From positions 496,001 through 560,000 of the forward strand of contig NZ_QYRN01000001.1 of NCBI RefSeq assembly GCF_003583935.1: a stretch of 64,000 bases of DNA, written 5' to 3'. This document shows, piece after piece, positions 1 through 64,000 of the stretch. Under the pieces are notes generated by a model. The model ran no database searches and was not told the origin of the DNA. It saw only the letters and a list, made by a program, of their open reading frames with translations. A program made the position numbers and the translations under genes. This stretch comes from Aureimonas flava (GTDB lineage: Bacteria; Pseudomonadota; Alphaproteobacteria; Rhizobiales; Rhizobiaceae). Each line of letters opens with the position of its first letter. Within the stretch, counting starts at the first letter, position 1.

Positions 1-102
1 CCCTACCTGCCGACCGACGTGGACGGCGGCCTCCTGACCGCGCCGGACGCCGAGACCTGGCAGGCGGTGCGCACCCTGATCGGGACCGACATCACCGCCT
101 GA
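1..102 (+). CDS. C-terminal tail of an unidentified protein (truncated by window edge)
   Basis: An open frame runs from the first base to a TGA and encodes the last 33 residues of a protein ending in LIGTDITA. No family motif is visible in this short tail, so I do not name a function. Its stop lies about 20 bases before the stop of the convergent MFS transporter. The frame is credible because it is open, is read toward that convergent gene, and fills the space before it. Confidence 0.5.
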   Translation, partial: PYLPTDVDGGLLTAPDAETWQAVRTLIGTDITA

Positions 103-124
103 CGGATCGACGGTGACCGGCGGC

Positions 125-1399
125 CTATTCGGCGGCCGCCGGTTCCACCACGCGCGGCCCGCCGTCGGGCGGGCTCCGGCGCTCGTTGAAGAGCTTGCCC
201 TTCTCGGCCGCCAGCGTGCAGGCGATGGCGCCGAGCGACAGGAGGACGTATCCGGTCAGCAGCGGGATCAGCGTTCCGTCGTACATGTAGCCGATGATGC
301 CGCCGAGCACGCCGCCGCCGAAGGTCTGCATGAAGCCGAGCACGGACGACGCCGTTCCGGCGACATGGCCGAGCGGGTCCATCGCCAGCGCGTTGAAGTT
401 CGTGCCGATGAAGCCGAACATGCACAGGGACACGATCGTCATCGGCAGGTAGACCGCGAAGGGCGGCACGCCGCCGTTCATGAGCGCGATGGCCAAGTGC
501 AGCAGGTTGAGCGCCAGGAAGATGCACAGGGCCGCGTGCGACAGGTGCCGCATGCCGAACCGCTCCACCAGACGCGAGTTGCTGAACGAGGCCACCGCCA
601 TGAAGATGGCGCCCGCCGAGAAGTAGAGCGTGAACTCGGGGCCGAGGCCGTAGACCGAAACGTAGACCTGCTCCGCCTGGTTGACGAAGGCGAACAGGAC
701 GCCGAACACCAGCGCCGTCGCCAGCGTGTAGCCGAAGGCCATGCGGTTGGTGACGACAACCCGGAAGGCCTGGAGCACGCGTGTCGCGGTCAGCGGCAGG
801 CGGTCCTCCGGGTGCTGCGTCTCCGGCAGGCGGATCAGAGTCCAGAGCATCACGAAGGCGCCGAAGGCCGCCACGGCGATGAAGATCTCGTGCCAGTCGC
901 CGAACAGCAGAACCACCTGGCCGAGATTGGGCGCGATCACCGGGATCGCCATGAAGATCATCATCACCAGCGACATGACGCTGGCCATCCGCGCGCCGCC
1001 GAAGCAGTCGCGCACCACCGAAACGGCGATGACGCGCGTCGCCGCGGCCCCGACGCCCTGGATGGCGCGCAGGGCCAGGAGCATGCCGAAGGTCGTGGAG
1101 AACACCGCCGCCACCGAGGCCAGCACGTAGACGCCGAGGCCGAACAGGAGCACCGGCCGCCGTCCGAAGCGGTCCGACAGCGTGCCGTAGAGGATCTGCG
1201 AGGCGCCGAACCCGAGGACGTAGGAGGTGATGACGAACTGCGCATGGTTCGGATTGGCCAGTTGCAGCGTCTGCGTGATGTTCGTCAGCGCCGGAATGAA
1301 GATGTCGATCGCCGCGGCATTCAGCGCCATGATGCAGGCGATCAGGGTCACGAGCTCCCAATATGGGATCCCGCGCACGGTCTTGGGCGCGCTCGACAT
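125..1399 (-). CDS. MFS drug-resistance transporter, Bcr/CflA type
   Basis: This is an inner-membrane proton-driven efflux transporter of the major facilitator superfamily. The 424-residue product has about twelve hydrophobic segments. An acidic residue lies in the first membrane helix (AIDIFIPAL, near residue 32), as is usual for Bcr/CflA proteins. The MFS motif A follows (GTLSDRFGRRP, about residues 72-82). I chose the ATG at 1399 (MSSAPKTV) over one 17 codons upstream because family members begin shortly before the first helix. It is transcribed alone, convergent with the gene at the left edge. The substrate cannot be told from sequence; drug or small-metabolite export is the family expectation. 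Confidence 0.85.
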   Translation of the reverse strand: MSSAPKTVRGIPYWELVTLIACIMALNAAAIDIFIPALTNITQTLQLANPNHAQFVITSYVLGFGASQILYGTLSDRFGRRPVLLFGLGVYVLASVAAVFSTTFGMLLALRAIQGVGAAATRVIAVSVVRDCFGGARMASVMSLVMMIFMAIPVIAPNLGQVVLLFGDWHEIFIAVAAFGAFVMLWTLIRLPETQHPEDRLPLTATRVLQAFRVVVTNRMAFGYTLATALVFGVLFAFVNQAEQVYVSVYGLGPEFTLYFSAGAIFMAVASFSNSRLVERFGMRHLSHAALCIFLALNLLHLAIALMNGGVPPFAVYLPMTIVSLCMFGFIGTNFNALAMDPLGHVAGTASSVLGFMQTFGGGVLGGIIGYMYDGTLIPLLTGYVLLSLGAIACTLAAEKGKLFNERRSPPDGGPRVVEPAAAE

Positions 1400-1493
1400 G
1401 AGGTCCGATCTTTCGTTGGTCGAACTGGTTCTAGGCGGAACAGCCTGCAATGCAAGGAATACTGACGAACGGTCCGTCTTCGGCTCAAACGAA

Positions 1494-1521
1494 AACGGCC
1501 CGCTCGGGGGAGCGGGCCGTT
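1494..1521 (-). terminator. Rho-independent terminator after grxD
   Basis: Two perfect 12-base arms (1494-1505 and 1510-1521) flank a 4-base loop of a GC-rich hairpin. Read on the minus strand the hairpin is followed by a T-rich run (TTTTCGTTTG). It lies 18 bases beyond the grxD stop, so it probably ends the bolA-grxD transcript before the MFS gene. Confidence 0.85.
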
Positions 1522-1538
1522 GCAGGACGCCGGGCCGG

Positions 1539-1883
1539 TCAGGCCGCCGGCGAGGGGGCGTTCAGGGCGATGCCCTTGTCCCCGAAGAAATCCTGCAGCT
1601 CGCCCGCCTGGAACATCTCGCGAAGGATGTCGCAGCCGCCGACGAACTCGCCCTTCACGTAGACCTGCGGAATGGTCGGCCAAGAGCCGTATTCCTTGAT
1701 CCCGTTGCGCAGATCGTCGGACGACAGGACGTTGACGCCCTTATAGGGCACGCCGAGATAGTTCAGGATCTGGACCACCTGGCCGGAAAAGCCGCATTGC
1801 GGGAAGTCCGGCGTTCCCTTCATGAAGACGATCACGTCGTTCGTCTTCACCTCGTTGTCGATCCAGTCGATGATGCCGGCCAT
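1539..1883 (-). CDS. grxD: Monothiol glutaredoxin, Grx4 family
   Basis: This cytosolic monothiol glutaredoxin binds and transfers [2Fe-2S] clusters, typically as a complex with BolA. The 114-residue product carries the CGFS active site at residues 30-33, the FMKGTP lysine motif just before it, and the family's WPTIPQ and GGCD glutathione-binding motifs. The ATG at 1883 (MAGIIDW) is the conserved start; a longer frame adds an unlikely 20-residue extension. bolA lies about 100 bases upstream on the same strand, the usual alphaproteobacterial arrangement. A strong terminator follows. Confidence 0.95.
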   Translation of the reverse strand: MAGIIDWIDNEVKTNDVIVFMKGTPDFPQCGFSGQVVQILNYLGVPYKGVNVLSSDDLRNGIKEYGSWPTIPQVYVKGEFVGGCDILREMFQAGELQDFFGDKGIALNAPSPAA

Positions 1884-1985
1884 GGCGAAATCCCGTGCTG
1901 TGGGCCCGCGAGCGCATCGCGGGCGGGGTGCGTCCCGGCTCACATACGATGTCGGGGCGCCGCTTTAAAGATGATGCCGTCGTTC

Positions 1986-2219
1986 CTACTTCGGCGCGCT
2001 GGTCTGCAGCGCCAGCGCATGAAGGATGCCGCCCATATTTCCCTGCAGCGCCTGATAGACCATCTGGTGCTGCTGCACGCGCGACTTGCCGCGAAAGCTC
2101 TCGGCCACGACCTCGGCGGCGTAGTGGTCGCCGTCGCCCGCGAGATCGCGGATCGTCACCGTGGCGTCGGGGATCGCGTCGCGGATCATCTTCTCGATGT
2201 CGTGGGCGTTCATGGGCAT
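1986..2219 (-). CDS. bolA: BolA family protein
   Basis: This is a small cytosolic partner of Grx4 in iron-sulfur cluster handling and iron regulation. The 77-residue product has the BolA signature (GDGDHYAAEVVAESFRGKS, then QQHQMVYQAL). Three in-frame ATGs are close together at 2225, 2219 and 2213. I chose 2219 because AGGAG lies about 8 bases upstream of it, against 2 bases for the first ATG. It sits between purL and grxD on the same strand, consistent with co-transcription with grxD. Confidence 0.92.
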   Translation of the reverse strand: MPMNAHDIEKMIRDAIPDATVTIRDLAGDGDHYAAEVVAESFRGKSRVQQHQMVYQALQGNMGGILHALALQTSAPK

Positions 2220-2321
2220 GCGCATATCTCCTGCCGGCGGCGCGGGGAAGGACCCGGCGACCGCCGGTTCAAGGATAGGGCCGATGCCGGGCCCGAGCAA
2301 TCGAGACCGGCGCCGGTCGCA

Positions 2322-4538
<2,217 letters not shown>

Positions 4539-4622
4539 GGAGACTCCGAAACGGTCTGGAAAACTGGCGCGGGCTCCCCGCGTCTCAGGCGGGGGGAAGC
4601 GGGCGGTGCGAAAGGCGGTGCG

Positions 4623-5027
4623 TCATCTGGCGCGTACCCAATCCGACCGGTTGCGGCAAGGGCCGACATCGGCCGCCGCGCGAAGGATCGTCGCGTCGTC
4701 CTCGACCTGGCTGACCGCACCGTCGATCCGCCGCTGGAGGATCAGCAGCGTGTGGTCCGGCCGCCCGTCGCGCATCGGCGCGCGCAGGCAAACGGCGTAG
4801 CCGCGCGCCGGATCGGCGAACACGAACCCGCGGGTACGCTCGAACGCCTGCCGCCGGTAGATCGCGGCGCCGGTGTCGCCGATGTAGCGCGTCTCGGCCG
4901 CGTTCGGTGCGGGTGCGGCCGGAGCAGTGAGCGGCGCCGCATCGGTCCGGCAGCCGGCAAGCGCGGCGGCTGTCAGCACCAGAAGGCCGAAACCGACCCG
5001 GAGCGCGCTCGATCCGCGTTCAGGCAT
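4623..5027 (-). CDS. Putative small lipoprotein inside the purine locus (second of two)
   Basis: I do not recognise this 134-residue protein. It starts with a hydrophobic segment ending in AALAGC, a good lipobox near residue 19, followed by a low-complexity Ala/Pro linker, so it is probably exported and lipidated. Two further cysteines (YAVCLRAP and VGPCRN) could form a disulfide in the periplasm. The ATG at 5027 overlaps the end of the upstream lipoprotein gene by 8 bases, which suggests translational coupling. It lies between purQ and purL and reads in the same direction. It is not an obvious paralogue of its neighbour. Confidence 0.65.
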   Translation of the reverse strand: MPERGSSALRVGFGLLVLTAAALAGCRTDAAPLTAPAAPAPNAAETRYIGDTGAAIYRRQAFERTRGFVFADPARGYAVCLRAPMRDGRPDHTLLILQRRIDGAVSQVEDDATILRAAADVGPCRNRSDWVRAR

Positions 5028-5427
5028 CGCAGCTTGTGGAACCCGCACGCCAGCGTCCGAGGTCGCTCTCGAGGCGGGCCCGGAGCGGCGTGCCGAGAAG
5101 CGGGCCGTAGGTGGCGACGTCGGTGGAGCCGGCGGCGCCTTCGACCACGAGAAGCGGCCGCGCCTCGGGGCGGCCCTTGGGCACCAGCAGAAAGCGCGGA
5201 CGGCCGGAGAACGAGGAAAGCTCGGGCGCGATGCTGTAGCTCGCGAAGTCGGGATCGCGCGACTTGAACCAGCAGCGGTTGGCGGTCAGCGTCAGCCGCT
5301 CCATCCGGTCGAGCCCCGTGTCCGCCTTCTTGACCGCGACCTTTTCCGGCTCGGGCACGCGGGACGCGCAGCCCGCGACGACCAGGAGGCCCGCCAACGC
5401 GAGCCCGGCCGGCAGCATCCGCGACAT
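5020..5427 (-). CDS. Putative small lipoprotein inside the purine locus (first of two)
   Basis: This is a 135-residue protein of unknown function. It has a typical lipoprotein signal: MSRMLPAG, a hydrophobic stretch, then VVAGC with the lipidated cysteine near residue 20. A charged linker leads to a compact domain with one internal cysteine (NRCWF) and one near the C-terminus (TSCDA). It starts 11 bases after purQ and overlaps the next lipoprotein gene, so purQ and the two lipoproteins look like one transcript. No purine-related activity can be read from it. Confidence 0.65.
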   Translation of the reverse strand: MSRMLPAGLALAGLLVVAGCASRVPEPEKVAVKKADTGLDRMERLTLTANRCWFKSRDPDFASYSIAPELSSFSGRPRFLLVPKGRPEARPLLVVEGAAGSTDVATYGPLLGTPLRARLESDLGRWRAGSTSCDA

Positions 5428-5438
5428 GGCCGTCGTCC

Positions 5439-6122
5439 TCAAGCGGCGAGACCGCGACCGAGAAGGCCGAGCGCGCCCTGGAAAAGGGGGCGACCATCGG
5501 TGCCGCCGTGCTCCGGCTCCACGAGGTTTTCCGGGTGCGGCATCATGCCGAGAACATTGCCGCGATCGTTGACGATGCCGGCGATGTCGTTGATCGCACC
5601 GTTGGGATTGGTGCCCTCCGCATAGCGGAACACGACGCGGCCTTCGCCCTCGATGCGCGCGAGCGTCTCGGCCTCGGCGAAGTAGTTGCCGTCGTGGTGC
5701 GCCACGGGCGAGCGGATGATCTGATCCTGCGCGTAGCCCGAAGTGAACAGCGTCTGTGCGTTGGTGACCTTGAGCTTCACCTCGCGGCAGACGAAACGCA
5801 GGCTCGTGTTGCGCATCAGCGCGCCCGGCAGAAGGCCTGCCTCGCACAGGATCTGGAAGCCGTTGCAGACGCCGAGCACCGGCACGCCGGCGGCGGCCTT
5901 CTCGGCGACGGCCCGCATCACCGGCGAGCGCGCGGCGATCGCCCCGCAGCGCAGGTAGTCGCCGAACGAGAAGCCGCCCGGCACGACGATCAGGTCGACA
6001 TCGGGGATCTGCGTCTCGGTCTGCCAGACGGTCGCGGGAGCCCGGCCGGAGATCGTGGTGAGCGCCGCGATCATGTCGCGGTCGCGGTTGAGGCCCGGCA
6101 GGAGGACGACGGCGGACTTCAT
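5439..6122 (-). CDS. purQ: Phosphoribosylformylglycinamidine synthase, glutaminase subunit
   Basis: PurQ is the class I glutamine amidotransferase that supplies ammonia to PurL for FGAM synthesis. The 227-residue product shows the oxyanion region ([12 protein letters not shown]) and the nucleophile motif GVCNGFQ with the catalytic cysteine at residue 86. The His/Glu pair lies near the C-terminus ([10 protein letters not shown]). The ATG at 6122 ([10 protein letters not shown]) gives the conserved start; a longer frame exists but overlaps purS. It follows purS by 11 bases in the purC-purS-purQ run. Confidence 0.96.
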
Positions 6123-6133
6123 GGGCGGGCTCC

Positions 6134-6376
6134 TCAAACGAGCTCGATCGCGTAGTTCTCGATCACCGTGTTGGCGAGCAGCTTTTCGCACATCGCCTTG
6201 AGGTCGCCTTCCGCCTTGGCGCGGTCGGTGCCGTCGACCTCGACGTCGAAAACCTTGCCCTGGCGTACGCCGGACACGCCTTCGAAGCCCAGCGTGCCGA
6301 GGGCCCCTTCGATCGCCTTGCCCTGAGGATCCAGGACGCCGTTCTTGAGGGTGACGACGATGCGCGCCTTGATCAC
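6134..6376 (-). CDS. purS: Phosphoribosylformylglycinamidine synthase, PurS subunit
   Basis: PurS is the 80-residue bridging subunit that joins PurL and PurQ in the FGAM synthase complex. It has the family pattern [20 protein letters not shown] and ends in ENYAIELV. The start is a GTG at 6376, since no ATG is available in the conserved position. Its length and its place between purC and purQ are the normal alphaproteobacterial arrangement. Confidence 0.94.
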
Positions 6377-6443
6377 GTTGTCTGCCTGCCTTGCGAATGA
6401 ACCAATCGGAGAGCCGGAGCCGGCTGCGACACGGGACGCCGTG

Positions 6444-7208
6444 CTACTTGACCAACACCGGCCCGGAAGGGCGGGGCGGCTCGTTCTCGTTCATGATGCC
6501 GAGCCGGCGCGCGACCTCCTGGTAGGCCTCCACGAGGCCGCCCATGTCTCGGCGGAAGCGATCCTTGTCGAGCTTGTCCTGAGTCTGCACGTCCCAGAGA
6601 CGGCACGAGTCGGGCGAGATCTCATCGGCCACGATGATGCGCATCATGTCGCCCTCGAACAGACGGCCGGTCTCGATCTTGAAGTCCACGAGCTGGATGC
6701 CGACGCCGAGGAAGAGGCCGGACAGGAAGTCGTTGACGCGGATGGCGAGCGCCATGATGTCGTCGATTTCCTGCGGCGTCGCCCAGCCGAAGGCCGTGAT
6801 GTGCTCTTCCGACACCATCGGGTCGTCGAGCTGGTCGGCCTTGTAGTAGAACTCGATGATCGAGCGCGGCAGCACCGTGCCTTCCTCGATGCCGAGCCGC
6901 TTGGCCAAGGAGCCGGCGGCGACGTTGCGCACCACCACCTCGAGCGGGATGATCTCGACTTCCTTGATAAGCTGCTCACGCATGTTGAGCCGCCGGATGA
7001 AGTGCGTCGGGATGCCGATCTTGTTCAGATGGCTGAAGATGTACTCGGAGATGCGGTTGTTGAGGACGCCCTTGCCGTCGACGACCTCGTGCTTCTTCTT
7101 GTTGAAGGCGGTGGCGTCGTCCTTGAAGAACTGAACCAGCGTGCCGGGCTCGGGACCCTCGTAAAGGATCTTGCCCTTGCCTTCGTAGATACGGCGGCGA
7201 CGTGTCAT
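6444..7208 (-). CDS. purC: Phosphoribosylaminoimidazole-succinocarboxamide synthase (SAICAR synthase)
   Basis: PurC joins aspartate to CAIR with ATP to form SAICAR in purine synthesis. The 254-residue product starts with the conserved [16 protein letters not shown] nucleotide-binding segment. It also shows the family motifs [24 protein letters not shown] and [10 protein letters not shown]. The ATG at 7208 ([10 protein letters not shown]) is the conserved start. It is the first gene of the minus-strand purine run. About 210 bases of non-coding DNA separate it from the divergent DUF1476 gene and must hold both promoters. Confidence 0.97.
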
Positions 7209-7418
7209 GGATAATGCCTGATCGCGTAAAAGGGCGAGTCGAACGCCGACCCGCGAAAACCATATGTCTCCCGCGGGTGAATAGACCAAACGCCGTGCCT
7301 AAACAATCGCAAACCAGAAGCGGCGCGCGGAGCGCCCGCGTGACGATTGCTGGACAAGGCGGGCCGAGCCGCTAGCATGGTCACGACAAGCATGCGCAAG
7401 TGACGAAAGGACATCGGA

Positions 7419-7736
7419 ATGTCGCTGAACGATCGGGGCCAGGATTTCGAGGCACGCTACGCCCACGACGAGGAACGCAAGTTCCGCATCGAGGCGCGGG
7501 CGACCAAACTCCTGGGCCTCTGGGCGGCCGGCAAGCTCGGCAAGGACGGTGCGGAAGCGGACGCCTACGCCCTGGCGCTCGCCCAGCTCGACCTCGGCGC
7601 GAGGGGGCCGGAGGACGTGTTCGCCAAGATCCGCGCGGATTTCGACGCGGCCAGCGTGAACCAGTCGGACCACCAGATCGAGCGCCATCGGAGCGAGTGC
7701 CTGGACGAGGCGGCTCGGCAGATCGCGGCATCCTGA
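7419..7736 (+). CDS. DUF1476 protein, zeta-type inhibitor of the F1-ATPase
   Basis: This 105-residue protein matches the alphaproteobacterial DUF1476 family, whose Paracoccus member is the zeta inhibitor of the F1 motor. Visible signatures are FEARYAHDEERKFRIEARATKLLGLWAAGKLG at the N-terminus and a helical C-terminal half. The N-terminal segment is the inhibitory part in the characterised member. The ATG has GAAAGGA about 8 bases upstream. The stop overlaps the ATG of the aldolase gene (TGATG), so the two are translationally coupled, although their functions look unrelated. Confidence 0.85.
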   Translation: MSLNDRGQDFEARYAHDEERKFRIEARATKLLGLWAAGKLGKDGAEADAYALALAQLDLGARGPEDVFAKIRADFDAASVNQSDHQIERHRSECLDEAARQIAAS

Positions 7737-8497
7737 TGAGCCTGACGCGGCTGCGGGACCTTCTCGCGCGGCCCGAGCCGGTCCTCAGCGGCTGGTCGAG
7801 CCTCGCGGACCCCGTGGTCCACGAGATCCTGCTGCGTGCCTTCGACGCGCTGGTTCTGGACGGCCAGCACGGGCTCGCGGGGGTCGCCGACCTGCGCGAG
7901 GGTTGCGCCCGCGCGGCGCTTCTCGGCAAGCCGGCGATCGTCCGCGTCGCGCCCGGCGACCTGGCGCTCGCCGGACGCGCGGCCGATCTCGGCGCGGCGG
8001 GCGTCATTCTGCCCATGGTGGACAGTGCCGACGAGGCGCGGGCCTTCGCCAGGTCGCTGCGCTACATGCCCGGCGGCACGCGCTCGTTCGGGCCGACGCG
8101 GGCGGCCGACCTCTTCGGCATGACCCCGCGAGACTACATGCGGGCGGCCGACGAGGCGGTGGTGTCGTTCGCGATGATCGAGACCGCCGCCGCCTATGCC
8201 GACCTCGACGCGATCCTCGCCGTGCCCGAACTCGGCGGCGTCTTCGTCGGCCCGTCCGACCTCTCGATGGCGCTCGGAGACGGCGTCCTCGATCCGCAGG
8301 GAGAAGCCAACGACCGCGCGATCGCGCACATCGCAGCCCGCGCCCGGGCAGCCGGCAAGGCGGTCGCCATCTACGCCCTGGATGCGGCGGATGCGCGCCG
8401 ATACGCGGACATGGGCTGCCAGTTGATCGGCATCGCGTCCGACGTCGGCATCCTCAAGGCGGGGTGCGCGCGGCTCGCGTCGGAATTCCGGGGCTGA
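7736..8497 (+). CDS. HpcH/HpaI-type aldolase
   Basis: This 253-residue protein belongs to the metal-dependent class II pyruvate aldolase family (HpcH/HpaI), which cleaves 4-hydroxy-2-oxo acids. Family residues are in place: His45 in LDGQHG, Arg70 in the IVRV strand, Glu149 in MIET and Asp175 in GPSDLS, the last two being the expected metal ligands. The start is the ATG overlapping the DUF1476 stop. No aromatic-degradation genes are nearby, so the substrate is unknown. Confidence 0.88.
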   Translation: MSLTRLRDLLARPEPVLSGWSSLADPVVHEILLRAFDALVLDGQHGLAGVADLREGCARAALLGKPAIVRVAPGDLALAGRAADLGAAGVILPMVDSADEARAFARSLRYMPGGTRSFGPTRAADLFGMTPRDYMRAADEAVVSFAMIETAAAYADLDAILAVPELGGVFVGPSDLSMALGDGVLDPQGEANDRAIAHIAARARAAGKAVAIYALDAADARRYADMGCQLIGIASDVGILKAGCARLASEFRG

Positions 8498-8508
8498 CGC
8501 GCCGCCCG

Positions 8509-9048
8509 TCAGGGCGCCGGAAGCCGAGACAGGAACTTGCCGAAAGTGAGCAGCCCCTCGGGCCAGGGGCCGTGGCCGCTCGCCTCGTCCAGCCCACCGG
8601 ACTCGCCGGCGTCCACGAACAGGGAGCCCCAGGCGGCCGCCACGTCCTCGATCGCGTCGAAGGAATGGTCCGGCGCGCCGCGGCTCGCCACCACGATCGA
8701 CGGGAAGGGAAGCGGCTCGCGGCTGTAGGCCTCGAAGCCCGACGCGCCGTCGCCGAGGTCCGTCGGCGCGACGAAGAAGGCGCCGGCGGCGGGGCGCCGG
8801 AACAGCGGCGCGGCGGCGACGGCGGCGGCAACGCCGAGCGCATGGGCGACGATCACGGGCGGGCGTTCCGCGCGCGACACCGCATCGGCCACGGCCGCGA
8901 TCCAGGCCTTCGCGTCGTGCGGGTCGGCCGCGGGTGGTGCCACCCGGCTGGCGGTCGACAGCTTCGCCTCCCAGCGGGATTGCCAGTGCTGCTCGGAAGC
9001 GCCTTCGAGGCCTGGAACGATCAGGATATCGACGTCTGAAACTCGCAT
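8509..9048 (-). CDS. RBBP9/YdeN-like alpha/beta-hydrolase fold protein without a catalytic triad
   Basis: The 179-residue protein has the overall pattern of the small RBBP9/YdeN serine-hydrolase family: ILIVPGLEGASEQHWQSRWE at the N-terminus, a nucleophile-elbow region, and the terminal SGxGxWPEG box. All three catalytic positions are changed. The elbow reads AHALG with Ala70 where Ser is expected, the SxxDP box reads SRGAP with Ala125 for Asp, and the GHIN box reads GGLD with Gly152 for His. I infer a pseudoenzyme, perhaps a binding protein. The ATG at 9048 is the conserved start. It is convergent with the aldolase gene and follows cls. Confidence 0.8.
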   Translation of the reverse strand: MRVSDVDILIVPGLEGASEQHWQSRWEAKLSTASRVAPPAADPHDAKAWIAAVADAVSRAERPPVIVAHALGVAAAVAAAPLFRRPAAGAFFVAPTDLGDGASGFEAYSREPLPFPSIVVASRGAPDHSFDAIEDVAAAWGSLFVDAGESGGLDEASGHGPWPEGLLTFGKFLSRLPAP

Positions 9049-9102
9049 CGTTTGCAGATGCGAAGGGGCGCGCGCCTTGTCAAGGCGGCGCAACGCGCGC
9101 GT

Positions 9103-10548
9103 TCACAGCAGCGGGCTGATGAGCCGCGTGACGTTCTCGCCGAGTTGGATCATGAAGCCGCGCTTGTTCCAGTCCTCGAGGTTCAGCCGGTGGCTCTTGG
9201 CGCGGTAGTCGTCCTCGATCGCGCGCAGATCGCGCACCGTATCTTCGCTGTAGGCGATCAGCGTCACCTCGGAGTTCAGCTCGAACGAGCGTCGGTCCAT
9301 GTTGGCCGAGCCGACGATGGCGATGTCGTCGTCGATCGACAGATGCTTGGCATGGAGGAACCGCTCCCGGTAGAGCATCACCTCGACGCCGGCCTCCAGC
9401 AGCTCGTCGTAGTAGGACTGCTGGGCGCGGTCGATCAACAGGCTGTTGGTGGTGGAGGTGACGAAGAGCGTGACCCGCACGCCCTTGGAAACCGCCGTGC
9501 GCATGGCCAGGAGCAGCGGCTCGTTGGGAATGAAGTAGGGCGTCGCCAGGACCACGCGCTGCCGCGCGCTGTAGATCAGGTCGGTGAATAGGATGTCGAC
9601 GCCGGCTTCCGGGTAGTCCGGCCCCGACGGTAGAACCTGAGCCGTCGCCGTCCGGTCGGCCGAGGGCGGCTCGGGCGCCGGCATCAGCTCGGGCGAGCCG
9701 ATATCCTCGGCCGTCTCCAGGTACCAGTCGCCGATGAAGATCGCCTGGAGTTCGAGCACCACCGGTCCCTCCACCCGGGCCATGAGCTCGCGATAGAAGG
9801 TCTTCGGCTCGTATTCGATGCGGTGCATGTTCTGCGAGCCGACCCAGCCGACCTTGCCGTCCACCACCACGATCTTGCGATGGTTGCGCAGGTCCATGCG
9901 CGTCGCCTGGTTCCAGAAGCGCAAGGGCAGGATCAGGCGCAGCTCGACGCCGGTGGTCCGAAGACGCTTGGCGATGGCCTTGCGATCGCGCGACGAGCCC
10001 ACGGCGTCGATCAGGAGGCGGCACTTCACGCCGCGCCGCGCGGCCCGTTCGAGTGCACTCAGCACCTTGTTTCCCGCCTGGTCGTTCTGGAGGATGTAGA
10101 CCATCACGTGGGCGTGGTGCCGGGCGGAGTCGATGTCGGCGGCGATGCGGTCCACCACGCGGTTGTAGTCCGCGTCCAGCACGATGCGGTTGTCGGCGAG
10201 GCTGGGAAACCGGCCGATCCGATGCACGAGGTGGGCAGTCATGCGATGGTGCGGGCGCAGGGTGCGCATGCCGCCCATGCCCTCCAGCGTCATGTGGGCG
10301 ATGGCATGCCGGATGATGTCGGGCACCTTCTCGATGCGGTCGCGCCGCCATTTCGGATGGCGTGCGTTGCCGACGGCGAGGTAAACCACGAGCGCGCCCC
10401 AGGGCAGGAAGAAGAACAGCAGCAGCCAGGCCTGCGCCGCCACCGGGCTGCGCCGGAACGGGATGTAGATGACCGCGCCGATCAGGATGGCCCAGCTCAG
10501 GAACGCCAGGACCATCGGCAGGACCGTGCCGTCGAGATATTGGACCAT
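9103..10548 (-). CDS. cls: Cardiolipin synthase (phospholipase D superfamily)
   Basis: This inner-membrane enzyme makes cardiolipin from phosphatidylglycerol. The 481-residue product begins with two membrane segments (about residues 9-29 and 39-59). Two phospholipase D HKD sites follow: His223/Lys225/Asp230 in NHRKIVVVD and His399/Lys401/Asp406 in HAKHLSIDD. The length is usual for bacterial ClsA-type enzymes. The ATG at 10548 precedes the first membrane helix directly. An EEP-domain gene is divergent from it about 190 bases away. Confidence 0.93.
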   Translation of the reverse strand: MVQYLDGTVLPMVLAFLSWAILIGAVIYIPFRRSPVAAQAWLLLFFFLPWGALVVYLAVGNARHPKWRRDRIEKVPDIIRHAIAHMTLEGMGGMRTLRPHHRMTAHLVHRIGRFPSLADNRIVLDADYNRVVDRIAADIDSARHHAHVMVYILQNDQAGNKVLSALERAARRGVKCRLLIDAVGSSRDRKAIAKRLRTTGVELRLILPLRFWNQATRMDLRNHRKIVVVDGKVGWVGSQNMHRIEYEPKTFYRELMARVEGPVVLELQAIFIGDWYLETAEDIGSPELMPAPEPPSADRTATAQVLPSGPDYPEAGVDILFTDLIYSARQRVVLATPYFIPNEPLLLAMRTAVSKGVRVTLFVTSTTNSLLIDRAQQSYYDELLEAGVEVMLYRERFLHAKHLSIDDDIAIVGSANMDRRSFELNSEVTLIAYSEDTVRDLRAIEDDYRAKSHRLNLEDWNKRGFMIQLGENVTRLISPLL

Positions 10549-10739
10549 CCTCGTCTCGACCCCCGGTCGCCACGCCGCCGGGCCTGCCTTGCACAGGTCC
10601 GTATCGAGCGATATGGGCGTCGGCGCGCGGGGGACGAGGGACCGCCCGGCAAGATCGTCGGCGGAACGGGCGCTCCCGGCGCCGCGTTTAGGGGCTCGAC
10701 CGCACGCGAAGGCGGAACGGTTGCGGAAGCGGTGAGGGC

Positions 10740-11552
10740 ATGTTGCGGATCGTCTACGCCAATCTGGGCTACAGCCGGGACATCGACGGCTCCATCGGGC
10801 ACCATGTGCGCAGAGCCCATCACCACGTGTTCACGACGCGGCGGGTGCAGTTGCGAAGCCTCGGCCTCGTGCGCCAGCGCCTCGCCGAGCTGCAGCCGGA
10901 CCTGTCCTGCTTCGCCGAGATCGACAAGGGGTCGCTCACCAACGGCTTCTTCGACCAGGTCGGGGCCCTGGCGGAAGCGCATCACACGACGGTGCGGATC
11001 GACAACAAGTACAGCGCCGACCGGCGCTTCCGCCGCCTGTCGGTTTCGCGCGGCAAGTCCAACGCGTTTCTCGCATCGCGTCCGCTGACCTACGTCGCCA
11101 GATACCTGTCGGCCGGCAAGAAGCGCCTCGTCTACGACATCAACATTTCGGGCGTGCGCATCCTGATGGCGCACCTGTCGCTGCGCTACCACGTGCGCTG
11201 CCTCCAGATGGCGGAGCTGGCGCGCTGGGTCGGAGAAAGCGACGCGCCGACCGTGGTGATCGGCGACTTCAACCTGTTCCGGGGCGCGGGCGAGTTGCGC
11301 CCGCTCTTGGCGGATGGGCGGCTCGTCCATGCCAATGCCCATTCCGGTCCAACCTTCCGCCTCGGGCCCTATCGCGCCGCGCTCGACATCTGCCTCCTGT
11401 CGCGCGACCTGCGCGACCATTGCCGGGTCGCGATCCTCGACCAGCCCTATTCGGACCACCAGATGATCCAGCTCGACATCGCGGGCGTGGAGGAACGGGG
11501 GGCGCCGCTGGAAACGCCGATCCTCGTGACGGCCGACGCACAGGCCGCCTGA
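10740..11552 (+). CDS. Endonuclease/exonuclease/phosphatase (EEP) family protein
   Basis: The 270-residue protein shows the EEP-fold catalytic pattern: Asn in YANLGY near the N-terminus, Glu in CFAEID, the GDFNL motif near the middle and SDHQ near the C-terminus. These residues bind a divalent metal and hydrolyse phosphodiester or phosphomonoester bonds. No signal peptide is seen, so it is probably cytosolic. The start ATG follows a GGTGAGGG stretch. Its divergent pairing with cls makes a lipid-phosphodiester substrate possible, but DNA or other substrates are equally allowed by the fold. Confidence 0.85.
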   Translation: MLRIVYANLGYSRDIDGSIGHHVRRAHHHVFTTRRVQLRSLGLVRQRLAELQPDLSCFAEIDKGSLTNGFFDQVGALAEAHHTTVRIDNKYSADRRFRRLSVSRGKSNAFLASRPLTYVARYLSAGKKRLVYDINISGVRILMAHLSLRYHVRCLQMAELARWVGESDAPTVVIGDFNLFRGAGELRPLLADGRLVHANAHSGPTFRLGPYRAALDICLLSRDLRDHCRVAILDQPYSDHQMIQLDIAGVEERGAPLETPILVTADAQAA

Positions 11553-11578
11553 CGCCGGGCGGATCGTCCCGCCCGGCG
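11553..11578. terminator. Hairpin between convergent EEP gene and purB
   Basis: Two perfect 10-base arms (11553-11562 and 11569-11578) surround a 6-base loop. The hairpin lies in the 38-base gap between the two convergent stops and could end both transcripts. There is no T-run on either side, so it is a weaker call than a classical Rho-independent terminator. Confidence 0.45.
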
Positions 11579-11590
11579 CCCCGTTCGCGG

Positions 11591-12898
11591 TCAGGCCGCG
11601 CCGAACACGCGGGCGAAGATCGTGTCGACGTGCTTGGTGTGGTAGCCGATGTCGAACTTCTCGCGGATTTCCGCCTCGGAGAGCGCCGCCGTCACCTCGG
11701 CGTCGGCCAGCAGTTCCTCGAGGAAGTCGGCGCCGTGCTCCCAGACCTTCATCGCGTTGCGCTGGACGAGCCGGTAGGCGTCCTCGCGGCTGACGCCCGC
11801 CTGGGTAAGCGCGAGCAGCACGCGCTGCGAGTGGACGAGCCCTTTGAACTGGTTGAGGTTGCGGTCCATCCGCTCCGGGTAGACGAGCAGCTTGTCGATC
11901 ACGCCGGTGAGGCGGGCGAGGGCGAAGTCCAGCGTCACCGTCGCGTCGGGCCCGATGTAGCGTTCGACGGAGGAGTGCGAGATGTCCCGCTCGTGCCAGA
12001 GCGCGACGTTCTCCATGGCCGGCATCGCGAAGGCGCGCACCATCCGGGCGAGGCCGGTCAGGTTCTCGGTGAGCACCGGGTTGCGCTTGTGCGGCATGGC
12101 CGACGAGCCCTTCTGTCCGGGCGAGAAGAATTCCTCGGCCTCCAGCACCTCGGTGCGCTGCAGGTGGCGGATCTCGGTCGCGAGCCGCTCGATGGACGAG
12201 GCGATCACCGCCAGCGTCGCGAAGTACATCGCGTGCCGATCGCGCGGGATGACCTGCGTCGAGACGGGTTCGGGCTTCAGCCCCAGCGCCTCGGCGACAT
12301 GCTCCTCGACGCGCGGGTCGATGTTGGCGAAGGTGCCGACGGCGCCGGAGATGGCGCAGGTGGCGACCTCCTCGCGCGCGGCGCGCAGGCGCTCGCGGCA
12401 GCGGTCGAACTCGGCATAGGCGAGGGCGAGCTTGACGCCGAAGGTGGTCGGCTCGGCATGGATGCCGTGGCTGCGACCGATGGTGACCGTGTCCTTGTGC
12501 TCCAACGCGCGGCGCTTCAGCGCGGCCAGGAGCGCGTCCATGTCGGCGAGCAGGAGGTCGGTCGCGCGCACGAGCTGGACGTTGAAGCAGGTGTCAAGCA
12601 CGTCGGACGAGGTCATGCCCTGGTGGACGAAGCGCGAGTCCGGGCCGACGAACTCGGCCAGATGCGTCAGGAAGGCGATCACATCGTGCTTGGTGACGCG
12701 CTCGATCTCGTCGATCCGGTCCACGTCGAACGTCGCCGCACCGCCCTTTTCCCAGATCGTCCGGGCGGCTTCCTCGGGGATCACGCCGAGTTCGGCCAGC
12801 GCGTCGCAGGCGTGGGCCTCGATCTCGAACCAGATCCGGAACTTGGTCTCCTGCGACCAGACGGCGACCATCTCGGGGCGGGAATAGCGGGGGATCAT
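11591..12898 (-). CDS. purB: Adenylosuccinate lyase
   Basis: PurB cleaves SAICAR to AICAR plus fumarate and adenylosuccinate to AMP plus fumarate. The 435-residue product begins MIPRYSRPEM and contains the fumarase/aspartase superfamily signature SSAMPHKRNP near residue 263 and the TSSDVLDT motif near residue 95. Length and start match the family. It sits apart from the other purine genes, as is common, and is convergent with the EEP gene. Confidence 0.97.
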   Translation of the reverse strand: MIPRYSRPEMVAVWSQETKFRIWFEIEAHACDALAELGVIPEEAARTIWEKGGAATFDVDRIDEIERVTKHDVIAFLTHLAEFVGPDSRFVHQGMTSSDVLDTCFNVQLVRATDLLLADMDALLAALKRRALEHKDTVTIGRSHGIHAEPTTFGVKLALAYAEFDRCRERLRAAREEVATCAISGAVGTFANIDPRVEEHVAEALGLKPEPVSTQVIPRDRHAMYFATLAVIASSIERLATEIRHLQRTEVLEAEEFFSPGQKGSSAMPHKRNPVLTENLTGLARMVRAFAMPAMENVALWHERDISHSSVERYIGPDATVTLDFALARLTGVIDKLLVYPERMDRNLNQFKGLVHSQRVLLALTQAGVSREDAYRLVQRNAMKVWEHGADFLEELLADAEVTAALSEAEIREKFDIGYHTKHVDTIFARVFGAA

Positions 12899-12985
12899 GG
12901 GCGAGGCCTTTCGCGCGCGGCATACGGGAGGTTCGCCGCGCTGTAACAGACCCCCGCGCCCGCCTCAATCAGCGCCGGCGCGCGC

Positions 12986-13996
12986 TCATGCCAGTTCCCG
13001 CCAGCAGGGGCGCAGGTCGCCCGGCGCGGGAGCGGCGGCGTGGACGCCGCGCGCGATCGCCCGCGCCATGACGGCGGCGGCCGCCGCCGCAAGCTCGATC
13101 CGCTCGGCGCCGTCGGGGCGCCAGCCGCTCCCGCCGGTTGCGGCCGCGAACACGAGGTCGCCGTCGAAATCCGTATGGGCCGGCCAGATCGCGCGGGCGA
13201 AGCCGTCATGCGCCGCGACCGCCAGCCGGCGCGCGCCGCCCTTGTCCAGCACGGCGTCCGTCGCCACCACCGCTATGGTCGTGGCCGCGCCCGACTGCGG
13301 CGCGAGCTTGGTGGGGGGCGGCGCCGACATGGCGGGGTGCGGATCCGGGAGGCCGAGCCCGCCGAACTCGGCGTCGAGCTCGAACGGGGCGGCATGGAAA
13401 TGCCGCGTGGCGCCGATCAGCGGGGAGCCGACCGCGTTCACCGCGACCAGCGCCGCCACCGTCGCGCCGGAGGGGAGAACCACGGAAGCCGAGCCGAGCC
13501 CGCCCTTCACGAGCGCCGTGGTGGCGCCCGTGCCGGCCCCGACGCTGCCGAGCGCGAAGGCGGCACCCGCCGCCTCGGCGGCGCGAAGCCCCAGCTCGCG
13601 ATAGGGCGAATGAAGACCCCAGTCCTTATCGCCGCCGTTGGCGAGGTCGAACAGGATCGCCGCCGGAACCAGGGGCACCCGGTGGCCTGCGACCTCGAAC
13701 CCGCGCCCCGCCCGGCGCAGGAAGGCCTGCACGCCCGACGCCGCGTCGAGGCCGAAGGCGGAGCCGCCCGACAGGACCAGGGCGTCGATGCCCGGCACCA
13801 GCTTGTCCGGCGCGAGAAGCTCGGTCTCCCGCGTGCCCGGAGCGCCGCCCAGAATCTCCACGGCGGCCACGCAGGGGCGGTCGAACAACACCGCGGTCGT
13901 GCCGCTCTTCAACCGCTCGTCCTGCGCATGACCGACCATGAGGCCGGGAACGTCGGTCAGGAGGTTGCGCGGGCCGGCCCGCCAGAGGCGCGACAC
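12986..13996 (-). CDS. P1/S58-family peptidase (DmpA-like aminopeptidase)
   Basis: This matches self-processing N-terminal-nucleophile peptidases of the DmpA/S58 family, which include D-aminopeptidases and beta-peptidyl aminopeptidases. The start region ITDVPGLxVGHA appears here as LLTDVPGLMVGHA. It is followed by LSGGSAFGLDAA and the GSVGAGTGA region. The frame could begin further upstream, but the GTG at 13996 (336 residues) lies just after the stop of the upstream substrate-binding-protein gene, so I prefer it. The processing site cannot be fixed by eye. Coupling to the upstream gene suggests a peptide or amino-acid role. Confidence 0.83.
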   Translation of the reverse strand: MSRLWRAGPRNLLTDVPGLMVGHAQDERLKSGTTAVLFDRPCVAAVEILGGAPGTRETELLAPDKLVPGIDALVLSGGSAFGLDAASGVQAFLRRAGRGFEVAGHRVPLVPAAILFDLANGGDKDWGLHSPYRELGLRAAEAAGAAFALGSVGAGTGATTALVKGGLGSASVVLPSGATVAALVAVNAVGSPLIGATRHFHAAPFELDAEFGGLGLPDPHPAMSAPPPTKLAPQSGAATTIAVVATDAVLDKGGARRLAVAAHDGFARAIWPAHTDFDGDLVFAAATGGSGWRPDGAERIELAAAAAAVMARAIARGVHAAAPAPGDLRPCWRELA

Positions 13997-14000
13997 GACC

Positions 14001-15068
14001 TCAGCCCTGCGTCTGCGCCAAGAAGCGCGTGCCGTCCCAGCGATAGGGGCGGAAGGGAACGATGTCGGCAGAGCCGTCTCCACGGAAGCGCACGAGGCCG
14101 GCCGAGGTGACGAACGTCTCGACGTTCAGGACGTCGGCCAGGGTGCGGCCCTCGGCGGACGCACGGCGCGCGGCCTCGATCGCGATCTCCGCGCCCACGC
14201 GGGCGACCCGGGCATAGCCCTCGTCCTCGGGGGCGGTCTCGGACGGCGTCCAATCGACGTCGAAGCCGGACGCCACGGCGGTCACGCCCGCCGGCAGGGT
14301 TGCGCCGTCCGCCGCGTCCACCAGCGATTCGCCGCCGACCGCCTCGATCGACAGCCCGATCTCGGCCGCGTCGCGCAGGATGATCGCGGTGTCGCTGCGC
14401 GCGCCCAGGAACAGGACGCGCATGACGCCGCTCTGCCGAAGGCGCCGGACCAGCGGGAACTGCTTCTCCTCAGCCGGGCGATAGGTGTCGGTCACCGACG
14501 CGCGCAGCCCGCTTTCGTCCAGGGCCTGGCGCAGCTTGTCGGCAAGGTCCCGCGACTGGGGCGAGCCGTCCTCGACCATCGCGAAGGGGCTGTCCGGCCA
14601 GTGTTCGCGCACGAACGCGGAGAGCGCGACGACCTCGGCGTCCGCCGCCGGAGCGAGGCGCCAGAGGAGAGCGCCGTCCTTCTCGCGATGGCGCTGGATG
14701 CGCGTGGCCCGCACGCCCACGTCGATCACCGGGATGCCGGCGGCCGTCAGCCCCGGCAGCGCGGCCTCCAGCGCCACGGCGCAGAGGAAGCCGACGGCCA
14801 GCGTCGCGCGCGCCTCGGTCAATGCGGCGACGGCCTCCCGGCCGCCCTCGGTCGTGCAGCCGGTGTCGGCCCGCGCCGCGCCGACCCCGGCCGCGCTCGA
14901 CGCGCGCTCCGCGCCCACGGCGATCTGCCGTCCGAGGATGTCGCTCGGGCCGGTGAGGGGGGCGGCGATCCCGACGACGATCCCGTCCGCCGTCTGGGCG
15001 GCGGCGCCGGCGAGAGGGGCGGCGGCGAGCACGATCGCGAGAGCGAGCCGGGGCGGGGTGCGGATCAT
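14001..15068 (-). CDS. Periplasmic substrate-binding protein of the branched-chain amino acid (Leu/Ile/Val) ABC type
   Basis: The 355-residue product has a signal peptide ending near AGAAAQ. It continues with VVGIAAPLTGPSDILGRQIAVGAE, the usual opening of the Peripla_BP_6 family. It is divergent from a second protein of the same family (from 15190), and 121 bases separate the starts. The two are clearly different in sequence. The downstream P1 peptidase begins 4 bases after its stop, so the pair is probably one transcript. The ligand is unknown; it may feed the livGFHM permease nearby or act separately. The ATG at 15068 (MIRTPP) gives the normal signal-peptide length. Confidence 0.85.
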   Translation of the reverse strand: MIRTPPRLALAIVLAAAPLAGAAAQTADGIVVGIAAPLTGPSDILGRQIAVGAERASSAAGVGAARADTGCTTEGGREAVAALTEARATLAVGFLCAVALEAALPGLTAAGIPVIDVGVRATRIQRHREKDGALLWRLAPAADAEVVALSAFVREHWPDSPFAMVEDGSPQSRDLADKLRQALDESGLRASVTDTYRPAEEKQFPLVRRLRQSGVMRVLFLGARSDTAIILRDAAEIGLSIEAVGGESLVDAADGATLPAGVTAVASGFDVDWTPSETAPEDEGYARVARVGAEIAIEAARRASAEGRTLADVLNVETFVTSAGLVRFRGDGSADIVPFRPYRWDGTRFLAQTQG

Positions 15069-15189
15069 GGCCTCTTCTACCGCCATCCGCCGCCGGGCGC
15101 GAGGCGCCTTCGCTTGACCCTCCGCGCGGGCCCCGCTTAAGTCGCGGCAAGCCGCCGCTAGGGCGCGCCATCAGTTCGGGAGTCTACGC

Positions 15190-16401
15190 ATGATCGGCGG
15201 ACGCAAAGCCATTCTCGGCCTCACGGCCTCATTCTTGGCGCTCGGCGTGTCCGCCGCGTCGGCGCAGGACGCCGCGCTGAAGCTGGGCTTCATCGGTGGC
15301 ATCACCGGGCCGATCGAAAGCCTCATGCCGCCGATCACCAACGCCGCCAAGCTGGCCGTCTCGCAGGTCAACGAAGCCGGCGGAATCGGAGCGGGCGGCG
15401 CCAAGGTGGAGATGGTGATCGGCGACGACGGCTGCGTCGACGCCGCCCGCGCCTCGGACGCCGCCGACCGTCAGGTGAACTCGGAGAAGGTCGTGGGCAT
15501 CGTCGGCGCCATGTGCTCCGGCGCCACCATCGCCGCGGCCAACGCGGCGGCGATTCCGGGCGGCGTGGTGATGGTTTCGCCGGCGTCCACCTCGCCCGCC
15601 GTGAGCGATCTCGACGACAAGGACCTCGTGTTCCGCACCGCGCCCTCCGACGCCTACCAGGGCGAGGTCCTGGCGCGCGTGGTGCGCAAGAACAATATCG
15701 ACAACGTCGCCATCACCTACGTGAACAACGACTACGGCACCGGGTTCGCCCAGGCCTTCCAGAAGGCGTTCGAGGCCGACGGCGGCACGGTCACCGTTTC
15801 GCAGGCGCACGAGGACGGCAAGGCGGACTATCGGGCCGAGATCGGCTCGCTCGCGTCCTCCGGCGCGGATGCGCTGGTCGTGCTCGCCTATGTCGACGGC
15901 TCGGGCGGCCGCATCGTGTCGCAGGCGCGCGAGACGGGCGACTTCTCGACCTTCATCGGCGGCGACGGCATGGTGGGCGGCAACCTGACCAACGCGAGCG
16001 GCGGCGACGAGACGCTGATCCTGACCCGCCCCGGCGGCACGGCGGCGGTGGGCGCGGAGACCTTCGCGGCGGCGGCCAAGGCGGCGAACCTCGATCCGTC
16101 CGCCACCTATGCCTCGACCTCCTACGACGCAGCCTTCGCGCTGCTGCTGGCGCTGGAGAAGACCGGCGGCTCGCGCGACGGCCTCTCCCAGGCGCTGCGC
16201 GACGTCGCCTCGGCGCCCGGCGAAGTGATCCTGCCGGGCGAGTGGACCAAGGCCAAGCAGCTCATCGCGGCGGGCAAGGACATCAACTACGAGGGTGCGT
16301 CCGGCGCGCTGGAGTTCGACGCCAAGGGCGACGTGCCCGGCTCCTACGACGAAGTGACCGTCAAGGACGGGCAGATCGTGGTGGTCGGCCCGGCCATGTA
16401 A
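15190..16401 (+). CDS. Branched-chain amino acid-type ABC transporter substrate-binding protein
   Basis: This is a 403-residue periplasmic binding protein of the LivJ/LivK type. A signal peptide ends near SAASAQDA, followed by LKLGFIGGITGPIESLMPPITNAAKLAVSQVN. The mid-region shows the family's GIVGAMCSGATIAAANAAAIP and DYGTGFAQAF stretches. It is transcribed alone and ends at a strong terminator. The matching permease and ATPase genes (livGFHM) lie beyond the next gene, on the opposite strand. Hydrophobic amino acids are the family expectation; other amides or organic acids are possible. Confidence 0.9.
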   Translation: MIGGRKAILGLTASFLALGVSAASAQDAALKLGFIGGITGPIESLMPPITNAAKLAVSQVNEAGGIGAGGAKVEMVIGDDGCVDAARASDAADRQVNSEKVVGIVGAMCSGATIAAANAAAIPGGVVMVSPASTSPAVSDLDDKDLVFRTAPSDAYQGEVLARVVRKNNIDNVAITYVNNDYGTGFAQAFQKAFEADGGTVTVSQAHEDGKADYRAEIGSLASSGADALVVLAYVDGSGGRIVSQARETGDFSTFIGGDGMVGGNLTNASGGDETLILTRPGGTAAVGAETFAAAAKAANLDPSATYASTSYDAAFALLLALEKTGGSRDGLSQALRDVASAPGEVILPGEWTKAKQLIAAGKDINYEGASGALEFDAKGDVPGSYDEVTVKDGQIVVVGPAM

Positions 16402-16427
16402 GCCGAACGGCCGAGACGCGAATTGGG

Positions 16428-16462
16428 AAAGGGCCCCGGCGCGGATGCGCCGGGGCCCTTTT
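16428..16462. terminator. Strong hairpin terminator, probably bidirectional
   Basis: Two perfect 15-base arms (16428-16442 and 16447-16461) with a 4-base loop form a very stable hairpin. The arms end in AAA and TTT, so a short T-run follows on either strand. It lies 27 bases after the substrate-binding-protein stop and 8 bases before the stop of the convergent DUF3140 gene. It can end both transcripts. Confidence 0.85.
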
Positions 16463-16469
16463 CGTCTGT

Positions 16470-16811
16470 TCAGTGCTTCTTCATAGGGTCGTGGCCCCAG
16501 TTCATCAGCGAGTAGCGCCAGGGCGTGTCCTCGACCTCGCCCTTCGGCTTCTGCTTCATGTGGCGCTTGATGTAGCCCACCACCTTCTGCATGTGCTCGT
16601 ATTCGGCATCGGTGAGATCGGACTTCTTCATGCCCTTGATCTCGATGATCTCGCGGCCTGACGTGTGGCCGACCGACTCGCCCTTTCCACCCGACTTGGC
16701 GCCGACTTCCTTGGACTCGTCGGTGCCCAACCACTTCTCGAGCTGCTTCGGCGTCATGTTCACGAGGTCCTTGAACTCGGCATAGACCTCGGCTCGCTTG
16801 TCGTCGTTCAT
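16470..16811 (-). CDS. DUF3140 domain protein
   Basis: The 113-residue soluble, highly charged protein matches the DUF3140 family. It opens with a short helical segment (FKDLVNMTPKQLEKWLGT), continues with a Gly/Lys-rich stretch and HTSGREIIEIKGMKKSDLTD, and ends with IKRHMKQKPKGEVEDTPWRYSLMNWGHDPMK. Function is unknown; the basic, Lys-rich character would suit nucleic-acid binding, but that is a guess. It begins 65 bases after the livM stop on the same strand, so read-through from the liv operon is possible. The ATG at 16811 is the only sensible start. Confidence 0.8.
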   Translation of the reverse strand: MNDDKRAEVYAEFKDLVNMTPKQLEKWLGTDESKEVGAKSGGKGESVGHTSGREIIEIKGMKKSDLTDAEYEHMQKVVGYIKRHMKQKPKGEVEDTPWRYSLMNWGHDPMKKH

Positions 16812-16876
16812 TGGGGTCGCTCCCGCTCTCTTTGCGCGCCCAACGTGCCGTCGCTGTGGACGGTTCCTGCGATGCG

Positions 16877-18160
16877 TCAGTCCGCGCTGCACCGCTCCGG
16901 CAGGACGCCGTTCGGCGCGAAGCGCAGGACCAGCGTGATCGTCAGGCCGATCACGAAGACCCGCATCTGCAGCGCGCGGGAATCGAGGTCCGCCGGCGCG
17001 ACCCATCCGAACAGGTCCCGCCCCCAATCGCGGGCCAGCGAGAACAAGGCGAGCGCGGCGGGCTCCGACATGGTCCAGACGATGTAGACGAACACCGCGC
17101 CGAAGATCGCGCCGCGATTGTTGCCCGCCCCTCCGAGGATCACCATCACCCAGATCAGGAACGTGTGGTTCAGGTCCACGAAGCCGGACGGATCGAAGAT
17201 CGAGGTGAAGTGGACGAGGATCGCGCCGCCGAGCCCCATCAGCATCGCGCCCAGCACGAAGATCTCCAGCCGGCGCCCGTCGACGTTCTTGCCCATGGAG
17301 GCCGCCGCCGCCTCGTTGTCGCGGATCGCGCGCATCATCCGGCCCCAGGGTGCACGGTAGGCGCGCTCCATCAGGAGATACACCACGAGCAGCAGCGCGG
17401 CCGTCAGCGCCAGATAGAGGCTGCGACCCCACAGGAAGCCGACCTCGGCCGGGGTCGGGACGGGCCAGGGCAGGGGCGAGACGGTGAGCGTGCCGCGCGT
17501 CAGCCAGTCGGCGTTGCGTAGGAACGTCTTCACGATCTGCGCGATGCCGAGCGTCGCGATGGCGAGATAGTCTGCGCGCAGGCCGAGGCAGATCCGGCCG
17601 ATCACGAAGGCGATGGCGCCCGCCACCACCCCGGCCGCGACCCAGCCGACCCCGACCGGAAGCCCGAACCCGCCGATGAAGCCCGCTTCCGCCTCGATCG
17701 CCACCGTGGCCGGATCGAACTTCGCCGTCACCACCATGAAGGCCACCGCTCCGGAGATGACCGTCAGCGCGCTGACCAGCCCCTGCGGCAATCCAAGCCG
17801 ACGAAGCTGCGACACCAGGCCGACCGCGACCACCGCGCCGACCAGCCACAGCAGCGCCACGCCCAGCAGCGGCGCGCCGCTCGACGCCCAGAAGGCCTCG
17901 TTGATCGGAAAGGTCATCAACACGGAGGCGAACGCCCCGGCCACGATGAACCCCATGATGCCGACGTTGAAGAGGCCGGCGTAACCCCATTGAATGTTCA
18001 GGCCGATCGCGATGATCGCGTAGGCTGCCGCCTCGACCAGCATGCGGGTCGCGTAGGCGGAGCCCTGGAGCTGGAAGATCAGCGCCACGAGAAGGAGGAG
18101 TGCCAGCACGAGCAGCAGCTCGCGGCGACCGCCGCGCGACAGGGAGGACATTGCGGCCAT
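16877..18160 (-). CDS. livM: Branched-chain amino acid-type ABC transporter permease LivM
   Basis: LivM is one of the two inner-membrane permease subunits of the Leu/Ile/Val-type importer. The 427-residue product has about ten hydrophobic segments and the LivM motifs NIQWGYAGLFNVGIMGF and GLRADYLAIATLGIAQIVK. The coupling-helix region WGRMMRAIRDNEAAAASMG contacts the ATPases. The ATG at 18160 overlaps the livH stop by one base (TGATG), so the subunits are translationally coupled. It is the last gene of the livG-livF-livH-livM operon. Confidence 0.94.
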   Translation of the reverse strand: MAAMSSLSRGGRRELLLVLALLLLVALIFQLQGSAYATRMLVEAAAYAIIAIGLNIQWGYAGLFNVGIMGFIVAGAFASVLMTFPINEAFWASSGAPLLGVALLWLVGAVVAVGLVSQLRRLGLPQGLVSALTVISGAVAFMVVTAKFDPATVAIEAEAGFIGGFGLPVGVGWVAAGVVAGAIAFVIGRICLGLRADYLAIATLGIAQIVKTFLRNADWLTRGTLTVSPLPWPVPTPAEVGFLWGRSLYLALTAALLLVVYLLMERAYRAPWGRMMRAIRDNEAAAASMGKNVDGRRLEIFVLGAMLMGLGGAILVHFTSIFDPSGFVDLNHTFLIWVMVILGGAGNNRGAIFGAVFVYIVWTMSEPAALALFSLARDWGRDLFGWVAPADLDSRALQMRVFVIGLTITLVLRFAPNGVLPERCSAD

Positions 18161-19152
18161 CAGAACACCCGCCCCTTGAAGATGCCGGTCGGCCGGTAGA
18201 TCAGGACGACGACCAGGATGAAGAAGGGGACCACGAGCCGGTATTCGGTCGGCACCAGGGCTAGGTTTGCGGGAATTTCGAGGCCGGCGGGCAGGAGCCC
18301 CGCGAAGGGCCGAAGCAGCAACGACAGGTTGAACACGGAAAGCGTCTCGGCGAAGCCGATCAGGTAGCCGCCGGCGATGGCGCCGTAGGGCTGGCCGATG
18401 CCGCCCAGGATCGCCGCGGCGAAGATCGGCAGCATGATGTTGTAGGCGAGGTCCGGCTTGAGCTGCACGTCCATGGCCAGCATCGTGCCCGCGATGGCGG
18501 CGAGCGAGCCGCCGATCACCCAGGTCGCCTTGACCACCGTATCCAGCGGGATGCCGGTGACGCGCGCGAGGTCCGGGTTGTCGGACACGGCGCGCATCGC
18601 CTTGCCGAGACGCGACCGGGTGAGAAAGAGATGCAGCGCGACCACCGAAACGACGGTGAGGACGATCAGCGCGACCTGCGGTTCGGTGATGACGATGGGC
18701 CTGCCGCCGGTGGGGATGCGGAAGATCTGCTTGGGTGCCTGCAGATACATGTCGCGCGATCCCGTGCCGGCGAAGAGGCGGATCAGCCCCTGGAGCATCA
18801 GCGCGACGCCGATCGAGGCCATCACCATCACCACCGGCCGCGCGCCGCGCTGGCGCAAGGGGCGGTAGAACGCCCTGTCGAGGCCGATCGCGAAGACCGA
18901 CGTCAGCAGCATGACGACCGGCAGCAGCGCCAGCGCGAGCGGCACGGGAAGCGAGACGCCGAGCGCCGCGCACAGGCTGGCCAGCGCGAAGGCGAAGAAG
19001 GCGGCCGCCGTCATCATGTCGCCATGCGCGAAATGCGCGAAGCGCAGGATGCCGAAGATCAGCGTCACGCCCACCGCGCCGAGCGCATAGATCGAGCCGA
19101 TGATGAGCCCGCCCATCAGGCCTCGGTTGATGAAGAAGACTAGCTCGTCCAA
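18160..19152 (-). CDS. livH: Branched-chain amino acid-type ABC transporter permease LivH
   Basis: LivH is the second inner-membrane permease subunit. The protein shows the family opening INRGLMGGLIIGSIYALGAVGVTLIFGILRFAHFAHG and the ATPase-contact loop SRLGKAMRAVSDNPDLARVTGI. The start is uncertain. A TTG at 19152 (330 residues) has GGGA about 8 bases upstream and fits the length of other LivH proteins. An ATG at 19224 would add 24 residues, overlap livF and lacks a clear ribosome site. I chose the TTG. The stop overlaps livM. Confidence 0.9.
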   Translation of the reverse strand: MDELVFFINRGLMGGLIIGSIYALGAVGVTLIFGILRFAHFAHGDMMTAAAFFAFALASLCAALGVSLPVPLALALLPVVMLLTSVFAIGLDRAFYRPLRQRGARPVVMVMASIGVALMLQGLIRLFAGTGSRDMYLQAPKQIFRIPTGGRPIVITEPQVALIVLTVVSVVALHLFLTRSRLGKAMRAVSDNPDLARVTGIPLDTVVKATWVIGGSLAAIAGTMLAMDVQLKPDLAYNIMLPIFAAAILGGIGQPYGAIAGGYLIGFAETLSVFNLSLLLRPFAGLLPAGLEIPANLALVPTEYRLVVPFFILVVVLIYRPTGIFKGRVF

Positions 19153-19195
19153 CGGATTGTCCCGAAGAGTTCGTTCTGCGCGCGAAGCGTTCAGC

Positions 19196-19900
19196 TCAGC
19201 CGCCGAGAAAGGACTTGGCGACATCGGGGTCCGCCAGCAGCGCGGCGCCCGTATCGGTGAAGCGGTTGCGACCGCCGGCCAGCACGAAACCCTTGTGGGC
19301 GATGCCGAGCGCCTGGCGCGCGTTCTGCTCCACCATCGCCACCGTGACCCCGGCCGCATTGACGGCCAGGATGCGGTCGAAGATTTCGCTCATGTAGCGC
19401 GGCGAGAGACCGGCGGTGGGCTCGTCCAGAAGGATCAGCTTCGGGTCGATCATCAGCGCCCGGCCGACCGCCACCATCTGGCGCTGGCCACCGGACAGTT
19501 CGCCCGCGGGCTGCCGCCGCTTCTCCTTCAGCGGCGGGAAGATGTCGTAGACGCGCTCCAGGAGCCCGGACACGTCGTCGCGCCGGACATAGGCGCCCAT
19601 TTCGAGGTTCTCGTGGACGCTGAGCGTCTTGAAGACATTGTGCTCCTGCGGAACGAAGGCCATCCGCAGGGCGCTGAGGGAATCCGTCGGGCGGTTGGTG
19701 ATGTCCTGCCCGTCGAACATCACCCGGCCCGACGACACGCGCAGCAGCCCGAAGATCGCCTTCAGCGTGGTCGACTTGCCGGCACCGTTCGGCCCCACGA
19801 TGACGCCGATCTCGCCGGCCTCGAGCGCGAGGTCGACGCCGTTGAGGATGGTGGCCTCGCCATAGCCGGCGACGACGTTTTCGACCGCGAGGAGGCTCAT
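19196..19900 (-). CDS. livF: Branched-chain amino acid-type ABC transporter ATP-binding protein LivF
   Basis: LivF is one of the two ATPases driving the importer. In 234 residues it shows Walker A (GPNGAGKST, residues 36-44), the signature LSGGQRQM (from residue 135) and Walker B LILLDEP just after, with the family's PTAGLSPRYM. It ends in the short LivF-type tail. Its ATG overlaps the livG stop (ATGA), so the two ATPases are coupled. Confidence 0.95.
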   Translation of the reverse strand: MSLLAVENVVAGYGEATILNGVDLALEAGEIGVIVGPNGAGKSTTLKAIFGLLRVSSGRVMFDGQDITNRPTDSLSALRMAFVPQEHNVFKTLSVHENLEMGAYVRRDDVSGLLERVYDIFPPLKEKRRQPAGELSGGQRQMVAVGRALMIDPKLILLDEPTAGLSPRYMSEIFDRILAVNAAGVTVAMVEQNARQALGIAHKGFVLAGGRNRFTDTGAALLADPDVAKSFLGG

Positions 19901-20700
19901 GCGGAATTCCCCGCGCGGGTGGTGGCGTGGCCCATCGGCGAGCCACCGAAATAGGCCTCCACCACCGCCGCGTCGGCCTGGATCTCGGCGAGCGAGCCGG
20001 TGCGCATCACCTCGCCGGCGGCCATCACCACGACCGGGTCGCAGAGGCGGCCGATCAGATCCATGTCGTGCTCGATCACGAAGAACGTGTAGCCGCGTTC
20101 GGCGTTGAGCCGCTCGATGTTGGCGGCGATGTCGTTGAGCAGCGTGCGGTTCACGCCCGCCGCGATCTCGTCCAGGAGCACGATCTTGGCATCCACCATC
20201 ATCGTCCGACCGAGCTCGACCAGCTTCTTCTGGCCGCCCGAGAGGTTGCCCGCGGGCTCGCGGGCGACGTGGCCGATCTTCAGGAAGTCGATCACGTCCT
20301 CGGCGCGCTCGCGCACCTTCGCCTCGAACTCGCGCACCTTGCGGCCCCGGAACCACGCGTCCACGAGGTTTTCGCCCGGCTGCCCGCCCGGCACCATCAT
20401 CAGGTTCTCGAGAACGCTGAGCCGCGAGAACTCGTGCGCGATCTGGAACGTGCGCAGAAGGCCGCGCCCGAACAGCTCGTGCGGTCGCAGGCCCTGGATC
20501 TCGCGCCCCTCGAAGAGGATCGTGCCCGAGGACGGCGGGAGGTTTCCCGCCACCATGTTGAAGAGGGTCGACTTGCCCGCGCCGTTCGGGCCGATCAGCC
20601 CGGTGATGCTCCCGGCCTCGACGGACAGGGAGCAGCGGTCCACGGCGGTGAAACCGCCGAACCGACGCGATACGTCGCGGATCTCCAGGATCGGCGCCAT
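19897..20700 (-). CDS. livG: Branched-chain amino acid-type ABC transporter ATP-binding protein LivG
   Basis: LivG is the second ATPase of the importer and the first gene of livGFHM. The 267-residue product shows Walker A (GPNGAGKST), the Q-loop region TFQIAHEFSRLSVLENL, the signature LSGGQKKL and Walker B IVLLDE. The residue after DE is Ile, where many ATPases have Pro. The ATG at 20700 (MAPILEIRD) is the conserved start; an upstream in-frame start would add 33 residues with no family match. The 198-base gap to the divergent flavin reductase gene should hold the operon promoter. Confidence 0.95.
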   Translation of the reverse strand: MAPILEIRDVSRRFGGFTAVDRCSLSVEAGSITGLIGPNGAGKSTLFNMVAGNLPPSSGTILFEGREIQGLRPHELFGRGLLRTFQIAHEFSRLSVLENLMMVPGGQPGENLVDAWFRGRKVREFEAKVRERAEDVIDFLKIGHVAREPAGNLSGGQKKLVELGRTMMVDAKIVLLDEIAAGVNRTLLNDIAANIERLNAERGYTFFVIEHDMDLIGRLCDPVVVMAAGEVMRTGSLAEIQADAAVVEAYFGGSPMGHATTRAGNSA

Positions 20701-20898
20701 GGCGAAGTCCCATCGTGTGAAAGCGGGCGGCGAAGCGGCCTCGTCCGCCGGGCGGCAAGGAAGCGGGCTCGTCCTGACGCCTGCGGTGCGCGATGTCAAA
20801 CCTGTTGACCTTTACGTCGCTCACGATCTTGAAAAGTTTCTCGGCGCATGCTGCGCCCGGCGCCGCCGCGCCCCATCTTGGAAACGCGTCCCAAACCG

Positions 20899-21438
20899 AT
20901 GCGTCAGCCCGAAGGACCGACCGTGCTTTTGACCCGTGCCGAGATCGACAGAGCTGCCTTCCGCGAAGCGATGAGCCATTTCGCCGCCGCCGTCAGCCTG
21001 GTCACCACGGACGGCGCGGCCGGGCGCCGGGGCGTCACGGTCACCTCGGTCTGCTCCGTCTCGGACGAGCCGGCGACGCTGCTGGTCTGCCTCAACCGGT
21101 CGAGCGGAGCCAACGCGCGCTTCGACCAGAACGGCGTCTTCGCGGTCAACGTGCTGGCCGACCGGAGCGAGGCGGTGGCGCGCGCCTTCGCCGGCGAGGG
21201 CAAACTCGACCTCGAGCAGCGTTTCGCCGCCGGGCGCTGGACCACGCTGGAGACGGGCGCGCCGATCCTGGAGGACGCGATCGTCGCCTTCGACTGCCGC
21301 ATCCTGGAAAGCCGGACGGTCGCCACGCACCGGGTCACGATCGGGCAGGTCGTCGGCCTTTCGGTCCCGCGCGCCGGCCAAAGCCTCGTCTACCGCGCGC
21401 GCCGCTACCACGCGTTGCAGCACCACGAGCCCGAATGA
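20899..21438 (+). CDS. Flavin reductase-like FMN-binding protein
   Basis: The 179-residue protein matches the flavin reductase domain (HpaC/RutF-type), which reduces FMN with NAD(P)H for a partner monooxygenase. Visible signatures are FREAMSHFAAAVSLVTTDG and GVTVTSVCSVSDEPATLLVCLNRSS, then FAVNVLADRSEAVARAFAG. The ATG at 20899 is chosen over one 17 codons earlier because the extra residues have no family match. No partner monooxygenase is nearby. The next gene, on the same strand, belongs to a different process. Confidence 0.88.
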   Translation: MRQPEGPTVLLTRAEIDRAAFREAMSHFAAAVSLVTTDGAAGRRGVTVTSVCSVSDEPATLLVCLNRSSGANARFDQNGVFAVNVLADRSEAVARAFAGEGKLDLEQRFAAGRWTTLETGAPILEDAIVAFDCRILESRTVATHRVTIGQVVGLSVPRAGQSLVYRARRYHALQHHEPE

Positions 21439-21501
21439 CGCGGTTGTGACGCGGCGCGGTTGGCCTATCTTCCTGGCGACCCCGCATTCGGACCGGAACC
21501 G

Positions 21502-22413
21502 GTGACCACACTTCCCGACAGCATCGATCAGACCCGGACGCTTCTTCTCGACGGCGGCTATGTCGCCGATCGCTCGCTGGCGACGGTGCTCTTCCTCGCG
21601 TTGCGCATGGGACGGCCGATCTTCCTCGAAGGCGAGGCGGGGGTCGGCAAGACGGAGGTGGCCAAGGTCCTGGCCGAACGCCTCGGCCGCGACCTGATCC
21701 GGCTCCAGTGCTACGAGGGGCTCGACGTCTCCACCGCGCTCTACGAGTGGAACCACGCCGCGCAGATGATCGAGATCCGGCTGCGCGAGGCGAGCGGCGA
21801 CACGGCGCGCGACGCCATGCGCTCCGACATCTTCTCCGAACGGTTCCTGATCCGCCGTCCCGTACTCCAGGCGCTGGCGGGCGAGCGCGGGCGGGCGCCG
21901 GTTCTGCTGATCGACGAACTCGACCGAGCCGACGAGGCTTTCGAGGCGTTTCTCCTGGAAGTGCTTTCCGATTTCCAGGTGACGATCCCCGAACTCGGCA
22001 CCATTCGGGCCGCCGAGCCTCCGATCGTCGTGGTCACCACCAACCGGACGCGGGAGATCCACGACGCGCTGAAGCGGCGCTGCCTCTACCATTGGCTCGA
22101 TTATCCGAGCGCCGAGCGCGAGCTGGAGATCGTGCGTCGCAAGGTGCCGACCGCCCATGCCGACCTGTCGGCCGAGCTCGTCGCCTTCGTGCAGCGCCTT
22201 CGCTCGGCCGATCTGTTCAAGGCGCCGGGCGTCGCCGAGACGCTGGACTGGGCCACGGCGCTCACCGAGCTCGACACGGTCGCGCTCGACCCGGAGGTGG
22301 TCACCGACACGCTCGGCGTTCTGTTGAAGTATCAGGACGACATCGCGCGGATCGGCGGCACGGAGGCCGACGAGATGCTGCGGGCGATCCGGCGCGAGCG
22401 CGCGCCCGCATGA
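21502..22413 (+). CDS. MoxR/CoxD-type AAA+ ATPase
   Basis: This is a AAA+ chaperone-like ATPase of the MoxR family, closest in pattern to CoxD, which helps build the active site of molybdenum hydroxylases such as CO dehydrogenase. Walker A is GEAGVGKTE and Walker B VLLIDELDRAD. The CoxD-type LQCYEGLDVSTALYEWN region lies between them. The GTG at 21502 (TLPDSIDQ) gives the family start; a TTG 14 codons upstream is also open. The stop overlaps the next ATG (ATGA), coupling it to the VWA protein. Confidence 0.88.
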   Translation: MTTLPDSIDQTRTLLLDGGYVADRSLATVLFLALRMGRPIFLEGEAGVGKTEVAKVLAERLGRDLIRLQCYEGLDVSTALYEWNHAAQMIEIRLREASGDTARDAMRSDIFSERFLIRRPVLQALAGERGRAPVLLIDELDRADEAFEAFLLEVLSDFQVTIPELGTIRAAEPPIVVVTTNRTREIHDALKRRCLYHWLDYPSAERELEIVRRKVPTAHADLSAELVAFVQRLRSADLFKAPGVAETLDWATALTELDTVALDPEVVTDTLGVLLKYQDDIARIGGTEADEMLRAIRRERAPA

Positions 22414-23618
22414 GGGCCGCCGGCCATCTCGCCGACAACGTCGCCCATTTCGCCAGGGCGCTGCGCCGCGCCGGCATGCGGGTCGGGCCGGCGGACACGC
22501 TCGTGGCGATCGAGGCGATCCGGGCGGGCGGGATCGGCTCGCGCGAGGACTTCTTCTGGACGCTGCACGCCGTGTTCGTGTCCCGCCGCGAGGACGCGCC
22601 GGTGTTCGCGGAGGCGTTCCGGCTGTTCTGGCGCTCGCGCGAGCTCGTGGAGCGCATGCTCGCGCTCTTTTCGTCGCAGACGCCCGCCAAGTCGCCGCCG
22701 CCCGAGCCCAAGGCCGGCGCCCGGCGCGTCTCGGACGCACTGGAGCATGGCGGCGGGCGCCGTCCGGACGAGCGCCCGACGCTGGAGATCGACGCGCGAC
22801 TGACCGTCTCGGCCGACGAGGTGTTCCGCCGCAAGGACTTCGCGCAGATGAGCGCGTCCGAGCTGCGCGAGGCGCGCGCGGCCGTGGCGCGCATGGCGAT
22901 GCCGGACGACCGCGTCGCCGCCCGGCGGTTCCGCGCCCGCGATCGCGGGCCCCGCTTCGACGCGCGCCGCACGCTGCGCCTCTCGTTGCGCACCGGGGGC
23001 GACCTGATGCTGCCGCGCTTCCGCGAGGCGCGCACCGTTCACCCACCCTTGGTCGTGATCGCCGACATCTCCGGCTCAATGAGCCAGTACAGCCGGCTGA
23101 TGCTGCACTTCATGCATGCGATGTCCGCGCGCCGCCGGGTGCGGGCTTTTCTGTTCGGCACACGGCTGACGCCGGTGACCCGGCAGCTCGCGCGGCGCGA
23201 CCCCGACGAAGCCGTGGCGGCCTGCGGCGCGCTGGTGCAGGACTGGGCCGGCGGCACGCGCATCGGTGCGGCGCTGGAGGAGTTCAATCGCCGATGGTCG
23301 CGGCGGGTCCTGTCCGGCGGCCCCGTGGTTCTCCTGGTCACCGACGGGCTGGAGCGCGACGACATGGAGCGCCTGTCGCGCGAGGCGGACCGTCTCCACC
23401 GCTCCTGCCGGCGCCTGATCTGGCTGAACCCCCTCCTGCGATACGACGGCTTCTCGCCCCGCGCGCGGGGCGTGCGCGCGCTGCTGCCGCATGTGGACGA
23501 GTTCCGCTCGGCGCATTCGCTGGACACGCTGTCCGAGCTCTGTGCTGCGCTTTCTGGCGAGCGGAGCAGCCGGACGACGGATCCGCGCGCCTGGCTGCGT
23601 GCCGGCGAGGCGGCATGA
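22410..23618 (+). CDS. VWA domain protein, CoxE type
   Basis: The 402-residue protein carries a von Willebrand A domain in its C-terminal half. The metal-ion-dependent adhesion site is DISGSMS, with later Thr and Asp positions (WAGGTRIGAAL, LLVTDGLERDD). The N-terminal half is charged and helical and contains the family's RPTLEIDARLTVSADEVFRRKDF linker. CoxE proteins work with the CoxD ATPase in maturing molybdenum hydroxylases. It starts by a 4-base overlap with the AAA gene and ends 11 bases before the first XdhC gene, so these genes form one operon. Confidence 0.88.
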   Translation: MRAAGHLADNVAHFARALRRAGMRVGPADTLVAIEAIRAGGIGSREDFFWTLHAVFVSRREDAPVFAEAFRLFWRSRELVERMLALFSSQTPAKSPPPEPKAGARRVSDALEHGGGRRPDERPTLEIDARLTVSADEVFRRKDFAQMSASELREARAAVARMAMPDDRVAARRFRARDRGPRFDARRTLRLSLRTGGDLMLPRFREARTVHPPLVVIADISGSMSQYSRLMLHFMHAMSARRRVRAFLFGTRLTPVTRQLARRDPDEAVAACGALVQDWAGGTRIGAALEEFNRRWSRRVLSGGPVVLLVTDGLERDDMERLSREADRLHRSCRRLIWLNPLLRYDGFSPRARGVRALLPHVDEFRSAHSLDTLSELCAALSGERSSRTTDPRAWLRAGEAA

Positions 23619-23628
23619 GGACGAGGCG

Positions 23629-23948
<320 letters not shown>

Positions 23949-23949
<1 letters not shown>

Positions 23950-24653
23950 TGCGGAGCGAACTCCTTCGCGCGCTGAACGCCGAACGAGCCGCCCGCCGCG
24001 GATGCCTGGTCGTGACCGACCTCGCGAGCGGCGTCCAGCGGCTGGTGCTGGAATCGGACGCGGAGGCCGAGGACGAAGCGGTGGCGCGCGCGCTTCGCTC
24101 CGGGCGCTCTGGGCTCCTGGCCGACACGCAGCGCTTCCTCAACGTCTACCTGCCGCCGCCGCGCATCCTGGTGATCGGCGCGGTTCATATAAGCCAGGCG
24201 CTCGCGCCGATGGCACGGCTGGCGGGCTTCGATATCGCGATCGTCGATCCGCGCACGGCCTTCGCCACGCCCGACCGCTTTCCCGGCGTCGACCTATTGG
24301 CGGAATGGCCCGAAGACGTCCTACGCGAGCGGCCGCTCGACGCCTACACCGCGCTGGTCGCGGTGACGCACGATCCCAAGATCGACGATCATCCGCTGAT
24401 CGAAGCCTTGCAGACGGGCTGCTTCTACATCGGCGCCCTGGGCAGCCGGAAGACGCATGCGCGACGCGTCGAACGGCTGTTGGCCGCCGGTCTGCCGCAG
24501 CATCGTATCGACCGCATCGAGGCGCCCATCGGGGTCGATATCGGCGCGGCGACCCCGGCCGAGATCGCGGTCGCGATCCTGGCATCCGTGGTCGCCGCGT
24601 TCCGCGGACGCAAGATGCACGCCGAACGACGCGGAGAGGCGCCGGCCGTATGA
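23949..24653 (+). CDS. XdhC-family protein, C-terminal Rossmann domain
   Basis: The 234-residue protein is the XdhC C-terminal module. It has a Rossmann nucleotide-binding stretch (RILVIGAVHISQALAPMARLAGFDIAIVDPR), the family's VAVTHDPKIDDHPLIEALQTGCFYIGALGSRKTH, and the closing region IGVDIGAATPAEIAVAILASVVAAF. The ATG at 23949 overlaps the previous stop. Together with the 106-residue partner it would make a full XdhC. The MocA-like gene begins by a 4-base overlap at its end. Confidence 0.9.
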
Positions 24654-26263
24654 GATTCGGCGCCGTTCCGACGGGGGAAGCCGAGGGTGCCCTGCTGGCG
24701 CACGCCACCTTGGCCGGCGGGCGGCGGCTCCCGAAAGGCCACCGGCTGACGCTTGAGGACATCGATGCACTCAGGGCCGGTGGGACGCAAACGCTGGTGG
24801 TGGCGCGTCTCGAGGATGGGGACGTGCCGGAAGACGAGGCGGCCGGGCGGATCGCCGCCGCCCTGGTCTCGGATGGCGTCGAGCTGGCGTCGCCGGGCAC
24901 GGGCCGGGCCAATCTTCATGCGGGACGCTCGGGCCTCGTTCTGCCGGATCGCGCGCTGGTGGACGCGGTGAACCGCATCCACCCCGGCATCACCCTGGCC
25001 ACTCTCGGCGAGTTCGCACCCGCCGGCCGGGGCCGGATGGTCGCGACGGTGAAGATCATCCCGCTCGCCGTACCGGGCGAGGCGGTGGATCGGGCCGTTC
25101 GGATCCTCCGTTCCGGCCGGGCGCTGGCGCTGGCGCCGTTCCGAGCGCGCGGCATCGGGCTCGTGCAGACGCGACTGCCGGCGGTGAAGCCGGCGACCCT
25201 CGACAAGACGCGCCGCGTGTTGGAGCGACGGCTGGGCTCGTCCGGCTCGCCTATCCTGCGCGAAGCACGATGCCCGCACGACGAGGAAGCCCTGGCCGAG
25301 CGGCTGGCTGCGGCCGAGCCGGGCGAGGAGCTGACGATCGTCTTCGGAGCCTCGGCGGTGATCGACGAGGCGGACGTGGTTCCGGCGGCGATCCGCCGCG
25401 CGGGCGGCGAGGTCGTCCATCTCGGGATGCCGGTGGACCCGGGCAATCTTCTGCTGCTCGGGCGCATCGGCCCGCGCGTGATCCTCGGCGCACCGGGCTG
25501 CGCGCGCAGCCCGGTGGAAAACGGTTTCGATTGGATTCTCAATCGTATCCTCGCCGATCTCGAAGTCGCGCGCGAAGACATCGTCGGTCTCGGCGTCGGG
25601 GGGCTCCTGATGGAAATCGCATCCCGGCCGCAGTTGCGCGAAGCCGCTCCCCGCGAGCCCGAGGCGCCGGCGCGGATCCACGCACTGGTGCTCGCAGCCG
25701 GGCGCTCCAGCCGCATGGGTGGGCCGAACAAGCTCCTGGCTCGCTTCGACGGACTGCCTCTCGTGCGGCGAACGGTGGACACCGCGCTCGCCAGCCGCGC
25801 GTGCGGTGTGACGGTGGTCACCGGCCATATGGCCGAGGCCGTCGAGGAGGCGCTGGCGGGCGCGGCGATCCGCACCATTCGCAACCCGCGCTACGCGGTA
25901 GGCTTGTCGACCTCCCTGGCAGCGGGCTTTCAGGCCGTGGCCGGTGGGTGCGACGGCATCCTCGTCCTTCTGGCCGACCAGCCGCTCCTGTCCACCGCCG
26001 ACCTCGATCGCATGATCGCCGCCTTCGATCCGGCCGGTGTGGGATCGATCGTGCTGGCGACCGACGGTGGCAAGCGGGGCAATCCGGTGATCCTATCCAC
26101 CCGCTTCGCCTCGGCCGTCGCCGCGCTCGAAGGCGATGTCGGCGCACGCTCGATCGTGCAGGCCCATGCCGACCTGATCCGCGAGGTGGAGATCGGCCGT
26201 GCGGCGTCGCTCGACGTCGACACGCCGGAGCTTCTGCACGCCGCCGGCGGGTCCTTCGACTGA
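24650..26263 (+). CDS. Fused molybdopterin-binding domain and MocA-type molybdenum cofactor cytidylyltransferase
   Basis: The 537-residue protein has two parts. Residues 1 to about 335 form a molybdopterin-binding domain of the MoeA/MogA fold, seen in GGTQTLVVARLEDGDVPEDEAAGRIA and FGASAVIDEADVVPAAIRRAGGEVVHLGMPVDPGNLLLLG. From about residue 344 a MobA/MocA-type nucleotidyltransferase begins, with LAAGRSSRMGGPNKLL and later LADQPLL. This enzyme attaches CMP (or GMP) to molybdopterin; the CMP form is used by xanthine-dehydrogenase-type enzymes, which fits the neighbours. It overlaps the upstream XdhC gene by 4 bases. The fused architecture is known in this family. Confidence 0.88.
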   Translation: MRFGAVPTGEAEGALLAHATLAGGRRLPKGHRLTLEDIDALRAGGTQTLVVARLEDGDVPEDEAAGRIAAALVSDGVELASPGTGRANLHAGRSGLVLPDRALVDAVNRIHPGITLATLGEFAPAGRGRMVATVKIIPLAVPGEAVDRAVRILRSGRALALAPFRARGIGLVQTRLPAVKPATLDKTRRVLERRLGSSGSPILREARCPHDEEALAERLAAAEPGEELTIVFGASAVIDEADVVPAAIRRAGGEVVHLGMPVDPGNLLLLGRIGPRVILGAPGCARSPVENGFDWILNRILADLEVAREDIVGLGVGGLLMEIASRPQLREAAPREPEAPARIHALVLAAGRSSRMGGPNKLLARFDGLPLVRRTVDTALASRACGVTVVTGHMAEAVEEALAGAAIRTIRNPRYAVGLSTSLAAGFQAVAGGCDGILVLLADQPLLSTADLDRMIAAFDPAGVGSIVLATDGGKRGNPVILSTRFASAVAALEGDVGARSIVQAHADLIREVEIGRAASLDVDTPELLHAAGGSFD

Positions 26264-26412
26264 CGATTCGAGCGTGCCCAAATTTCTCGCGATGGATCGC
26301 GTTGGCGAAGTTCGCGCCATCTCGCGGCTTTGTCGTAACCTTTCGTTAACGGTGCGGGCGCAGCCTTTCGATCGGGGCCGCCTCCATCGGCTCGGATGCA
26401 GAAGGAGCCGAC

Positions 26413-26697
26413 ATGCCCATCGCACGTACGCCCGATCCGCAGTTCCTGAAGATGTTGTCCGGCTACGGCCTGACCTTCGCCGAGATCCTCTACCGGATGC
26501 CCGACCATCCGGCGTTCCTCCAGACCTTCTCCTGGCAGTTCGAGGACATCGCGCCGGAATATCCCCGCCTTCGCCGTTTCCTGGACCATTGGAAGCGTGA
26601 CGTGGAGGCGAGCATCCATTCGGTTCGGGTGATGCACCAGGGGCTGATCCAGCCGCGCGAGATCCGGCTGGTGCAGGAGGCGGGCTACCTCAACTGA
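26413..26697 (+). CDS. usg: Usg family protein
   Basis: The 94-residue protein matches the Usg family common in Rhizobiales. It shows LKMLSGYGLTFAEILYRMPDHPAFLQTFSWQFEDIAPEYPRL and, near the end, SVRVMHQGLIQPREIR. Its function is not established, although it has sometimes been named for weak similarity to semialdehyde dehydrogenase neighbours. The ATG follows AAGGAG at about 6 bases. It is convergent with radC, and only 4 bases separate the stops. Confidence 0.85.
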   Translation: MPIARTPDPQFLKMLSGYGLTFAEILYRMPDHPAFLQTFSWQFEDIAPEYPRLRRFLDHWKRDVEASIHSVRVMHQGLIQPREIRLVQEAGYLN

Positions 26698-26701
26698 CCT
26701 T

Positions 26702-27466
26702 TCAGATCAGCTTCTCGTTGCGGAAGCTGAAATGGCCGTCGCGGCCGATGATGACGTGGTCGTGGATCTGGATGCCGAGCGCGTCGGCGACGCCGATCAG
26801 GGTTTGCGTCATCTCGATGTCGGCCCGCGACGGGCGAGGGTCGCCGGACGGATGGTTGTGGACGAGCACCAGCGCGCTGGCGGATAGGGCTAGGGCGCGG
26901 CCCATGACCTCGCGCGGATAGACCGGCGTATGGTTCACGGTGCCGACCTGCTGCACCTCGTCCGCAATCAACGCATTCTTGCGGTCGAGGAACAGGATGC
27001 GGAACTGCTCGCGCGTTTCGTGGGCCATCGCGGCATGACAGTAGTCGAGCACCGCCGACCAGGACGACAGCACCTCCCGCGCGCGGATCGACGAGCGGAA
27101 GGCCCGCTGGTTGACCGCGGTGACGATGCGAAGGTCCATCGCCGTCCCCGCGCCGATGCCGTCGACCTCTTGGAGGAGGGCGGCAGGCGCGTTGAGGACC
27201 TCCGCCAGCGTGCCGAAGCGCGCGAGCAGCGACTTGGCGATCGGCTTGGTGTCCCTTCGCGGGATGAAGCGGAAAAGGAGCAGTTCCAGAAGCTCGTAGT
27301 CGGCCAGCGCGTCGGGGCCGGCTGCCGCGAAGCGTTCGCGCAGACGGTCACGGTGCCCGTCGTGATCCCTCGCGACGGGGTAGGGCTTGACGGTGGGAGG
27401 GTCCTGTCTGCTGCCCTCCCACGGCGTGCCGGACGCATCCTCCAGGCGATTCTCGCCGTCCCGCAC
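26702..27466 (-). CDS. radC: RadC family JAB/MPN-domain protein
   Basis: This 254-residue protein has an N-terminal helix-hairpin-helix region ([19 protein letters not shown]) and a C-terminal JAB metalloprotease-like domain with [14 protein letters not shown], the full metal-binding set. It was named for DNA repair, but that role is not firmly established. The start is a GTG at 27466, 6 bases after the map stop, so the two genes are probably one transcript. An internal start nearer the conserved region cannot be excluded. Confidence 0.93.
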
Positions 27467-27472
27467 GGCGCT

Positions 27473-28324
27473 TCAGCCGCTGGTCGCGGCCCATGCCGAG
27501 GCGGGAAAGCCCGGCATGTCCTGCGCGTTGCGGGAGAGCGTGAAGACCTCGCACCCGGTCTCGGTAACGCCGACCGTGTGCTCGTACTGAGCCGACAAGG
27601 AGCGATCGCGGGTGACCGCCGTCCAGCCGTCGGCCAGGACCTTCACGTGCGGGCGCCCGAGGTTGATCATCGGCTCGATGGTGAAGATCATGCCGGGGCG
27701 CATCTCCACGCCGTCGCCGCGACGGCCGTAATGGAGGATGTTCGGCGCGTCGTGGAAGAGGCGGCCGATGCCGTGGCCGCAGAAGTCCCGCACCACGGAG
27801 CAGCGCTCGCCCTCGGCATAGGCCTGGATGGCCGCGCCGATGTCGCCGATATGGCCCCCCGGCTTGACGGCTTCGATTCCGATCAGCAGCGAGCGGTAGG
27901 TGATCTCGCACAGACGCTCGGCCGCGCGCTTGATCTGACCGACGGGGTACATCCGTGACGTATCGCCGTAGTAGCCGTCGAGGATCAGCGTCACGTCGAT
28001 GTTGACGATGTCGCCGTCGCGCAGCGGCTTGTCGTTGGGGATGCCGTGGCAAACCACGTGGTTGATCGAGGTGCAGACGTTCTTGGTATAGCCGCGATAG
28101 TTGAGCTGGGCGGGCAAGGCGCCGTTGTCGCGGGTGAACTCGAAGACGAAGCGGTCGATCTCGTTGGTGGTCACCCCCGGCTTCACGATGGCCGCCAGTT
28201 CGTCCAGCACCGTCGCCGACAGGCGGCTCACGCGACGCATGCCCTCGAACGCCTCGGCATCGTAGAGACGGATGGAGCCGGTGTTGCGGAGAGGGATGGC
28301 TTCGGCTTCGAGATAGACTGTCAT
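27473..28324 (-). CDS. map: Methionine aminopeptidase, type I
   Basis: Map removes the initiator methionine from new proteins. The 283-residue product carries the five metal ligands in the expected order: Asp in NIDVTLILDGYYGDTS (two positions), His in CGHGIG, Glu in FTIEPM and Glu near YEHTVGVTETG. The NHVVCHGIP substrate-pocket histidine is also present. The ATG at 28324 (MTVYLEAEA) is preferred to an upstream frame with 25 unmatched residues. radC follows closely. Confidence 0.96.
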   Translation of the reverse strand: MTVYLEAEAIPLRNTGSIRLYDAEAFEGMRRVSRLSATVLDELAAIVKPGVTTNEIDRFVFEFTRDNGALPAQLNYRGYTKNVCTSINHVVCHGIPNDKPLRDGDIVNIDVTLILDGYYGDTSRMYPVGQIKRAAERLCEITYRSLLIGIEAVKPGGHIGDIGAAIQAYAEGERCSVVRDFCGHGIGRLFHDAPNILHYGRRGDGVEMRPGMIFTIEPMINLGRPHVKVLADGWTAVTRDRSLSAQYEHTVGVTETGCEVFTLSRNAQDMPGFPASAWAATSG

Positions 28325-28409
28325 GGTTGCAGCGGCACGGGCCCGGAACGGGAAAGGGAGATTCAATCGTGATGTCGCACCGAACGCGCGACGCTTCAAC
28401 CCCGCCGCG

Positions 28410-30239
28410 CTATTGCCGCACGTAGCGCCCCGGCGCGTCCTCGATCACGGCCAGCCCGCCGGCGCCCGGCTCGCGCGCCTCGACGCGCTCGTCGCACAGC
28501 GCCTCGATCCAAGCCTGCCAGTGCGGCCACCACGACCCTTTGGTTTCGCGCGCCCGGCTCCACCAGTCATCGAAGGTCAGTTCGCCGGACGGCGAGGGCC
28601 CGACCCAGAACTGATACTTGCCCTTGGACGGCGGGTTCACCACGCCGGCGATGTGGCCCGAGCCGGACACGACGTAGGTGACCGCCGAGCCGAGCGCGCG
28701 GCTGCCCTCGAAGACGCTGAGCGCGGGCGCGATGTGGTCCTCCTTGGTCGCCAGGTTGTAGACCGGCAGCGTGACGGTCGAGAGATCGAGCCGCACGCCG
28801 CCGATCTCCATCAGGCCGCGCGACAGGCGGTTCTCCAGGTAGCAGTTGCGCAGGTAGAAGAGGTGGTTGGCCTTGGCCATCCGGGTGGCGTCGGCGTTCC
28901 AGAACAGGAGGTCGAAGGGCAGGGGTTCCTTGCCCTTCAGGTAGTTGTTGACGAAGTAGGGCCAGATCAGGTCGCCCGAGCGCAGGAGGTTGAAGGCGGC
29001 GGCCATCTGCGAGCCGTCGAGATAGCCCTTCTCCATGGTCCGCTCGATCTCGCAGAGCTGGCCCTCGTCCACGAAGACCTTGAGATCGCCGGAATGCCGA
29101 AAGTCGATCTGCGTGGTGAGGAAGGTGACGGACGCGATGCGCTCGTTGCCCCTGGCCCGCAGGTAGGGCAGCGAGGCGGCCAGCAGCGTGCCGCCGACGC
29201 AGTAGCCCACCATGTTGACCTCGCGCTCGCCCGTCGCCTGCTCCACGATGTCGAGCCCGAAGGCGATGCCCTCGTCGATATAGTCCTTCCAGGTCTTGTC
29301 GGCGTGGCGCTCGTCCGGGTTCACCCAGGAGATGACGAACACGGTGTGGCCCTGCTCGACCATCCAGCGGATGAACGACTTCTCCGGGTTGAGGTCGAGG
29401 ATGTAGAAGCGGTTGATCCAGGGCGGCGCGATCAGGATCGGTCGCCGAAGCACCGTCTCGGTGGCCGGCGCGTACTGGATGATCTGGCAGACCTCGTTCT
29501 CGGCCACGACCTTGCCGGGCGTCATGGCGAGATTCTCGCCCACCGCGAACTTCGTCGGGTCCGACTGGCGCAGCTTGAGCTGGCCCTTTCCCTTCATCAT
29601 GTCCTCGGCGAACATGCGCATGCCGCGCACGAGGTTCTCGCCGTTCTGCTCAACGGTCTCGCGGTAGAGCTCGGGGTTGGTCAGCACGAAGTTCGAGGGC
29701 GAGATCGCGTTGGCGATCTGCTTCACGTAGAAGGCGGCCTTCTGGCGCGTGTGCGGATCGAGCCCCTCGGAACGCTCCACCAGCATGGTCGCCCATTCGG
29801 AGGCGATCACGTAGGCCTCCTTCAGGAAACCGAAGAACAGGTTGCGGCTCCAGTCCTCGTGCGTGAACCGCTTGTCGGCCGGGGCGGACGAGGCCGACCC
29901 CGAGGCCGGCGCCGCGCCGGCCGCCTTGCGGATCGAGTCGGCCCACAGGCCCATGAAGCGGATCATCAGGGCGCTCTGCGCCTCCAGCGAGCGGCCGGGA
30001 TCGCCCAACCAGTATTCGCCGACGCGCGACAGGGTGGCGACCATGTCGGGATAGCTGAGCGGACCGTCCTTCACCTCGCCGCGCTCGCGCGGCTCGACCC
30101 ATGCGGACGCCGCCTTGCCGACCTGCTCCAGCATGCGCGCCATGTTGCGGGCGAAAGCTTCGGGATCGCGGACAGCGTAGTCCGCGAACGGAGGCATGTT
30201 CCCGGCGGGGGTGTCGGTCGTGGATGTCGTTTCCGCCAT
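28410..30239 (-). CDS. phaC: Class I polyhydroxyalkanoate synthase
   Basis: PhaC polymerises short-chain 3-hydroxyacyl-CoA into storage polyester at the granule surface. At 609 residues it has the class I length. The lipase-like box is GYCVGG with the catalytic cysteine at residue 347; Asp and His partners fall in the KEDHIAP and SGSGHIAG motifs. The long N-terminal region that precedes the hydrolase fold is present. The ATG at 30239 is preceded by AGGA. No phaA, phaB, phaR or phasin gene is in the window, so it stands alone. Confidence 0.96.
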   Translation of the reverse strand: MAETTSTTDTPAGNMPPFADYAVRDPEAFARNMARMLEQVGKAASAWVEPRERGEVKDGPLSYPDMVATLSRVGEYWLGDPGRSLEAQSALMIRFMGLWADSIRKAAGAAPASGSASSAPADKRFTHEDWSRNLFFGFLKEAYVIASEWATMLVERSEGLDPHTRQKAAFYVKQIANAISPSNFVLTNPELYRETVEQNGENLVRGMRMFAEDMMKGKGQLKLRQSDPTKFAVGENLAMTPGKVVAENEVCQIIQYAPATETVLRRPILIAPPWINRFYILDLNPEKSFIRWMVEQGHTVFVISWVNPDERHADKTWKDYIDEGIAFGLDIVEQATGEREVNMVGYCVGGTLLAASLPYLRARGNERIASVTFLTTQIDFRHSGDLKVFVDEGQLCEIERTMEKGYLDGSQMAAAFNLLRSGDLIWPYFVNNYLKGKEPLPFDLLFWNADATRMAKANHLFYLRNCYLENRLSRGLMEIGGVRLDLSTVTLPVYNLATKEDHIAPALSVFEGSRALGSAVTYVVSGSGHIAGVVNPPSKGKYQFWVGPSPSGELTFDDWWSRARETKGSWWPHWQAWIEALCDERVEAREPGAGGLAVIEDAPGRYVRQ

Positions 30240-30410
30240 GGCCGGTCCTCCTCGGATCCCTGTAGAGCACAATGTCGCGCCTGCGGCAGCAGCGGGAAGC
30301 GTCTTGCGCCGGACTTTCGTCGCCGCGACGCAGCATCGCCGTCGCCGCGCCGCGCCATTCCCAAGCCCCGATCGTTCGGATAAGAAGGGCGCGTTCGGGG
30401 GAAGGCCTTC

Positions 30411-30815
30411 ATGACCATGGCGATGCGAGCGGTTCGAATGACGGGGATGTGCGTGTCGCTCGCGCTGCCCCTGTCCGCGTGCCAATCCTTCCTTCCGCGC
30501 GACGAAACCCCCGTGACGCCTCCGCCGCTGGCCGCCGCGCCCGGCGTCGGCTCCTCCGGCCAGAAGCTGGACGAGCAGGGCTATCCGGTGATCGGGCGGA
30601 TGCCGCGCGCCGCGCGCCCGCAGGCGTCCGACGAGACCGTGCAGCAGACGGAGCAGCGCTACGCCCGCGTCGAGGCGCGGGGGGGCGGCAACCCGGACGC
30701 CGCCTATCGGCGCGACGTGGCCGAGCTCCAAGCCCTGGCGGCAAGCCAGCAGGCAGAGGCGGACAGGGTGCTCGCACCCGCGCCGGCCGACGCAGCCAGC
30801 AGCCGGGCGCAGTAG
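30411..30815 (+). CDS. Putative small lipoprotein
   Basis: This 134-residue protein is of unknown function. It has a signal sequence ending in LPLSAC, a lipobox-like site with the cysteine near residue 24, followed by a Pro/Ala-rich linker and a charged helical end rich in Gln and Ala. It is probably anchored to a membrane facing the periplasm. The ATG is preceded by GGGGAAGG at about 6 bases. It is divergent from phaC and lies upstream of the aminotransferase gene, with a short hairpin between them. Confidence 0.7.
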   Translation: MTMAMRAVRMTGMCVSLALPLSACQSFLPRDETPVTPPPLAAAPGVGSSGQKLDEQGYPVIGRMPRAARPQASDETVQQTEQRYARVEARGGGNPDAAYRRDVAELQALAASQQAEADRVLAPAPADAASSRAQ

Positions 30816-30823
30816 AGCGCCGC

Positions 30824-30840
30824 CGACCGCCAAGCGGTCG
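30824..30840. terminator. Short hairpin after the lipoprotein gene
   Basis: Two perfect 7-base arms with a 3-base loop lie 9 bases after the lipoprotein stop. No T-run follows on the plus strand, so it may be a weak terminator or an mRNA-end stabiliser ahead of the aminotransferase gene. Confidence 0.3.
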
Positions 30841-30938
30841 ATGTGCCCGGCTCCAGCGGACGCTCGATGCCCGAGTCCGTTCGGTCGGCGGCTTGTCCCG
30901 TCGCCCCATTCCATGCGTCCAGCCGAAGGCTAGTCACC

Positions 30939-32153
30939 ATGAGCGAAGAGTACCACAAGATCCGCCGCTTGCCCCCTTACGTGTTCGAGGAGGTCAACAA
31001 GAAGAAGGCGGCCGCCCGCGCCCGCGGCATCGACATCATCGACCTCGGCATGGGCAATCCCGACCTGCCGACGCCGAAGTTCGTGGTGGACAAGCTGTGC
31101 GAGGCGATCCGCGACCCGCGCACCCACCGCTATTCGGCGTCCAAGGGCATCGCGGGCCTGCGCCGCGCCCAGGCCGCCTACTACGAGCGCCGCTTCAACG
31201 TGAAGCTCAACCCGGACACCCAGGTCGTCGCGACGCTGGGCTCGAAGGAGGGCTTCGCCAACATGGCCCAGGCGATCACCGCGCCGGGCGACGTGGTGCT
31301 CTGCCCCAACCCGACCTATCCGATCCACGCCTTCGGCTTCCTGATGACCGGCGGCACGATCCGCTCGATCCCCGCCAAGCCGGACGAGGACTTCCTGCGT
31401 GCGATCGATCGGGCGGTGCGCCACTCGATCCCCAAGCCCATCGCGATCATCCTCAACTATCCGTCGAACCCGACGGCCTACGAGGCCGACCTGGACTTCT
31501 ACGCCGAGGTGGTGAAGTTCGCGCGCGAGAACGAGATCGTCATCCTGTCGGACCTCGCCTATTCGGAGATCTTCTTCGACGGCTCGCCGCCGCCCTCGGT
31601 GCTGGAGGTGCCGGGCGCGATGGACGTGGCGGTGGAGTTCACCTCCATGTCCAAGACCTTCTCCATGCCGGGTTGGCGCGTCGGCTTCGCGGTGGGCAAC
31701 GAGCGGCTGATCTCGGCGCTCGCGCGGGTGAAGTCCTATCTCGACTACGGCGCCTTCACGCCCATCCAGGTCGCGGCCACCGCCGCGCTGAACGCGGGCG
31801 ATGCCGCGATCGAGGAAGTGCGCGCGGTGTATCGCCATCGGCGCGACGTGCTGGTGGAATCGTTCGGGCGTGCGCATTTCGACGTTCCGCCGCCGTCATC
31901 CACCATGTTCGCCTGGGCGCAGATCCCCGAGCGGTTCCGCTACATGGGCTCGCTCGAGTTCTCCAAGCTCCTGATCGAGAAGGCGGACGTCGCCGTCGCG
32001 CCCGGCATCGGCTTCGGCGAGTACGGCGACGACTACGTGCGCATCGCCCTGGTGGAGAACGAGCACCGCATCCGGCAGGCGGCCCGCAACATCCGCCGCT
32101 TCCTTGCGTCGGGCAACGATCCCGTCCAAAAGGCGGCATCCGCGGACGCGTAG
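30939..32153 (+). CDS. Class I/II PLP aminotransferase, AlaC/AatC-like
   Basis: This is a 404-residue pyridoxal-phosphate aminotransferase. It shows IDLGMGNPDLPTP and NYPSNPT, then the SMSKTFSMPGWRVGF motif whose lysine (residue 239) forms the aldimine, and a late Arg in DYVRIALVEN for the substrate carboxylate. It belongs to the group that includes alanine and aspartate transaminases, often labelled LL-diaminopimelate aminotransferase in rhizobia. hom follows 49 bases later, and this pairing favours an aspartate-family or alanine role. The ATG at 30939 (MSEEYHK) is the conserved start. Confidence 0.9.
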   Translation: MSEEYHKIRRLPPYVFEEVNKKKAAARARGIDIIDLGMGNPDLPTPKFVVDKLCEAIRDPRTHRYSASKGIAGLRRAQAAYYERRFNVKLNPDTQVVATLGSKEGFANMAQAITAPGDVVLCPNPTYPIHAFGFLMTGGTIRSIPAKPDEDFLRAIDRAVRHSIPKPIAIILNYPSNPTAYEADLDFYAEVVKFARENEIVILSDLAYSEIFFDGSPPPSVLEVPGAMDVAVEFTSMSKTFSMPGWRVGFAVGNERLISALARVKSYLDYGAFTPIQVAATAALNAGDAAIEEVRAVYRHRRDVLVESFGRAHFDVPPPSSTMFAWAQIPERFRYMGSLEFSKLLIEKADVAVAPGIGFGEYGDDYVRIALVENEHRIRQAARNIRRFLASGNDPVQKAASADA

Positions 32154-32202
32154 CCCGAACGGCGCGCGCCGCCCCACCGACGATCAAGGTTCAAGGACAG
32201 CC

Positions 32203-33507
32203 ATGGATAGCCCGTTGCGGATCGGCCTGGCCGGATTGGGAACGGTCGGCGCTTCGCTCGCCCGCCTCCTTTCGACCCGTGCGCAGACCTATGCTCTGCG
32301 TGCCGGGCGGCCGATCGAGGTCGTCGCCGTTTCGGCCCGCGACCGCTCGCGCGATCGCGGTGTCGACATCTCGGCCATGGCCTGGTTCGACGATCCGGTG
32401 GAGCTGGCGTCCAAGGCCGAGATCGACCTCTTCGTCGAGCTCGTGGGCGGCGCGGAAGGGGCGGCGCTCGCCAGCGTCAAGGCGGCGCTGAACCGGGGCA
32501 TTCCCGTCGTCACCGCCAACAAGGCGCTGCTCGCCCACCATGGCGTCGAGCTCGCCAAGCTCGCGCAGCGGAAGGGGGCGACGATCTTCTTCGAGGCCGC
32601 CGCCGCGGGCGGCATCCCGATTATCAAGACCATGCGCGAGGCGCTGCGCGGCAACGCCGTGAACCGCGTCTACGGCATCCTCAACGGCACCTGCAACTAC
32701 ATGCTGACGCGCATGGAGGCGGAGGGGATCGCGTTCGAGGACTGCCTGCGGGACGCGCAGCGCCTCGGCTATGCCGAGGCCGACCCGACCTTCGACATCG
32801 GCGGCTTCGACGCGGCGCACAAGCTGGCGCTTCTGACCTCGCTGGCCTTCGGCTGCGAGATCGATCTCGACTCGATCTTCATCGAGGGCATCTCTGCGGT
32901 CACCAACGCCGACATCGAGGCCGCCGCCGAACTCGGATACCGCATCAAGCTGCTGGCGGTCGCCCAGCGCACGGACAGCGGTATCGAACAACGTGTCCAC
33001 CCGACCATGATCCCGGCCCATTCGGCGCTGGCGCAGGTGAACGGTGTCACCAACGCGGTGGCGGTCGATACCGACCTTCTCGGCTCGATCCTGCTCGTCG
33101 GGCCGGGGGCGGGCGGCGACGCCACGGCTTCGGCGGTCCTGTCCGACGTGATCGACATGGCACGGGACATCCGCCTGCCGACCTTCGCGGTCGAGGCCAA
33201 GCAGCTCGTGCCCTACCGCCGTGCCCGCATGCGCGCGCACGAGGGGGGCTACTACATCCGCCTCAGCGTGCTGGATCGCGTGGGCGCCTTCGCCTCCATC
33301 GCGCGGCGCATGGCCGAGAACGACATCTCGCTGGAATCGATCGTCCAGCGCAAGCGGAACGACGGCGACGCGAGCGATACCGCGCCCGTGATCCTCATCA
33401 CGCACGAAACCACCGAGGCGGCTGTCAAAAAGGCGCTGGACGCCGTGTCCAAGGACGGCCACCTGAAGGAGGCTCCGCGCATGATCCGCATCGAGGCGCT
33501 GGACTGA
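32203..33507 (+). CDS. hom: Homoserine dehydrogenase
   Basis: This enzyme reduces aspartate semialdehyde to homoserine on the way to threonine and methionine. The 434-residue product has an N-terminal Rossmann motif (IGLAGLGTVGASL), the catalytic core with TANKALLA and GTCNYML, and a C-terminal ACT domain (from about residue 350, SVLDRVGAFASIARRMAENDISLESI) for feedback by threonine. The ATG at 32203 has AAGGA upstream. It lies between the aminotransferase gene and glpX on the same strand. Confidence 0.95.
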   Translation: MDSPLRIGLAGLGTVGASLARLLSTRAQTYALRAGRPIEVVAVSARDRSRDRGVDISAMAWFDDPVELASKAEIDLFVELVGGAEGAALASVKAALNRGIPVVTANKALLAHHGVELAKLAQRKGATIFFEAAAAGGIPIIKTMREALRGNAVNRVYGILNGTCNYMLTRMEAEGIAFEDCLRDAQRLGYAEADPTFDIGGFDAAHKLALLTSLAFGCEIDLDSIFIEGISAVTNADIEAAAELGYRIKLLAVAQRTDSGIEQRVHPTMIPAHSALAQVNGVTNAVAVDTDLLGSILLVGPGAGGDATASAVLSDVIDMARDIRLPTFAVEAKQLVPYRRARMRAHEGGYYIRLSVLDRVGAFASIARRMAENDISLESIVQRKRNDGDASDTAPVILITHETTEAAVKKALDAVSKDGHLKEAPRMIRIEALD

Positions 33508-33577
33508 ACTCGGGGAAAAGCCGCCGATCGGCCGCAGTCCGCTGCGCGCCGTCCCGCGCGGCGAACAGGACGACGGC

Positions 33578-34570
33578 ATGATGGGCAGCGACGTTTCCCG
33601 CGAATCCGACCCGCTCGACCGGATCCTCTCGGTCGAGATCGCCCGCGTGACGGAGCGCGCGGCGGTGGCCGCGGCCATGCTGCGCGGGCGCGGCGACGAG
33701 CGCGCCGCCGATCAGGCGGCGGTGGACGCGATGCGATCCGAGCTCGACGGCTTGGCCATCGACGGGACGGTGGTCGTCGGCGAGGGCGAGCGCGACGAGG
33801 CGCCGATGCTGTTCGTTGGCGAGCGCGTCGGGCGCGGCGGCGCGGACGTCGACCTCGCGCTGGATCCTCTGGAAGGCACCACGATCTGCGCCAAGAGCCT
33901 GCCCAACGCGCTGTCGGTCATCGCGGTGGCCGCGCGGGGCACGCTCCTGGTCGTGCCGGACGTCTACATGGAGAAGATCGCGATCGGGCCGGGCTATGCA
34001 GACGGCGTCGTCGCCCTCGACCGCAGCCCGCGCGACAATCTCGAATCGCTGGCCGCCGCCAAGGGCGTGCCGGTGGACCGGATCACCGCCTGCATCCTCG
34101 ACCGGCCGCGCCATGCGCAACTGATCGAGGAGATCCGCGCCACCGGCGCGGCCATCCGGCTGATCGGGGACGGCGACGTGGCGGGGGTGATCCATGCCAC
34201 CGACCCCGAAGGCACGGGGATCGACATCTACATGGGCATCGGCGGCGCGCCGGAGGGCGTTCTCGCCGCGGCCGCCGTTCGCTGCACCGGCGGCCAGATC
34301 CAGGGGCGGCTCAAGCTGAACACGGGCGAGAAGCGCAACCGGGCGGAGAAGCTCGGCCTGCACGACCCGGAGCGCATCTACAGCCTCGCCGACATGGTGC
34401 GCGGGGACGTCATCTTCGCGGCCTCCGGCGTGACGGACGGAAACCTGCTCGACGGCGTCCGCTTCTACTCGAACCGGATCGAGACCCATTCGCTGGTCAT
34501 GGATTCGCGGAACGGTACGCTGCGCGACATGCGTACCCGGCACCTCGGTTCCGACGTCTTCGGGCGCTGA
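33578..34570 (+). CDS. glpX: Class II fructose-1,6-bisphosphatase
   Basis: GlpX hydrolyses fructose-1,6-bisphosphate in gluconeogenesis; some homologues also act on sedoheptulose-bisphosphate. The 330-residue product shows VVGEGERDEAPMLF with the metal-binding acidic residues, then DPLEGTT, and GGAPEGVLAAAAVRCTGGQIQGRL. Two ATGs are adjacent (33578 and 33581); AGGA lies 8 bases before the first. It follows hom by 70 bases and precedes recJ by 20, a common rhizobial order (hom-glpX-recJ). Confidence 0.95.
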   Translation: MMGSDVSRESDPLDRILSVEIARVTERAAVAAAMLRGRGDERAADQAAVDAMRSELDGLAIDGTVVVGEGERDEAPMLFVGERVGRGGADVDLALDPLEGTTICAKSLPNALSVIAVAARGTLLVVPDVYMEKIAIGPGYADGVVALDRSPRDNLESLAAAKGVPVDRITACILDRPRHAQLIEEIRATGAAIRLIGDGDVAGVIHATDPEGTGIDIYMGIGGAPEGVLAAAAVRCTGGQIQGRLKLNTGEKRNRAEKLGLHDPERIYSLADMVRGDVIFAASGVTDGNLLDGVRFYSNRIETHSLVMDSRNGTLRDMRTRHLGSDVFGR

Positions 34571-34590
34571 CGGACCGGAAGCGTTCCCTG

Positions 34591-36387
34591 ATGACGGATT
34601 CCCGCCGGACCTTCCTCGGCGTCGATCGCTCGGTCGGCGGGCGGCGCTGGGTCCACGCGCTCGACCCGCGCGCCGAGGCGGCGGCGGCGCGCATGGCACA
34701 GCTTTCGGGCCTGCCGGACATCGTGAGCCGCGTCATGGCGGCGCGCGGCGTCGCGCCGGAAGCGGCCGAGGCTTTCCTGGCGCCGACCATCCGCGACCTG
34801 ATGCCCGACCCGTCGACGCTCACCGACATGGACGCCGCCGCCGCCCGCCTCGCCGACGCGATCGAGCGGCGCGAGACGGCCGCCGTGTTCGGCGACTACG
34901 ACGTCGACGGCGCGGCATCGGCGGCGTTGATGCACCGCTACTTCGCCCATTTCGGCCTGCGCTGCGAGATTCGCATCCCGGACCGCATCACCGAAGGCTA
35001 CGGGCCGAACGCGGCGGCGCTGAAGGATCTCGCGGACCGGGGCGCCACGCTGATCGTCACCGTCGACTGCGGGTCCACCAGCCGGGACGCCCTCGTCGCC
35101 GCCGCGGAGCAGGGCACCGACATCGTCGTGCTCGACCACCATCAGGTCGGCGCGGACCTTCCGCCCGCGGTCGCCCTGGTCAATCCCAACCGCCAGGACG
35201 ACCTTTCCGCCCAGGGCCATCTTTGCGCCGCCGGCGTCGTGTTCCTTACCCTGGTGGCCGTCTCGCGCGAGTTGCGCCGACGTGGGCACGCGACCTCCTC
35301 GCTCCCCGATCTCCTGAACGACCTCGACCTCGTGGCGCTGGCGACCGTCTGCGACGTGGTGCCGCTCGTCGGCTTCAACCGCGCGTTGGTCGTCCGGGGG
35401 CTCGAGATCCTGCGCGCGCGCCGAAACCCGGGTCTGCGGGCCCTGGCCGAGACGGCGCGGCTCCAAGGGCCGGTGGAGGCGTTCCATCTCGGCTTCCTTC
35501 TCGGGCCGCGCATCAACGCCGGCGGGCGCATCGGCGACGCGGCGCTCGGCAGCCGGCTGCTGACGCTGCGCAGCGAGAGCGAGGCGAAGGAGATCGCGGA
35601 GGAACTCGAACTCCTGAACGCCGAACGGCAGGCGATGGAGCGCGAGATGCTGGCTGAGGCGGAGGCCGAGATCCGGGCCGAGATCGGCGAGGGCGACGGG
35701 CCGCCGATCCTTGTGGCCGGTCGATCCACCTGGCATCCGGGCATCGTCGGGCTGATCGCCGCGCGGCTCAAGGAACGGTTCGGGCGCCCGGCCTTCGCCA
35801 TAGCCTTCGACGCGGCGGGGCGCGGAACGGGCTCGGGCCGCTCCATCGCCGGCTTCGACATCGGGCGCTTCGTTCGCGATGCCGTCGCCGACGGCACGCT
35901 CCTGCGCGGCGGCGGCCACGCCATGGCCGCCGGGCTCACGATCGAGCGCGACAGTCTCGCCGACTTCCGCCTGCGCGCCGAAACGAGGGCGCGCAGCGTG
36001 GTGGACACGCTGCGCGCCGCCGACAGCCTGGCGCTGGACGGCGCGATCGGCGCGCGCGGACTGACGGTCGACATGGTCCGCACGATCGAGCGGGCGGGGC
36101 CCTTCGGCTCTGGCCACCCGGCGCCGGTTTTCGCGCTGCCGCGTCATCGCCTCGTGTCGTCGGCTCCGGTCGGCTCGGGCGGGCACGTGCGCGCGACGCT
36201 TCGCGGCGCCGACGGCGCCACCGCCCCGGCCATCGCCTTCCGCGCCGCCGGAACGCCGATCGGAGACGTGCTTCTCGGGCGCCGCGGCGAGGATGTCCAC
36301 GTCGCGGGAAGCGTCTCGATCGACCGTTACCAGGGCAGCGAGAAGGTGACCTTCCGCATCGTCGACGTGGCGCTTCCCGCCATCTGA
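34591..36387 (+). CDS. recJ: Single-strand-specific exonuclease RecJ
   Basis: RecJ degrades single-stranded DNA 5' to 3' in recombination and repair. The 598-residue product has the DHH motifs in order: FGDYDVDGAASAAL (near residue 102), TVDCGST, and LDHHQVG. The DHHA1 domain follows with RGTGSGRSIAGFDIG and GGGHAMAAGLTI. The C-terminal OB-like region is present. The length is usual. It is the last gene of the hom-glpX-recJ run and is convergent with tRNA-Glu. Confidence 0.95.
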   Translation: MTDSRRTFLGVDRSVGGRRWVHALDPRAEAAAARMAQLSGLPDIVSRVMAARGVAPEAAEAFLAPTIRDLMPDPSTLTDMDAAAARLADAIERRETAAVFGDYDVDGAASAALMHRYFAHFGLRCEIRIPDRITEGYGPNAAALKDLADRGATLIVTVDCGSTSRDALVAAAEQGTDIVVLDHHQVGADLPPAVALVNPNRQDDLSAQGHLCAAGVVFLTLVAVSRELRRRGHATSSLPDLLNDLDLVALATVCDVVPLVGFNRALVVRGLEILRARRNPGLRALAETARLQGPVEAFHLGFLLGPRINAGGRIGDAALGSRLLTLRSESEAKEIAEELELLNAERQAMEREMLAEAEAEIRAEIGEGDGPPILVAGRSTWHPGIVGLIAARLKERFGRPAFAIAFDAAGRGTGSGRSIAGFDIGRFVRDAVADGTLLRGGGHAMAAGLTIERDSLADFRLRAETRARSVVDTLRAADSLALDGAIGARGLTVDMVRTIERAGPFGSGHPAPVFALPRHRLVSSAPVGSGGHVRATLRGADGATAPAIAFRAAGTPIGDVLLGRRGEDVHVAGSVSIDRYQGSEKVTFRIVDVALPAI

Positions 36388-36456
36388 ACCCGACGTGCAC
36401 AGACCAGCGGCGCGAACGGTGCCGGCAAACAGATCGATATTTCAGTCGAGGAAGAG

Positions 36457-36531
36457 TGGTACGCCCGAGGGGAATCGAACCCCTCTCTCCACCGTGAAAG
36501 GGTGGCGTCCTAACCGATAGACGACGGGCGC
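36457..36531 (-). tRNA. tRNA-Glu (anticodon TTC)
   Basis: Read on the minus strand, the acceptor stem GCGCCCG pairs with CGGGCGT, with one G-U at the end. The anticodon arm is CCACC-CTTTCAC-GGTGG with TTC in the loop, and the T-arm carries GTTCGATTC. The CCA end is encoded (36459-36457), after discriminator A. All arms fold without mismatches that would break the cloverleaf. Confidence 0.96.
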
Positions 36532-36659
36532 GGACGAGTGGGTCTATACGGCGAGTCGCCCGGTGGCGCAACCCGGAAACGATGCGCGCCGGGCGCTTTT
36601 GCGCCGAGGCGAAGCCCCGACGGACCGGGGCGGCGACAGGGCGGCGCCGTGCGTCGCGG

Positions 36660-37739
36660 TCAGGTGGACGAGCGGCGGCGGCAAGGCCAGTTCCAGTCGC
36701 GCATCTTGCCCACGTCGATGTGGATCGCCGCCGTGTGGCAATAGGTGCCGACGCCGCCGCGTCCGGGCAGTGCGCGCACGAAGCGGGCGACCTCCTGGCC
36801 GTTGACGCCGGGCACATGCAGGTCGGCCGCCTTGCAGGCCATGTGCATCGACGCCTTGGCGCCGTTGACCCGGCGGTTGTGCGACGGCGAGCGGAAGCCG
36901 GACGTGATCACCACCTTCTGTTTGAAGCGGCGCTCGATCTGGCCGATCAGGTTCATCAGGTTGGAATCGAAGCAGTTGGTGACCACGTCCTCGCGCTGGA
37001 TCAGAAGGCCGCTCGGCGCGAGGCGCGCGATGCCGGAAAGCGAGGCGAGCTGGTAGCTGCTGCCGATGTCGTCGATCAGCTCCGAATCGACCGAGGCGCG
37101 CTGGCCGATCTCGAACAGCGACTTCGGATCGACGCCGGGCAGGGCGTTGGCCGCCCCGTCGTCCTGGGTGTCGTTGCGCTGATGGACGACGACCCGGCCG
37201 CTCTTGCCGGCTTCGGCATTGCGAAGCGGCGTCTTGGCCTGCGCCTGGTTGTAGAGCGAGGCATAGAGCGAGTGATCCGCCTCGACGTTCTTCTTCGGCT
37301 CCGCGAAGGCGGCGACCGAAGGGCTCGAAGTCCGCGTCAGAAAGGTTCCGGCCTTGATGCCGCCGTCGGCTTCCTGCGCGGCCGCGACCTCGGCATCGCC
37401 GGCGGGCTCGGCCGCCGCGACCTTCGCCGCCAGGGAGGGAGAGACCCGCGCCGCGACCGCGGCATCCGTCCTCGCGGAGGGAGATGCCTCCGCCACGGCC
37501 GTGGCCTCGGCCCCGTCATCGCTCGCCGACTCGGCGGAGGCCGCCGCGTCCTGCCCGATCGCCTCTTCGATCGACGTTGGCTCCGGCGCCTGGGCGAAGC
37601 CGAAGGCGCTGGTCTCGTCGACGGCCGAGACGCAGCCGCCGAGGAGAGGAGACAGAGACACCACGGTCGCGGTCAGGAGCGCCTTGCGTGACACGGCGCG
37701 ACGGAAGGAGATGTTTCGTTCGGTCAATCGGTCGTCCAC
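36660..37739 (-). CDS. Lipoprotein with a C-terminal M15-like (YcbK/DUF882) peptidase domain
   Basis: The C-terminal 130 residues match the zinc-dependent M15/YcbK group. Metal ligands are visible as His and Asp in SMHMACKAAD and His in AAIHID. The N-terminus has a twin-arginine-like basic patch, a hydrophobic segment and LLGGC, a lipobox, followed by about 130 residues of low-complexity Ala/Glu linker. It is probably periplasmic and acts on peptidoglycan peptides. No ATG is available near the signal. GTG at 37739 and TTG at 37727 are the candidate starts; I list the GTG (359 residues), but the TTG is equally plausible. Confidence 0.82.
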   Translation of the reverse strand: MDDRLTERNISFRRAVSRKALLTATVVSLSPLLGGCVSAVDETSAFGFAQAPEPTSIEEAIGQDAAASAESASDDGAEATAVAEASPSARTDAAVAARVSPSLAAKVAAAEPAGDAEVAAAQEADGGIKAGTFLTRTSSPSVAAFAEPKKNVEADHSLYASLYNQAQAKTPLRNAEAGKSGRVVVHQRNDTQDDGAANALPGVDPKSLFEIGQRASVDSELIDDIGSSYQLASLSGIARLAPSGLLIQREDVVTNCFDSNLMNLIGQIERRFKQKVVITSGFRSPSHNRRVNGAKASMHMACKAADLHVPGVNGQEVARFVRALPGRGGVGTYCHTAAIHIDVGKMRDWNWPCRRRSST

Positions 37740-37745
37740 CCTCTC

Positions 37746-37771
37746 GACGACGGGGCTTGTCGCCCGTCGTC
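37746..37771. other. Inverted repeat just upstream of the M15-like gene
   Basis: Two perfect 9-base arms (37746-37754 and 37763-37771) flank an 8-base loop, 7 bases upstream of the GTG start. It could be an RNA hairpin limiting ribosome access or an operator. Nothing else fixes its role. Confidence 0.35.
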
Positions 37772-37932
37772 CAAGCCATGACCGACGCCCAACATCGGAC
37801 TGTCGGCAGACTGCCGCCTCGATCGCGTTCGCTTCCCCAAGCGCGGGCCCGAAGGCCCGACCGCGAAAAGTGACTAGTTCGTTACCACTGTGTCGTTTCC
37901 GAGGCCAGTGTTGCCTCGACTCCTCGTGGCGA

Positions 37933-38373
37933 TCACCAGGAACCGGTGTTGGGCATGGACGACCAAGGCTCGGCGGGCGCCTTCGCATCGCCGCGCTGCA
38001 GAAGCTCGAACGAGATGTCGTCGGGCGACTTCACGAAGGCCATGCGCCCGTCGCGCGGCGGACGGTTGATGGTCACGCCCTGGTCCATCAGCCGTTGGCA
38101 GGTCTCGTAGATGTCGTCCACCTCGTAGGCCAGGTGGCCGAAGTTGCGTCCGCCGGAATAGGCTTCCGGGTCCCAGTTGTAGGTGAGTTCCAGAAGCGGC
38201 GCCGCCTGCGAGCGGCCGGTGGCTTCGTCGTCTCGCGCCGCCAGGAAGATCAGGGTGAAGCGACCGCCCTGGCTCTCGCTCCGACGTACCTCCACCATGC
38301 CCATCTTGTTGCAGTAGAAGTCGAGGGAACGGTCGATGTCCGTGATCCGGACCATCGTGTGTAGATATCGCAT
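37933..38373 (-). CDS. gloA: Lactoylglutathione lyase (glyoxalase I)
   Basis: GloA isomerises the methylglyoxal-glutathione adduct to lactoylglutathione. The 146-residue product is a single-chain enzyme of two VOC repeats with [26 protein letters not shown] at the start. His (in LHTMVR), Glu (in LLELTYNW), His (in FGHLAYEV) and Glu (in DDISFELLQ) are the expected metal ligands. The ATG at 38373 is the conserved start. It is transcribed alone. Confidence 0.94.
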
Positions 38374-38701
38374 GGGGCAGGGCTCCGAACGTCGTTCCGA
38401 GGCGACTTAGGGGCGGCCACCGCTCTGCCAATACGTCGCGCATTCGATCCCGTTCTAGGCGCGCGGCTTTTTGCGAAGCTTGCGACATCGCGCCGAGCGG
38501 GAAGTTTTTTGCGCGGAACGCGAAAATCGACTGCCGCGAGGATTCCCAAATTCACCTTTCAAACTATTCTGAAACCTCGGGTGATCGTTTGACGAATGGC
38601 ATCGGATCGCGAATGCTGACGTGTCCTGCATGGAAAGAAGAACGGTCGGTGCCAAACCGTTTCCATGGCGGGCAGCGGCGGCCGACGAGGCGTTACGTTC
38701 G
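38374..38701. other. Long intergenic region before the cold-shock gene
   Basis: This 328-base stretch separates divergent gloA and the cold-shock-domain gene and is visibly richer in A and T than the rest of the window in its middle part. TTGACG at 38589 and AATGCT at 38612, 17 bases apart, could be a weak promoter. Part of it would be a 5' leader of about 80 bases, as cold-shock genes often have. I see no other gene in it. Confidence 0.35.
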
Positions 38702-39277
38702 ATGACAGCGCGTGCTCCCACTATATCCTCGCACGAAGCGGACAGCGCCTCGCAGGCGCTCGATCTCGAGACGATATCGGGTCGAATCAAGTGGTTCGAC
38801 GTCGCGAAGGGGTTCGGCTTCATCGTGCCGGAGGAGGGGGGCGACGACGTCCTCCTGCATGTGACGTGCCTCCGTCGCGACGGGTTCTCCACCGCCCTCG
38901 AAGGGGCCACGGTGGTCTGCGAGGTGCAGCGGGGCGAACGCGGCCTCCAGGCGTTCCGCGTGCTCAGCATGGACACGTCCACCGCCGTCGCGCCGAACCC
39001 GGCCGCGTCCGGGCGCACACACGTCCAGGTCGTTCCGACGAGCGAGCTCGAGCGCGCCTCGGTCAAATGGTTTAACCGCAGCAAGGGCTACGGGTTCATC
39101 TCCCGCGGCGAGGATACGGAGGACATCTTCGTGCACATGGAAACGCTGCGCCGGTTCGGAATGGCCGAGCTGCGTCCGGGGCAGGAGGTGCTCGTGCGAT
39201 TCGGCCAGGGCGAGAAGGGGCTGATGGCGGCGGAAATCCATCCCACGACGGGCCCCATCCGGCCGGGAACGCACTGA
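38702..39277 (+). CDS. Protein with two cold-shock domains
   Basis: The 191-residue protein holds two cold-shock (CSD) repeats, at about residues 26-90 and 120-180. Each has an RNP1-like motif ([16 protein letters not shown] and [16 protein letters not shown]) and an RNP2-like one (VLLHV and IFVHM). Double-CSD proteins are typical of alphaproteobacteria and act as nucleic-acid chaperones. I chose the ATG at 38702 because GAGG lies about 10 bases upstream; starts at 38621 and 38630 are also in frame. The stop overlaps the DUF192 start (TGATG). Confidence 0.88.
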
Positions 39278-39732
39278 TGGCGACCCTGGCGATACGTCGG
39301 GCCCGATCCTTCGCCGCCGCAGCGGCGATCGCCTTGTCGATGGCGACCGCCGCGCTGGCCGACACGGCGACGCTCGTCACCGCGTCCGGATCGCATCCGA
39401 TCGAGGTCGAGGTCGCGGCCACGCCGAAGGAGCGGGAGGTCGGCCTGATGAACCGGGAGACGCTCGCGGAAGGGGCAGGCATGCTGTTCGACTTCCGGGA
39501 AAGCCGCCCGGTCAGCATGTGGATGAAGAACACGCTGATTCCGCTCGACATGCTGTTCGTGGACAAGAGCGGCACGATCGTTCGCATCGCCCGCAACGCC
39601 CGGCCCCATTCGCTGGAGACCATCCCGTCGGGCAAGCCGGTCCGCTACGTCCTGGAGATCAACGGCGGTGCCGCCGCAGGCTACGGGGCGAAGACCGGAG
39701 ACCGGCTGGAGCATCCGCTCATCAAGCCTTGA
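39277..39732 (+). CDS. DUF192 family exported protein
   Basis: The 151-residue protein has an N-terminal signal peptide (hydrophobic to about residue 28, ending ALAD) and the DUF192 fold: EVEVAATPKEREVGLMNRETL, then GMLFDFRESRPVSMWMKNTLIPLDMLFVD. Its function is unknown. It is translationally coupled to the double cold-shock gene through a TGATG overlap, an order found in many Rhizobiales. It is probably periplasmic. Confidence 0.9.
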   Translation: MATLAIRRARSFAAAAAIALSMATAALADTATLVTASGSHPIEVEVAATPKEREVGLMNRETLAEGAGMLFDFRESRPVSMWMKNTLIPLDMLFVDKSGTIVRIARNARPHSLETIPSGKPVRYVLEINGGAAAGYGAKTGDRLEHPLIKP

Positions 39733-39821
39733 AACCAAGCGTTGGCGATGTCGCGCGGGCCACGTTGCGCCGCCCGTGGCCATGGTCTAGAAGCCCAGTG
39801 TTTCGGATGGTTCCGGTTCGT

Positions 39822-39898
<77 letters not shown>

Positions 39899-39912
39899 TC
39901 CCGGGAACACCG

Positions 39913-40248
39913 ATGGAAACCGAATCCGGAGACGGCGCGAACATGGTGGCCCGCATCTATCGTCCGGCCCGCACGGCTATGCAGTCGGGCAAGGGCAACA
40001 CCCGCGAATGGCTCTTCCTCTACGAGGCGGAGGATCCCAAGACCGTGGAGCCTCTGATGGGCTACACGTCGTCGCGGGACATGCGCTCCCAGATCCGGCT
40101 CTCGTTCGAGACCAAGGAACTGGCGATCGAGTATGCCGAGCGCAACGGCATCCCCTATCGCGTCGAGGAGCAGCACATCGCCGGTCGGCCGAAGGTGTCC
40201 TATTCCGACAATTTCCGTTACGATCGCGCCCAGCCCTGGACGCACTGA
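39913..40248 (+). CDS. Ndufs4-like accessory subunit of complex I
   Basis: The 111-residue protein matches the alphaproteobacterial homologue of the 18-kDa (Ndufs4/AQDQ) subunit of NADH:ubiquinone oxidoreductase. It shows MVARIYRPARTAMQSGKGNTREW, then PLMGYTSSRDMRSQIRLSFETKELAIEYAERNGIPYRV and the terminal YSDNFRYDRAQPWTH. The ATG at 39913 has GGGA 6 bases upstream. The ATG at 39943 (MVARIYRPA) matches the usual family start and may be the true one. The gene sits between tRNA-Pro and tRNA-Arg, 15 bases after the former. Confidence 0.92.
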   Translation: METESGDGANMVARIYRPARTAMQSGKGNTREWLFLYEAEDPKTVEPLMGYTSSRDMRSQIRLSFETKELAIEYAERNGIPYRVEEQHIAGRPKVSYSDNFRYDRAQPWTH

Positions 40249-40266
40249 CCGCGTCCGAGCGGCCCG

Positions 40267-40342
40267 GGCCCCGTAGCTCAGTGGATAGAGCACCGGCCTT
40301 CTAAGCCGATGGTCGCAGGTTCGAATCCTGCCGGGGTCGCCA
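40267..40342 (+). tRNA. tRNA-Arg (anticodon TCT)
   Basis: Acceptor stem GGCCCCG pairs with CGGGGTC (one G-U pair). The anticodon arm is CCGGC-CTTCTAA-GCCGA with TCT in the loop, where the outermost pair is a mismatch. The T-arm is GCAGG-TTCGAAT-CCTGC. Discriminator G and an encoded CCA follow. Confidence 0.95.
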
Positions 40343-40454
40343 GCCTTCCGTCGCCTCCTATCCCGTGCGGGCACCGCTGCTCGCGAAAAGTTGCCGGAAC
40401 CGCTTGTTCTCCTTCCGCCTTGGTCCGTAGACGGCTGAGGATCGAGGGAAGCGA

Positions 40455-41507
40455 ATGGAAGCGGCGGGGATGGAACGGGAGGTTCGGCACGGCGACGGGC
40501 GGCTTCCCCAGGTCGAGGTGCGCAGCTACAGCCTGCCTCTCAAGGTAGGCAATGAATTCCTTGGCGATCTCGCCAGCGGTTCCGAGTTCCGCAAGGTCTT
40601 GCGGCACGAGCGGCACCGCGTGGACTGCCGCGGCGAGCCGCCCTTCGGAGACGACCGGACGCACGAGATCGAAGGCGACGACCTCGACGAGGCGCTGCGG
40701 GAGCAAGCGTCCACCACCGAAGGCCAGGTCGTCGAGAAGGCGGTGGACACCTTCTCTCGGCGCTTCGCCGGCGTCTTGCTCCGCTTCCTCGACACCTCCG
40801 AATGGCGTGGCACGCAGCGGATCGTCTGCGGCGGCGGGCTGATGGAAGGCGGGGTCGGGGCGGAACTCATCCGGCGCACCCGGCGGCATCTGCGCGAGGA
40901 AGGTCCGGCGGTGGATCTCCGGCGGTTGCACCACGCACCGGACGAGGCGGGTATGATCGGCTGGGCCTTCGCGGCACGCCCCGAGACGCTGGGCAAGGGC
41001 GACGCCTTCGTTGCCGTGGATATCGGCGGAACCAACCTTCGCTGGGGTATCGTGCGGATCGACCGCGCCGCGCCGGCGACGGAGGCCTTCACCGTGATCC
41101 GCCACGACAAGTGGTGCCATGCCGACGACGCGGTGGACCGCGAGACGGTCGTGGACAGGATGGCCGAGGGCATCCGCGACATGATCGAGGCGGCGGAGCG
41201 CGCCGCGTTGCGGCTCTGTCCGCTCGTCGGCCTATCCTGCCCGGGCGTCGTGTGCCCGGACGGCCGTCTGGCGAGCGGTGGCCAGAACCTTCCCGGCGAC
41301 TGGAGCGACGGCGCCTTCTCGTTGCCGCGCGAAGTCGCCGAACGGATCGGCACCATCGCCGGGCAACCACCGAGGGTCCTCGTCCACAACGACGCGGTGA
41401 TTCAGGCTCTGAGCGAGCTGCCGCACCTGCGCGACGTCGATCGCTGGGCCGCCGTGACGCTCGGCACCGGCCTCGGCAACTGCAGCTTCGACAACCGCGC
41501 GCGGTAA
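40455..41507 (+). CDS. ROK/glucokinase-like protein with circularly permuted motifs
   Basis: The 350-residue protein carries every core motif of ROK-family sugar kinases, but in shifted order. The C-lobe elements come first: FLGDLASG (35-42), IVCGGGL (123-129) and DEAGMIGWA (163-171). The N-lobe elements follow: the phosphate-1 loop AVDIGGTNLRWGIV (187-200), HNDA with the catalytic Asp313, and the phosphate-2 loop TLGTGLGN (335-342) at the C-terminal end. I infer an active ASKHA-fold kinase that is a circular permutant, with its ends near the phosphate-2 loop. The CxCGxxGC zinc motif of ROK proteins is not seen. The ATG is preceded by GAGGGA. Confidence 0.78.
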   Translation: MEAAGMEREVRHGDGRLPQVEVRSYSLPLKVGNEFLGDLASGSEFRKVLRHERHRVDCRGEPPFGDDRTHEIEGDDLDEALREQASTTEGQVVEKAVDTFSRRFAGVLLRFLDTSEWRGTQRIVCGGGLMEGGVGAELIRRTRRHLREEGPAVDLRRLHHAPDEAGMIGWAFAARPETLGKGDAFVAVDIGGTNLRWGIVRIDRAAPATEAFTVIRHDKWCHADDAVDRETVVDRMAEGIRDMIEAAERAALRLCPLVGLSCPGVVCPDGRLASGGQNLPGDWSDGAFSLPREVAERIGTIAGQPPRVLVHNDAVIQALSELPHLRDVDRWAAVTLGTGLGNCSFDNRAR

Positions 41508-41529
41508 GGTGCGTCGCGCGCGTGCGCCC

Positions 41530-42660
41530 TTAGCGTTCGATCACCAGGTCGCTCGTCGGTCGGGAGCAGCAGAGAAGCACCATGCCGGCGTCGATCTCCC
41601 GCTGCCGGATGCCGCCCTGGTGGGACATCTCGACGGTGCCGGACACCTTCTTCGACTTGCACGTACCGCAGAGACCCTGCGAGCACGACGAGGGTAGGCG
41701 CATGCCGGCCCGCTTCGCCGCCTCCAGCACCGTCGTGGTCGCAGGAACCTGGATGCTCCGGCGGGTCTTGGTGAATTCCACGGTGTAGGTCTTCACCGCG
41801 GCTTCGGCATCGCCCTCGAGCTGCGCCTCCGCCTCCGCCGCCTCGGCCTGCTCCGCGGCAGGAAGCGCGCCGAAGTCGAAGCTCTCGTCGTGGTACCGCG
41901 CCATGTCGAACCCGGCCGCGCGAAGCATGTCGCGGACCGCGGCCATGTAGGCGGCCGGACCGCAGACGAAGACTTCTCGCTCCATGAAGTCCGGGGCCAC
42001 GAGGTCGAGGATCGCGCGGCTCAGCCGGCCCCGCAGGCCGTTCCAAGGTGCGAGCGGCGTCGTGCCTTCCGCGATCGGGACGAAGCGGAAGGCGGGGTTC
42101 ACCCGCGCCATCGCCTCCAGCTCCTCGCGGAACACGATGTCGGCCGCCGTGCGGGCGGAATGCGCGAACACGACATCCTCCTGCTGGCCGAGGTCCTGGA
42201 AGGTCCGCGCCATCGACATCAGCGGCGTGATGCCGCTGCCGCCCGATAGGAACAGGTACTTGCGGCCGGTTCGCGAGCCGCAGGTGAACTCGCCCATCGG
42301 GCCGACCGCGCGCACCCGCATGCCGGGCCGCATGGTGTCGTGCAGCCAGTTGGAGACCGCGCCGCCGGGCACCCGTTTCACCGTGAGGCAGAGCCGGTCC
42401 GGCCGCGTGGGCGCCGACGAGATCGTGTAGCAGCGGTAGATCACCTCGCCGCCGATCTCGAACGCGTAGGTCATGAACTGCCCGGGCTGGAAGCGGAAGC
42501 GCCCCGGCGCCGCCGGTTTCAGCACGAAGGTCTTCACGTCGTGCGTTTCCTGCCAGACGGCCTGGCAGATTAGCGTGTCGTCCGCCTCGCCGTTCCAGAC
42601 GCCGTCGGCCAGCTCGACGGCCGCTTCGCTCGGGCCGTGCCCGTTCTGCGCCGAGGTCAT
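41530..42660 (-). CDS. gbcB: Glycine betaine demethylase, reductase subunit
   Basis: GbcB passes electrons from NAD(P)H to the Rieske oxygenase GbcA. The 376-residue product has a ferredoxin-reductase module first, with the flavin-binding RCYTISSAPT and the NAD(P)H-binding GGSGITPLMS. A plant-type [2Fe-2S] ferredoxin domain is at the C-terminus (CSQGLCGTC and a later CC pair). A variable Ala/Glu linker joins them. The ATG at 42660 overlaps the gbcA stop (ATGA). Its pairing with gbcA and the surrounding betaine genes support the assignment over other Rieske-oxygenase reductases. Confidence 0.92.
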   Translation of the reverse strand: MTSAQNGHGPSEAAVELADGVWNGEADDTLICQAVWQETHDVKTFVLKPAAPGRFRFQPGQFMTYAFEIGGEVIYRCYTISSAPTRPDRLCLTVKRVPGGAVSNWLHDTMRPGMRVRAVGPMGEFTCGSRTGRKYLFLSGGSGITPLMSMARTFQDLGQQEDVVFAHSARTAADIVFREELEAMARVNPAFRFVPIAEGTTPLAPWNGLRGRLSRAILDLVAPDFMEREVFVCGPAAYMAAVRDMLRAAGFDMARYHDESFDFGALPAAEQAEAAEAEAQLEGDAEAAVKTYTVEFTKTRRSIQVPATTTVLEAAKRAGMRLPSSCSQGLCGTCKSKKVSGTVEMSHQGGIRQREIDAGMVLLCCSRPTSDLVIER

Positions 42661-43913
42661 TTGGCGAGGTGATCCGCCATGCGGTCGATGTACCAGCGTA
42701 TGAACTTCTCCACGAGCATCTCGGTGTTGGGCGAGTAGGGGCCCGGCTCGTAGGCCGGGCTCATGGCGCCCTGCTGGCACATCTCGACCAGGGTCGCGTC
42801 CTGCGCGTTGGTGGCGGTCCAGACCTCGATCAGCCGGTCGACCTCGTAGTCGACGCCTTCGACGGCGTCCTTGCTGACCAGCCACTTGGTGCGCACCAGG
42901 GTGCGTCCCGCGTCCAGCGGCAGCACGGAGAAGGTGACGATGTGGTCGCCCAGGAAATGGTGCCAGGAGTTGGGCTGGGTCCAGAACGACAGGCCGCCCA
43001 GCTTCGCCGTGCTGAAGCGGCCCAGCGGAACGCGGCAGGCGGCGCGGGTGTCCATCGTGTGGCTCTCGCCGTCGCCGTCCAGCGGCAGCCGCTCCGTGCG
43101 AAAGCCGCTCACCCGCGTGTCGAGTTCGTCGATCTCGCGCGAGGGCAGGCCCATGCTCTCCCACTCGGCGTGGCTGGTCTGGCGCAGCGCGTCGTAGCGC
43201 TGGGCGTTCTCGAGGTCGAGCGCGTCCATCTCCTCCGGCGCGAAGCCGAAGCCGTAGGCGAAGAGGGGAACCGTCAGCTCGGGGTGGTTGGCCTCGCAGT
43301 GGTAGCATTCCCGGTTGTTCTCGAGCGTGAGCTTCCAGTTGCCCATCTCGATCAGGTCGCTCTGGTAGGCGATCTTGGTCCCGCGAACGTTGTGCGGAGC
43401 GATGTAGGGCGCCATGCGCGCGGCGAGCTGGTCGAAGTCCTCCGGCGGCTCGTCGGCGAGGCAGACGAAGAGCAGGCCCTCCAGCGAACGCAGGTGTACC
43501 GGCTTGAGCCCCTTGCAGGAGGCGTCGAACCCGACCCCCATGTGCGGCGCGTGCACCAGGCGCCCGTCCAGACCGTAGGTCCAGGAATGGTAGCGGCAGA
43601 CGAGGTTGCCGACCGTGGTCTTCTCCTCGTCGATCAGCCGGGCGCCGCGATGGCGGCAGACGTTGAAGAAGGCGCGAACCTCCTCGTCGTCGTCGCGCAC
43701 GAGCAGGATCGACGCCTTGCCGATGTCGACCGTCGCGACGTCTCCGGGCTCCGGCACGTCCGGCTCGACGCCCACGAAGATCCAGTGGCGATAGAAGATC
43801 GCCTCCATGTCCGCGTCGAAGACATCGGCCGAGGTGTAGAACGGCGCGTCGAGGCTGTGGCCCGGCTTGCGCCCGCGCACCAGCGATTCCAGGGAGTTCA
43901 GCGTGTTGAGCAT
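42657..43913 (-). CDS. gbcA: Glycine betaine demethylase, Rieske oxygenase subunit
   Basis: GbcA removes one methyl group from glycine betaine, giving dimethylglycine and formaldehyde. The 418-residue product has a Rieske centre (Cys86, His88, Cys106, His109) and a mononuclear iron site with His205 and His210 in RECYHCEANH, plus a later acidic ligand. The ATG at 43913 (MLNTLNSLE) is preferred to one 23 codons upstream that lacks family match. The 134 bases to the divergent GlxA-type gene contain the motif shared with the other betaine promoters. Confidence 0.93.
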   Translation of the reverse strand: MLNTLNSLESLVRGRKPGHSLDAPFYTSADVFDADMEAIFYRHWIFVGVEPDVPEPGDVATVDIGKASILLVRDDDEEVRAFFNVCRHRGARLIDEEKTTVGNLVCRYHSWTYGLDGRLVHAPHMGVGFDASCKGLKPVHLRSLEGLLFVCLADEPPEDFDQLAARMAPYIAPHNVRGTKIAYQSDLIEMGNWKLTLENNRECYHCEANHPELTVPLFAYGFGFAPEEMDALDLENAQRYDALRQTSHAEWESMGLPSREIDELDTRVSGFRTERLPLDGDGESHTMDTRAACRVPLGRFSTAKLGGLSFWTQPNSWHHFLGDHIVTFSVLPLDAGRTLVRTKWLVSKDAVEGVDYEVDRLIEVWTATNAQDATLVEMCQQGAMSPAYEPGPYSPNTEMLVEKFIRWYIDRMADHLAK

Positions 43914-44016
43914 GACCGATCGCCACTTTCGGCTGCGAGGCGCGGAGAGCCTCTTCGACTTGGAAGGATTCTCGGTTTCCACGGTCCTGTCTTGAAGCCG
44001 TACGACAGCTATTTTA

Positions 44017-44029
44017 GATTTTGCGACAA
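44017..44029 (-). promoter_or_regulatory. Betaine-motif copy facing gbcAB
   Basis: On the minus strand the core TTGTCGCAAAATC lies 104-116 bases upstream of the gbcA start. On the upstream side it overlaps a perfect dyad with 6-base arms and one central base (44023-44035). The core is shared, with small changes, with sites upstream of choX, soxB and purU, always oriented toward the catabolic genes. Confidence 0.55.
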
Positions 44030-44047
44030 TGTCGCGGTGCGGGTGTC

Positions 44048-45013
44048 GTGGTGAAGAACGGTTCGGGGTCTCAACTGTTCGGTTTCATGCTGACCGAGCG
44101 CTTCTCGATGATCGCATTCACCGCCGCGCTGGAGCCGCTGCGCCTGGCCAACCGGGCGGCGGGCGCCCCCCTTTACGACTGGCGGCTGTTCTCGGCGGAC
44201 GGTGCGGGCGCCGAGGCCTCCAACGGCGTGCGCGTGTGCGCCGACGGGGCGTTCCGCGATGCGCCGGGCCTCGACGCCGTGGTGGTCTGCGCCGGGGTGG
44301 ACGTGCATCTCGTGGACCACCACGATCTCCTGTCGGCCCTGCGCCGCCTGTGCAAGTCGGGCACGGCCGTCGGCGCGGTGTGCACCGGCGCCTACGTCCT
44401 CGCGCGCGCCGGCCTGCTCGACGGATACCGCTGCACCATCCACTGGGAGAATCGTCCCGGCCTGACCGCCGGCTTCCCGGACCTCGAAGTCGGCGACGAG
44501 CTGTTCGAGATCGACCGCGACCGGTTCACCTGCGCCGGCGGCGTCGCGGCGGCCGACATGATGCTGTCGCTGATCCGCAAGGACCACGGCGAGGCACTGG
44601 CGCGCGCCGTCGCCGAACAGCTCATCCACCAGCGGATCCGCGAGCCGGGGGAGCGGCAGCGGCCGGACCTCGGCAAGCGGCCCGGCACGGCGCATCCGAA
44701 GCTCCAGCGCGTCCTGGAGATGATGGAGGCCTCGATCGGGCGGCCGCTCAGCATCGAGGAGTTCGCCGGCAGCGTCGCCCTGTCGCCGCGCCAGTTGGAG
44801 CGCCTGTTCATCGAGCATCTCGGCGTCCCGCCCAACCGGCACTACGTCAACATCCGGCTGGAGCACGCCCGCCACCTGCTGCGCCAGACGCGCATGTCGG
44901 TGCTCGACGTGGCGATGACGAGCGGCTTCAACTCCGCGTCCTACTTCTCGCAGAGCTACCTCGAACGGTTCGGGCACAGCCCGAGGGCCGAGCGCAAGGC
45001 CACGCCGGCCTGA
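44048..45013 (+). CDS. GlxA-family transcriptional regulator (DJ-1/PfpI plus AraC domain), GbdR-like, first copy
   Basis: The 321-residue protein has an N-terminal DJ-1/PfpI-like ligand domain (residues 1 to about 180, with AVCTGAYVLARAGLLDG) and a C-terminal AraC-type helix-turn-helix pair (from about residue 215). This architecture is shared by GbdR, the activator of betaine catabolism in Pseudomonas, and by related carnitine and arginine regulators. It is divergent from gbcA, so it probably controls gbcAB. No ATG is available; GTG at 44048 or 44051 is the likely start. The GTG lies 12 bases past the dyad, so autoregulation is possible. It is convergent with the YbaK-like gene. Confidence 0.88.
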   Translation: MVKNGSGSQLFGFMLTERFSMIAFTAALEPLRLANRAAGAPLYDWRLFSADGAGAEASNGVRVCADGAFRDAPGLDAVVVCAGVDVHLVDHHDLLSALRRLCKSGTAVGAVCTGAYVLARAGLLDGYRCTIHWENRPGLTAGFPDLEVGDELFEIDRDRFTCAGGVAAADMMLSLIRKDHGEALARAVAEQLIHQRIREPGERQRPDLGKRPGTAHPKLQRVLEMMEASIGRPLSIEEFAGSVALSPRQLERLFIEHLGVPPNRHYVNIRLEHARHLLRQTRMSVLDVAMTSGFNSASYFSQSYLERFGHSPRAERKATPA

Positions 45014-45016
45014 GGG

Positions 45017-45523
45017 TTACGGCGCGTCGAGCGCGTCGAAATCGACGATGGCGGGCCGGTGCCCCGTCGCCTCCACCACGGCCAGCAGCTCGGTGCTCAC
45101 CAGCGACAGGGTGGCCGTGTTGGTCAATGGATGCACCGTGATGCGCGGCGCGGCCAGCATGTCCTTCGCCAAGACCAGCGTCACGGCGCCGGCCTTGTCG
45201 TTCACGAGCGCAAGCGGGCTCACCGAGCCCTGCACCACGTCGAGCGCCGCAAGGAGCGTCTCCGCGCTGGCGAAGGAGAATTTCTTGGCCCCCAGATGCG
45301 CGGCGAGCGCCTTGAGGTCGAGGCGGCGATCGCTGGGAACGCAGACCAGCCACAGCCCGCCCTTCGCGCCCTTGAGGAGGAGGTTTTTCGTGTGGACGCC
45401 CTCGAGCGTCTCCCAGTAGGGCAGGGCCTCCTCCACCGTATGGACCGGGGGATGCTCGATCGAGACGGGCTCGATGCCGAGGCGGGCGAATAGGGCGTCG
45501 AGTTCGGCACGTGCGTTCGGCAT
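45017..45523 (-). CDS. YbaK/ProX-type aminoacyl-tRNA deacylase
   Basis: The 168-residue protein matches the YbaK/ProX family, which hydrolyses mischarged aminoacyl-tRNAs such as Ala-tRNA(Pro). Signatures are PPVHTVEEALPYWETLEGVHTKNLLLKGAKGGLWLVCVP, then KFSFASAETLLAALDVVQGSVSPLALVND. The ATG at 45523 (MPNARAEL) is the conserved start; a longer frame adds an unlikely Pro-rich extension. It is convergent with the first GlxA-type regulator, with only 3 bases between the stops. It has no evident link to betaine metabolism. Confidence 0.88.
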   Translation of the reverse strand: MPNARAELDALFARLGIEPVSIEHPPVHTVEEALPYWETLEGVHTKNLLLKGAKGGLWLVCVPSDRRLDLKALAAHLGAKKFSFASAETLLAALDVVQGSVSPLALVNDKAGAVTLVLAKDMLAAPRITVHPLTNTATLSLVSTELLAVVEATGHRPAIVDFDALDAP

Positions 45524-45644
45524 GGGGTCCAGTCGGGGTTTCGGCGCGGGGGCTGGGGAACGGTACCGCGAGCGCGCCGGCGTCATCGCACCGATGCGCG
45601 CGCCGGTCCAGCGGCGGGGCCCGGTGCGCCGTGCGCCGCGCCCG

Positions 45645-46724
45645 TCAGGGCGAGACCATGGCCGAGACGACGTCCGGCAAGGTGAGGCAACCCAGCACCG
45701 TGCCGCGTCCGTCGGTGACCAGGATCATGCTCTTGCCGGACCCGAGCAGGGCGGCGACCGCCGTTTCCAGGAGCGTGCTGGCGGGCAGCTCGATCCCGTC
45801 CGCGTCCGGGGGAACGGCGCGCGCGCCCGTCAGGGCGCCGAGCTGGATCACCTTCCCGCGGTTCACATGGCGGACGAAATCCATGATGTAGTCGTCGGCG
45901 GGCGACAGCACGATCTCCTGACCCGTGCCCTGCTGCACCACCTCGCCGTCGCGCAGGATGGCGATGCGGTCGCCCAGGCGCAGCGCCTCGTCCAGGTCGT
46001 GGGTGATGAAGACGATGGTCTTGCGGATCTCCTTCTGGAGGTCGAGCAGGATCGACTGCATGTCCACGCGGATCAGCGGGTCGAGCGCCGAGAAGGCCTC
46101 GTCCATCAGTAGGATCGGCGCGTCGTTCACCAGCGCCCGGGCGAGGCCGACGCGCTGCTGCATGCCGCCGGAAAGCTGGTGCGGATAGTGGCCCTCGAAG
46201 CCCGCCAGCCCGACGCGGCCCAGCCAGTGCATCGCCGCGTCCACTTGACGGGCGCGGGGCACGCGCTGGAGCTCCAGCCCGTAGACCGCGTTGTCGAGCA
46301 CCGTGCGGTGGGGCAGGAGGCCGAACTGCTGGAACACCATCGCCGTCTTGTGTCGGCGGAACTCGCGCAGCTCCCGGGGCGACATCCTGCAGACGTCGAC
46401 GCCCTCCACCAGCACCTCGCCGACGGTCGGGTCGATCAGCCGGTTGATATGGCGGATCAGGGTCGACTTGCCGGACCCCGAAAGCCCCATGATGACCTGG
46501 ATGCAACCCGCCGGCATCCGGATGTTGATGTCGTTGAGCCCGAGGATGTGCTTGTGCACCTCCATCAGCTCCTGCTTGCCGACGCCCTGGCCGAGCAGCG
46601 GCACGATCTTGTCCGGGTTCTTGCCGAACACCTTGGACAGGTTGCGGATCTCGATGCCGTGCCGCGCGGGGGCCTGTTCGTCGCGGGTCGCCGGCGGCGG
46701 GAAGGAGGACGCGACGTCAAGCAT
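45645..46724 (-). CDS. choV: Glycine betaine/choline ABC transporter ATP-binding protein
   Basis: This is the ATPase of a ProV-type quaternary-amine importer. The 359-residue product has the ProV-specific N-terminal segment (IEIRNLSKVFG) and Walker A (GLSGSGKST). A Q-loop, the LSGGMQQRVGLARAL signature and Walker B ILLMDEAFSALDPL follow. A C-terminal region after the ATPase may be a CBS-like regulatory piece (VTDGRGTVLGCLTLPDVV). Its start overlaps the choW stop by 8 bases. Together with ChoW and ChoX it forms a complete importer. Confidence 0.93.
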   Translation of the reverse strand: MLDVASSFPPPATRDEQAPARHGIEIRNLSKVFGKNPDKIVPLLGQGVGKQELMEVHKHILGLNDINIRMPAGCIQVIMGLSGSGKSTLIRHINRLIDPTVGEVLVEGVDVCRMSPRELREFRRHKTAMVFQQFGLLPHRTVLDNAVYGLELQRVPRARQVDAAMHWLGRVGLAGFEGHYPHQLSGGMQQRVGLARALVNDAPILLMDEAFSALDPLIRVDMQSILLDLQKEIRKTIVFITHDLDEALRLGDRIAILRDGEVVQQGTGQEIVLSPADDYIMDFVRHVNRGKVIQLGALTGARAVPPDADGIELPASTLLETAVAALLGSGKSMILVTDGRGTVLGCLTLPDVVSAMVSP

Positions 46725-47604
46725 GTCCGTGCTCCCTGTGGCGTTGCAGGCGCTGCCCGAAGGCCTGGCTGATGCGATCGAAGATGATCGCGATCCCGAC
46801 GATCGCGAGACCGTTGAGGATGCCCATCGTGAAATACTGGTTGTTGATGGCGCGCAGCACCGGCTGGCCCAGGCCCTGCACGCCGATCATCGAGGCGATC
46901 ACCACCATGGCGAGCGCCATCATGATGGTCTGGTTGATCCCGGTCATGATGGTCGGCATGGCGAGCGGGAGCTGGACGTTGACGAGCTTCTGCCAAGCCG
47001 ACGAGCCGAAGGCGTCGGACGCTTCCAGCACCTCCTTGTTCACCAGCCGGATGCCGAGGTCCGTGAGGCGGATGATCGGCGGAATGGCGTAGATCACCAC
47101 GGCGATCAGCCCCGGCACGCGGCCGATGCCCATCAGCATCACCACGGGAATGAGATAGACGAAGCTCGGCAGCGTCTGCATCACGTCGAGGATCGGGCTG
47201 ACGATGCGGCGCAGGCGGATGGACCGCGCCATCCCGATGCCGATCGGGATGCCGACGACGAGCGAGATCAGCGTGCAGACGAGGATCATGGAGATCGTCC
47301 GCATCGTGTCGTCCCACATGTCGAACAGGCCGATCAGCAGGAGGGTGACGACGGAGCCGACGACGATCGGCCAGCGGCGGCTCGCGCCCCAGGCAAGGGC
47401 CGCCACAACGAGCACGATGACGGGCCAGGGCGTGTTCAGCATCACCCATTCCGCCCAGACCAGGAGGAGGCGCAGCGGCTCGAACAGGGCCTGGATCGGA
47501 TCGCCCCACGCGCGGGTGAAGGTGCGGAACGCGTCATCGACCGTCGTGCGGATCAGCCGAAGACGATTGTCGTCCATATGCGGAAACGTCCACAGCCAAT
47601 CCAT
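46717..47604 (-). CDS. choW: Glycine betaine/choline ABC transporter permease
   Basis: ChoW is the inner-membrane permease subunit. The 295-residue product has about seven hydrophobic segments and a cytoplasmic N-terminal extension. The BPD-type coupling motif is EASDAFGSSAWQKLVNVQLPLAMPTIMTGINQTIMMALAMVVIAS. A ProW-like order of segments is clear. It lies between choX and choV on the same strand. The 119-base gap after choX is the longest inside this operon. Confidence 0.93.
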   Translation of the reverse strand: MDWLWTFPHMDDNRLRLIRTTVDDAFRTFTRAWGDPIQALFEPLRLLLVWAEWVMLNTPWPVIVLVVAALAWGASRRWPIVVGSVVTLLLIGLFDMWDDTMRTISMILVCTLISLVVGIPIGIGMARSIRLRRIVSPILDVMQTLPSFVYLIPVVMLMGIGRVPGLIAVVIYAIPPIIRLTDLGIRLVNKEVLEASDAFGSSAWQKLVNVQLPLAMPTIMTGINQTIMMALAMVVIASMIGVQGLGQPVLRAINNQYFTMGILNGLAIVGIAIIFDRISQAFGQRLQRHREHGHA

Positions 47605-47723
47605 CCCGCGTACCCTCTCGATCGATGTCGTCGGCGCCTTGTCCTTCCCGCGCGTCCCGTGGCTCGGATGCTATGCCGAAACCGGCGGGCCGCGCGAGTG
47701 GGGTCCTGCGAAGTCGGCCCGTG

Positions 47724-48731
47724 CTAGAGAGCCGCCTCGATCTTGGTGGCCACCTCCGGGGAGACCCACTGGCTCCACACGTCCTTCTTGTTCTCGAGGA
47801 AATGGCGGGCGCCGTCGTCGCCGTTGGCCTGGTTGTCGGTCATCCAGGCGAGCAGCTCGTTGACCGTGGCGTTGGACCAGGAGCGGTTGGCGAGATAGGT
47901 CATCACCGGCTCGCCCGCCCGGTCCGCGAACTTCGTGGTCACGATGGTCTCGACCTTATCGGCCACCCACTCGTTGAGCTTCGGGTCGGGGCAGTCGGCG
48001 TTGGCGTTGCAGCGCTTCCATTCGGCGTCGTCGCGCGGCGCGTCGAAGCCGAGCTTCTTCATCGGGTAGCGGCCGAGGATCGCCGTGGGCGCCCAGTAGT
48101 AGCCGAGCCAGCCCTGCTTGTTCTCGTAGGCGCGGGCGATCGAGCCGTCGAGGCCGGCGGCCGAGCCGGTGTCGACCAGCGAGAATCCCTTGTCCGCGCC
48201 GTCATAGGCCTTGAAGAGCTGCGTGGTGACCACCGTGCCGCCCCAGCCCTGCGGCCCGTTGAACACGGCGCCCTTGCTCTTGTCCTCCGGGTCGGGGAAC
48301 AGCTCGGGATGCTTCAGCGCGTCGCCGATGGTCTGGATGTCGGGATGGGCCTCGGCGACGTACTGGGGAATGAACCAGCCCTGTTGCGCGCCGTCCGAAA
48401 GCGCGAGGCCGGTGGCGACCAGCGTCTTCTCCGAAAGGCCGCGATTGATGACCTCCGGCACGAGGTCCACCCAGCCTTCCGGCGCGATGTCCGGCTGGCC
48501 GCGCTCGGCCATCGAGGTCAGCGTCGGCACGGTGTCGCCGGAAATCACCGAGACGCTGCAGCCGTAGCCGTTCTCGAGGATGAACTTGTCGAGGCTGGCG
48601 AGGACTTCGGCGCTCTGCCAGTTCATCGCCGCGATGGTCACGTCGCTGCAGTCGCCGGCGGCGTAGGCCGCAAGGGAGCCGCAGGAGGACATGGCGATCG
48701 CTAGGCACGTCGATTTCACGAAACGATTCAT
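47724..48731 (-). CDS. choX: Glycine betaine/choline periplasmic binding protein
   Basis: ChoX captures choline or betaine outside the membrane. The 335-residue product has a signal peptide ending near LAAYAAG, followed by the OpuAC-type fold. Aromatic residues that could form the cation cage are visible: Trp38 in MNWQSAE, then GWVDLV, GWFIPQY and GYYWAPTA. The ATG at 48731 has GGGAGAAG about 6 bases upstream. Choline versus betaine preference cannot be told by eye; the catabolic genes around it point to betaine use in the end. Confidence 0.92.
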   Translation of the reverse strand: MNRFVKSTCLAIAMSSCGSLAAYAAGDCSDVTIAAMNWQSAEVLASLDKFILENGYGCSVSVISGDTVPTLTSMAERGQPDIAPEGWVDLVPEVINRGLSEKTLVATGLALSDGAQQGWFIPQYVAEAHPDIQTIGDALKHPELFPDPEDKSKGAVFNGPQGWGGTVVTTQLFKAYDGADKGFSLVDTGSAAGLDGSIARAYENKQGWLGYYWAPTAILGRYPMKKLGFDAPRDDAEWKRCNANADCPDPKLNEWVADKVETIVTTKFADRAGEPVMTYLANRSWSNATVNELLAWMTDNQANGDDGARHFLENKKDVWSQWVSPEVATKIEAAL

Positions 48732-48758
48732 CGTCTGCTTCTCCCGCGGCGCCGAAAC

Positions 48759-48793
48759 GAGGACCGCCCGGCGGCGCCGATTGCCGGGTCCTC
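48759..48793 (-). other. Bulged hairpin in the choX leader
   Basis: Two 11-base arms (5+6 bases) pair across a 3-base bulge and a 10-base loop, 28-62 bases upstream of the choX ATG. In the transcript it would be a stable 5' hairpin just above the ribosome site, and it does not cover that site. Confidence 0.4.
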
Positions 48794-48998
48794 CAGTTCG
48801 AGATCGGTCGGCCGGATCTCGGGGCGGGCCGGACGCCCCCGAGTTGGCGTCGAACCGTCATGCCGAAGCATCTCCTACCGCGCCCGGTGCGTACTCGTCG
48901 CGATCCGACCGGGCGGTTTTCCGACAAGCGAACCATCGTTTCATCGCCGGCCGACACGCCTCACCTTAGAAAGTCTATCGGCGCCACAACCGCAAACT

Positions 48999-49014
48999 AG
49001 GATCGATGCGACAA
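48999..49014 (-). promoter_or_regulatory. Betaine-motif copy facing choXWV
   Basis: On the minus strand the site reads TTGTCGCATCGATCCT, 268-283 bases upstream of the choX ATG. It shares TTGWCGCA and ATCCT with the soxB and purU sites. It overlaps a dyad with 7-base arms and 3-base spacer (49009-49025), comparable to the dyad at the gbc site. Confidence 0.5.
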
Positions 49015-49124
49015 CGCCGTTGTCGTTTCGCGACGCATCGGCTTCCTCTCTGACCATCACGGGGTCGGTGCCCAAACTCTGTTCAGGGGTGCGACACATG
49101 GGCTCGCAGCCCGCAACGCCGCGA

Positions 49125-49154
49125 GCGATGTCGGTGACGCCGCGCCGACATCGC
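49125..49154 (-). terminator. Hairpin after fdhA
   Basis: Two perfect 10-base arms (49125-49134 and 49145-49154) flank a 10-base loop, 30 bases after the fdhA stop. No T-run follows on the minus strand, so it may be a Rho-aided terminator or an mRNA 3'-end barrier for the six-gene sox-sda-fdh transcript. Confidence 0.5.
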
Positions 49155-49183
49155 CAACGCGGCGTCCCGTTCGATCCCGCCTC

Positions 49184-50368
49184 TCAGGCGGCCAGCGCGC
49201 CGTGCGGATCGAGCACGAACTTCACCGCCGCGCCCTGGTCGAAGGTCTCGTAGCCGCTGGCGGCGTCGTCGAGCGGGATGACGCGGGCGTTGACGATATC
49301 GGCGATCGGCAGGCGGTCGTGCAGGATGGCCTGCATGAGCTGGCGGTTGTATCTCAGCACCGGCGTCTGCCCGGTATGGAACGACTGCGCCTTGGCCCAG
49401 CCAAGCCCGAACCGGAGCGACAGGCTGCCGTGCCGCGCCGCGTCGTCCACTGCGCCGGGATCCTCGGTGACGTAGAGGCCGGGAATGCCGATCGAGCCCG
49501 CCGGCCGGGTGATCGCCATCATCTGGTTCAGGACGATCGCCGGCTGCTCTCCGCCCGAATGGCCGCGCGCCTCGAAGCCCACTGCGTCGATCGCGCAGTC
49601 CACCTCGTTCGTGCCCACCACCTCTGCGACCATCTCGCCGAGGTCGTCGTGCTGGGTCAGGTCGATCGGCGCGAAGCCCATCCTGGCCGCGTGGGCGAGG
49701 CGGTCCTTGTTGAAGTCGCCGATCATCACCACCGCCGCGCCGAGGATCCGGGCCGAGGCGGCGGCGGCCATGCCCACCGGGCCTGCCCCGGCGACGTAGA
49801 CCGTGGACCCGACGCCCACCCCGGCCTTCACCGCCCCGTGGAAGCCGGTGGGCAGGATGTCGGAGAGCATGGTCAGGTCGCGGATCTTGCTCATGGCCCG
49901 GTCGCGGTCGGGCAGCTTCAGGAGGTTGAAGTCGGCATAGGGCACGGTCACGTAGCGCGCCTGCCCGCCGATCCAGCCGCCCATGTCGACATAACCGTAG
50001 GCGCCGCCGGCGCGGGCGGGGTTCACGGTGAGGCAGACGCCCGTGTCCTGCGACTTGCAGCAGCGGCAACGGCCGCAGGCGACGTTGAACGGCACCGATA
50101 CGATATCGCCGATCTCCAGCATCTCTACGTCGACGCCCTTCTCGATCACCTCGCCGGTGATCTCGTGGCCGAGCACGAGCCCGGGCTCGGCCGTCGTGCG
50201 CCCACGCACCATGTGCTGGTCGGAACCGCAGATGTTGGTGGAGATGACCTTGAGGATGACGCCGTGCTCGATGCGGCGGCCGTCCGGCGCCGCAAGCTTG
50301 GCATCGTCTATGTCGCGCACCTCGACCTTGCCGGGCTCCAGGTACACCACGCCGCGATTGCTGCTCAT
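49184..50368 (-). CDS. fdhA: Glutathione-independent formaldehyde dehydrogenase
   Basis: FdhA oxidises free formaldehyde to formate with tightly bound NAD and belongs to the zinc alcohol-dehydrogenase superfamily. The 394-residue product shows the catalytic zinc motif (ICGSDQHMVRGRTTAEPGLVLGHE), the four-cysteine structural zinc lobe (ACGRCRCCKSQDTGVC) and the Rossmann motif VYVAGAGPVGMAAAAS. The ATG at 50368 has GGAGGAA upstream. As the last gene of the soxBDAG-sda-fdhA run it would detoxify the formaldehyde released by betaine and sarcosine demethylation. Confidence 0.95.
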   Translation of the reverse strand: MSSNRGVVYLEPGKVEVRDIDDAKLAAPDGRRIEHGVILKVISTNICGSDQHMVRGRTTAEPGLVLGHEITGEVIEKGVDVEMLEIGDIVSVPFNVACGRCRCCKSQDTGVCLTVNPARAGGAYGYVDMGGWIGGQARYVTVPYADFNLLKLPDRDRAMSKIRDLTMLSDILPTGFHGAVKAGVGVGSTVYVAGAGPVGMAAAASARILGAAVVMIGDFNKDRLAHAARMGFAPIDLTQHDDLGEMVAEVVGTNEVDCAIDAVGFEARGHSGGEQPAIVLNQMMAITRPAGSIGIPGLYVTEDPGAVDDAARHGSLSLRFGLGWAKAQSFHTGQTPVLRYNRQLMQAILHDRLPIADIVNARVIPLDDAASGYETFDQGAAVKFVLDPHGALAA

Positions 50369-50402
50369 TTCGATTTCCTCCCAGTGTTGCTCCGCCGGGC
50401 GC

Positions 50403-51791
50403 TCAGCACTCCGGCAGATTGACCGCCAGCCCTCCCAGACTGGTTTCCTTGAACTTCAGGCTCATCTCCTCGCCGGTCTGGCGCATCGCCTCGATGCAGT
50501 TGTCCAGCGGCATGAAGTGCGAGCCGTCGCCGCGCAGGGCGAGCGACGCGGCCGCGACGGCCTTGGTCGCCCCGATCCCGTTGCGCTCGATGCACGGCAC
50601 CTGGACCAGGCCCGCCACCGGGTCGCAGGTCATGCCGAGGTGATGCTCCAGCGCGATCTCGGCGGCGTTCTCCACCTGCTCGGGCGTGCCGCCGAACACC
50701 GCGCAGAGGCCCGCCGCCGCCATCGCGGCGGCCGAGCCGACCTCGCCCTGGCAGCCCGCCTCGGCGCCCGAGATCGAGGCGTTGTGCTTGATCAGGCCGC
50801 CGATCGCGGCGGCGGTCAGCAGGAAGTCGGACACCTTGGCCGGGTCCGCGCCGTGGCAGTTGTCGAGGTAGTAGCGCAGGACGGCCGGCACGACGCCGGC
50901 CGCCCCGTTGGTCGGCGAGGTGACCACCTGTCCGCCCGCCGCGTTCTCCTCGTTGACGGCCATCGCATAGACGCTGAGCCAGTCCGAAGCGGCATGCGGC
51001 TGGCTGGCGTTGCGCATCCTCTCGGCCAGGAGCTGCTGGTGGATCCGCCGGGCCCGGCGCTTGACCCGCAGGCCTCCCGGCAGCTCGCCCTCCAGCGCCA
51101 GCCCCCGGTCGATGCATCGGCTCATCACCGACCAGATGTGCCGCAGCCCGGCTTCCACGTCCTCCGCGTCGCGCAGCCGCGCCTCGTTCTCGCGTTTCAT
51201 CTGCGCGATCGAAAGCCCGCTGCCCCGCGCCATGCGCAGCATGTCGGCGGCGTTGCGAAACGGGAACGGCCACGCGACATCGCCCTCGGCGGGGTCGGCT
51301 GCCGGCGCCTCGCGCTCGGCCGCCGTCACCACGAAGCCGCCGCCGATCGAATAGAAGGTCTGCGCCACCAGCTCGGCGCCCTCGGCGTCGCGGGCCGCGA
51401 GCACCAGCCCGTTGGCATGGCCGGGCAGGGGCGGGCCGAAGTCGAACACCACGTCGGTCGCCGGATCGAAGGCGAGGGCGGGAAGGCCCTCGGGTCGCAG
51501 CACGCGCTCGGTGCGCAGCGCCTCCAACTGGCGCTCCGCCATCGCCATGTCGATCGTGTCGGGCTGCCAGCCGAGAAGGCCGAGGGCCACCGCCCGATCG
51601 GTGCCGTGGCCCTTGCCGGTGAAGGCGAGCGAGCCGTGCAGCGTCGCCCGGACGCCGGCGGCCTGCTGCTGGGCGTGGGCCGACTGCCGGAGCTGGGCGA
51701 GGAACCGCGCCGCCGCCGTCATCGGCCCCATCGTGTGCGACGAGGAGGGCCCGATACCGATCTTGAAGACGTCGAAGACGCTGAGGAACAC
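50403..51791 (-). CDS. sdaA: L-serine ammonia-lyase, iron-sulfur type, single chain
   Basis: This enzyme deaminates L-serine to pyruvate and ammonia using a [4Fe-4S] cluster. The 462-residue product has the N-terminal beta region ([16 protein letters not shown]) and the C-terminal catalytic region with [17 protein letters not shown] and [17 protein letters not shown], whose cysteines bind the cluster. The start is a GTG at 51791. In this operon it consumes the serine expected from glycine via serine hydroxymethyltransferase, which closes the route to pyruvate. Confidence 0.95.
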
Positions 51792-51875
51792 GGGTTTCCG
51801 CCTCGGCTCAGGGAAGGGCGCCCGGACCGTCCGGCTTCGCGGCGTTCGGCATGGCGACCTCCCTCCTTGCCGGCC

Positions 51876-52430
51876 TCAGAGGCCCAGTTCGAACTCGCGG
51901 CGGATGGCGGCCAGAAGGTGCCAGACGTGATCGGCGAACGAATGCCAGACCTCAATACGGAACCGGTCCTCCGCCTCGCGCAGGAGGATGATCTGCACGC
52001 GGTCGATGATGGTCCGGCGCGCGCCGCCGACCGGCATCGCGGCGACGTCGGCGGCGATGCTCGACTGGAGGGCCTTGGCGGCCTCCGGTCCCTCCACCGC
52101 GATGCCCACTTCCCGGTGGCCGATGTCGACCAGGCTGTGGACCGTGATGGCGTAGAGGTCGGCGAAGGCCGCCACGATCGCGTCCCCGTCGCCGGTCGGC
52201 GCGATCAGATACCATTCGTCCGGCCCGATGCAGGCGGCGATCCGTCCGGAGGCCGCGGCGAACGTCCCGATCGCCGAGGGCAGGGGCGCGCCCCACGCCG
52301 CGGCGGCCGCCGCGAGGTCAGCCGGCGCGACGCGCAGGTTGAAGCGGGCGCAGTTCTCGATCGGGCGGATCGAGACGGGGCCGGCGCCGGACAGGTTGCG
52401 TCCGACAAGGGGATGACGTTCCTGAAACAT
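51876..52430 (-). CDS. soxG: Sarcosine oxidase, gamma subunit
   Basis: SoxG is the small structural subunit of heterotetrameric sarcosine oxidase, which demethylates sarcosine to glycine. The 184-residue product shows the GcvT-like fragment typical of the family: RFNLRVAPADL, then GPDEWYLIAP and the closing VEVWHSFADHVWHLLAAIRREFELG. It starts 12 bases after soxA. An 84-base gap to sdaA follows, still on the same strand. Confidence 0.92.
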   Translation of the reverse strand: MFQERHPLVGRNLSGAGPVSIRPIENCARFNLRVAPADLAAAAAAWGAPLPSAIGTFAAASGRIAACIGPDEWYLIAPTGDGDAIVAAFADLYAITVHSLVDIGHREVGIAVEGPEAAKALQSSIAADVAAMPVGGARRTIIDRVQIILLREAEDRFRIEVWHSFADHVWHLLAAIRREFELGL

Positions 52431-52442
52431 CCTCGCGTCTCC

Positions 52443-55436
52443 TCAGGCGCTCAGTCGCTTGTTGTCCGGGTCGAAGAAGACCGTCCCCGTCACCTGCGCG
52501 CGCAGCGTGCGACCCGGCATCGGAATGTGGACGGTCTCGCCCATCCGCCCCTTGCCGCCCTCGACTACCGCGAGCGCGATCGAGCGGCCGAGCGCGACGC
52601 TCCAGTAGGAGGAGGTCACGTGGCCGACCATGCGCATGGGGACGGGCTGGTCGGGGTCGAGGACGATTTGCGCGCCCTCCTCGAGGATCGTCGCCGGATC
52701 CTCGGTCAGGAGGCCGACGAGCTGCTTGCGATCGGGCTTCACCATGTCCGGCCGGCTCAGCGAACGCTTGCCCACGAAGTCGGGCTTGGCCTTGCCGATG
52801 GCCCAGCCGAGGCCGGCGTCGTCGGGCGTCAGCGTGCCGTCCGTGTCCTGGCCGACGATGATGTAGCCCTTCTCGGCGCGCAGCACGTGCATCGTCTCGG
52901 TGCCGTAGGGCGTGATGCCGAGCGGCTGTCCCGCCTCCACCAGCTTCTCCCAGACGGCGCGGCCGAACCGGGCCGGCACGTTGACCTCGTAGCCGCGCTC
53001 GCCGGTGAAGCTCATGCGGAACAGGCGGGCGGGAACGCCGCAGATCCGCCCCTCGGCCACCGACATGTGGGGGAACCATTCCTCGGACAGATCGATGCCT
53101 TCGATCAGCGGCTCCAGAAGGGTGCGCGATGCGGGTCCGTTGACGGCGATCACCGCCCACTGCTCCGTGGTGGAGGTCAGCCAGACCTTGAGTTCGGGGA
53201 ACTCGGTCTGGAGGTAGTCCTCCATCATGTTCAGGACACGGGCCGCGCCGCCGGTCGTCGTGGTGACGTGGAAGCGGTCGCGGCTCAGGCGTCCGATCAC
53301 CCCGTCGTCGCGGATGAAGCCGTCCTCGCCCAGCAGCACGCCGTAGCGCGAGCGGCCGGGCTCCAGCTTGCTCCAGGGGTTAGTGTACATCAGGTTCAGG
53401 AACTCGGCGGCGTCGGGGCCGACGATCTCGATCTTGCCCAGCGTCGAGGCGTCGAAGATGCCGACCGCCTCGCGCGTCGCCCGGCATTCGCGGGCCACCG
53501 CGGCGTGCATGTCCTCGCCCGCCTTCGGGAAGTACCAGGCCCGGCGCCACAGAGCGACCGGCTCGAACACCGCGCCGTGCTCCTCGGCCCAGCCGTCGAT
53601 CGAGGTCCTGCGCGTGACGTCGAACAGGCGCCCGCGGTTGTAGCCGCAGAACGCCCCGAACGTGGTCGGCGTATAGGGCGGCCGGAAGGTGGTGAGGCCG
53701 ACGGCGGGGGCGGGACGGCCGACCGCGTCGGCGGCGATGGCGAGGCCGTTGATGTTGGAGATCTTGCCCTGGTCGGTCGCCATGCCGTTGGTGGTGTAGC
53801 GCTTGATGTGCTCGATGGACTTGAAGCCCTCGCGAACCGCAAGCCGGATGTCCTTGGCGGTGACGTCGTTCTGGAAATCCACGAAGGCCTTGGCCTTCAA
53901 CGCGTTCCCGTCGGTCGGGAGCTCGCGGCTGGTGACGCCGGTGAGACGGCGCTCGCCGTCCACGCGATAGGTGCCGGCGCGCGCGGCGAAGCCGGCGTCG
54001 GCCGCCGCAGCCGCGCCAGCCGCCGCGCCCGCTCCGAGGGCATTGGCGAGGCCGAACTCGCCGTTGCCGGCGCCCGCGCAGCGGCACGCCTCGCGGTAGG
54101 CGGAGGGCAGGAACATCTGACCCTCCTCGCGCCAGGCGAGCTTGCCCTGCGTGTGCGAGAAGAGATGGAGGCTCGGCGTCCACCCGCCGCTCATCAGGAG
54201 CGCGTCGCAGGCGATGGTGCGCGCCTGCGCGGCACCGCCGTTCGCGGGCAGGACGCGGACCGAGGAGACGCGCAGGCGCCCCTCGGTCCCGGTCGCCGTC
54301 CAGCCCTGCAGAACCTCGATCCCGGCCGCCTCGGCCTCCGAGCGCAGCGCGGCGTCGACGCTGGATCGCACGTCCACGATCGCCGAGACCCTCACGCCGG
54401 CTCGCGCGAGGTCGAGCGCGGCGAGCCACGCGCTGTCGTGCGCGGTGACCACCACGACCTCGTCGCCGACCCGGACGCCGTAGCGGTTGAGATAGGTGCG
54501 GGCAGCGCCCGCCAGCATCACGCCCGGACGGTCGTTGCCGTCGAACACGAGCGGTCGCTCGATCGAACCCTGCGCCAGAACGACCTGCGTGGCGCGCACC
54601 TTCCACATGCGCTCGCGCGGAGCGCCTTCGGGCGCCGAGGGCAGGTGATCCGTCAGGCGCTGGCATAGGCCGACGAAGTTCTGGTGGTAGTAGCCGATCG
54701 CGGTGGTGCGGGGCAGGAGCGTGACGTTGGGCATCCCGGCCAGCTCGCCGAGCGCGGTGCGCAGCCAGTCCCAGCCGCTACCGCCGTCGATGCCCGCGTC
54801 GGTTTCCGAAAGGAGGGAGCCGCCGAACTCGGCCTGCTCGTCGGCCAGCATCACCGTCGCGCCGGAGCGCCCCGCTTCCAGCGCGGCGGCAAGGCCTGCG
54901 GGTCCCGAGCCGACCACCAGCACGTCGCAATGCGCGAAACGGCTGGAATACACGTCCGGGTCGGGCTCGACGGGCGACTTGCCGAGCCCCGCGGCGCCCC
55001 GGATCACCGGTTCGTAGACCTTGTTCCAGAAGGCCTTCGGCCACATGAAGGTCTTGTAGTAGAAACCGGCCGAGAACAGCACCGAGAGCGTGTCGTTGAT
55101 CGCCCCGACGTCCCGCTCCAGCGACGGCCAGTGGTTCTGGCTCCGGGTCTTCAGGCCCTCCGATATCTCCAGCACGGTGGCACGCGTGTTGGGCTCGGTC
55201 CGCGCCCCGCCGCGATCGACGCCGAGCAGCGCGTTGGGCTCCTCCGACCCGGCCGAAAGGATGCCGCGCGGCCGGTGGTACTTGAAGGAACGGCCGACCA
55301 GGTGCACGCCGTTGGCGAGAAGGGCGGAGGCGACCGTATCGCCCTGGAAGCCCCGGTAGGTCCTGCCGTTGAAGGAGAAGGCGACCGGGCGCCCGTAGTC
55401 GACCCGGCCCCGGTTGGCGACGCGGAAGGCGCTCAT
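52443..55436 (-). CDS. soxA: Sarcosine oxidase, alpha subunit
   Basis: SoxA binds NAD and tetrahydrofolate and converts the one-carbon unit released from sarcosine to 5,10-methylene-THF. The 997-residue product has an N-terminal thiol/2Fe-2S-like fold (SFNGRTYRGFQGDTVASALLANG), a Rossmann motif (VLVVGSGPAGLAAALEAGRSG near residue 165) and a C-terminal GcvT-type folate domain (about residues 600-990). Its ATG overlaps the soxD stop (ATGA). Length and order match the family fully. Confidence 0.96.
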   Translation of the reverse strand: MSAFRVANRGRVDYGRPVAFSFNGRTYRGFQGDTVASALLANGVHLVGRSFKYHRPRGILSAGSEEPNALLGVDRGGARTEPNTRATVLEISEGLKTRSQNHWPSLERDVGAINDTLSVLFSAGFYYKTFMWPKAFWNKVYEPVIRGAAGLGKSPVEPDPDVYSSRFAHCDVLVVGSGPAGLAAALEAGRSGATVMLADEQAEFGGSLLSETDAGIDGGSGWDWLRTALGELAGMPNVTLLPRTTAIGYYHQNFVGLCQRLTDHLPSAPEGAPRERMWKVRATQVVLAQGSIERPLVFDGNDRPGVMLAGAARTYLNRYGVRVGDEVVVVTAHDSAWLAALDLARAGVRVSAIVDVRSSVDAALRSEAEAAGIEVLQGWTATGTEGRLRVSSVRVLPANGGAAQARTIACDALLMSGGWTPSLHLFSHTQGKLAWREEGQMFLPSAYREACRCAGAGNGEFGLANALGAGAAAGAAAAADAGFAARAGTYRVDGERRLTGVTSRELPTDGNALKAKAFVDFQNDVTAKDIRLAVREGFKSIEHIKRYTTNGMATDQGKISNINGLAIAADAVGRPAPAVGLTTFRPPYTPTTFGAFCGYNRGRLFDVTRRTSIDGWAEEHGAVFEPVALWRRAWYFPKAGEDMHAAVARECRATREAVGIFDASTLGKIEIVGPDAAEFLNLMYTNPWSKLEPGRSRYGVLLGEDGFIRDDGVIGRLSRDRFHVTTTTGGAARVLNMMEDYLQTEFPELKVWLTSTTEQWAVIAVNGPASRTLLEPLIEGIDLSEEWFPHMSVAEGRICGVPARLFRMSFTGERGYEVNVPARFGRAVWEKLVEAGQPLGITPYGTETMHVLRAEKGYIIVGQDTDGTLTPDDAGLGWAIGKAKPDFVGKRSLSRPDMVKPDRKQLVGLLTEDPATILEEGAQIVLDPDQPVPMRMVGHVTSSYWSVALGRSIALAVVEGGKGRMGETVHIPMPGRTLRAQVTGTVFFDPDNKRLSA

Positions 55437-55735
55437 GCGCGTACGTCCTCGGCGGTCGCCTCGTCCGGCCCCGCGCTTCCGGCCTCGTAGGTCGCGGCGA
55501 ACTTGTCGGTCACCGTGTCGCGGATCGCGTTGAAGAACCGGCCGCAACCGTGGACATGGCGCCACCGCTCGCGGTGCCGCCCGCGCGGGTTGTCGCGGAT
55601 GTAGAGAAAGTCGCGCCACGCGTCGTCGGACAGGGCGGACGGGTTCTCCGGGCGGGCGATATGGGCCTGCCCGCCATAGGCGAACTCGACCTCGGGACGC
55701 TCGCAGGCGCAGTAGGGGCAGTGGATGAGCAGCAT
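55433..55735 (-). CDS. soxD: Sarcosine oxidase, delta subunit
   Basis: SoxD is the 100-residue zinc-binding subunit of heterotetrameric sarcosine oxidase. Three cysteines (CPYCACERP) and a later His/Cys pair (VHGCGRFF) form the expected zinc site. The family core DFLYIRDNPRGRHRERWRHVHGCGRFFN is intact. It starts 11 bases after soxB and overlaps soxA. Confidence 0.96.
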   Translation of the reverse strand: MLLIHCPYCACERPEVEFAYGGQAHIARPENPSALSDDAWRDFLYIRDNPRGRHRERWRHVHGCGRFFNAIRDTVTDKFAATYEAGSAGPDEATAEDVRA

Positions 55736-55746
55736 CGGACGATCCG

Positions 55747-57000
55747 TCAGTGCGCGACGGCGGCCGCGGCCGCCTCGTCGATGAGCCGACCGGTCCTGAA
55801 CCGGTCCAGCGTGAAGGGTGCGTTGATGCGGTGCGGGGCGTCGTTGGCGATCGTGTGCGCGAAGACGTTGGCCGAGCCGGGCGTCGCCTTGAAGCCGCCG
55901 GTTCCCCAGCCGCAGTTGACGTAGAGGCCGGGCACCGGCGTCCTGCCGATGATCGGCGACCTGTCGGGCGTCACGTCGACGATGCCGCCCCATTTGCGCA
56001 GCATGCGCATGCGCGTGAAGATCGGGAAGATCTCGCAGATCGCCGCCACGGTATGCTCGATCAGCGGCAGGCCGCCGCGCTGGCTGTAGGAGACGTACTG
56101 GTCCGTGCCGGAGCCGATCACCAGCTCGCCCTTGTCGGACTGCGAGATGTAGGCGTGCACCGTGTTCGACATGACGACGCAGGGGAACACCGGCTTCACC
56201 GGCTCGGACACCAGCGCCTGCAGCGGGTAGCTCTCCAGCGGGAGGCGCACGCCCGCCGATTCCATCACAACCGACGTGTTGCCGGCGGCCGAGACGCCGA
56301 CCTTGCGGGCTCGGATGAAGCCGCGCGCCGTCTCGACGCCGCTGACATTGCCGGCCGCGTCGCGGCGGATGGCGGTGACCGGGCAGTTCTGGATGATGTC
56401 GACGCCCCGCGCCGCCGCGCCGCGCGCATAGCCCCAGGCCACCGCGTCGTGCCGCGCGACGCCGCCGCGGCGCTGCAGCGCGGCCCCCATCACCGGGTAG
56501 CGGGCGTTGGGGGAGATATCGAGCGGCGGGCAGAACGCCTTGGCCTCCTCGGGCGTCATCCATTCGTTGTCGATGCCGTTGAGGCGGTTGGAATGGACGT
56601 GGCGGCGGAAGCTCTGCACGTCGTGGACGTTGTGCGCGAGCATCATCACGCCGCGCTGCGAGAACATGACGTTGTAGTTCAGCTCCTGGGACAGGTTCTC
56701 CCAGAGCTTCATCGCGTGCTCGTAGAGCATCGCGCTTTCGTCGTAGAGGTAGTTCGAGCGGATGATCGTGGTGTTGCGGCCCGTGTTGCCGCCGCCGAGC
56801 CAGCCCTTCTCGATCACCGCCACGTTGGTGATGCCGTGCTCCTTGGCCAAGTAGTAGGCGGCGCCCAGCCCGTGCCCGCCGGCGCCGACGATGATGACGT
56901 CGTATTCCGCCTTGGGCTCCGCGTCGGGCCACTGCGGCTCCCAGTTCTTGTGTCCCGTCAGCGCGTTGGCCACGAGGGACGGAAAGGAGAAACGGGTCAT
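55747..57000 (-). CDS. soxB: Sarcosine oxidase, beta subunit
   Basis: SoxB is the flavoprotein subunit that oxidises sarcosine. The 417-residue product shows the dinucleotide-binding motif [22 protein letters not shown], the family's [22 protein letters not shown] where FMN is attached via a nearby histidine, and [14 protein letters not shown] near the C-terminus. The ATG at 57000 is the first of the six-gene run soxB-soxD-soxA-soxG-sdaA-fdhA. The betaine motif lies 54-73 bases upstream. Confidence 0.96.
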
Positions 57001-57053
57001 CGCGCACCTCGAACGAGCATTGCGGCCGCATCATCGCGGCAACGTTCACCAGG

Positions 57054-57073
57054 GAACAGGATATTTGCGTCAA
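57054..57073 (-). promoter_or_regulatory. Betaine-motif copy facing soxB
   Basis: On the minus strand the site reads TTGACGCAAATATCCTGTTC, 54-73 bases upstream of the soxB ATG. It matches the purU-facing site at 19 of 20 bases. Its position fits an activator site next to or overlapping the promoter. An imperfect TGCGAC copy lies a few bases upstream and could be the partner half-site. Confidence 0.65.
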
Positions 57074-57120
57074 TCGGGTCGCACTTTAGGCGCAGGCGGG
57101 GCCCGGCGGGCGCCAAGCCG

Positions 57121-58197
57121 TCAGGCGCTCAGGCGGCTTCCGCCTCGCGCCTCGGGCAGGCTCGCGGCCTGCTGCGCCTGCCTGCGGATCTCCTGCGGCG
57201 TGCGGTCGAAGCGCTGCCGAAACATGCGGCTGAGATGCGAGGAGTCGCAGAAGCCGCACTCCACGGCCACGGCGGCCACGAGCTTGTCGGTGGTCTCGAT
57301 CAGGTGCCGCGCGAAGGTAAGCCGGATCTGGAGGAAGGCGGCCTGCGGCGAGGCGCCGAGGGCGGACCGGAAGTGGCGTTCGAGCTGGCGCTTGCTATGC
57401 CCCATCCGCCGGGCGAGCTCGGCGACCGAGAGAGGCGTGTCGATGTTCTGCTGCATCAGCAGGAGCGCGCGCATCACCATCGGATCGCGGGTGGAGATGT
57501 CCATCGACACGCCCGGCTGCGGCTTCTCCGGCCGCATGGCGTCGTCGATGATCATGATGTGCAGGCTCTTGCTGGCCTGCGCGCGGCCGACGTGCCGCTC
57601 CACCAGATACGCCGCGAGATGGGCCGAACTCGCGCCGCCGGAACAGGTCAGCCGATCACCGTCGTCGATGAAGATCTGGTCGGACACCGGGTCGAGCCCG
57701 TCGAACTGCTCCAGGAAGTCGACGTGGTGGAACCAGCTCACGCAGCAGCGGTACCCCTTCATCAGCCCGGCCTTGTGCAGCAGGAAGCCGCCCGTGCAGA
57801 TGCCGATCAGGGGAACGCCGGCCTCGGCCGCGCGACGCAGGTAGGCGGCATAGGCCGTCTCCAGTCCCGACAGCTCCTCCATCACCCCGCCGACCACCAC
57901 GATGTAGTCGAACTTCGTCGGATCGCCGAGCCGCTCGTTCGGCTGGATCGAAACGCCGCTGCTGGAGGGGATGGCGCACATCGTGTCCGACAGGACGCTC
58001 CAGCCGCACAGGATGGGGCGGCTCCGGTCGCCCTCGTCGGCGGCGAGGCGCAGCACGTCCACGAAGTTGGCAAAGGCGCAGAGCGTGAAGCGCCGGGCGA
58101 GGATGAAGCCGACCGAAAGCCGCGCGCCGCCCTTGCGGGGCTTGTAGGCGGACGACGACAACGCACCGGCCCGACCGTCTGCACCCCTGGCGTCCAT
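57121..58197 (-). CDS. GlxA-family transcriptional regulator (DJ-1/PfpI plus AraC domain), GbdR-like, second copy
   Basis: The 358-residue protein has a DJ-1/PfpI-like domain (about residues 25-215, with LIGICTGGFLLHKAGLMKGY) and a C-terminal AraC-type DNA-binding domain (from about residue 255, VAELARRMGHSKRQLERHFRSALG, then CGFCDSSHLSRMFRQRF). Its length is close to GbdR of Pseudomonas. It lies between soxB and the divergent purU, with betaine-motif copies on both sides. It is the best candidate for the activator of the whole island. The ATG at 58197 has AGGAG about 6 bases upstream. Confidence 0.9.
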   Translation of the reverse strand: MDARGADGRAGALSSSAYKPRKGGARLSVGFILARRFTLCAFANFVDVLRLAADEGDRSRPILCGWSVLSDTMCAIPSSSGVSIQPNERLGDPTKFDYIVVVGGVMEELSGLETAYAAYLRRAAEAGVPLIGICTGGFLLHKAGLMKGYRCCVSWFHHVDFLEQFDGLDPVSDQIFIDDGDRLTCSGGASSAHLAAYLVERHVGRAQASKSLHIMIIDDAMRPEKPQPGVSMDISTRDPMVMRALLLMQQNIDTPLSVAELARRMGHSKRQLERHFRSALGASPQAAFLQIRLTFARHLIETTDKLVAAVAVECGFCDSSHLSRMFRQRFDRTPQEIRRQAQQAASLPEARGGSRLSA

Positions 58198-58249
58198 CGG
58201 CTCTCCTCGCGGCGAACTCGTCGTCCGTTGTCGTACTGCTAATCCGGTT

Positions 58250-58269
58250 TTGACGCAAACATCCTGTTC
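58250..58269 (+). promoter_or_regulatory. Betaine-motif copy facing purU
   Basis: On the plus strand the site reads TTGACGCAAACATCCTGTTC, 147-166 bases upstream of the purU start and in the gap to the divergent regulator. A second half-site-like TTGTCGTA begins 22 bases earlier, at 58228, on the same strand and about two helical turns away, as direct-repeat AraC-type sites often are. Confidence 0.65.
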
Positions 58270-58415
58270 CGGGGGGAGGGCGTGTCGCAATGCTTCATCC
58301 CGTGAGCGAAATCCGTCGCTCGGATCGCGACCAACGGCGGCGGCGAGTCGCAGCGTGGGCGCCATCCACGGCGGGTGCCTCGAGTGCCTTGCCCGCTTCC
58401 CGTCGAGAGATGCCG

Positions 58416-59273
58416 ATGGCCGAGAACACGTTCATCCTGAAGCTCAGCTGTCTCGACCAGCCCGGGATCACCGCGGCGCTCGCAACGGCGCTGGCCTCGC
58501 GCGGCGCCAACATCGTGGAGGCCAACCAGTTCTGCGACCGGCAGACCAACCAGCTCTTCGTGCGCATCGCCGTCGCGGCGCCCGAGGCCATCACCCAGGC
58601 CGCCCTGGATCTCGCCCTGAAGCCGGCGGTGGATCGTTTCGAGATGCGCATGAAGGTCGAGGATTTGGCGCGGCGGCCGAAGATCGTGATCATGGTGTCG
58701 CGGTTCGACCACGCGCTCCTGCACCTTCTCTACCAGATCAAGGTCGGCTGGCTGAACGCCGAGGTCGCCGCGATCGTGTCCAACCACGAGGGCGCACGTA
58801 GGACGGCCGAGCAGGAGGGGATTCCCTTCCACCACTGGCCGGTCACCCGCGAGAACAAGCGCGAGCGCGAGGAGCAGCTGATCGAGCTGGTCAAGGACAC
58901 GGGCGCCGAGCTCGTGGTGCTGGCGCGCTACATGCAGGTCCTGTCGAACGACCTGTCCAACCGGTTGTTCGGAATGGTGATCAACATCCACCATTCCTTC
59001 CTGCCGAGCTTCAAGGGCGCCAAGCCCTACCACCAGGCGCACGAGCGCGGCGTGAAGCTGATCGGCGCCACCGCGCACTACGTCACCGCCGACCTCGACG
59101 AGGGTCCGATCATCGAGCAGGAGACGGAGCGCGTCACCCACGCGATGACGGGCGACGACTTCGTGGCCGCCGGCCGCGACATCGAATCGCGGGTGCTGGC
59201 GCGGGCCGTGAAGTATCATCTGGAAGGCCGAGTGATGCTCAATCACCACCGCACGGTGGTCTTCACTCCCTGA
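58416..59273 (+). CDS. purU: Formyltetrahydrofolate deformylase
   Basis: PurU hydrolyses 10-formyl-THF to formate and THF, which keeps folate free when many one-carbon units are released. The 285-residue product has an N-terminal ACT domain (FILKLSCLDQPGITAALATALASRGANIVE) and a formyltransferase-type domain with NIHHSFLPSFKG, the catalytic His, and the late Asp in DLDEGPIIEQ. Two ATGs are close; 58416 has GAGAG at a good distance. dmgdh starts 106 bases later on the same strand, so the pair is probably an operon. Confidence 0.95.
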   Translation: MAENTFILKLSCLDQPGITAALATALASRGANIVEANQFCDRQTNQLFVRIAVAAPEAITQAALDLALKPAVDRFEMRMKVEDLARRPKIVIMVSRFDHALLHLLYQIKVGWLNAEVAAIVSNHEGARRTAEQEGIPFHHWPVTRENKREREEQLIELVKDTGAELVVLARYMQVLSNDLSNRLFGMVINIHHSFLPSFKGAKPYHQAHERGVKLIGATAHYVTADLDEGPIIEQETERVTHAMTGDDFVAAGRDIESRVLARAVKYHLEGRVMLNHHRTVVFTP

Positions 59274-59379
59274 AGCCCGCCGCCGCCCCGCGCCGCCGAC
59301 CGAGGCGAAGCGCATCGACCGTATCCGGCGCTCCGCGCGCCCGTCTCGACCAAGCCCCCGGACCGGAGGAACGTTCACC

Positions 59380-61941
59380 ATGGCAGCATTTCCCGAAAAG
59401 GCGCGGGTCGTCATCATCGGCCTCGGCGGCATCGTCGGAGCCTCGATCGCGCACCACCTCGTGGAGCGCGGTTGGGACGACATCGTCGGCATCGACAAGT
59501 CGGGCATCCCCACCGACATCGGCTCCACCGCCCATGCGTCCGACTTCTGCTACACGACCAGCCATGATTTCCTGAGCTGCTGGACCACGCTCTACTCGAT
59601 CGACTTCTTCGAGAAGATGGGGCACTACGCGCGCGTCGGCGGCCTGGAGGTCGCGCGCGTCGGCGACGACGAGCGCATGGACGAGATCAAGCGCAAGGTC
59701 GCTTCCGGCAAGGCGTTCGGCACCCGTGTGCGGCTGATCGGGCCGGCGGAGATCAAGCAGCGCATGCCGCTGATCGAGGAGAGCCTCGTCCAGGGCGGGC
59801 TCTGGGACCCCGATGCCGGCCTCGTCATCCCGCGCTCCCAGACGGTGGCCGGCAAGCTGGTCGACCAGGCCGCGAACGCCGGCAAGCTCCAGGCCTTCGC
59901 CAACACCGCCGCGAAGTCGCTGGTGATCGAGGACGGGCGCATCCGCGGGGTGGTGACCGATCGCGGCACGATCATGGCCGATCACGTCGTGGTCTGCGCC
60001 GGCCTCTGGGGGCGCCTGATCGCCGAGATGGCGGGCGAGGATCTGCCGGTGATGCCGGTGGACCATCCGCTGACCTTCTTCGGCCCGTACGACGAGTTCG
60101 CCGGCACCGGCAAGGAGATCGGCTACCCGCTGCTGCGCGACCAGGGCAACTCGGCCTATCTCCGCGACACCGGCGACCCGAAGACCGCCGAGGGCGGCCA
60201 GATCGAGTGGGGCTACTACGAGGAGCGCGATGTCCGCCTCGTCCATCCGCGCGAACTTCTGGAGAAGCACGAGGCGCGCCTGTCGCCCTCGCAGCGCGAC
60301 CTGGAGATGGAACAGGTCCTCGAGCCGCTGGAGCGCGCCATCGAGCTGACGCCGATCCTCGGCGAGCTCGGCTACAACGAGGGCCATTCCTTCAACGGCC
60401 TGCTCCAGACCACCACCGACGGCGGCCCCTCGATGGGCGAGAGCCGCAAGGTGCGCGGGCTCTGGTACTGCGTCGGCATCTGGGTGAAGGACGGGCCCGG
60501 CATGGGCAAGCTCATCGCCGACTGGATGACCGACGGGCGCACCGCGATCGACCACAACCGGATCGACTTCGCCCGCTTCAACGACTTCCAGCTCGACGAG
60601 GGCTTCATCGAGGAGCGGTGCACCGAGACGGCGCGCAAGATCTACAACCCGCCGGTGCACCCGCGCGAGCCCTTCGCCGGGGGGCGCGGCATCCGCCGCT
60701 CGCCGTTCCACGAGCGGGAAAAGGAGCTGGGCGGCTACTTCATGGAGCTGGGCGGCTGGGAGCGCGCCCATGGCTACGCCGCGAACGAGCACCTACTGGA
60801 GAAGTTCGGCAACCGCGTCCCGGTGCGCGAGAACGAGTGGGACAACCGCCACTTCTGGCGCGTCTCCAACGCCGAGCATCTCGAGATGACCGAGAACTGC
60901 GGGATCATCAACCTGTCGCACTTCGCGATCTACGACATCGAGGGGCCCGACCACGTCGAACTCATGGAATGGCTCTGCGCCGCGAGGATCGGCGGCGACG
61001 CCAATGTGGGTAAGGGCATCTACACCCACTTCCTGGACGACGAGGGCATGGTGCGCGCCGACTTCACGGTGATCCGCATGCCCGACCGGATCCGCATGAT
61101 CAACGGCGCCGATGCGGGACCCCGCGACTATCGCTACATGCTCCGCACGGCGCAGGATCGCGGGCTCGACGTCACGGTGACCGATGTCTCGGAGCGGTAC
61201 GTGACCATCGGCATCTGGGGCCCGAACGCGCGCGAGAATCTCGGCACGCTGCTGGAGGACCCGTCCGTGCTCCTGCCGGAGGCCTTCCCCTTCGCCGCCA
61301 TCCGTCCGCTCACGATCGCCGGCAAGCCCGTCACCGCCTTCCGCATCTCCTATGTCGGCGAGCAGGGCTGGGAGCTGCACATGGCCTACGAGGACGGGTT
61401 GGCGGTCTGGGACGCGCTGCGCTCCACCGGCGTGATCGCCGTGGGTGTCGAGACCTACGCCAACACGCGCCGCATGGAGAAGAGCCTGCGCCTGCAGAAC
61501 GCCGATCTCCTGACCGAATACAACCTCCTGGAAGCGGACCTCGCCCGACCCAAGGTCAAGGAGGCGGACTTCCGGGGCAAGGCGAAGCATGTCGAGTATC
61601 GCGACCGGGCGAACCAGCCGGCCATGCTGTGCACGCTGGTGATGACGGAGAACCGCGACGGGCGCGGTGTCGCCCGCTATCCCGTCGGCACGATGCCGGT
61701 GCTCGACCCGGACACGGGCGAGACCCTGGTGGACGAACTCGGCCGTCGCTCCTACACGACCTCGGTCGCCTACGGTCCGACCGTCGCGCGCAACATCGCG
61801 CTCGCCTACCTGCCGTGGAGCCACTGCCAGGTCGGGCGCAAGCTCAACGTCGAGTATTTCGGCGACACGTTCCCGGTCGAGGTCGCGGGCGTCGGCTACA
61901 CGCCGCTCTACGACCCGGAAAACGCCCGTCCGCGAAGCTGA
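59380..61941 (+). CDS. Dimethylglycine dehydrogenase-type FAD/folate flavoprotein
   Basis: The 853-residue protein has an N-terminal FAD-binding oxidoreductase domain (VIIGLGGIVGASIAHHL, residues 11-27) and C-terminal GcvT-type folate domains (about residues 480-850). GSTAHAS holds His52 at the position where vertebrate dimethylglycine dehydrogenase attaches FAD. It would convert dimethylglycine to sarcosine, transferring the one-carbon unit to THF. Sarcosine dehydrogenase has the same layout, but soxBDAG already covers that step. The ATG is preceded by GGAGGAA. Confidence 0.88.
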   Translation: MAAFPEKARVVIIGLGGIVGASIAHHLVERGWDDIVGIDKSGIPTDIGSTAHASDFCYTTSHDFLSCWTTLYSIDFFEKMGHYARVGGLEVARVGDDERMDEIKRKVASGKAFGTRVRLIGPAEIKQRMPLIEESLVQGGLWDPDAGLVIPRSQTVAGKLVDQAANAGKLQAFANTAAKSLVIEDGRIRGVVTDRGTIMADHVVVCAGLWGRLIAEMAGEDLPVMPVDHPLTFFGPYDEFAGTGKEIGYPLLRDQGNSAYLRDTGDPKTAEGGQIEWGYYEERDVRLVHPRELLEKHEARLSPSQRDLEMEQVLEPLERAIELTPILGELGYNEGHSFNGLLQTTTDGGPSMGESRKVRGLWYCVGIWVKDGPGMGKLIADWMTDGRTAIDHNRIDFARFNDFQLDEGFIEERCTETARKIYNPPVHPREPFAGGRGIRRSPFHEREKELGGYFMELGGWERAHGYAANEHLLEKFGNRVPVRENEWDNRHFWRVSNAEHLEMTENCGIINLSHFAIYDIEGPDHVELMEWLCAARIGGDANVGKGIYTHFLDDEGMVRADFTVIRMPDRIRMINGADAGPRDYRYMLRTAQDRGLDVTVTDVSERYVTIGIWGPNARENLGTLLEDPSVLLPEAFPFAAIRPLTIAGKPVTAFRISYVGEQGWELHMAYEDGLAVWDALRSTGVIAVGVETYANTRRMEKSLRLQNADLLTEYNLLEADLARPKVKEADFRGKAKHVEYRDRANQPAMLCTLVMTENRDGRGVARYPVGTMPVLDPDTGETLVDELGRRSYTTSVAYGPTVARNIALAYLPWSHCQVGRKLNVEYFGDTFPVEVAGVGYTPLYDPENARPRS

Positions 61942-62240
61942 CCGGAGAGCCAAGGAGGCGCTGGGCGTCCGCGATCCGCCTGGTTCCCGGTTGGGCGGAT
62001 CGTTGGCGTGGTCCCGCCGGTGCGCGTGCCCTTCGCCTCGGCCCTCGGGCTGGTGGGCGATCACGGGCGCGGACTGCGCGAATTCTCGGCGTGAGCGGCA
62101 CGGTTCGCCGTCGAAAGCACACCCCCCTATCGCGGGCGAATGGTCGCCGGGCGGCATGACATGCCAAACGGCGGAGCAGGGTGGAGAGTGGGGCGGTCCG
62201 CATGCCGGTCGGCTCCAGGACGGAAGCGGACCCGGACCCT
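61942..62240. other. Intergenic region after the dimethylglycine dehydrogenase gene
   Basis: About 300 bases between two convergent genes. I see no gene and no clear terminator. A short palindrome with 6-base arms and one central base (62153-62165) is the only structure. Confidence 0.5.
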
Positions 62241-62549
62241 TCAGGTTTCGGATGCCATTGTCGGCTCCGGCTCCAAGACGTCGAATTGCTTGAGATCGCC
62301 GCGCATGCGGTCCCCCCAGCGCGCGACGAAGGCGATGGTGTCCGCGGCGCCCCGATGCGCGTCGAGGGCGGCTTGGTCGCGCCATCTCTCGGCGACGAGC
62401 ATGCGCCCGGTGCCGGGATCTTCGGCCGCGACGCCGAAGAACAGGCAGCCGTCGCGAGCTCGCGCGCGCGGAGCGAATACGGCCATGTCCGCGGCGAACG
62501 CCTCGACGTCCCCCGGTGCCACATCGATGTGACCGATCAGGATCAGCAT
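62241..62549 (-). CDS. Antibiotic biosynthesis monooxygenase (ABM) domain protein
   Basis: The 102-residue protein matches the ABM/YgiN ferredoxin-like dimeric fold: LILIGHIDVAPGDVEAFAADMAVFAPRARARDGCLFFGVAAEDPGTGRMLVAERW. Members include quinol and heme monooxygenases and many without known substrate. It lies directly after a quinone-oxidoreductase-like gene on the same strand, and overlaps it as GTGA if the GTG at 62555 is used. I prefer the ATG at 62549. The pairing suggests a quinone-related redox function, but this is only inferred. Confidence 0.82.
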   Translation of the reverse strand: MLILIGHIDVAPGDVEAFAADMAVFAPRARARDGCLFFGVAAEDPGTGRMLVAERWRDQAALDAHRGAADTIAFVARWGDRMRGDLKQFDVLEPEPTMASET

Positions 62550-62551
62550 CG

Positions 62552-63589
62552 TCACGCGCCGCCCGCATCCGACGAGCGATCGACCAGGAGAACGATCTTG
62601 CCCTGGATGCCGCCCCGCTCGGCGCGCTCGTGCGCGCGTGCGGCCTCCTCGAGGGGAAAGACACTGTCGATCACGACGCGAACCGTGCCGTCATTCAGAA
62701 GAGGCGCAACCTGCTGGAGCTGGGCGCCGTTGGAGCGGACCTGCGTCGCCGACACGGTGATGCCCAGGCGCCGCGCTTCGTCCGCCGCGTCGAAGCCGAG
62801 CGGGAAGACGAGGAACAGGGCGCCTCCCGGCTTCAGCACCTGGAGGAAGCGGCGCGCGTCCTGCCCCACGCAATCGAGCACGAGGTCTACGTCGCGGACG
62901 ATCTCCTCGACCGCCACTTGGGTGTAGTCGACGAACCGCTCGGCCCCGAGCTCGTGCATGAGCGCCTCGTTCTTGCCGGACGCGACGGCGATCACGTGGG
63001 CGCCCTGCCATCGGGCAAGCTGGACGGCAAGATGCCCGACCCCACCGCCGGCGCCGTTGACCAGCACGGTTCTGCCGGCCAGCGGCAAGGGAACGTGTGC
63101 CGTGGGCTGGAAGGGGTTCGCAGCGTCGTGGCCGAGATCGATCAGGAACTGCCAGGCGGTCAGGAGCGACATGGGCAGCGCCGCCGCCTGCGCATGGCCG
63201 AGGCCGTCGGGTTTGGGCGCCAGATCCGAAGCGGGAACGCTCACATACTCCGCATAGGCCTTGCCACCCTCCATCACGTCGGCGGGGAAACGCACCATGG
63301 CATAGACCTCGTCGCCGACGGCAAACCCGCCGACGCCGGCGCCGAGCGCCTCGACCACGCCGGAGATGTCCGACCCGAGGATCAGAGGAAACGCAGGATG
63401 GGGCTGCCATTCGGGCGGCAGGGTGCGGTATCCGTCGCGCAGGTACCAGTCGGGCGGATTGAGCCCGACGGCGTGGACGCGCACCAGCACCTCGCCCGGC
63501 CCCGGTTCGGGTCTCGGCGCGTCCTCGTAGCGCAGCACGTCGGGCCCGCCGAACGCGTGCAGGCGAACCGCCTTCATGATGTCGCCCAT
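62552..63589 (-). CDS. Zinc-free quinone oxidoreductase-like dehydrogenase (MDR family)
   Basis: The 345-residue protein belongs to the medium-chain dehydrogenase/reductase family, quinone-oxidoreductase branch. It shows MKAVRLHAFGGPDVLRYEDAPRPEPGPGEVLVRVHAVGLNPPDWYLR and the NADPH-binding VLVNGAGGGVGHLAVQLARWQGA. No zinc-binding cysteines are visible. The ATG at 63589 has GGAG about 7 bases upstream. It is divergent from a LysR-type gene, which suggests direct regulation by it. The substrate is unknown. Confidence 0.87.
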   Translation of the reverse strand: MGDIMKAVRLHAFGGPDVLRYEDAPRPEPGPGEVLVRVHAVGLNPPDWYLRDGYRTLPPEWQPHPAFPLILGSDISGVVEALGAGVGGFAVGDEVYAMVRFPADVMEGGKAYAEYVSVPASDLAPKPDGLGHAQAAALPMSLLTAWQFLIDLGHDAANPFQPTAHVPLPLAGRTVLVNGAGGGVGHLAVQLARWQGAHVIAVASGKNEALMHELGAERFVDYTQVAVEEIVRDVDLVLDCVGQDARRFLQVLKPGGALFLVFPLGFDAADEARRLGITVSATQVRSNGAQLQQVAPLLNDGTVRVVIDSVFPLEEAARAHERAERGGIQGKIVLLVDRSSDAGGA

Positions 63590-63678
63590 GATCGTCTCCG
63601 TTCGGTAGTGGAACCGGTCCGGATCTAGCGACGGGGCGGGAGGTTGATTAGGGAGGCGGAAGGCGGTTCAGTCATGCC

Positions 63679-64000
63679 ATGAAGGAGCCAATGGCATTGG
63701 ATCGCCTGACGGGACTGGCCGCCTTCGCGCGGGCCGGTTCGCTCGGCAGCTTCGCGGCGGCGGCCCGGTCCCTGTCGGTATCGCCCTCGGCGGTCAGCAA
63801 GAGCGTCCAGCGGCTGGAAGCGCAGCTCGGGGTCTCGCTCTTCACCCGAACCACCCGCTCCCTTCGTTTGACCGCCGAGGGACAGGTGCTTCACGACAAG
63901 GCCGTTCGGCTGTTGCACGACGCCGAGGCCATCGGGCAGGCAGCGGCGGCGACGCGTTCCGAACCGTCCGGGCCGTTGCGGATCGCGGCATCGCTGCCGA
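63679..64000 (+). CDS. LysR-family transcriptional regulator (truncated by window edge)
   Basis: The visible 107 residues hold the N-terminal LysR helix-turn-helix: [57 protein letters not shown]. The effector domain continues past the window. It is divergent from the quinone-oxidoreductase-like gene, the classical LysR arrangement. The ATG at 63679 lies within a short palindrome (63672-63682); a second in-frame ATG at 63691 is preceded by AAGGAG only 3 bases away. Confidence 0.92.

Follow-up and report, generated by a model that had tools for sequence, protein, structure and literature searches.

Four transcription units for betaine use lie within the window, the 64,000-nucleotide stretch of Aureimonas flava DNA that was analysed, and a sequence-only reading had noted one short motif, TTGWCGCA, in front of each of them. 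The locus raises the question of whether these sites serve a single regulator, as that reading had proposed, or both of the GbdR-like regulators encoded in the same cluster. The genes concerned are laid out as follows.

About 41530–42570: gbcB, after gbcA.
42657–43913, minus strand: gbcA, glycine betaine monooxygenase oxygenase subunit (NF058607 434 bits, NF058606 383 bits, both below the curated cut-offs).
44051–45013, plus strand: gbdR1, GATR-type (GATase-1/AraC) regulator, divergent from gbcA.
45645–48731, minus strand: choXWV-like choline/betaine ABC transporter.
49184–57000, minus strand: soxB, soxA, sda and fdhA on one strand (sarcosine oxidase, serine dehydratase, formaldehyde dehydrogenase).
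57121–58197, minus strand: gbdR2, GATR-type AraC regulator (DJ-1/PfpI and HTH_18), divergent from purU and upstream of soxB.
58410–61941, plus strand: purU (58410–59273), then a dimethylglycine-dehydrogenase-like protein, dmgdh (59380–61941; DAO, FAO_M, GCV_T, GCV_T_C).

The sox unit is presumed to contain soxD and soxG as well. Translation of purU probably starts near 58410 and not at 58290, because PurU models begin at residues 44–49 of the 58290 reading frame and the ATG at 58290 lies inside a −10-like box. A search with Rfam at E ≤ 0.5 over 40–64 kb returned only a tRNA and one match at the same place below its family's threshold.

Both regulators appear to belong to the GATR subfamily, as judged by a GATase-1/DJ-1-like N-terminal domain followed by an AraC helix-turn-helix; for GbdR2, PF01965 and PF12833 were matched in Pfam. 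GbdR1 matched the GbdR equivalog NF052371 with 344.7 bits across residues 16–328 of 330 and GbdR2 with 187 bits, both below its cut-off of 480 bits, which no protein anywhere in the genome exceeded. The two proteins share 32% identity over 320 positions. A third GbdR-like gene lies elsewhere in the genome, near eutB.

The four sites were found where they had first been placed. TTGWCGCA occurs four times in the 64 kb, both strands counted, against 2.97 expected; since four was reached in 34 of 100 shuffles, the count by itself carries no meaning. All four occurrences fall, as claimed, inside the non-coding gaps before the four units, which make up 921 of the 64,000 bases (1.4%, given the gene starts adopted here), and among 5,040 eight-letter anagrams with one A changed to A/T this was the sole pattern found in every one of the four gaps, both strands considered. 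The reported 20-base likeness between the soxB and purU sites also held: at up to three mismatches, TTGACGCAAAYATCCTGTTC matched only these two places in the window (0.00 expected), and its first 17 bases have two mismatch-free places in the 4.09-Mb genome (soxB and purU), the next best having two mismatches.

Gap alignments from Aureimonas, window included, comprised 7 (gbc), 7 (cho), 5 (sox) and 6 (purU) sequences. The 16-column blocks at the four sites scored 0.89, 0.82, 0.96 and 0.91, respectively, and the gaps as a whole averaged 0.54, 0.26, 0.44 and 0.44. In its gap the sox block ranked first, the gbc and cho blocks were each tied first with another block, and at purU the site noted earlier came second to its distal half-site (0.92). 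That the sites are chance look-alikes picked by eye is extremely improbable: four matches against 2.97 expected would permit it, but their confinement to 1.4% of the window, the absence of any other control pattern from the set of four gaps, their retention in relatives and their recovery de novo in other genera (below) all speak against it, and for sox and purU conservation already refutes it.

Each site as first noted looks like one half of an AraC-type site, and second halves had been overlooked at 44007 (gbc), 49035 (cho) and 58229 (purU). The predicted elements are as follows.

58229–58270, plus strand: predicted purU-dmgdh operator, GbdR2 type, with distal half TGTCGTACTGCTAATC (58229–58244) and proximal half TGACGCAAACATCCTGTTC (58251–58269), 22-bp repeat.
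57054–57072, minus strand: predicted soxB operator, GbdR2-type proximal half TGACGCAAATATCCTGTTC.
48997–49035, minus strand: candidate choXWV site, CGTCGC (49035–49030) and TGTCGCATCGATCCTAG (49013–48997), 22-bp repeat.
43992–44028, minus strand: predicted gbcA operator, other type, TGTCGCAAAATCTAAA (44028–44013) and TGTCGTACGGCTTCAA (44007–43992), 21-bp repeat.
58288–58294, plus strand: −10-like box CAATGCT of the putative purU promoter, offsets 37–43 from the proximal half-site (Aureimonas sequences).
57030–57035, minus strand: −10-like box GATGAT of the putative soxB promoter, CAATGAT or CAATGGT in relatives, at nearly the purU offset.
48972–48977, minus strand: −10-like box TAGACT of the putative cho promoter, offsets 36–41, TA..CT in 7/7 Aureimonas.
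43965–43970, minus strand: −10-like box AATCCT of the putative gbcA promoter, offsets 37–42 from the proximal half, in block AACCGAGAATCCTTCC, which scores 0.89.

Tandem TGWCGY half-sites were present at three of the four units (21 bp apart at gbc, 22 bp at purU and cho), and at all four a conserved −10-like box lay about 36–37 bp downstream of the half-site, toward the catabolic gene. Of 56 non-redundant gbdR2 gaps, drawn from the best 80 of at least 461 relatives, 90% kept the A at offset 38. The purU operator was retained in 6/6 Aureimonas and the cho site in 7/7, and the soxB site is the most conserved block of its gap (5/5). At sox, no conserved half-site was found 22 bp upstream in the five-sequence gap alignment, and the tandem arrangement of a GATR-type operator was not seen there. 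From the tandem half-sites at three of four units, the near-fixed spacing of the −10-like boxes and the cross-species conservation, the four sites look like GATR/GbdR-type operators aimed at the catabolic genes. The orientation claimed for them stands, but its contrast with a divergent regulator applies only to gbcA (gbdR1) and purU (gbdR2); soxB lies on the same strand as gbdR2 and downstream of it, and choX likewise with respect to fdhA.

Two further candidates were set aside. For TGTCGCAATG, downstream of sox and purU and considered as a third half-site, class-wide alignment showed that the CAAT part is the −10-like box; the TGTCG before it stands out in Aureimonas, not class-wide. The loose repeat pattern TGWCGYN{15,16}TGWCGY proved too permissive, matching 42 places in the genome where its reversed control matched 15.

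A housekeeping promoter, with TTGACG as nothing more than its sigma-70 −35 hexamer, would account for the −35-like appearance of that sequence and for the conserved −10-like boxes downstream. We regard this as very unlikely: the −10-like box stands at offset 36–37 from TGACGC and not 17–18 bp after TTGACG, gbc and cho carry TTGTCG instead, three of the four units have a second half-site at a distance of 21–22 bp, and presence of the element tracks GbdR2 (9/9 against 0/112 genomes, described below).

For the comparison beyond Aureimonas, gbdR2 loci were taken from the best 80 of at least 461 relatives, with GbdR2 identities of 61–89%. In 66 of these 80 loci a catabolic gene lay within 700 bp and divergent from gbdR2 (purU 7, etfB 24, dmgdh 15, soxB 20); nine others had a gbdR1-like gene, and five had none of these. 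With the window added, 81 gbdR2 gaps were available, of which 12 near-duplicates were dropped; 5 of the remaining 69 came from Aureimonas. De novo expectation maximization (EM) on these 69 gaps returned TGACGCAAacaTtCTgTtc, with posterior >0.9 in 65, and the 20-mer shared by soxB and purU is the proximal half of this operator. The log-likelihood was 765.6, against 85–94 in four dinucleotide shuffles and 483.4 for the next 350 bp; because that control region contains conserved gene starts, the shuffles were taken as the null. Among the listed loci, a TGTCG-type half mostly lay 22 bp upstream of the EM motif. The genera in which the operator was found, among the matches listed, we take from record titles to belong to Rhizobiales, Rhodobacterales, Rhodospirillales and Sphingomonadales.

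A profile, R1, was built from 42 sites kept from 75 non-Aureimonas gbdR2 loci of the listed relatives, the rest scoring <15 or being >87% identical to a kept site. When the genome of the window was searched with R1, scoring 150 of the 544 candidates from a first look, only purU (34.9 bits, E 5.5e-8) and sox (18.9 bits, E 0.0064) came up at E ≤ 10; the proposed genome scan thus found two of the four sites, and gbc and cho were absent from the list. Across 121 genomes, own included, R1 matched at E < 1e-3 in 9/9 genomes with a GbdR2 of ≥63% identity and in 0/112 others (Fisher 9e-14), both cut-offs having been chosen after the tables were seen; nearness to gbdR2 is partly built in for the training genomes, since the training gaps adjoin gbdR2. 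Weak matches (E 0.013–0.022) occurred in 3 of the 112. For searches over 40 genomes the filters were stricter, with 51 or 21 candidates scored per genome. Among 289 genomes sampled across the class, own included, one other genome had a GbdR2 of ≥63% (69%), and it was the only other with R1 at E ≤ 0.01. One relative (G007), which has neither purU nor sox at the locus, carries the same promoter in front of etfBA-dmgdh; its soxB, which is relocated, has no more than a divergent repeat of the TGGCGC type (R1 10.2 bits).

The sites were then ranked with matrices trained on relatives. A two-half matrix from GbdR2 gaps outside Aureimonas (63 sites, loci L122–L197 without L190), whose sites had been located with an EM motif trained in part on five Aureimonas sequences, the window among them, placed purU, sox and cho at ranks 1–3 and gbc at rank 490 among the 127,910 positions of the window. 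The cho site was third, and fourth of 127,954 with the proximal half of that matrix; in R1 it reached 6.7 bits (E 0.74 in the window, fifth there, not significant); as a GbdR2-type operator it is suggestive only. The gbc site reached 3.9 bits in R1, not significant.

TGTCGC was present in 30 of 42 relatives' 150-bp upstream segments (gbcA 13/22, soxB 17/20), the next of 90 anagrams reaching 13/42. The genomes that carry these soxB and gbcA sites have only a 47–52% GbdR2-like gene, and the sites are therefore tied to neither regulator here. A half-site matrix from them alone ranked cho 1st, gbc 9th, purU 251st and sox 341st; the low ranks of sox and purU prompted the division of the sites into two types. 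With a matrix from 12 of the 22 relatives' gbcA segments (21-bp pair required), gbc ranked 1st of 127,910 and the other sites 595th or lower. The corresponding profile, R2, from 10 distinct segments, gave the gbc site 4.7 bits in the window, sixth of 10 and not significant, and found none at E ≤ 0.1 in G000 or at E ≤ 5 in L043–L048. Its strong matches fell in 13 genomes (10 from the training set, 2 whose sites were identical, and G017 as the one new genome), and gbc of the window's Aureimonas clade was not among them. What connects gbc with the gbcA sites of relatives is therefore matrix rank, the 21-bp repeat and position, and the resemblance is stated less firmly.

A single regulator, GbdR1 or GbdR2, could act on all four sites as one regulon, with flank differences reflecting affinity. 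The TGWCGY cores and nearly equal −10-like box spacing common to all four would fit this, as would the failure of R2 to place gbc in a separate family. We consider it unlikely, given that the reciprocal matrix ranks set gbc apart from purU, sox and cho, that the half-sites recur after 21 bp at gbc but after 22 bp at purU and cho, and that TGTCGC precedes gbcA and soxB also in relatives without a GbdR2 of ≥63%. The betaine-operator part of the sequence-only reading was thus upheld, and its one motif for one regulator was not. Because the reciprocal matrices separate gbc from the rest, two operator types are indicated, sox and purU (perhaps cho) against gbc, read most simply by GbdR2 and GbdR1, respectively, the gbc half being the weaker.

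We therefore favour, with good though incomplete confidence, the reading in which the four sites serve two GATR regulators as activator operators and have the half-site core TGWCGY in common. Of these, type A (TGTCGTA-N4-TAAT ... 22 bp ... TGACGCAAAYATYCTGT) would be the GbdR2 operator and would drive the demethylation operons purU-dmgdh and soxB...soxA-sda-fdhA, possibly also choXWV. Type B (TGTCGC-N15-YGTCGY, 21 bp), before gbcAB, would most likely be read by GbdR1. At both, a regulator dimer is predicted to sit on the tandem half-sites, the proximal half adjoining or overlapping the −35 region, and to recruit RNA polymerase to the −10 box about 36–37 bp downstream (class II activation). If Pseudomonas is a guide, betaine or dimethylglycine would be the inducer of GbdR1, and dimethylglycine or sarcosine that of GbdR2.

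The tandem layout, as read from sequence, follows the direct-repeat arrangement of ArgR, CdhR, GbdR and SouR, all GATR regulators. According to PMC12093977 and PMC5806209, Pseudomonas aeruginosa GbdR is likewise a GATR-type regulator of gbcAB and of dimethylglycine and sarcosine genes, with half-sites said to resemble GGTCGC direct repeats; the Aureimonas cluster differs in having two GbdR-like regulators with distinguishable operators, and the GbdR2 type is set apart from those descriptions by its 22-bp repeat and TYCTGT second box. SouR is described (PMC12093977) as a second, sarcosine-induced GATR-like activator beside GbdR; GbdR2, located at sox, dmgdh, etf and purU, is likened to it through that description. 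The Pseudomonas ArgR ARG box, as given in PMC10963909, is a tandem TGTCGCN6GNAA with 5 bp between copies, hence a 21-bp period, and a weaker second copy; the gbc site shares the period, whereas ArgR serves the arginine pathway, and in GbdR2 operators the period is 22 bp and the second box differs. The P. aeruginosa CdhR site (PMC5806209) is a direct repeat of GGTCGC half-sites with a 15-bp spacer; CdhR controls the carnitine operon and is described as class I, whereas the Aureimonas geometry suggests class II. Listings from searches of open-access papers contained no description of this alphaproteobacterial operator.

At roughly even odds, and so tentatively, GbdR2 may be an undescribed, widespread alphaproteobacterial regulator of dimethylglycine and sarcosine demethylation that has a 22-bp tandem operator to itself. 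The betaine pathway would then be split over two GATR regulators whose operators have one half-site core in common, so that they could cross-talk. The gap between gbdR2 and a gbdR1-like gene in Ensifer/Sinorhizobium contains the same operator, directed at the gbdR1-like gene, which suggests a regulator cascade there. The by-eye motif has become a specific, testable regulator–operator pair across several alphaproteobacterial orders, and the 42-site profile can be used to search other genomes for demethylation regulons. If true, this arrangement would explain why one six-base core stands before all betaine genes despite two regulators.

The betaine genes of the window lie in a 4.09-Mb genome and include two GATR-type AraC regulator genes, gbdR1, a GbdR-like gene divergent from gbcAB, and gbdR2, the second GbdR-like gene of the cluster; purU comes with a dimethylglycine-dehydrogenase-like gene (dmgdh).

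40267-40339, plus strand: tRNA gene (Rfam)
41.5-62 kb: betaine gene cluster, with gbcAB, gbdR1, choXWV, the soxB-soxA-sda-fdhA run, gbdR2, and purU with the dmgdh-like gene

Elsewhere in the genome, a third GbdR-like regulator gene (G000:C19:206034-206990, L114; 319.8 bits to NF052371) has a LysR gene and the ethanolamine ammonia lyase gene eutB in its neighbourhood.

The sequence-only reading had placed a core, TTGWCGCA, before gbcA, choX, soxB and purU, and its coordinates proved exact for all four sites. The 8-mer is not over-represented (4 in the window versus 2.97 expected); its placement is unusual, with 4/4 copies inside four gaps whose combined length is 1.4% of the window, and among 5,040 anagram patterns compared, the core pattern alone occurs in all four. 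The cluster is shared, completely or partly, by six congeners. In the aligned Aureimonas gaps, the blocks that hold the gbc, cho and sox cores are the most conserved or tie for that place, and the purU core ranks second behind its own distal half. The same alignments revealed partner halves missed earlier: TGTCGC-N15-TGTCGY (21-bp period) before gbcA, CGTCGC-N16-YGTCGC (22-bp) before choX and TGTCGT-N16-TGACGC (22-bp) before purU; no conserved partner was found 22 bp upstream of the sox site. In 22 further relatives, TGTCGC occurred in 30/42 windows of 150 bp before gbcA and soxB, compared with 13/42 for the runner-up among its 90 anagrams and 1,293/16,348 (7.9%) background windows. Within sda, a half-site match at 51349-51367 on the minus strand is weak (8.1 bits) and probably due to chance.

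GbdR2 relatives occur in many Alphaproteobacteria; the best 80 of at least 461 loci showed 61-89% identity, the closest named ones being Aureimonas. Among these 80, purU, etfB, dmgdh or soxB is divergent within 700 bp of gbdR2 in 66, a gbdR1-like gene in 9 and none of these in 5. A prior-free motif search on 69 non-redundant gbdR2 gaps, five from Aureimonas, recovered the 20-mer noted previously as TGACGCAAacaTtCTgTtc in 65, most with a TGTCG-type half 22 bp upstream. The log-likelihood gain was 765.6 versus 85-94 for four shuffles; the adjacent 350 bp, which include conserved gene starts, gave 483.4. Nine loci from Ensifer, Sinorhizobium and Aquamicrobium (L181-L183, L185-L189, L191; around position 3900) have gbdR2 and a gbdR1-like gene (39-44% identity) in divergent orientation; in the 8 of them included in the motif search, the motif sits between the two genes and points at the gbdR1-like one. 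One regulator may control the other there. In L124, L125, L127 and L152, gbdR2 is immediately followed by another GbdR2-like gene (51-62% identity), which is encoded on the opposite strand and precedes soxB. L194, titled Mycobacterium sp. KBS0706, has alphaproteobacterial-like gbdR2 and sox genes and is perhaps misnamed.

A single motif for one regulator, as proposed earlier, was not supported. A two-half matrix trained on sites from outside Aureimonas put purU, sox and cho at ranks 1, 2 and 3 among 127,910 positions, with gbc at rank 490; when the proximal half was used by itself, sox came 1st, purU 2nd and cho 4th of 127,954, and gbc 436th. Under a matrix from relatives' gbcA sites, gbc took the top rank and none of the other sites came above rank 595. 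Profile searches, using R1 (46 positions, from 42 gbdR2-gap sites, none from Aureimonas) and R2 (for gbc-type sites), concurred for purU and sox only, cho scoring 6.7 bits in R1 and gbc 4.7 bits in R2. Because of these ranks and searches, assignment of sox and purU to the GbdR2-type operator is firm as a sequence match, that of cho is suggestive, and a separate gbc operator type is likely but less firm.

In the window's own genome, R1 at E<=10 hit two places, purU (5.5e-8) and sox (0.0064), with 150/544 first-look candidates scored. Across 121 genomes, own included, R1 fell below 1e-3 in 9/9 with GbdR2 at >=63% identity and 0/112 others, both thresholds having been chosen after the tables were seen; three of the 112 gave weak matches (E 0.013-0.022). 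The nine are seven of the window's Aureimonas clade plus G050 and G065, the latter two possibly among the R1 training genomes. Of 289 genomes sampled evenly across the class, a single one apart from the own reached E<=0.01, and it is the only other with GbdR2 at >=63% (69%); four with 58-59% GbdR2-like proteins had no match at that level.

The 56 non-redundant gbdR2 gaps compared share a box at offsets 37-42, counted from the proximal half-site (A 90% at 38, T 64% at 42), with nearly the same geometry (36-38) at all four Aureimonas promoters and at relatives' gbcA sites with the 21-bp pair. A -35 hexamer 17 bp upstream would coincide with the half-site's second box (TGTTC), the arrangement expected if an AraC-type activator contacts the -35 region. 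The direction from half-site to box would then run toward the catabolic gene, in agreement with the orientation first proposed. Just upstream of choX, in a predicted ~230-nt leader, an inverted repeat (GGCGCCG...CGGCGCC, 48748-48778, minus strand) has GGCGCCGCC and GCGCC invariant in 7 Aureimonas sequences and no match in Rfam; it could be a leader hairpin.

Relative G007 has neither the sox genes nor purU at this locus; an intact promoter of the purU type stands before etfBA-dmgdh, and a 21-bp repeat of TGGCGCAA is found at its relocated soxB. In G018, this promoter precedes dmgdh without purU in between. The promoter therefore tracks demethylation function, not a single gene. A second gbcA-like stretch in another genome (G002:C107:4642-5886; 50% identical, two internal TAG codons) is perhaps a pseudogene.

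Tandem TGTCGC-type half-sites like these are described for ArgR (PMC10963909). CdhR is described with GGTCGC repeats, and the sites of GbdR and SouR are reported as very similar (PMC5806209). In Pseudomonas, betaine and dimethylglycine induce GbdR and sarcosine induces SouR (PMC12093977); by analogy, GbdR1 and GbdR2 may respond to such inducers. Given this half-site kinship, the system belongs to an already known class; relative to the open-access literature searched, what appears new is the GbdR2 operator of Alphaproteobacteria with its 22-bp period, along with the two-regulator split.
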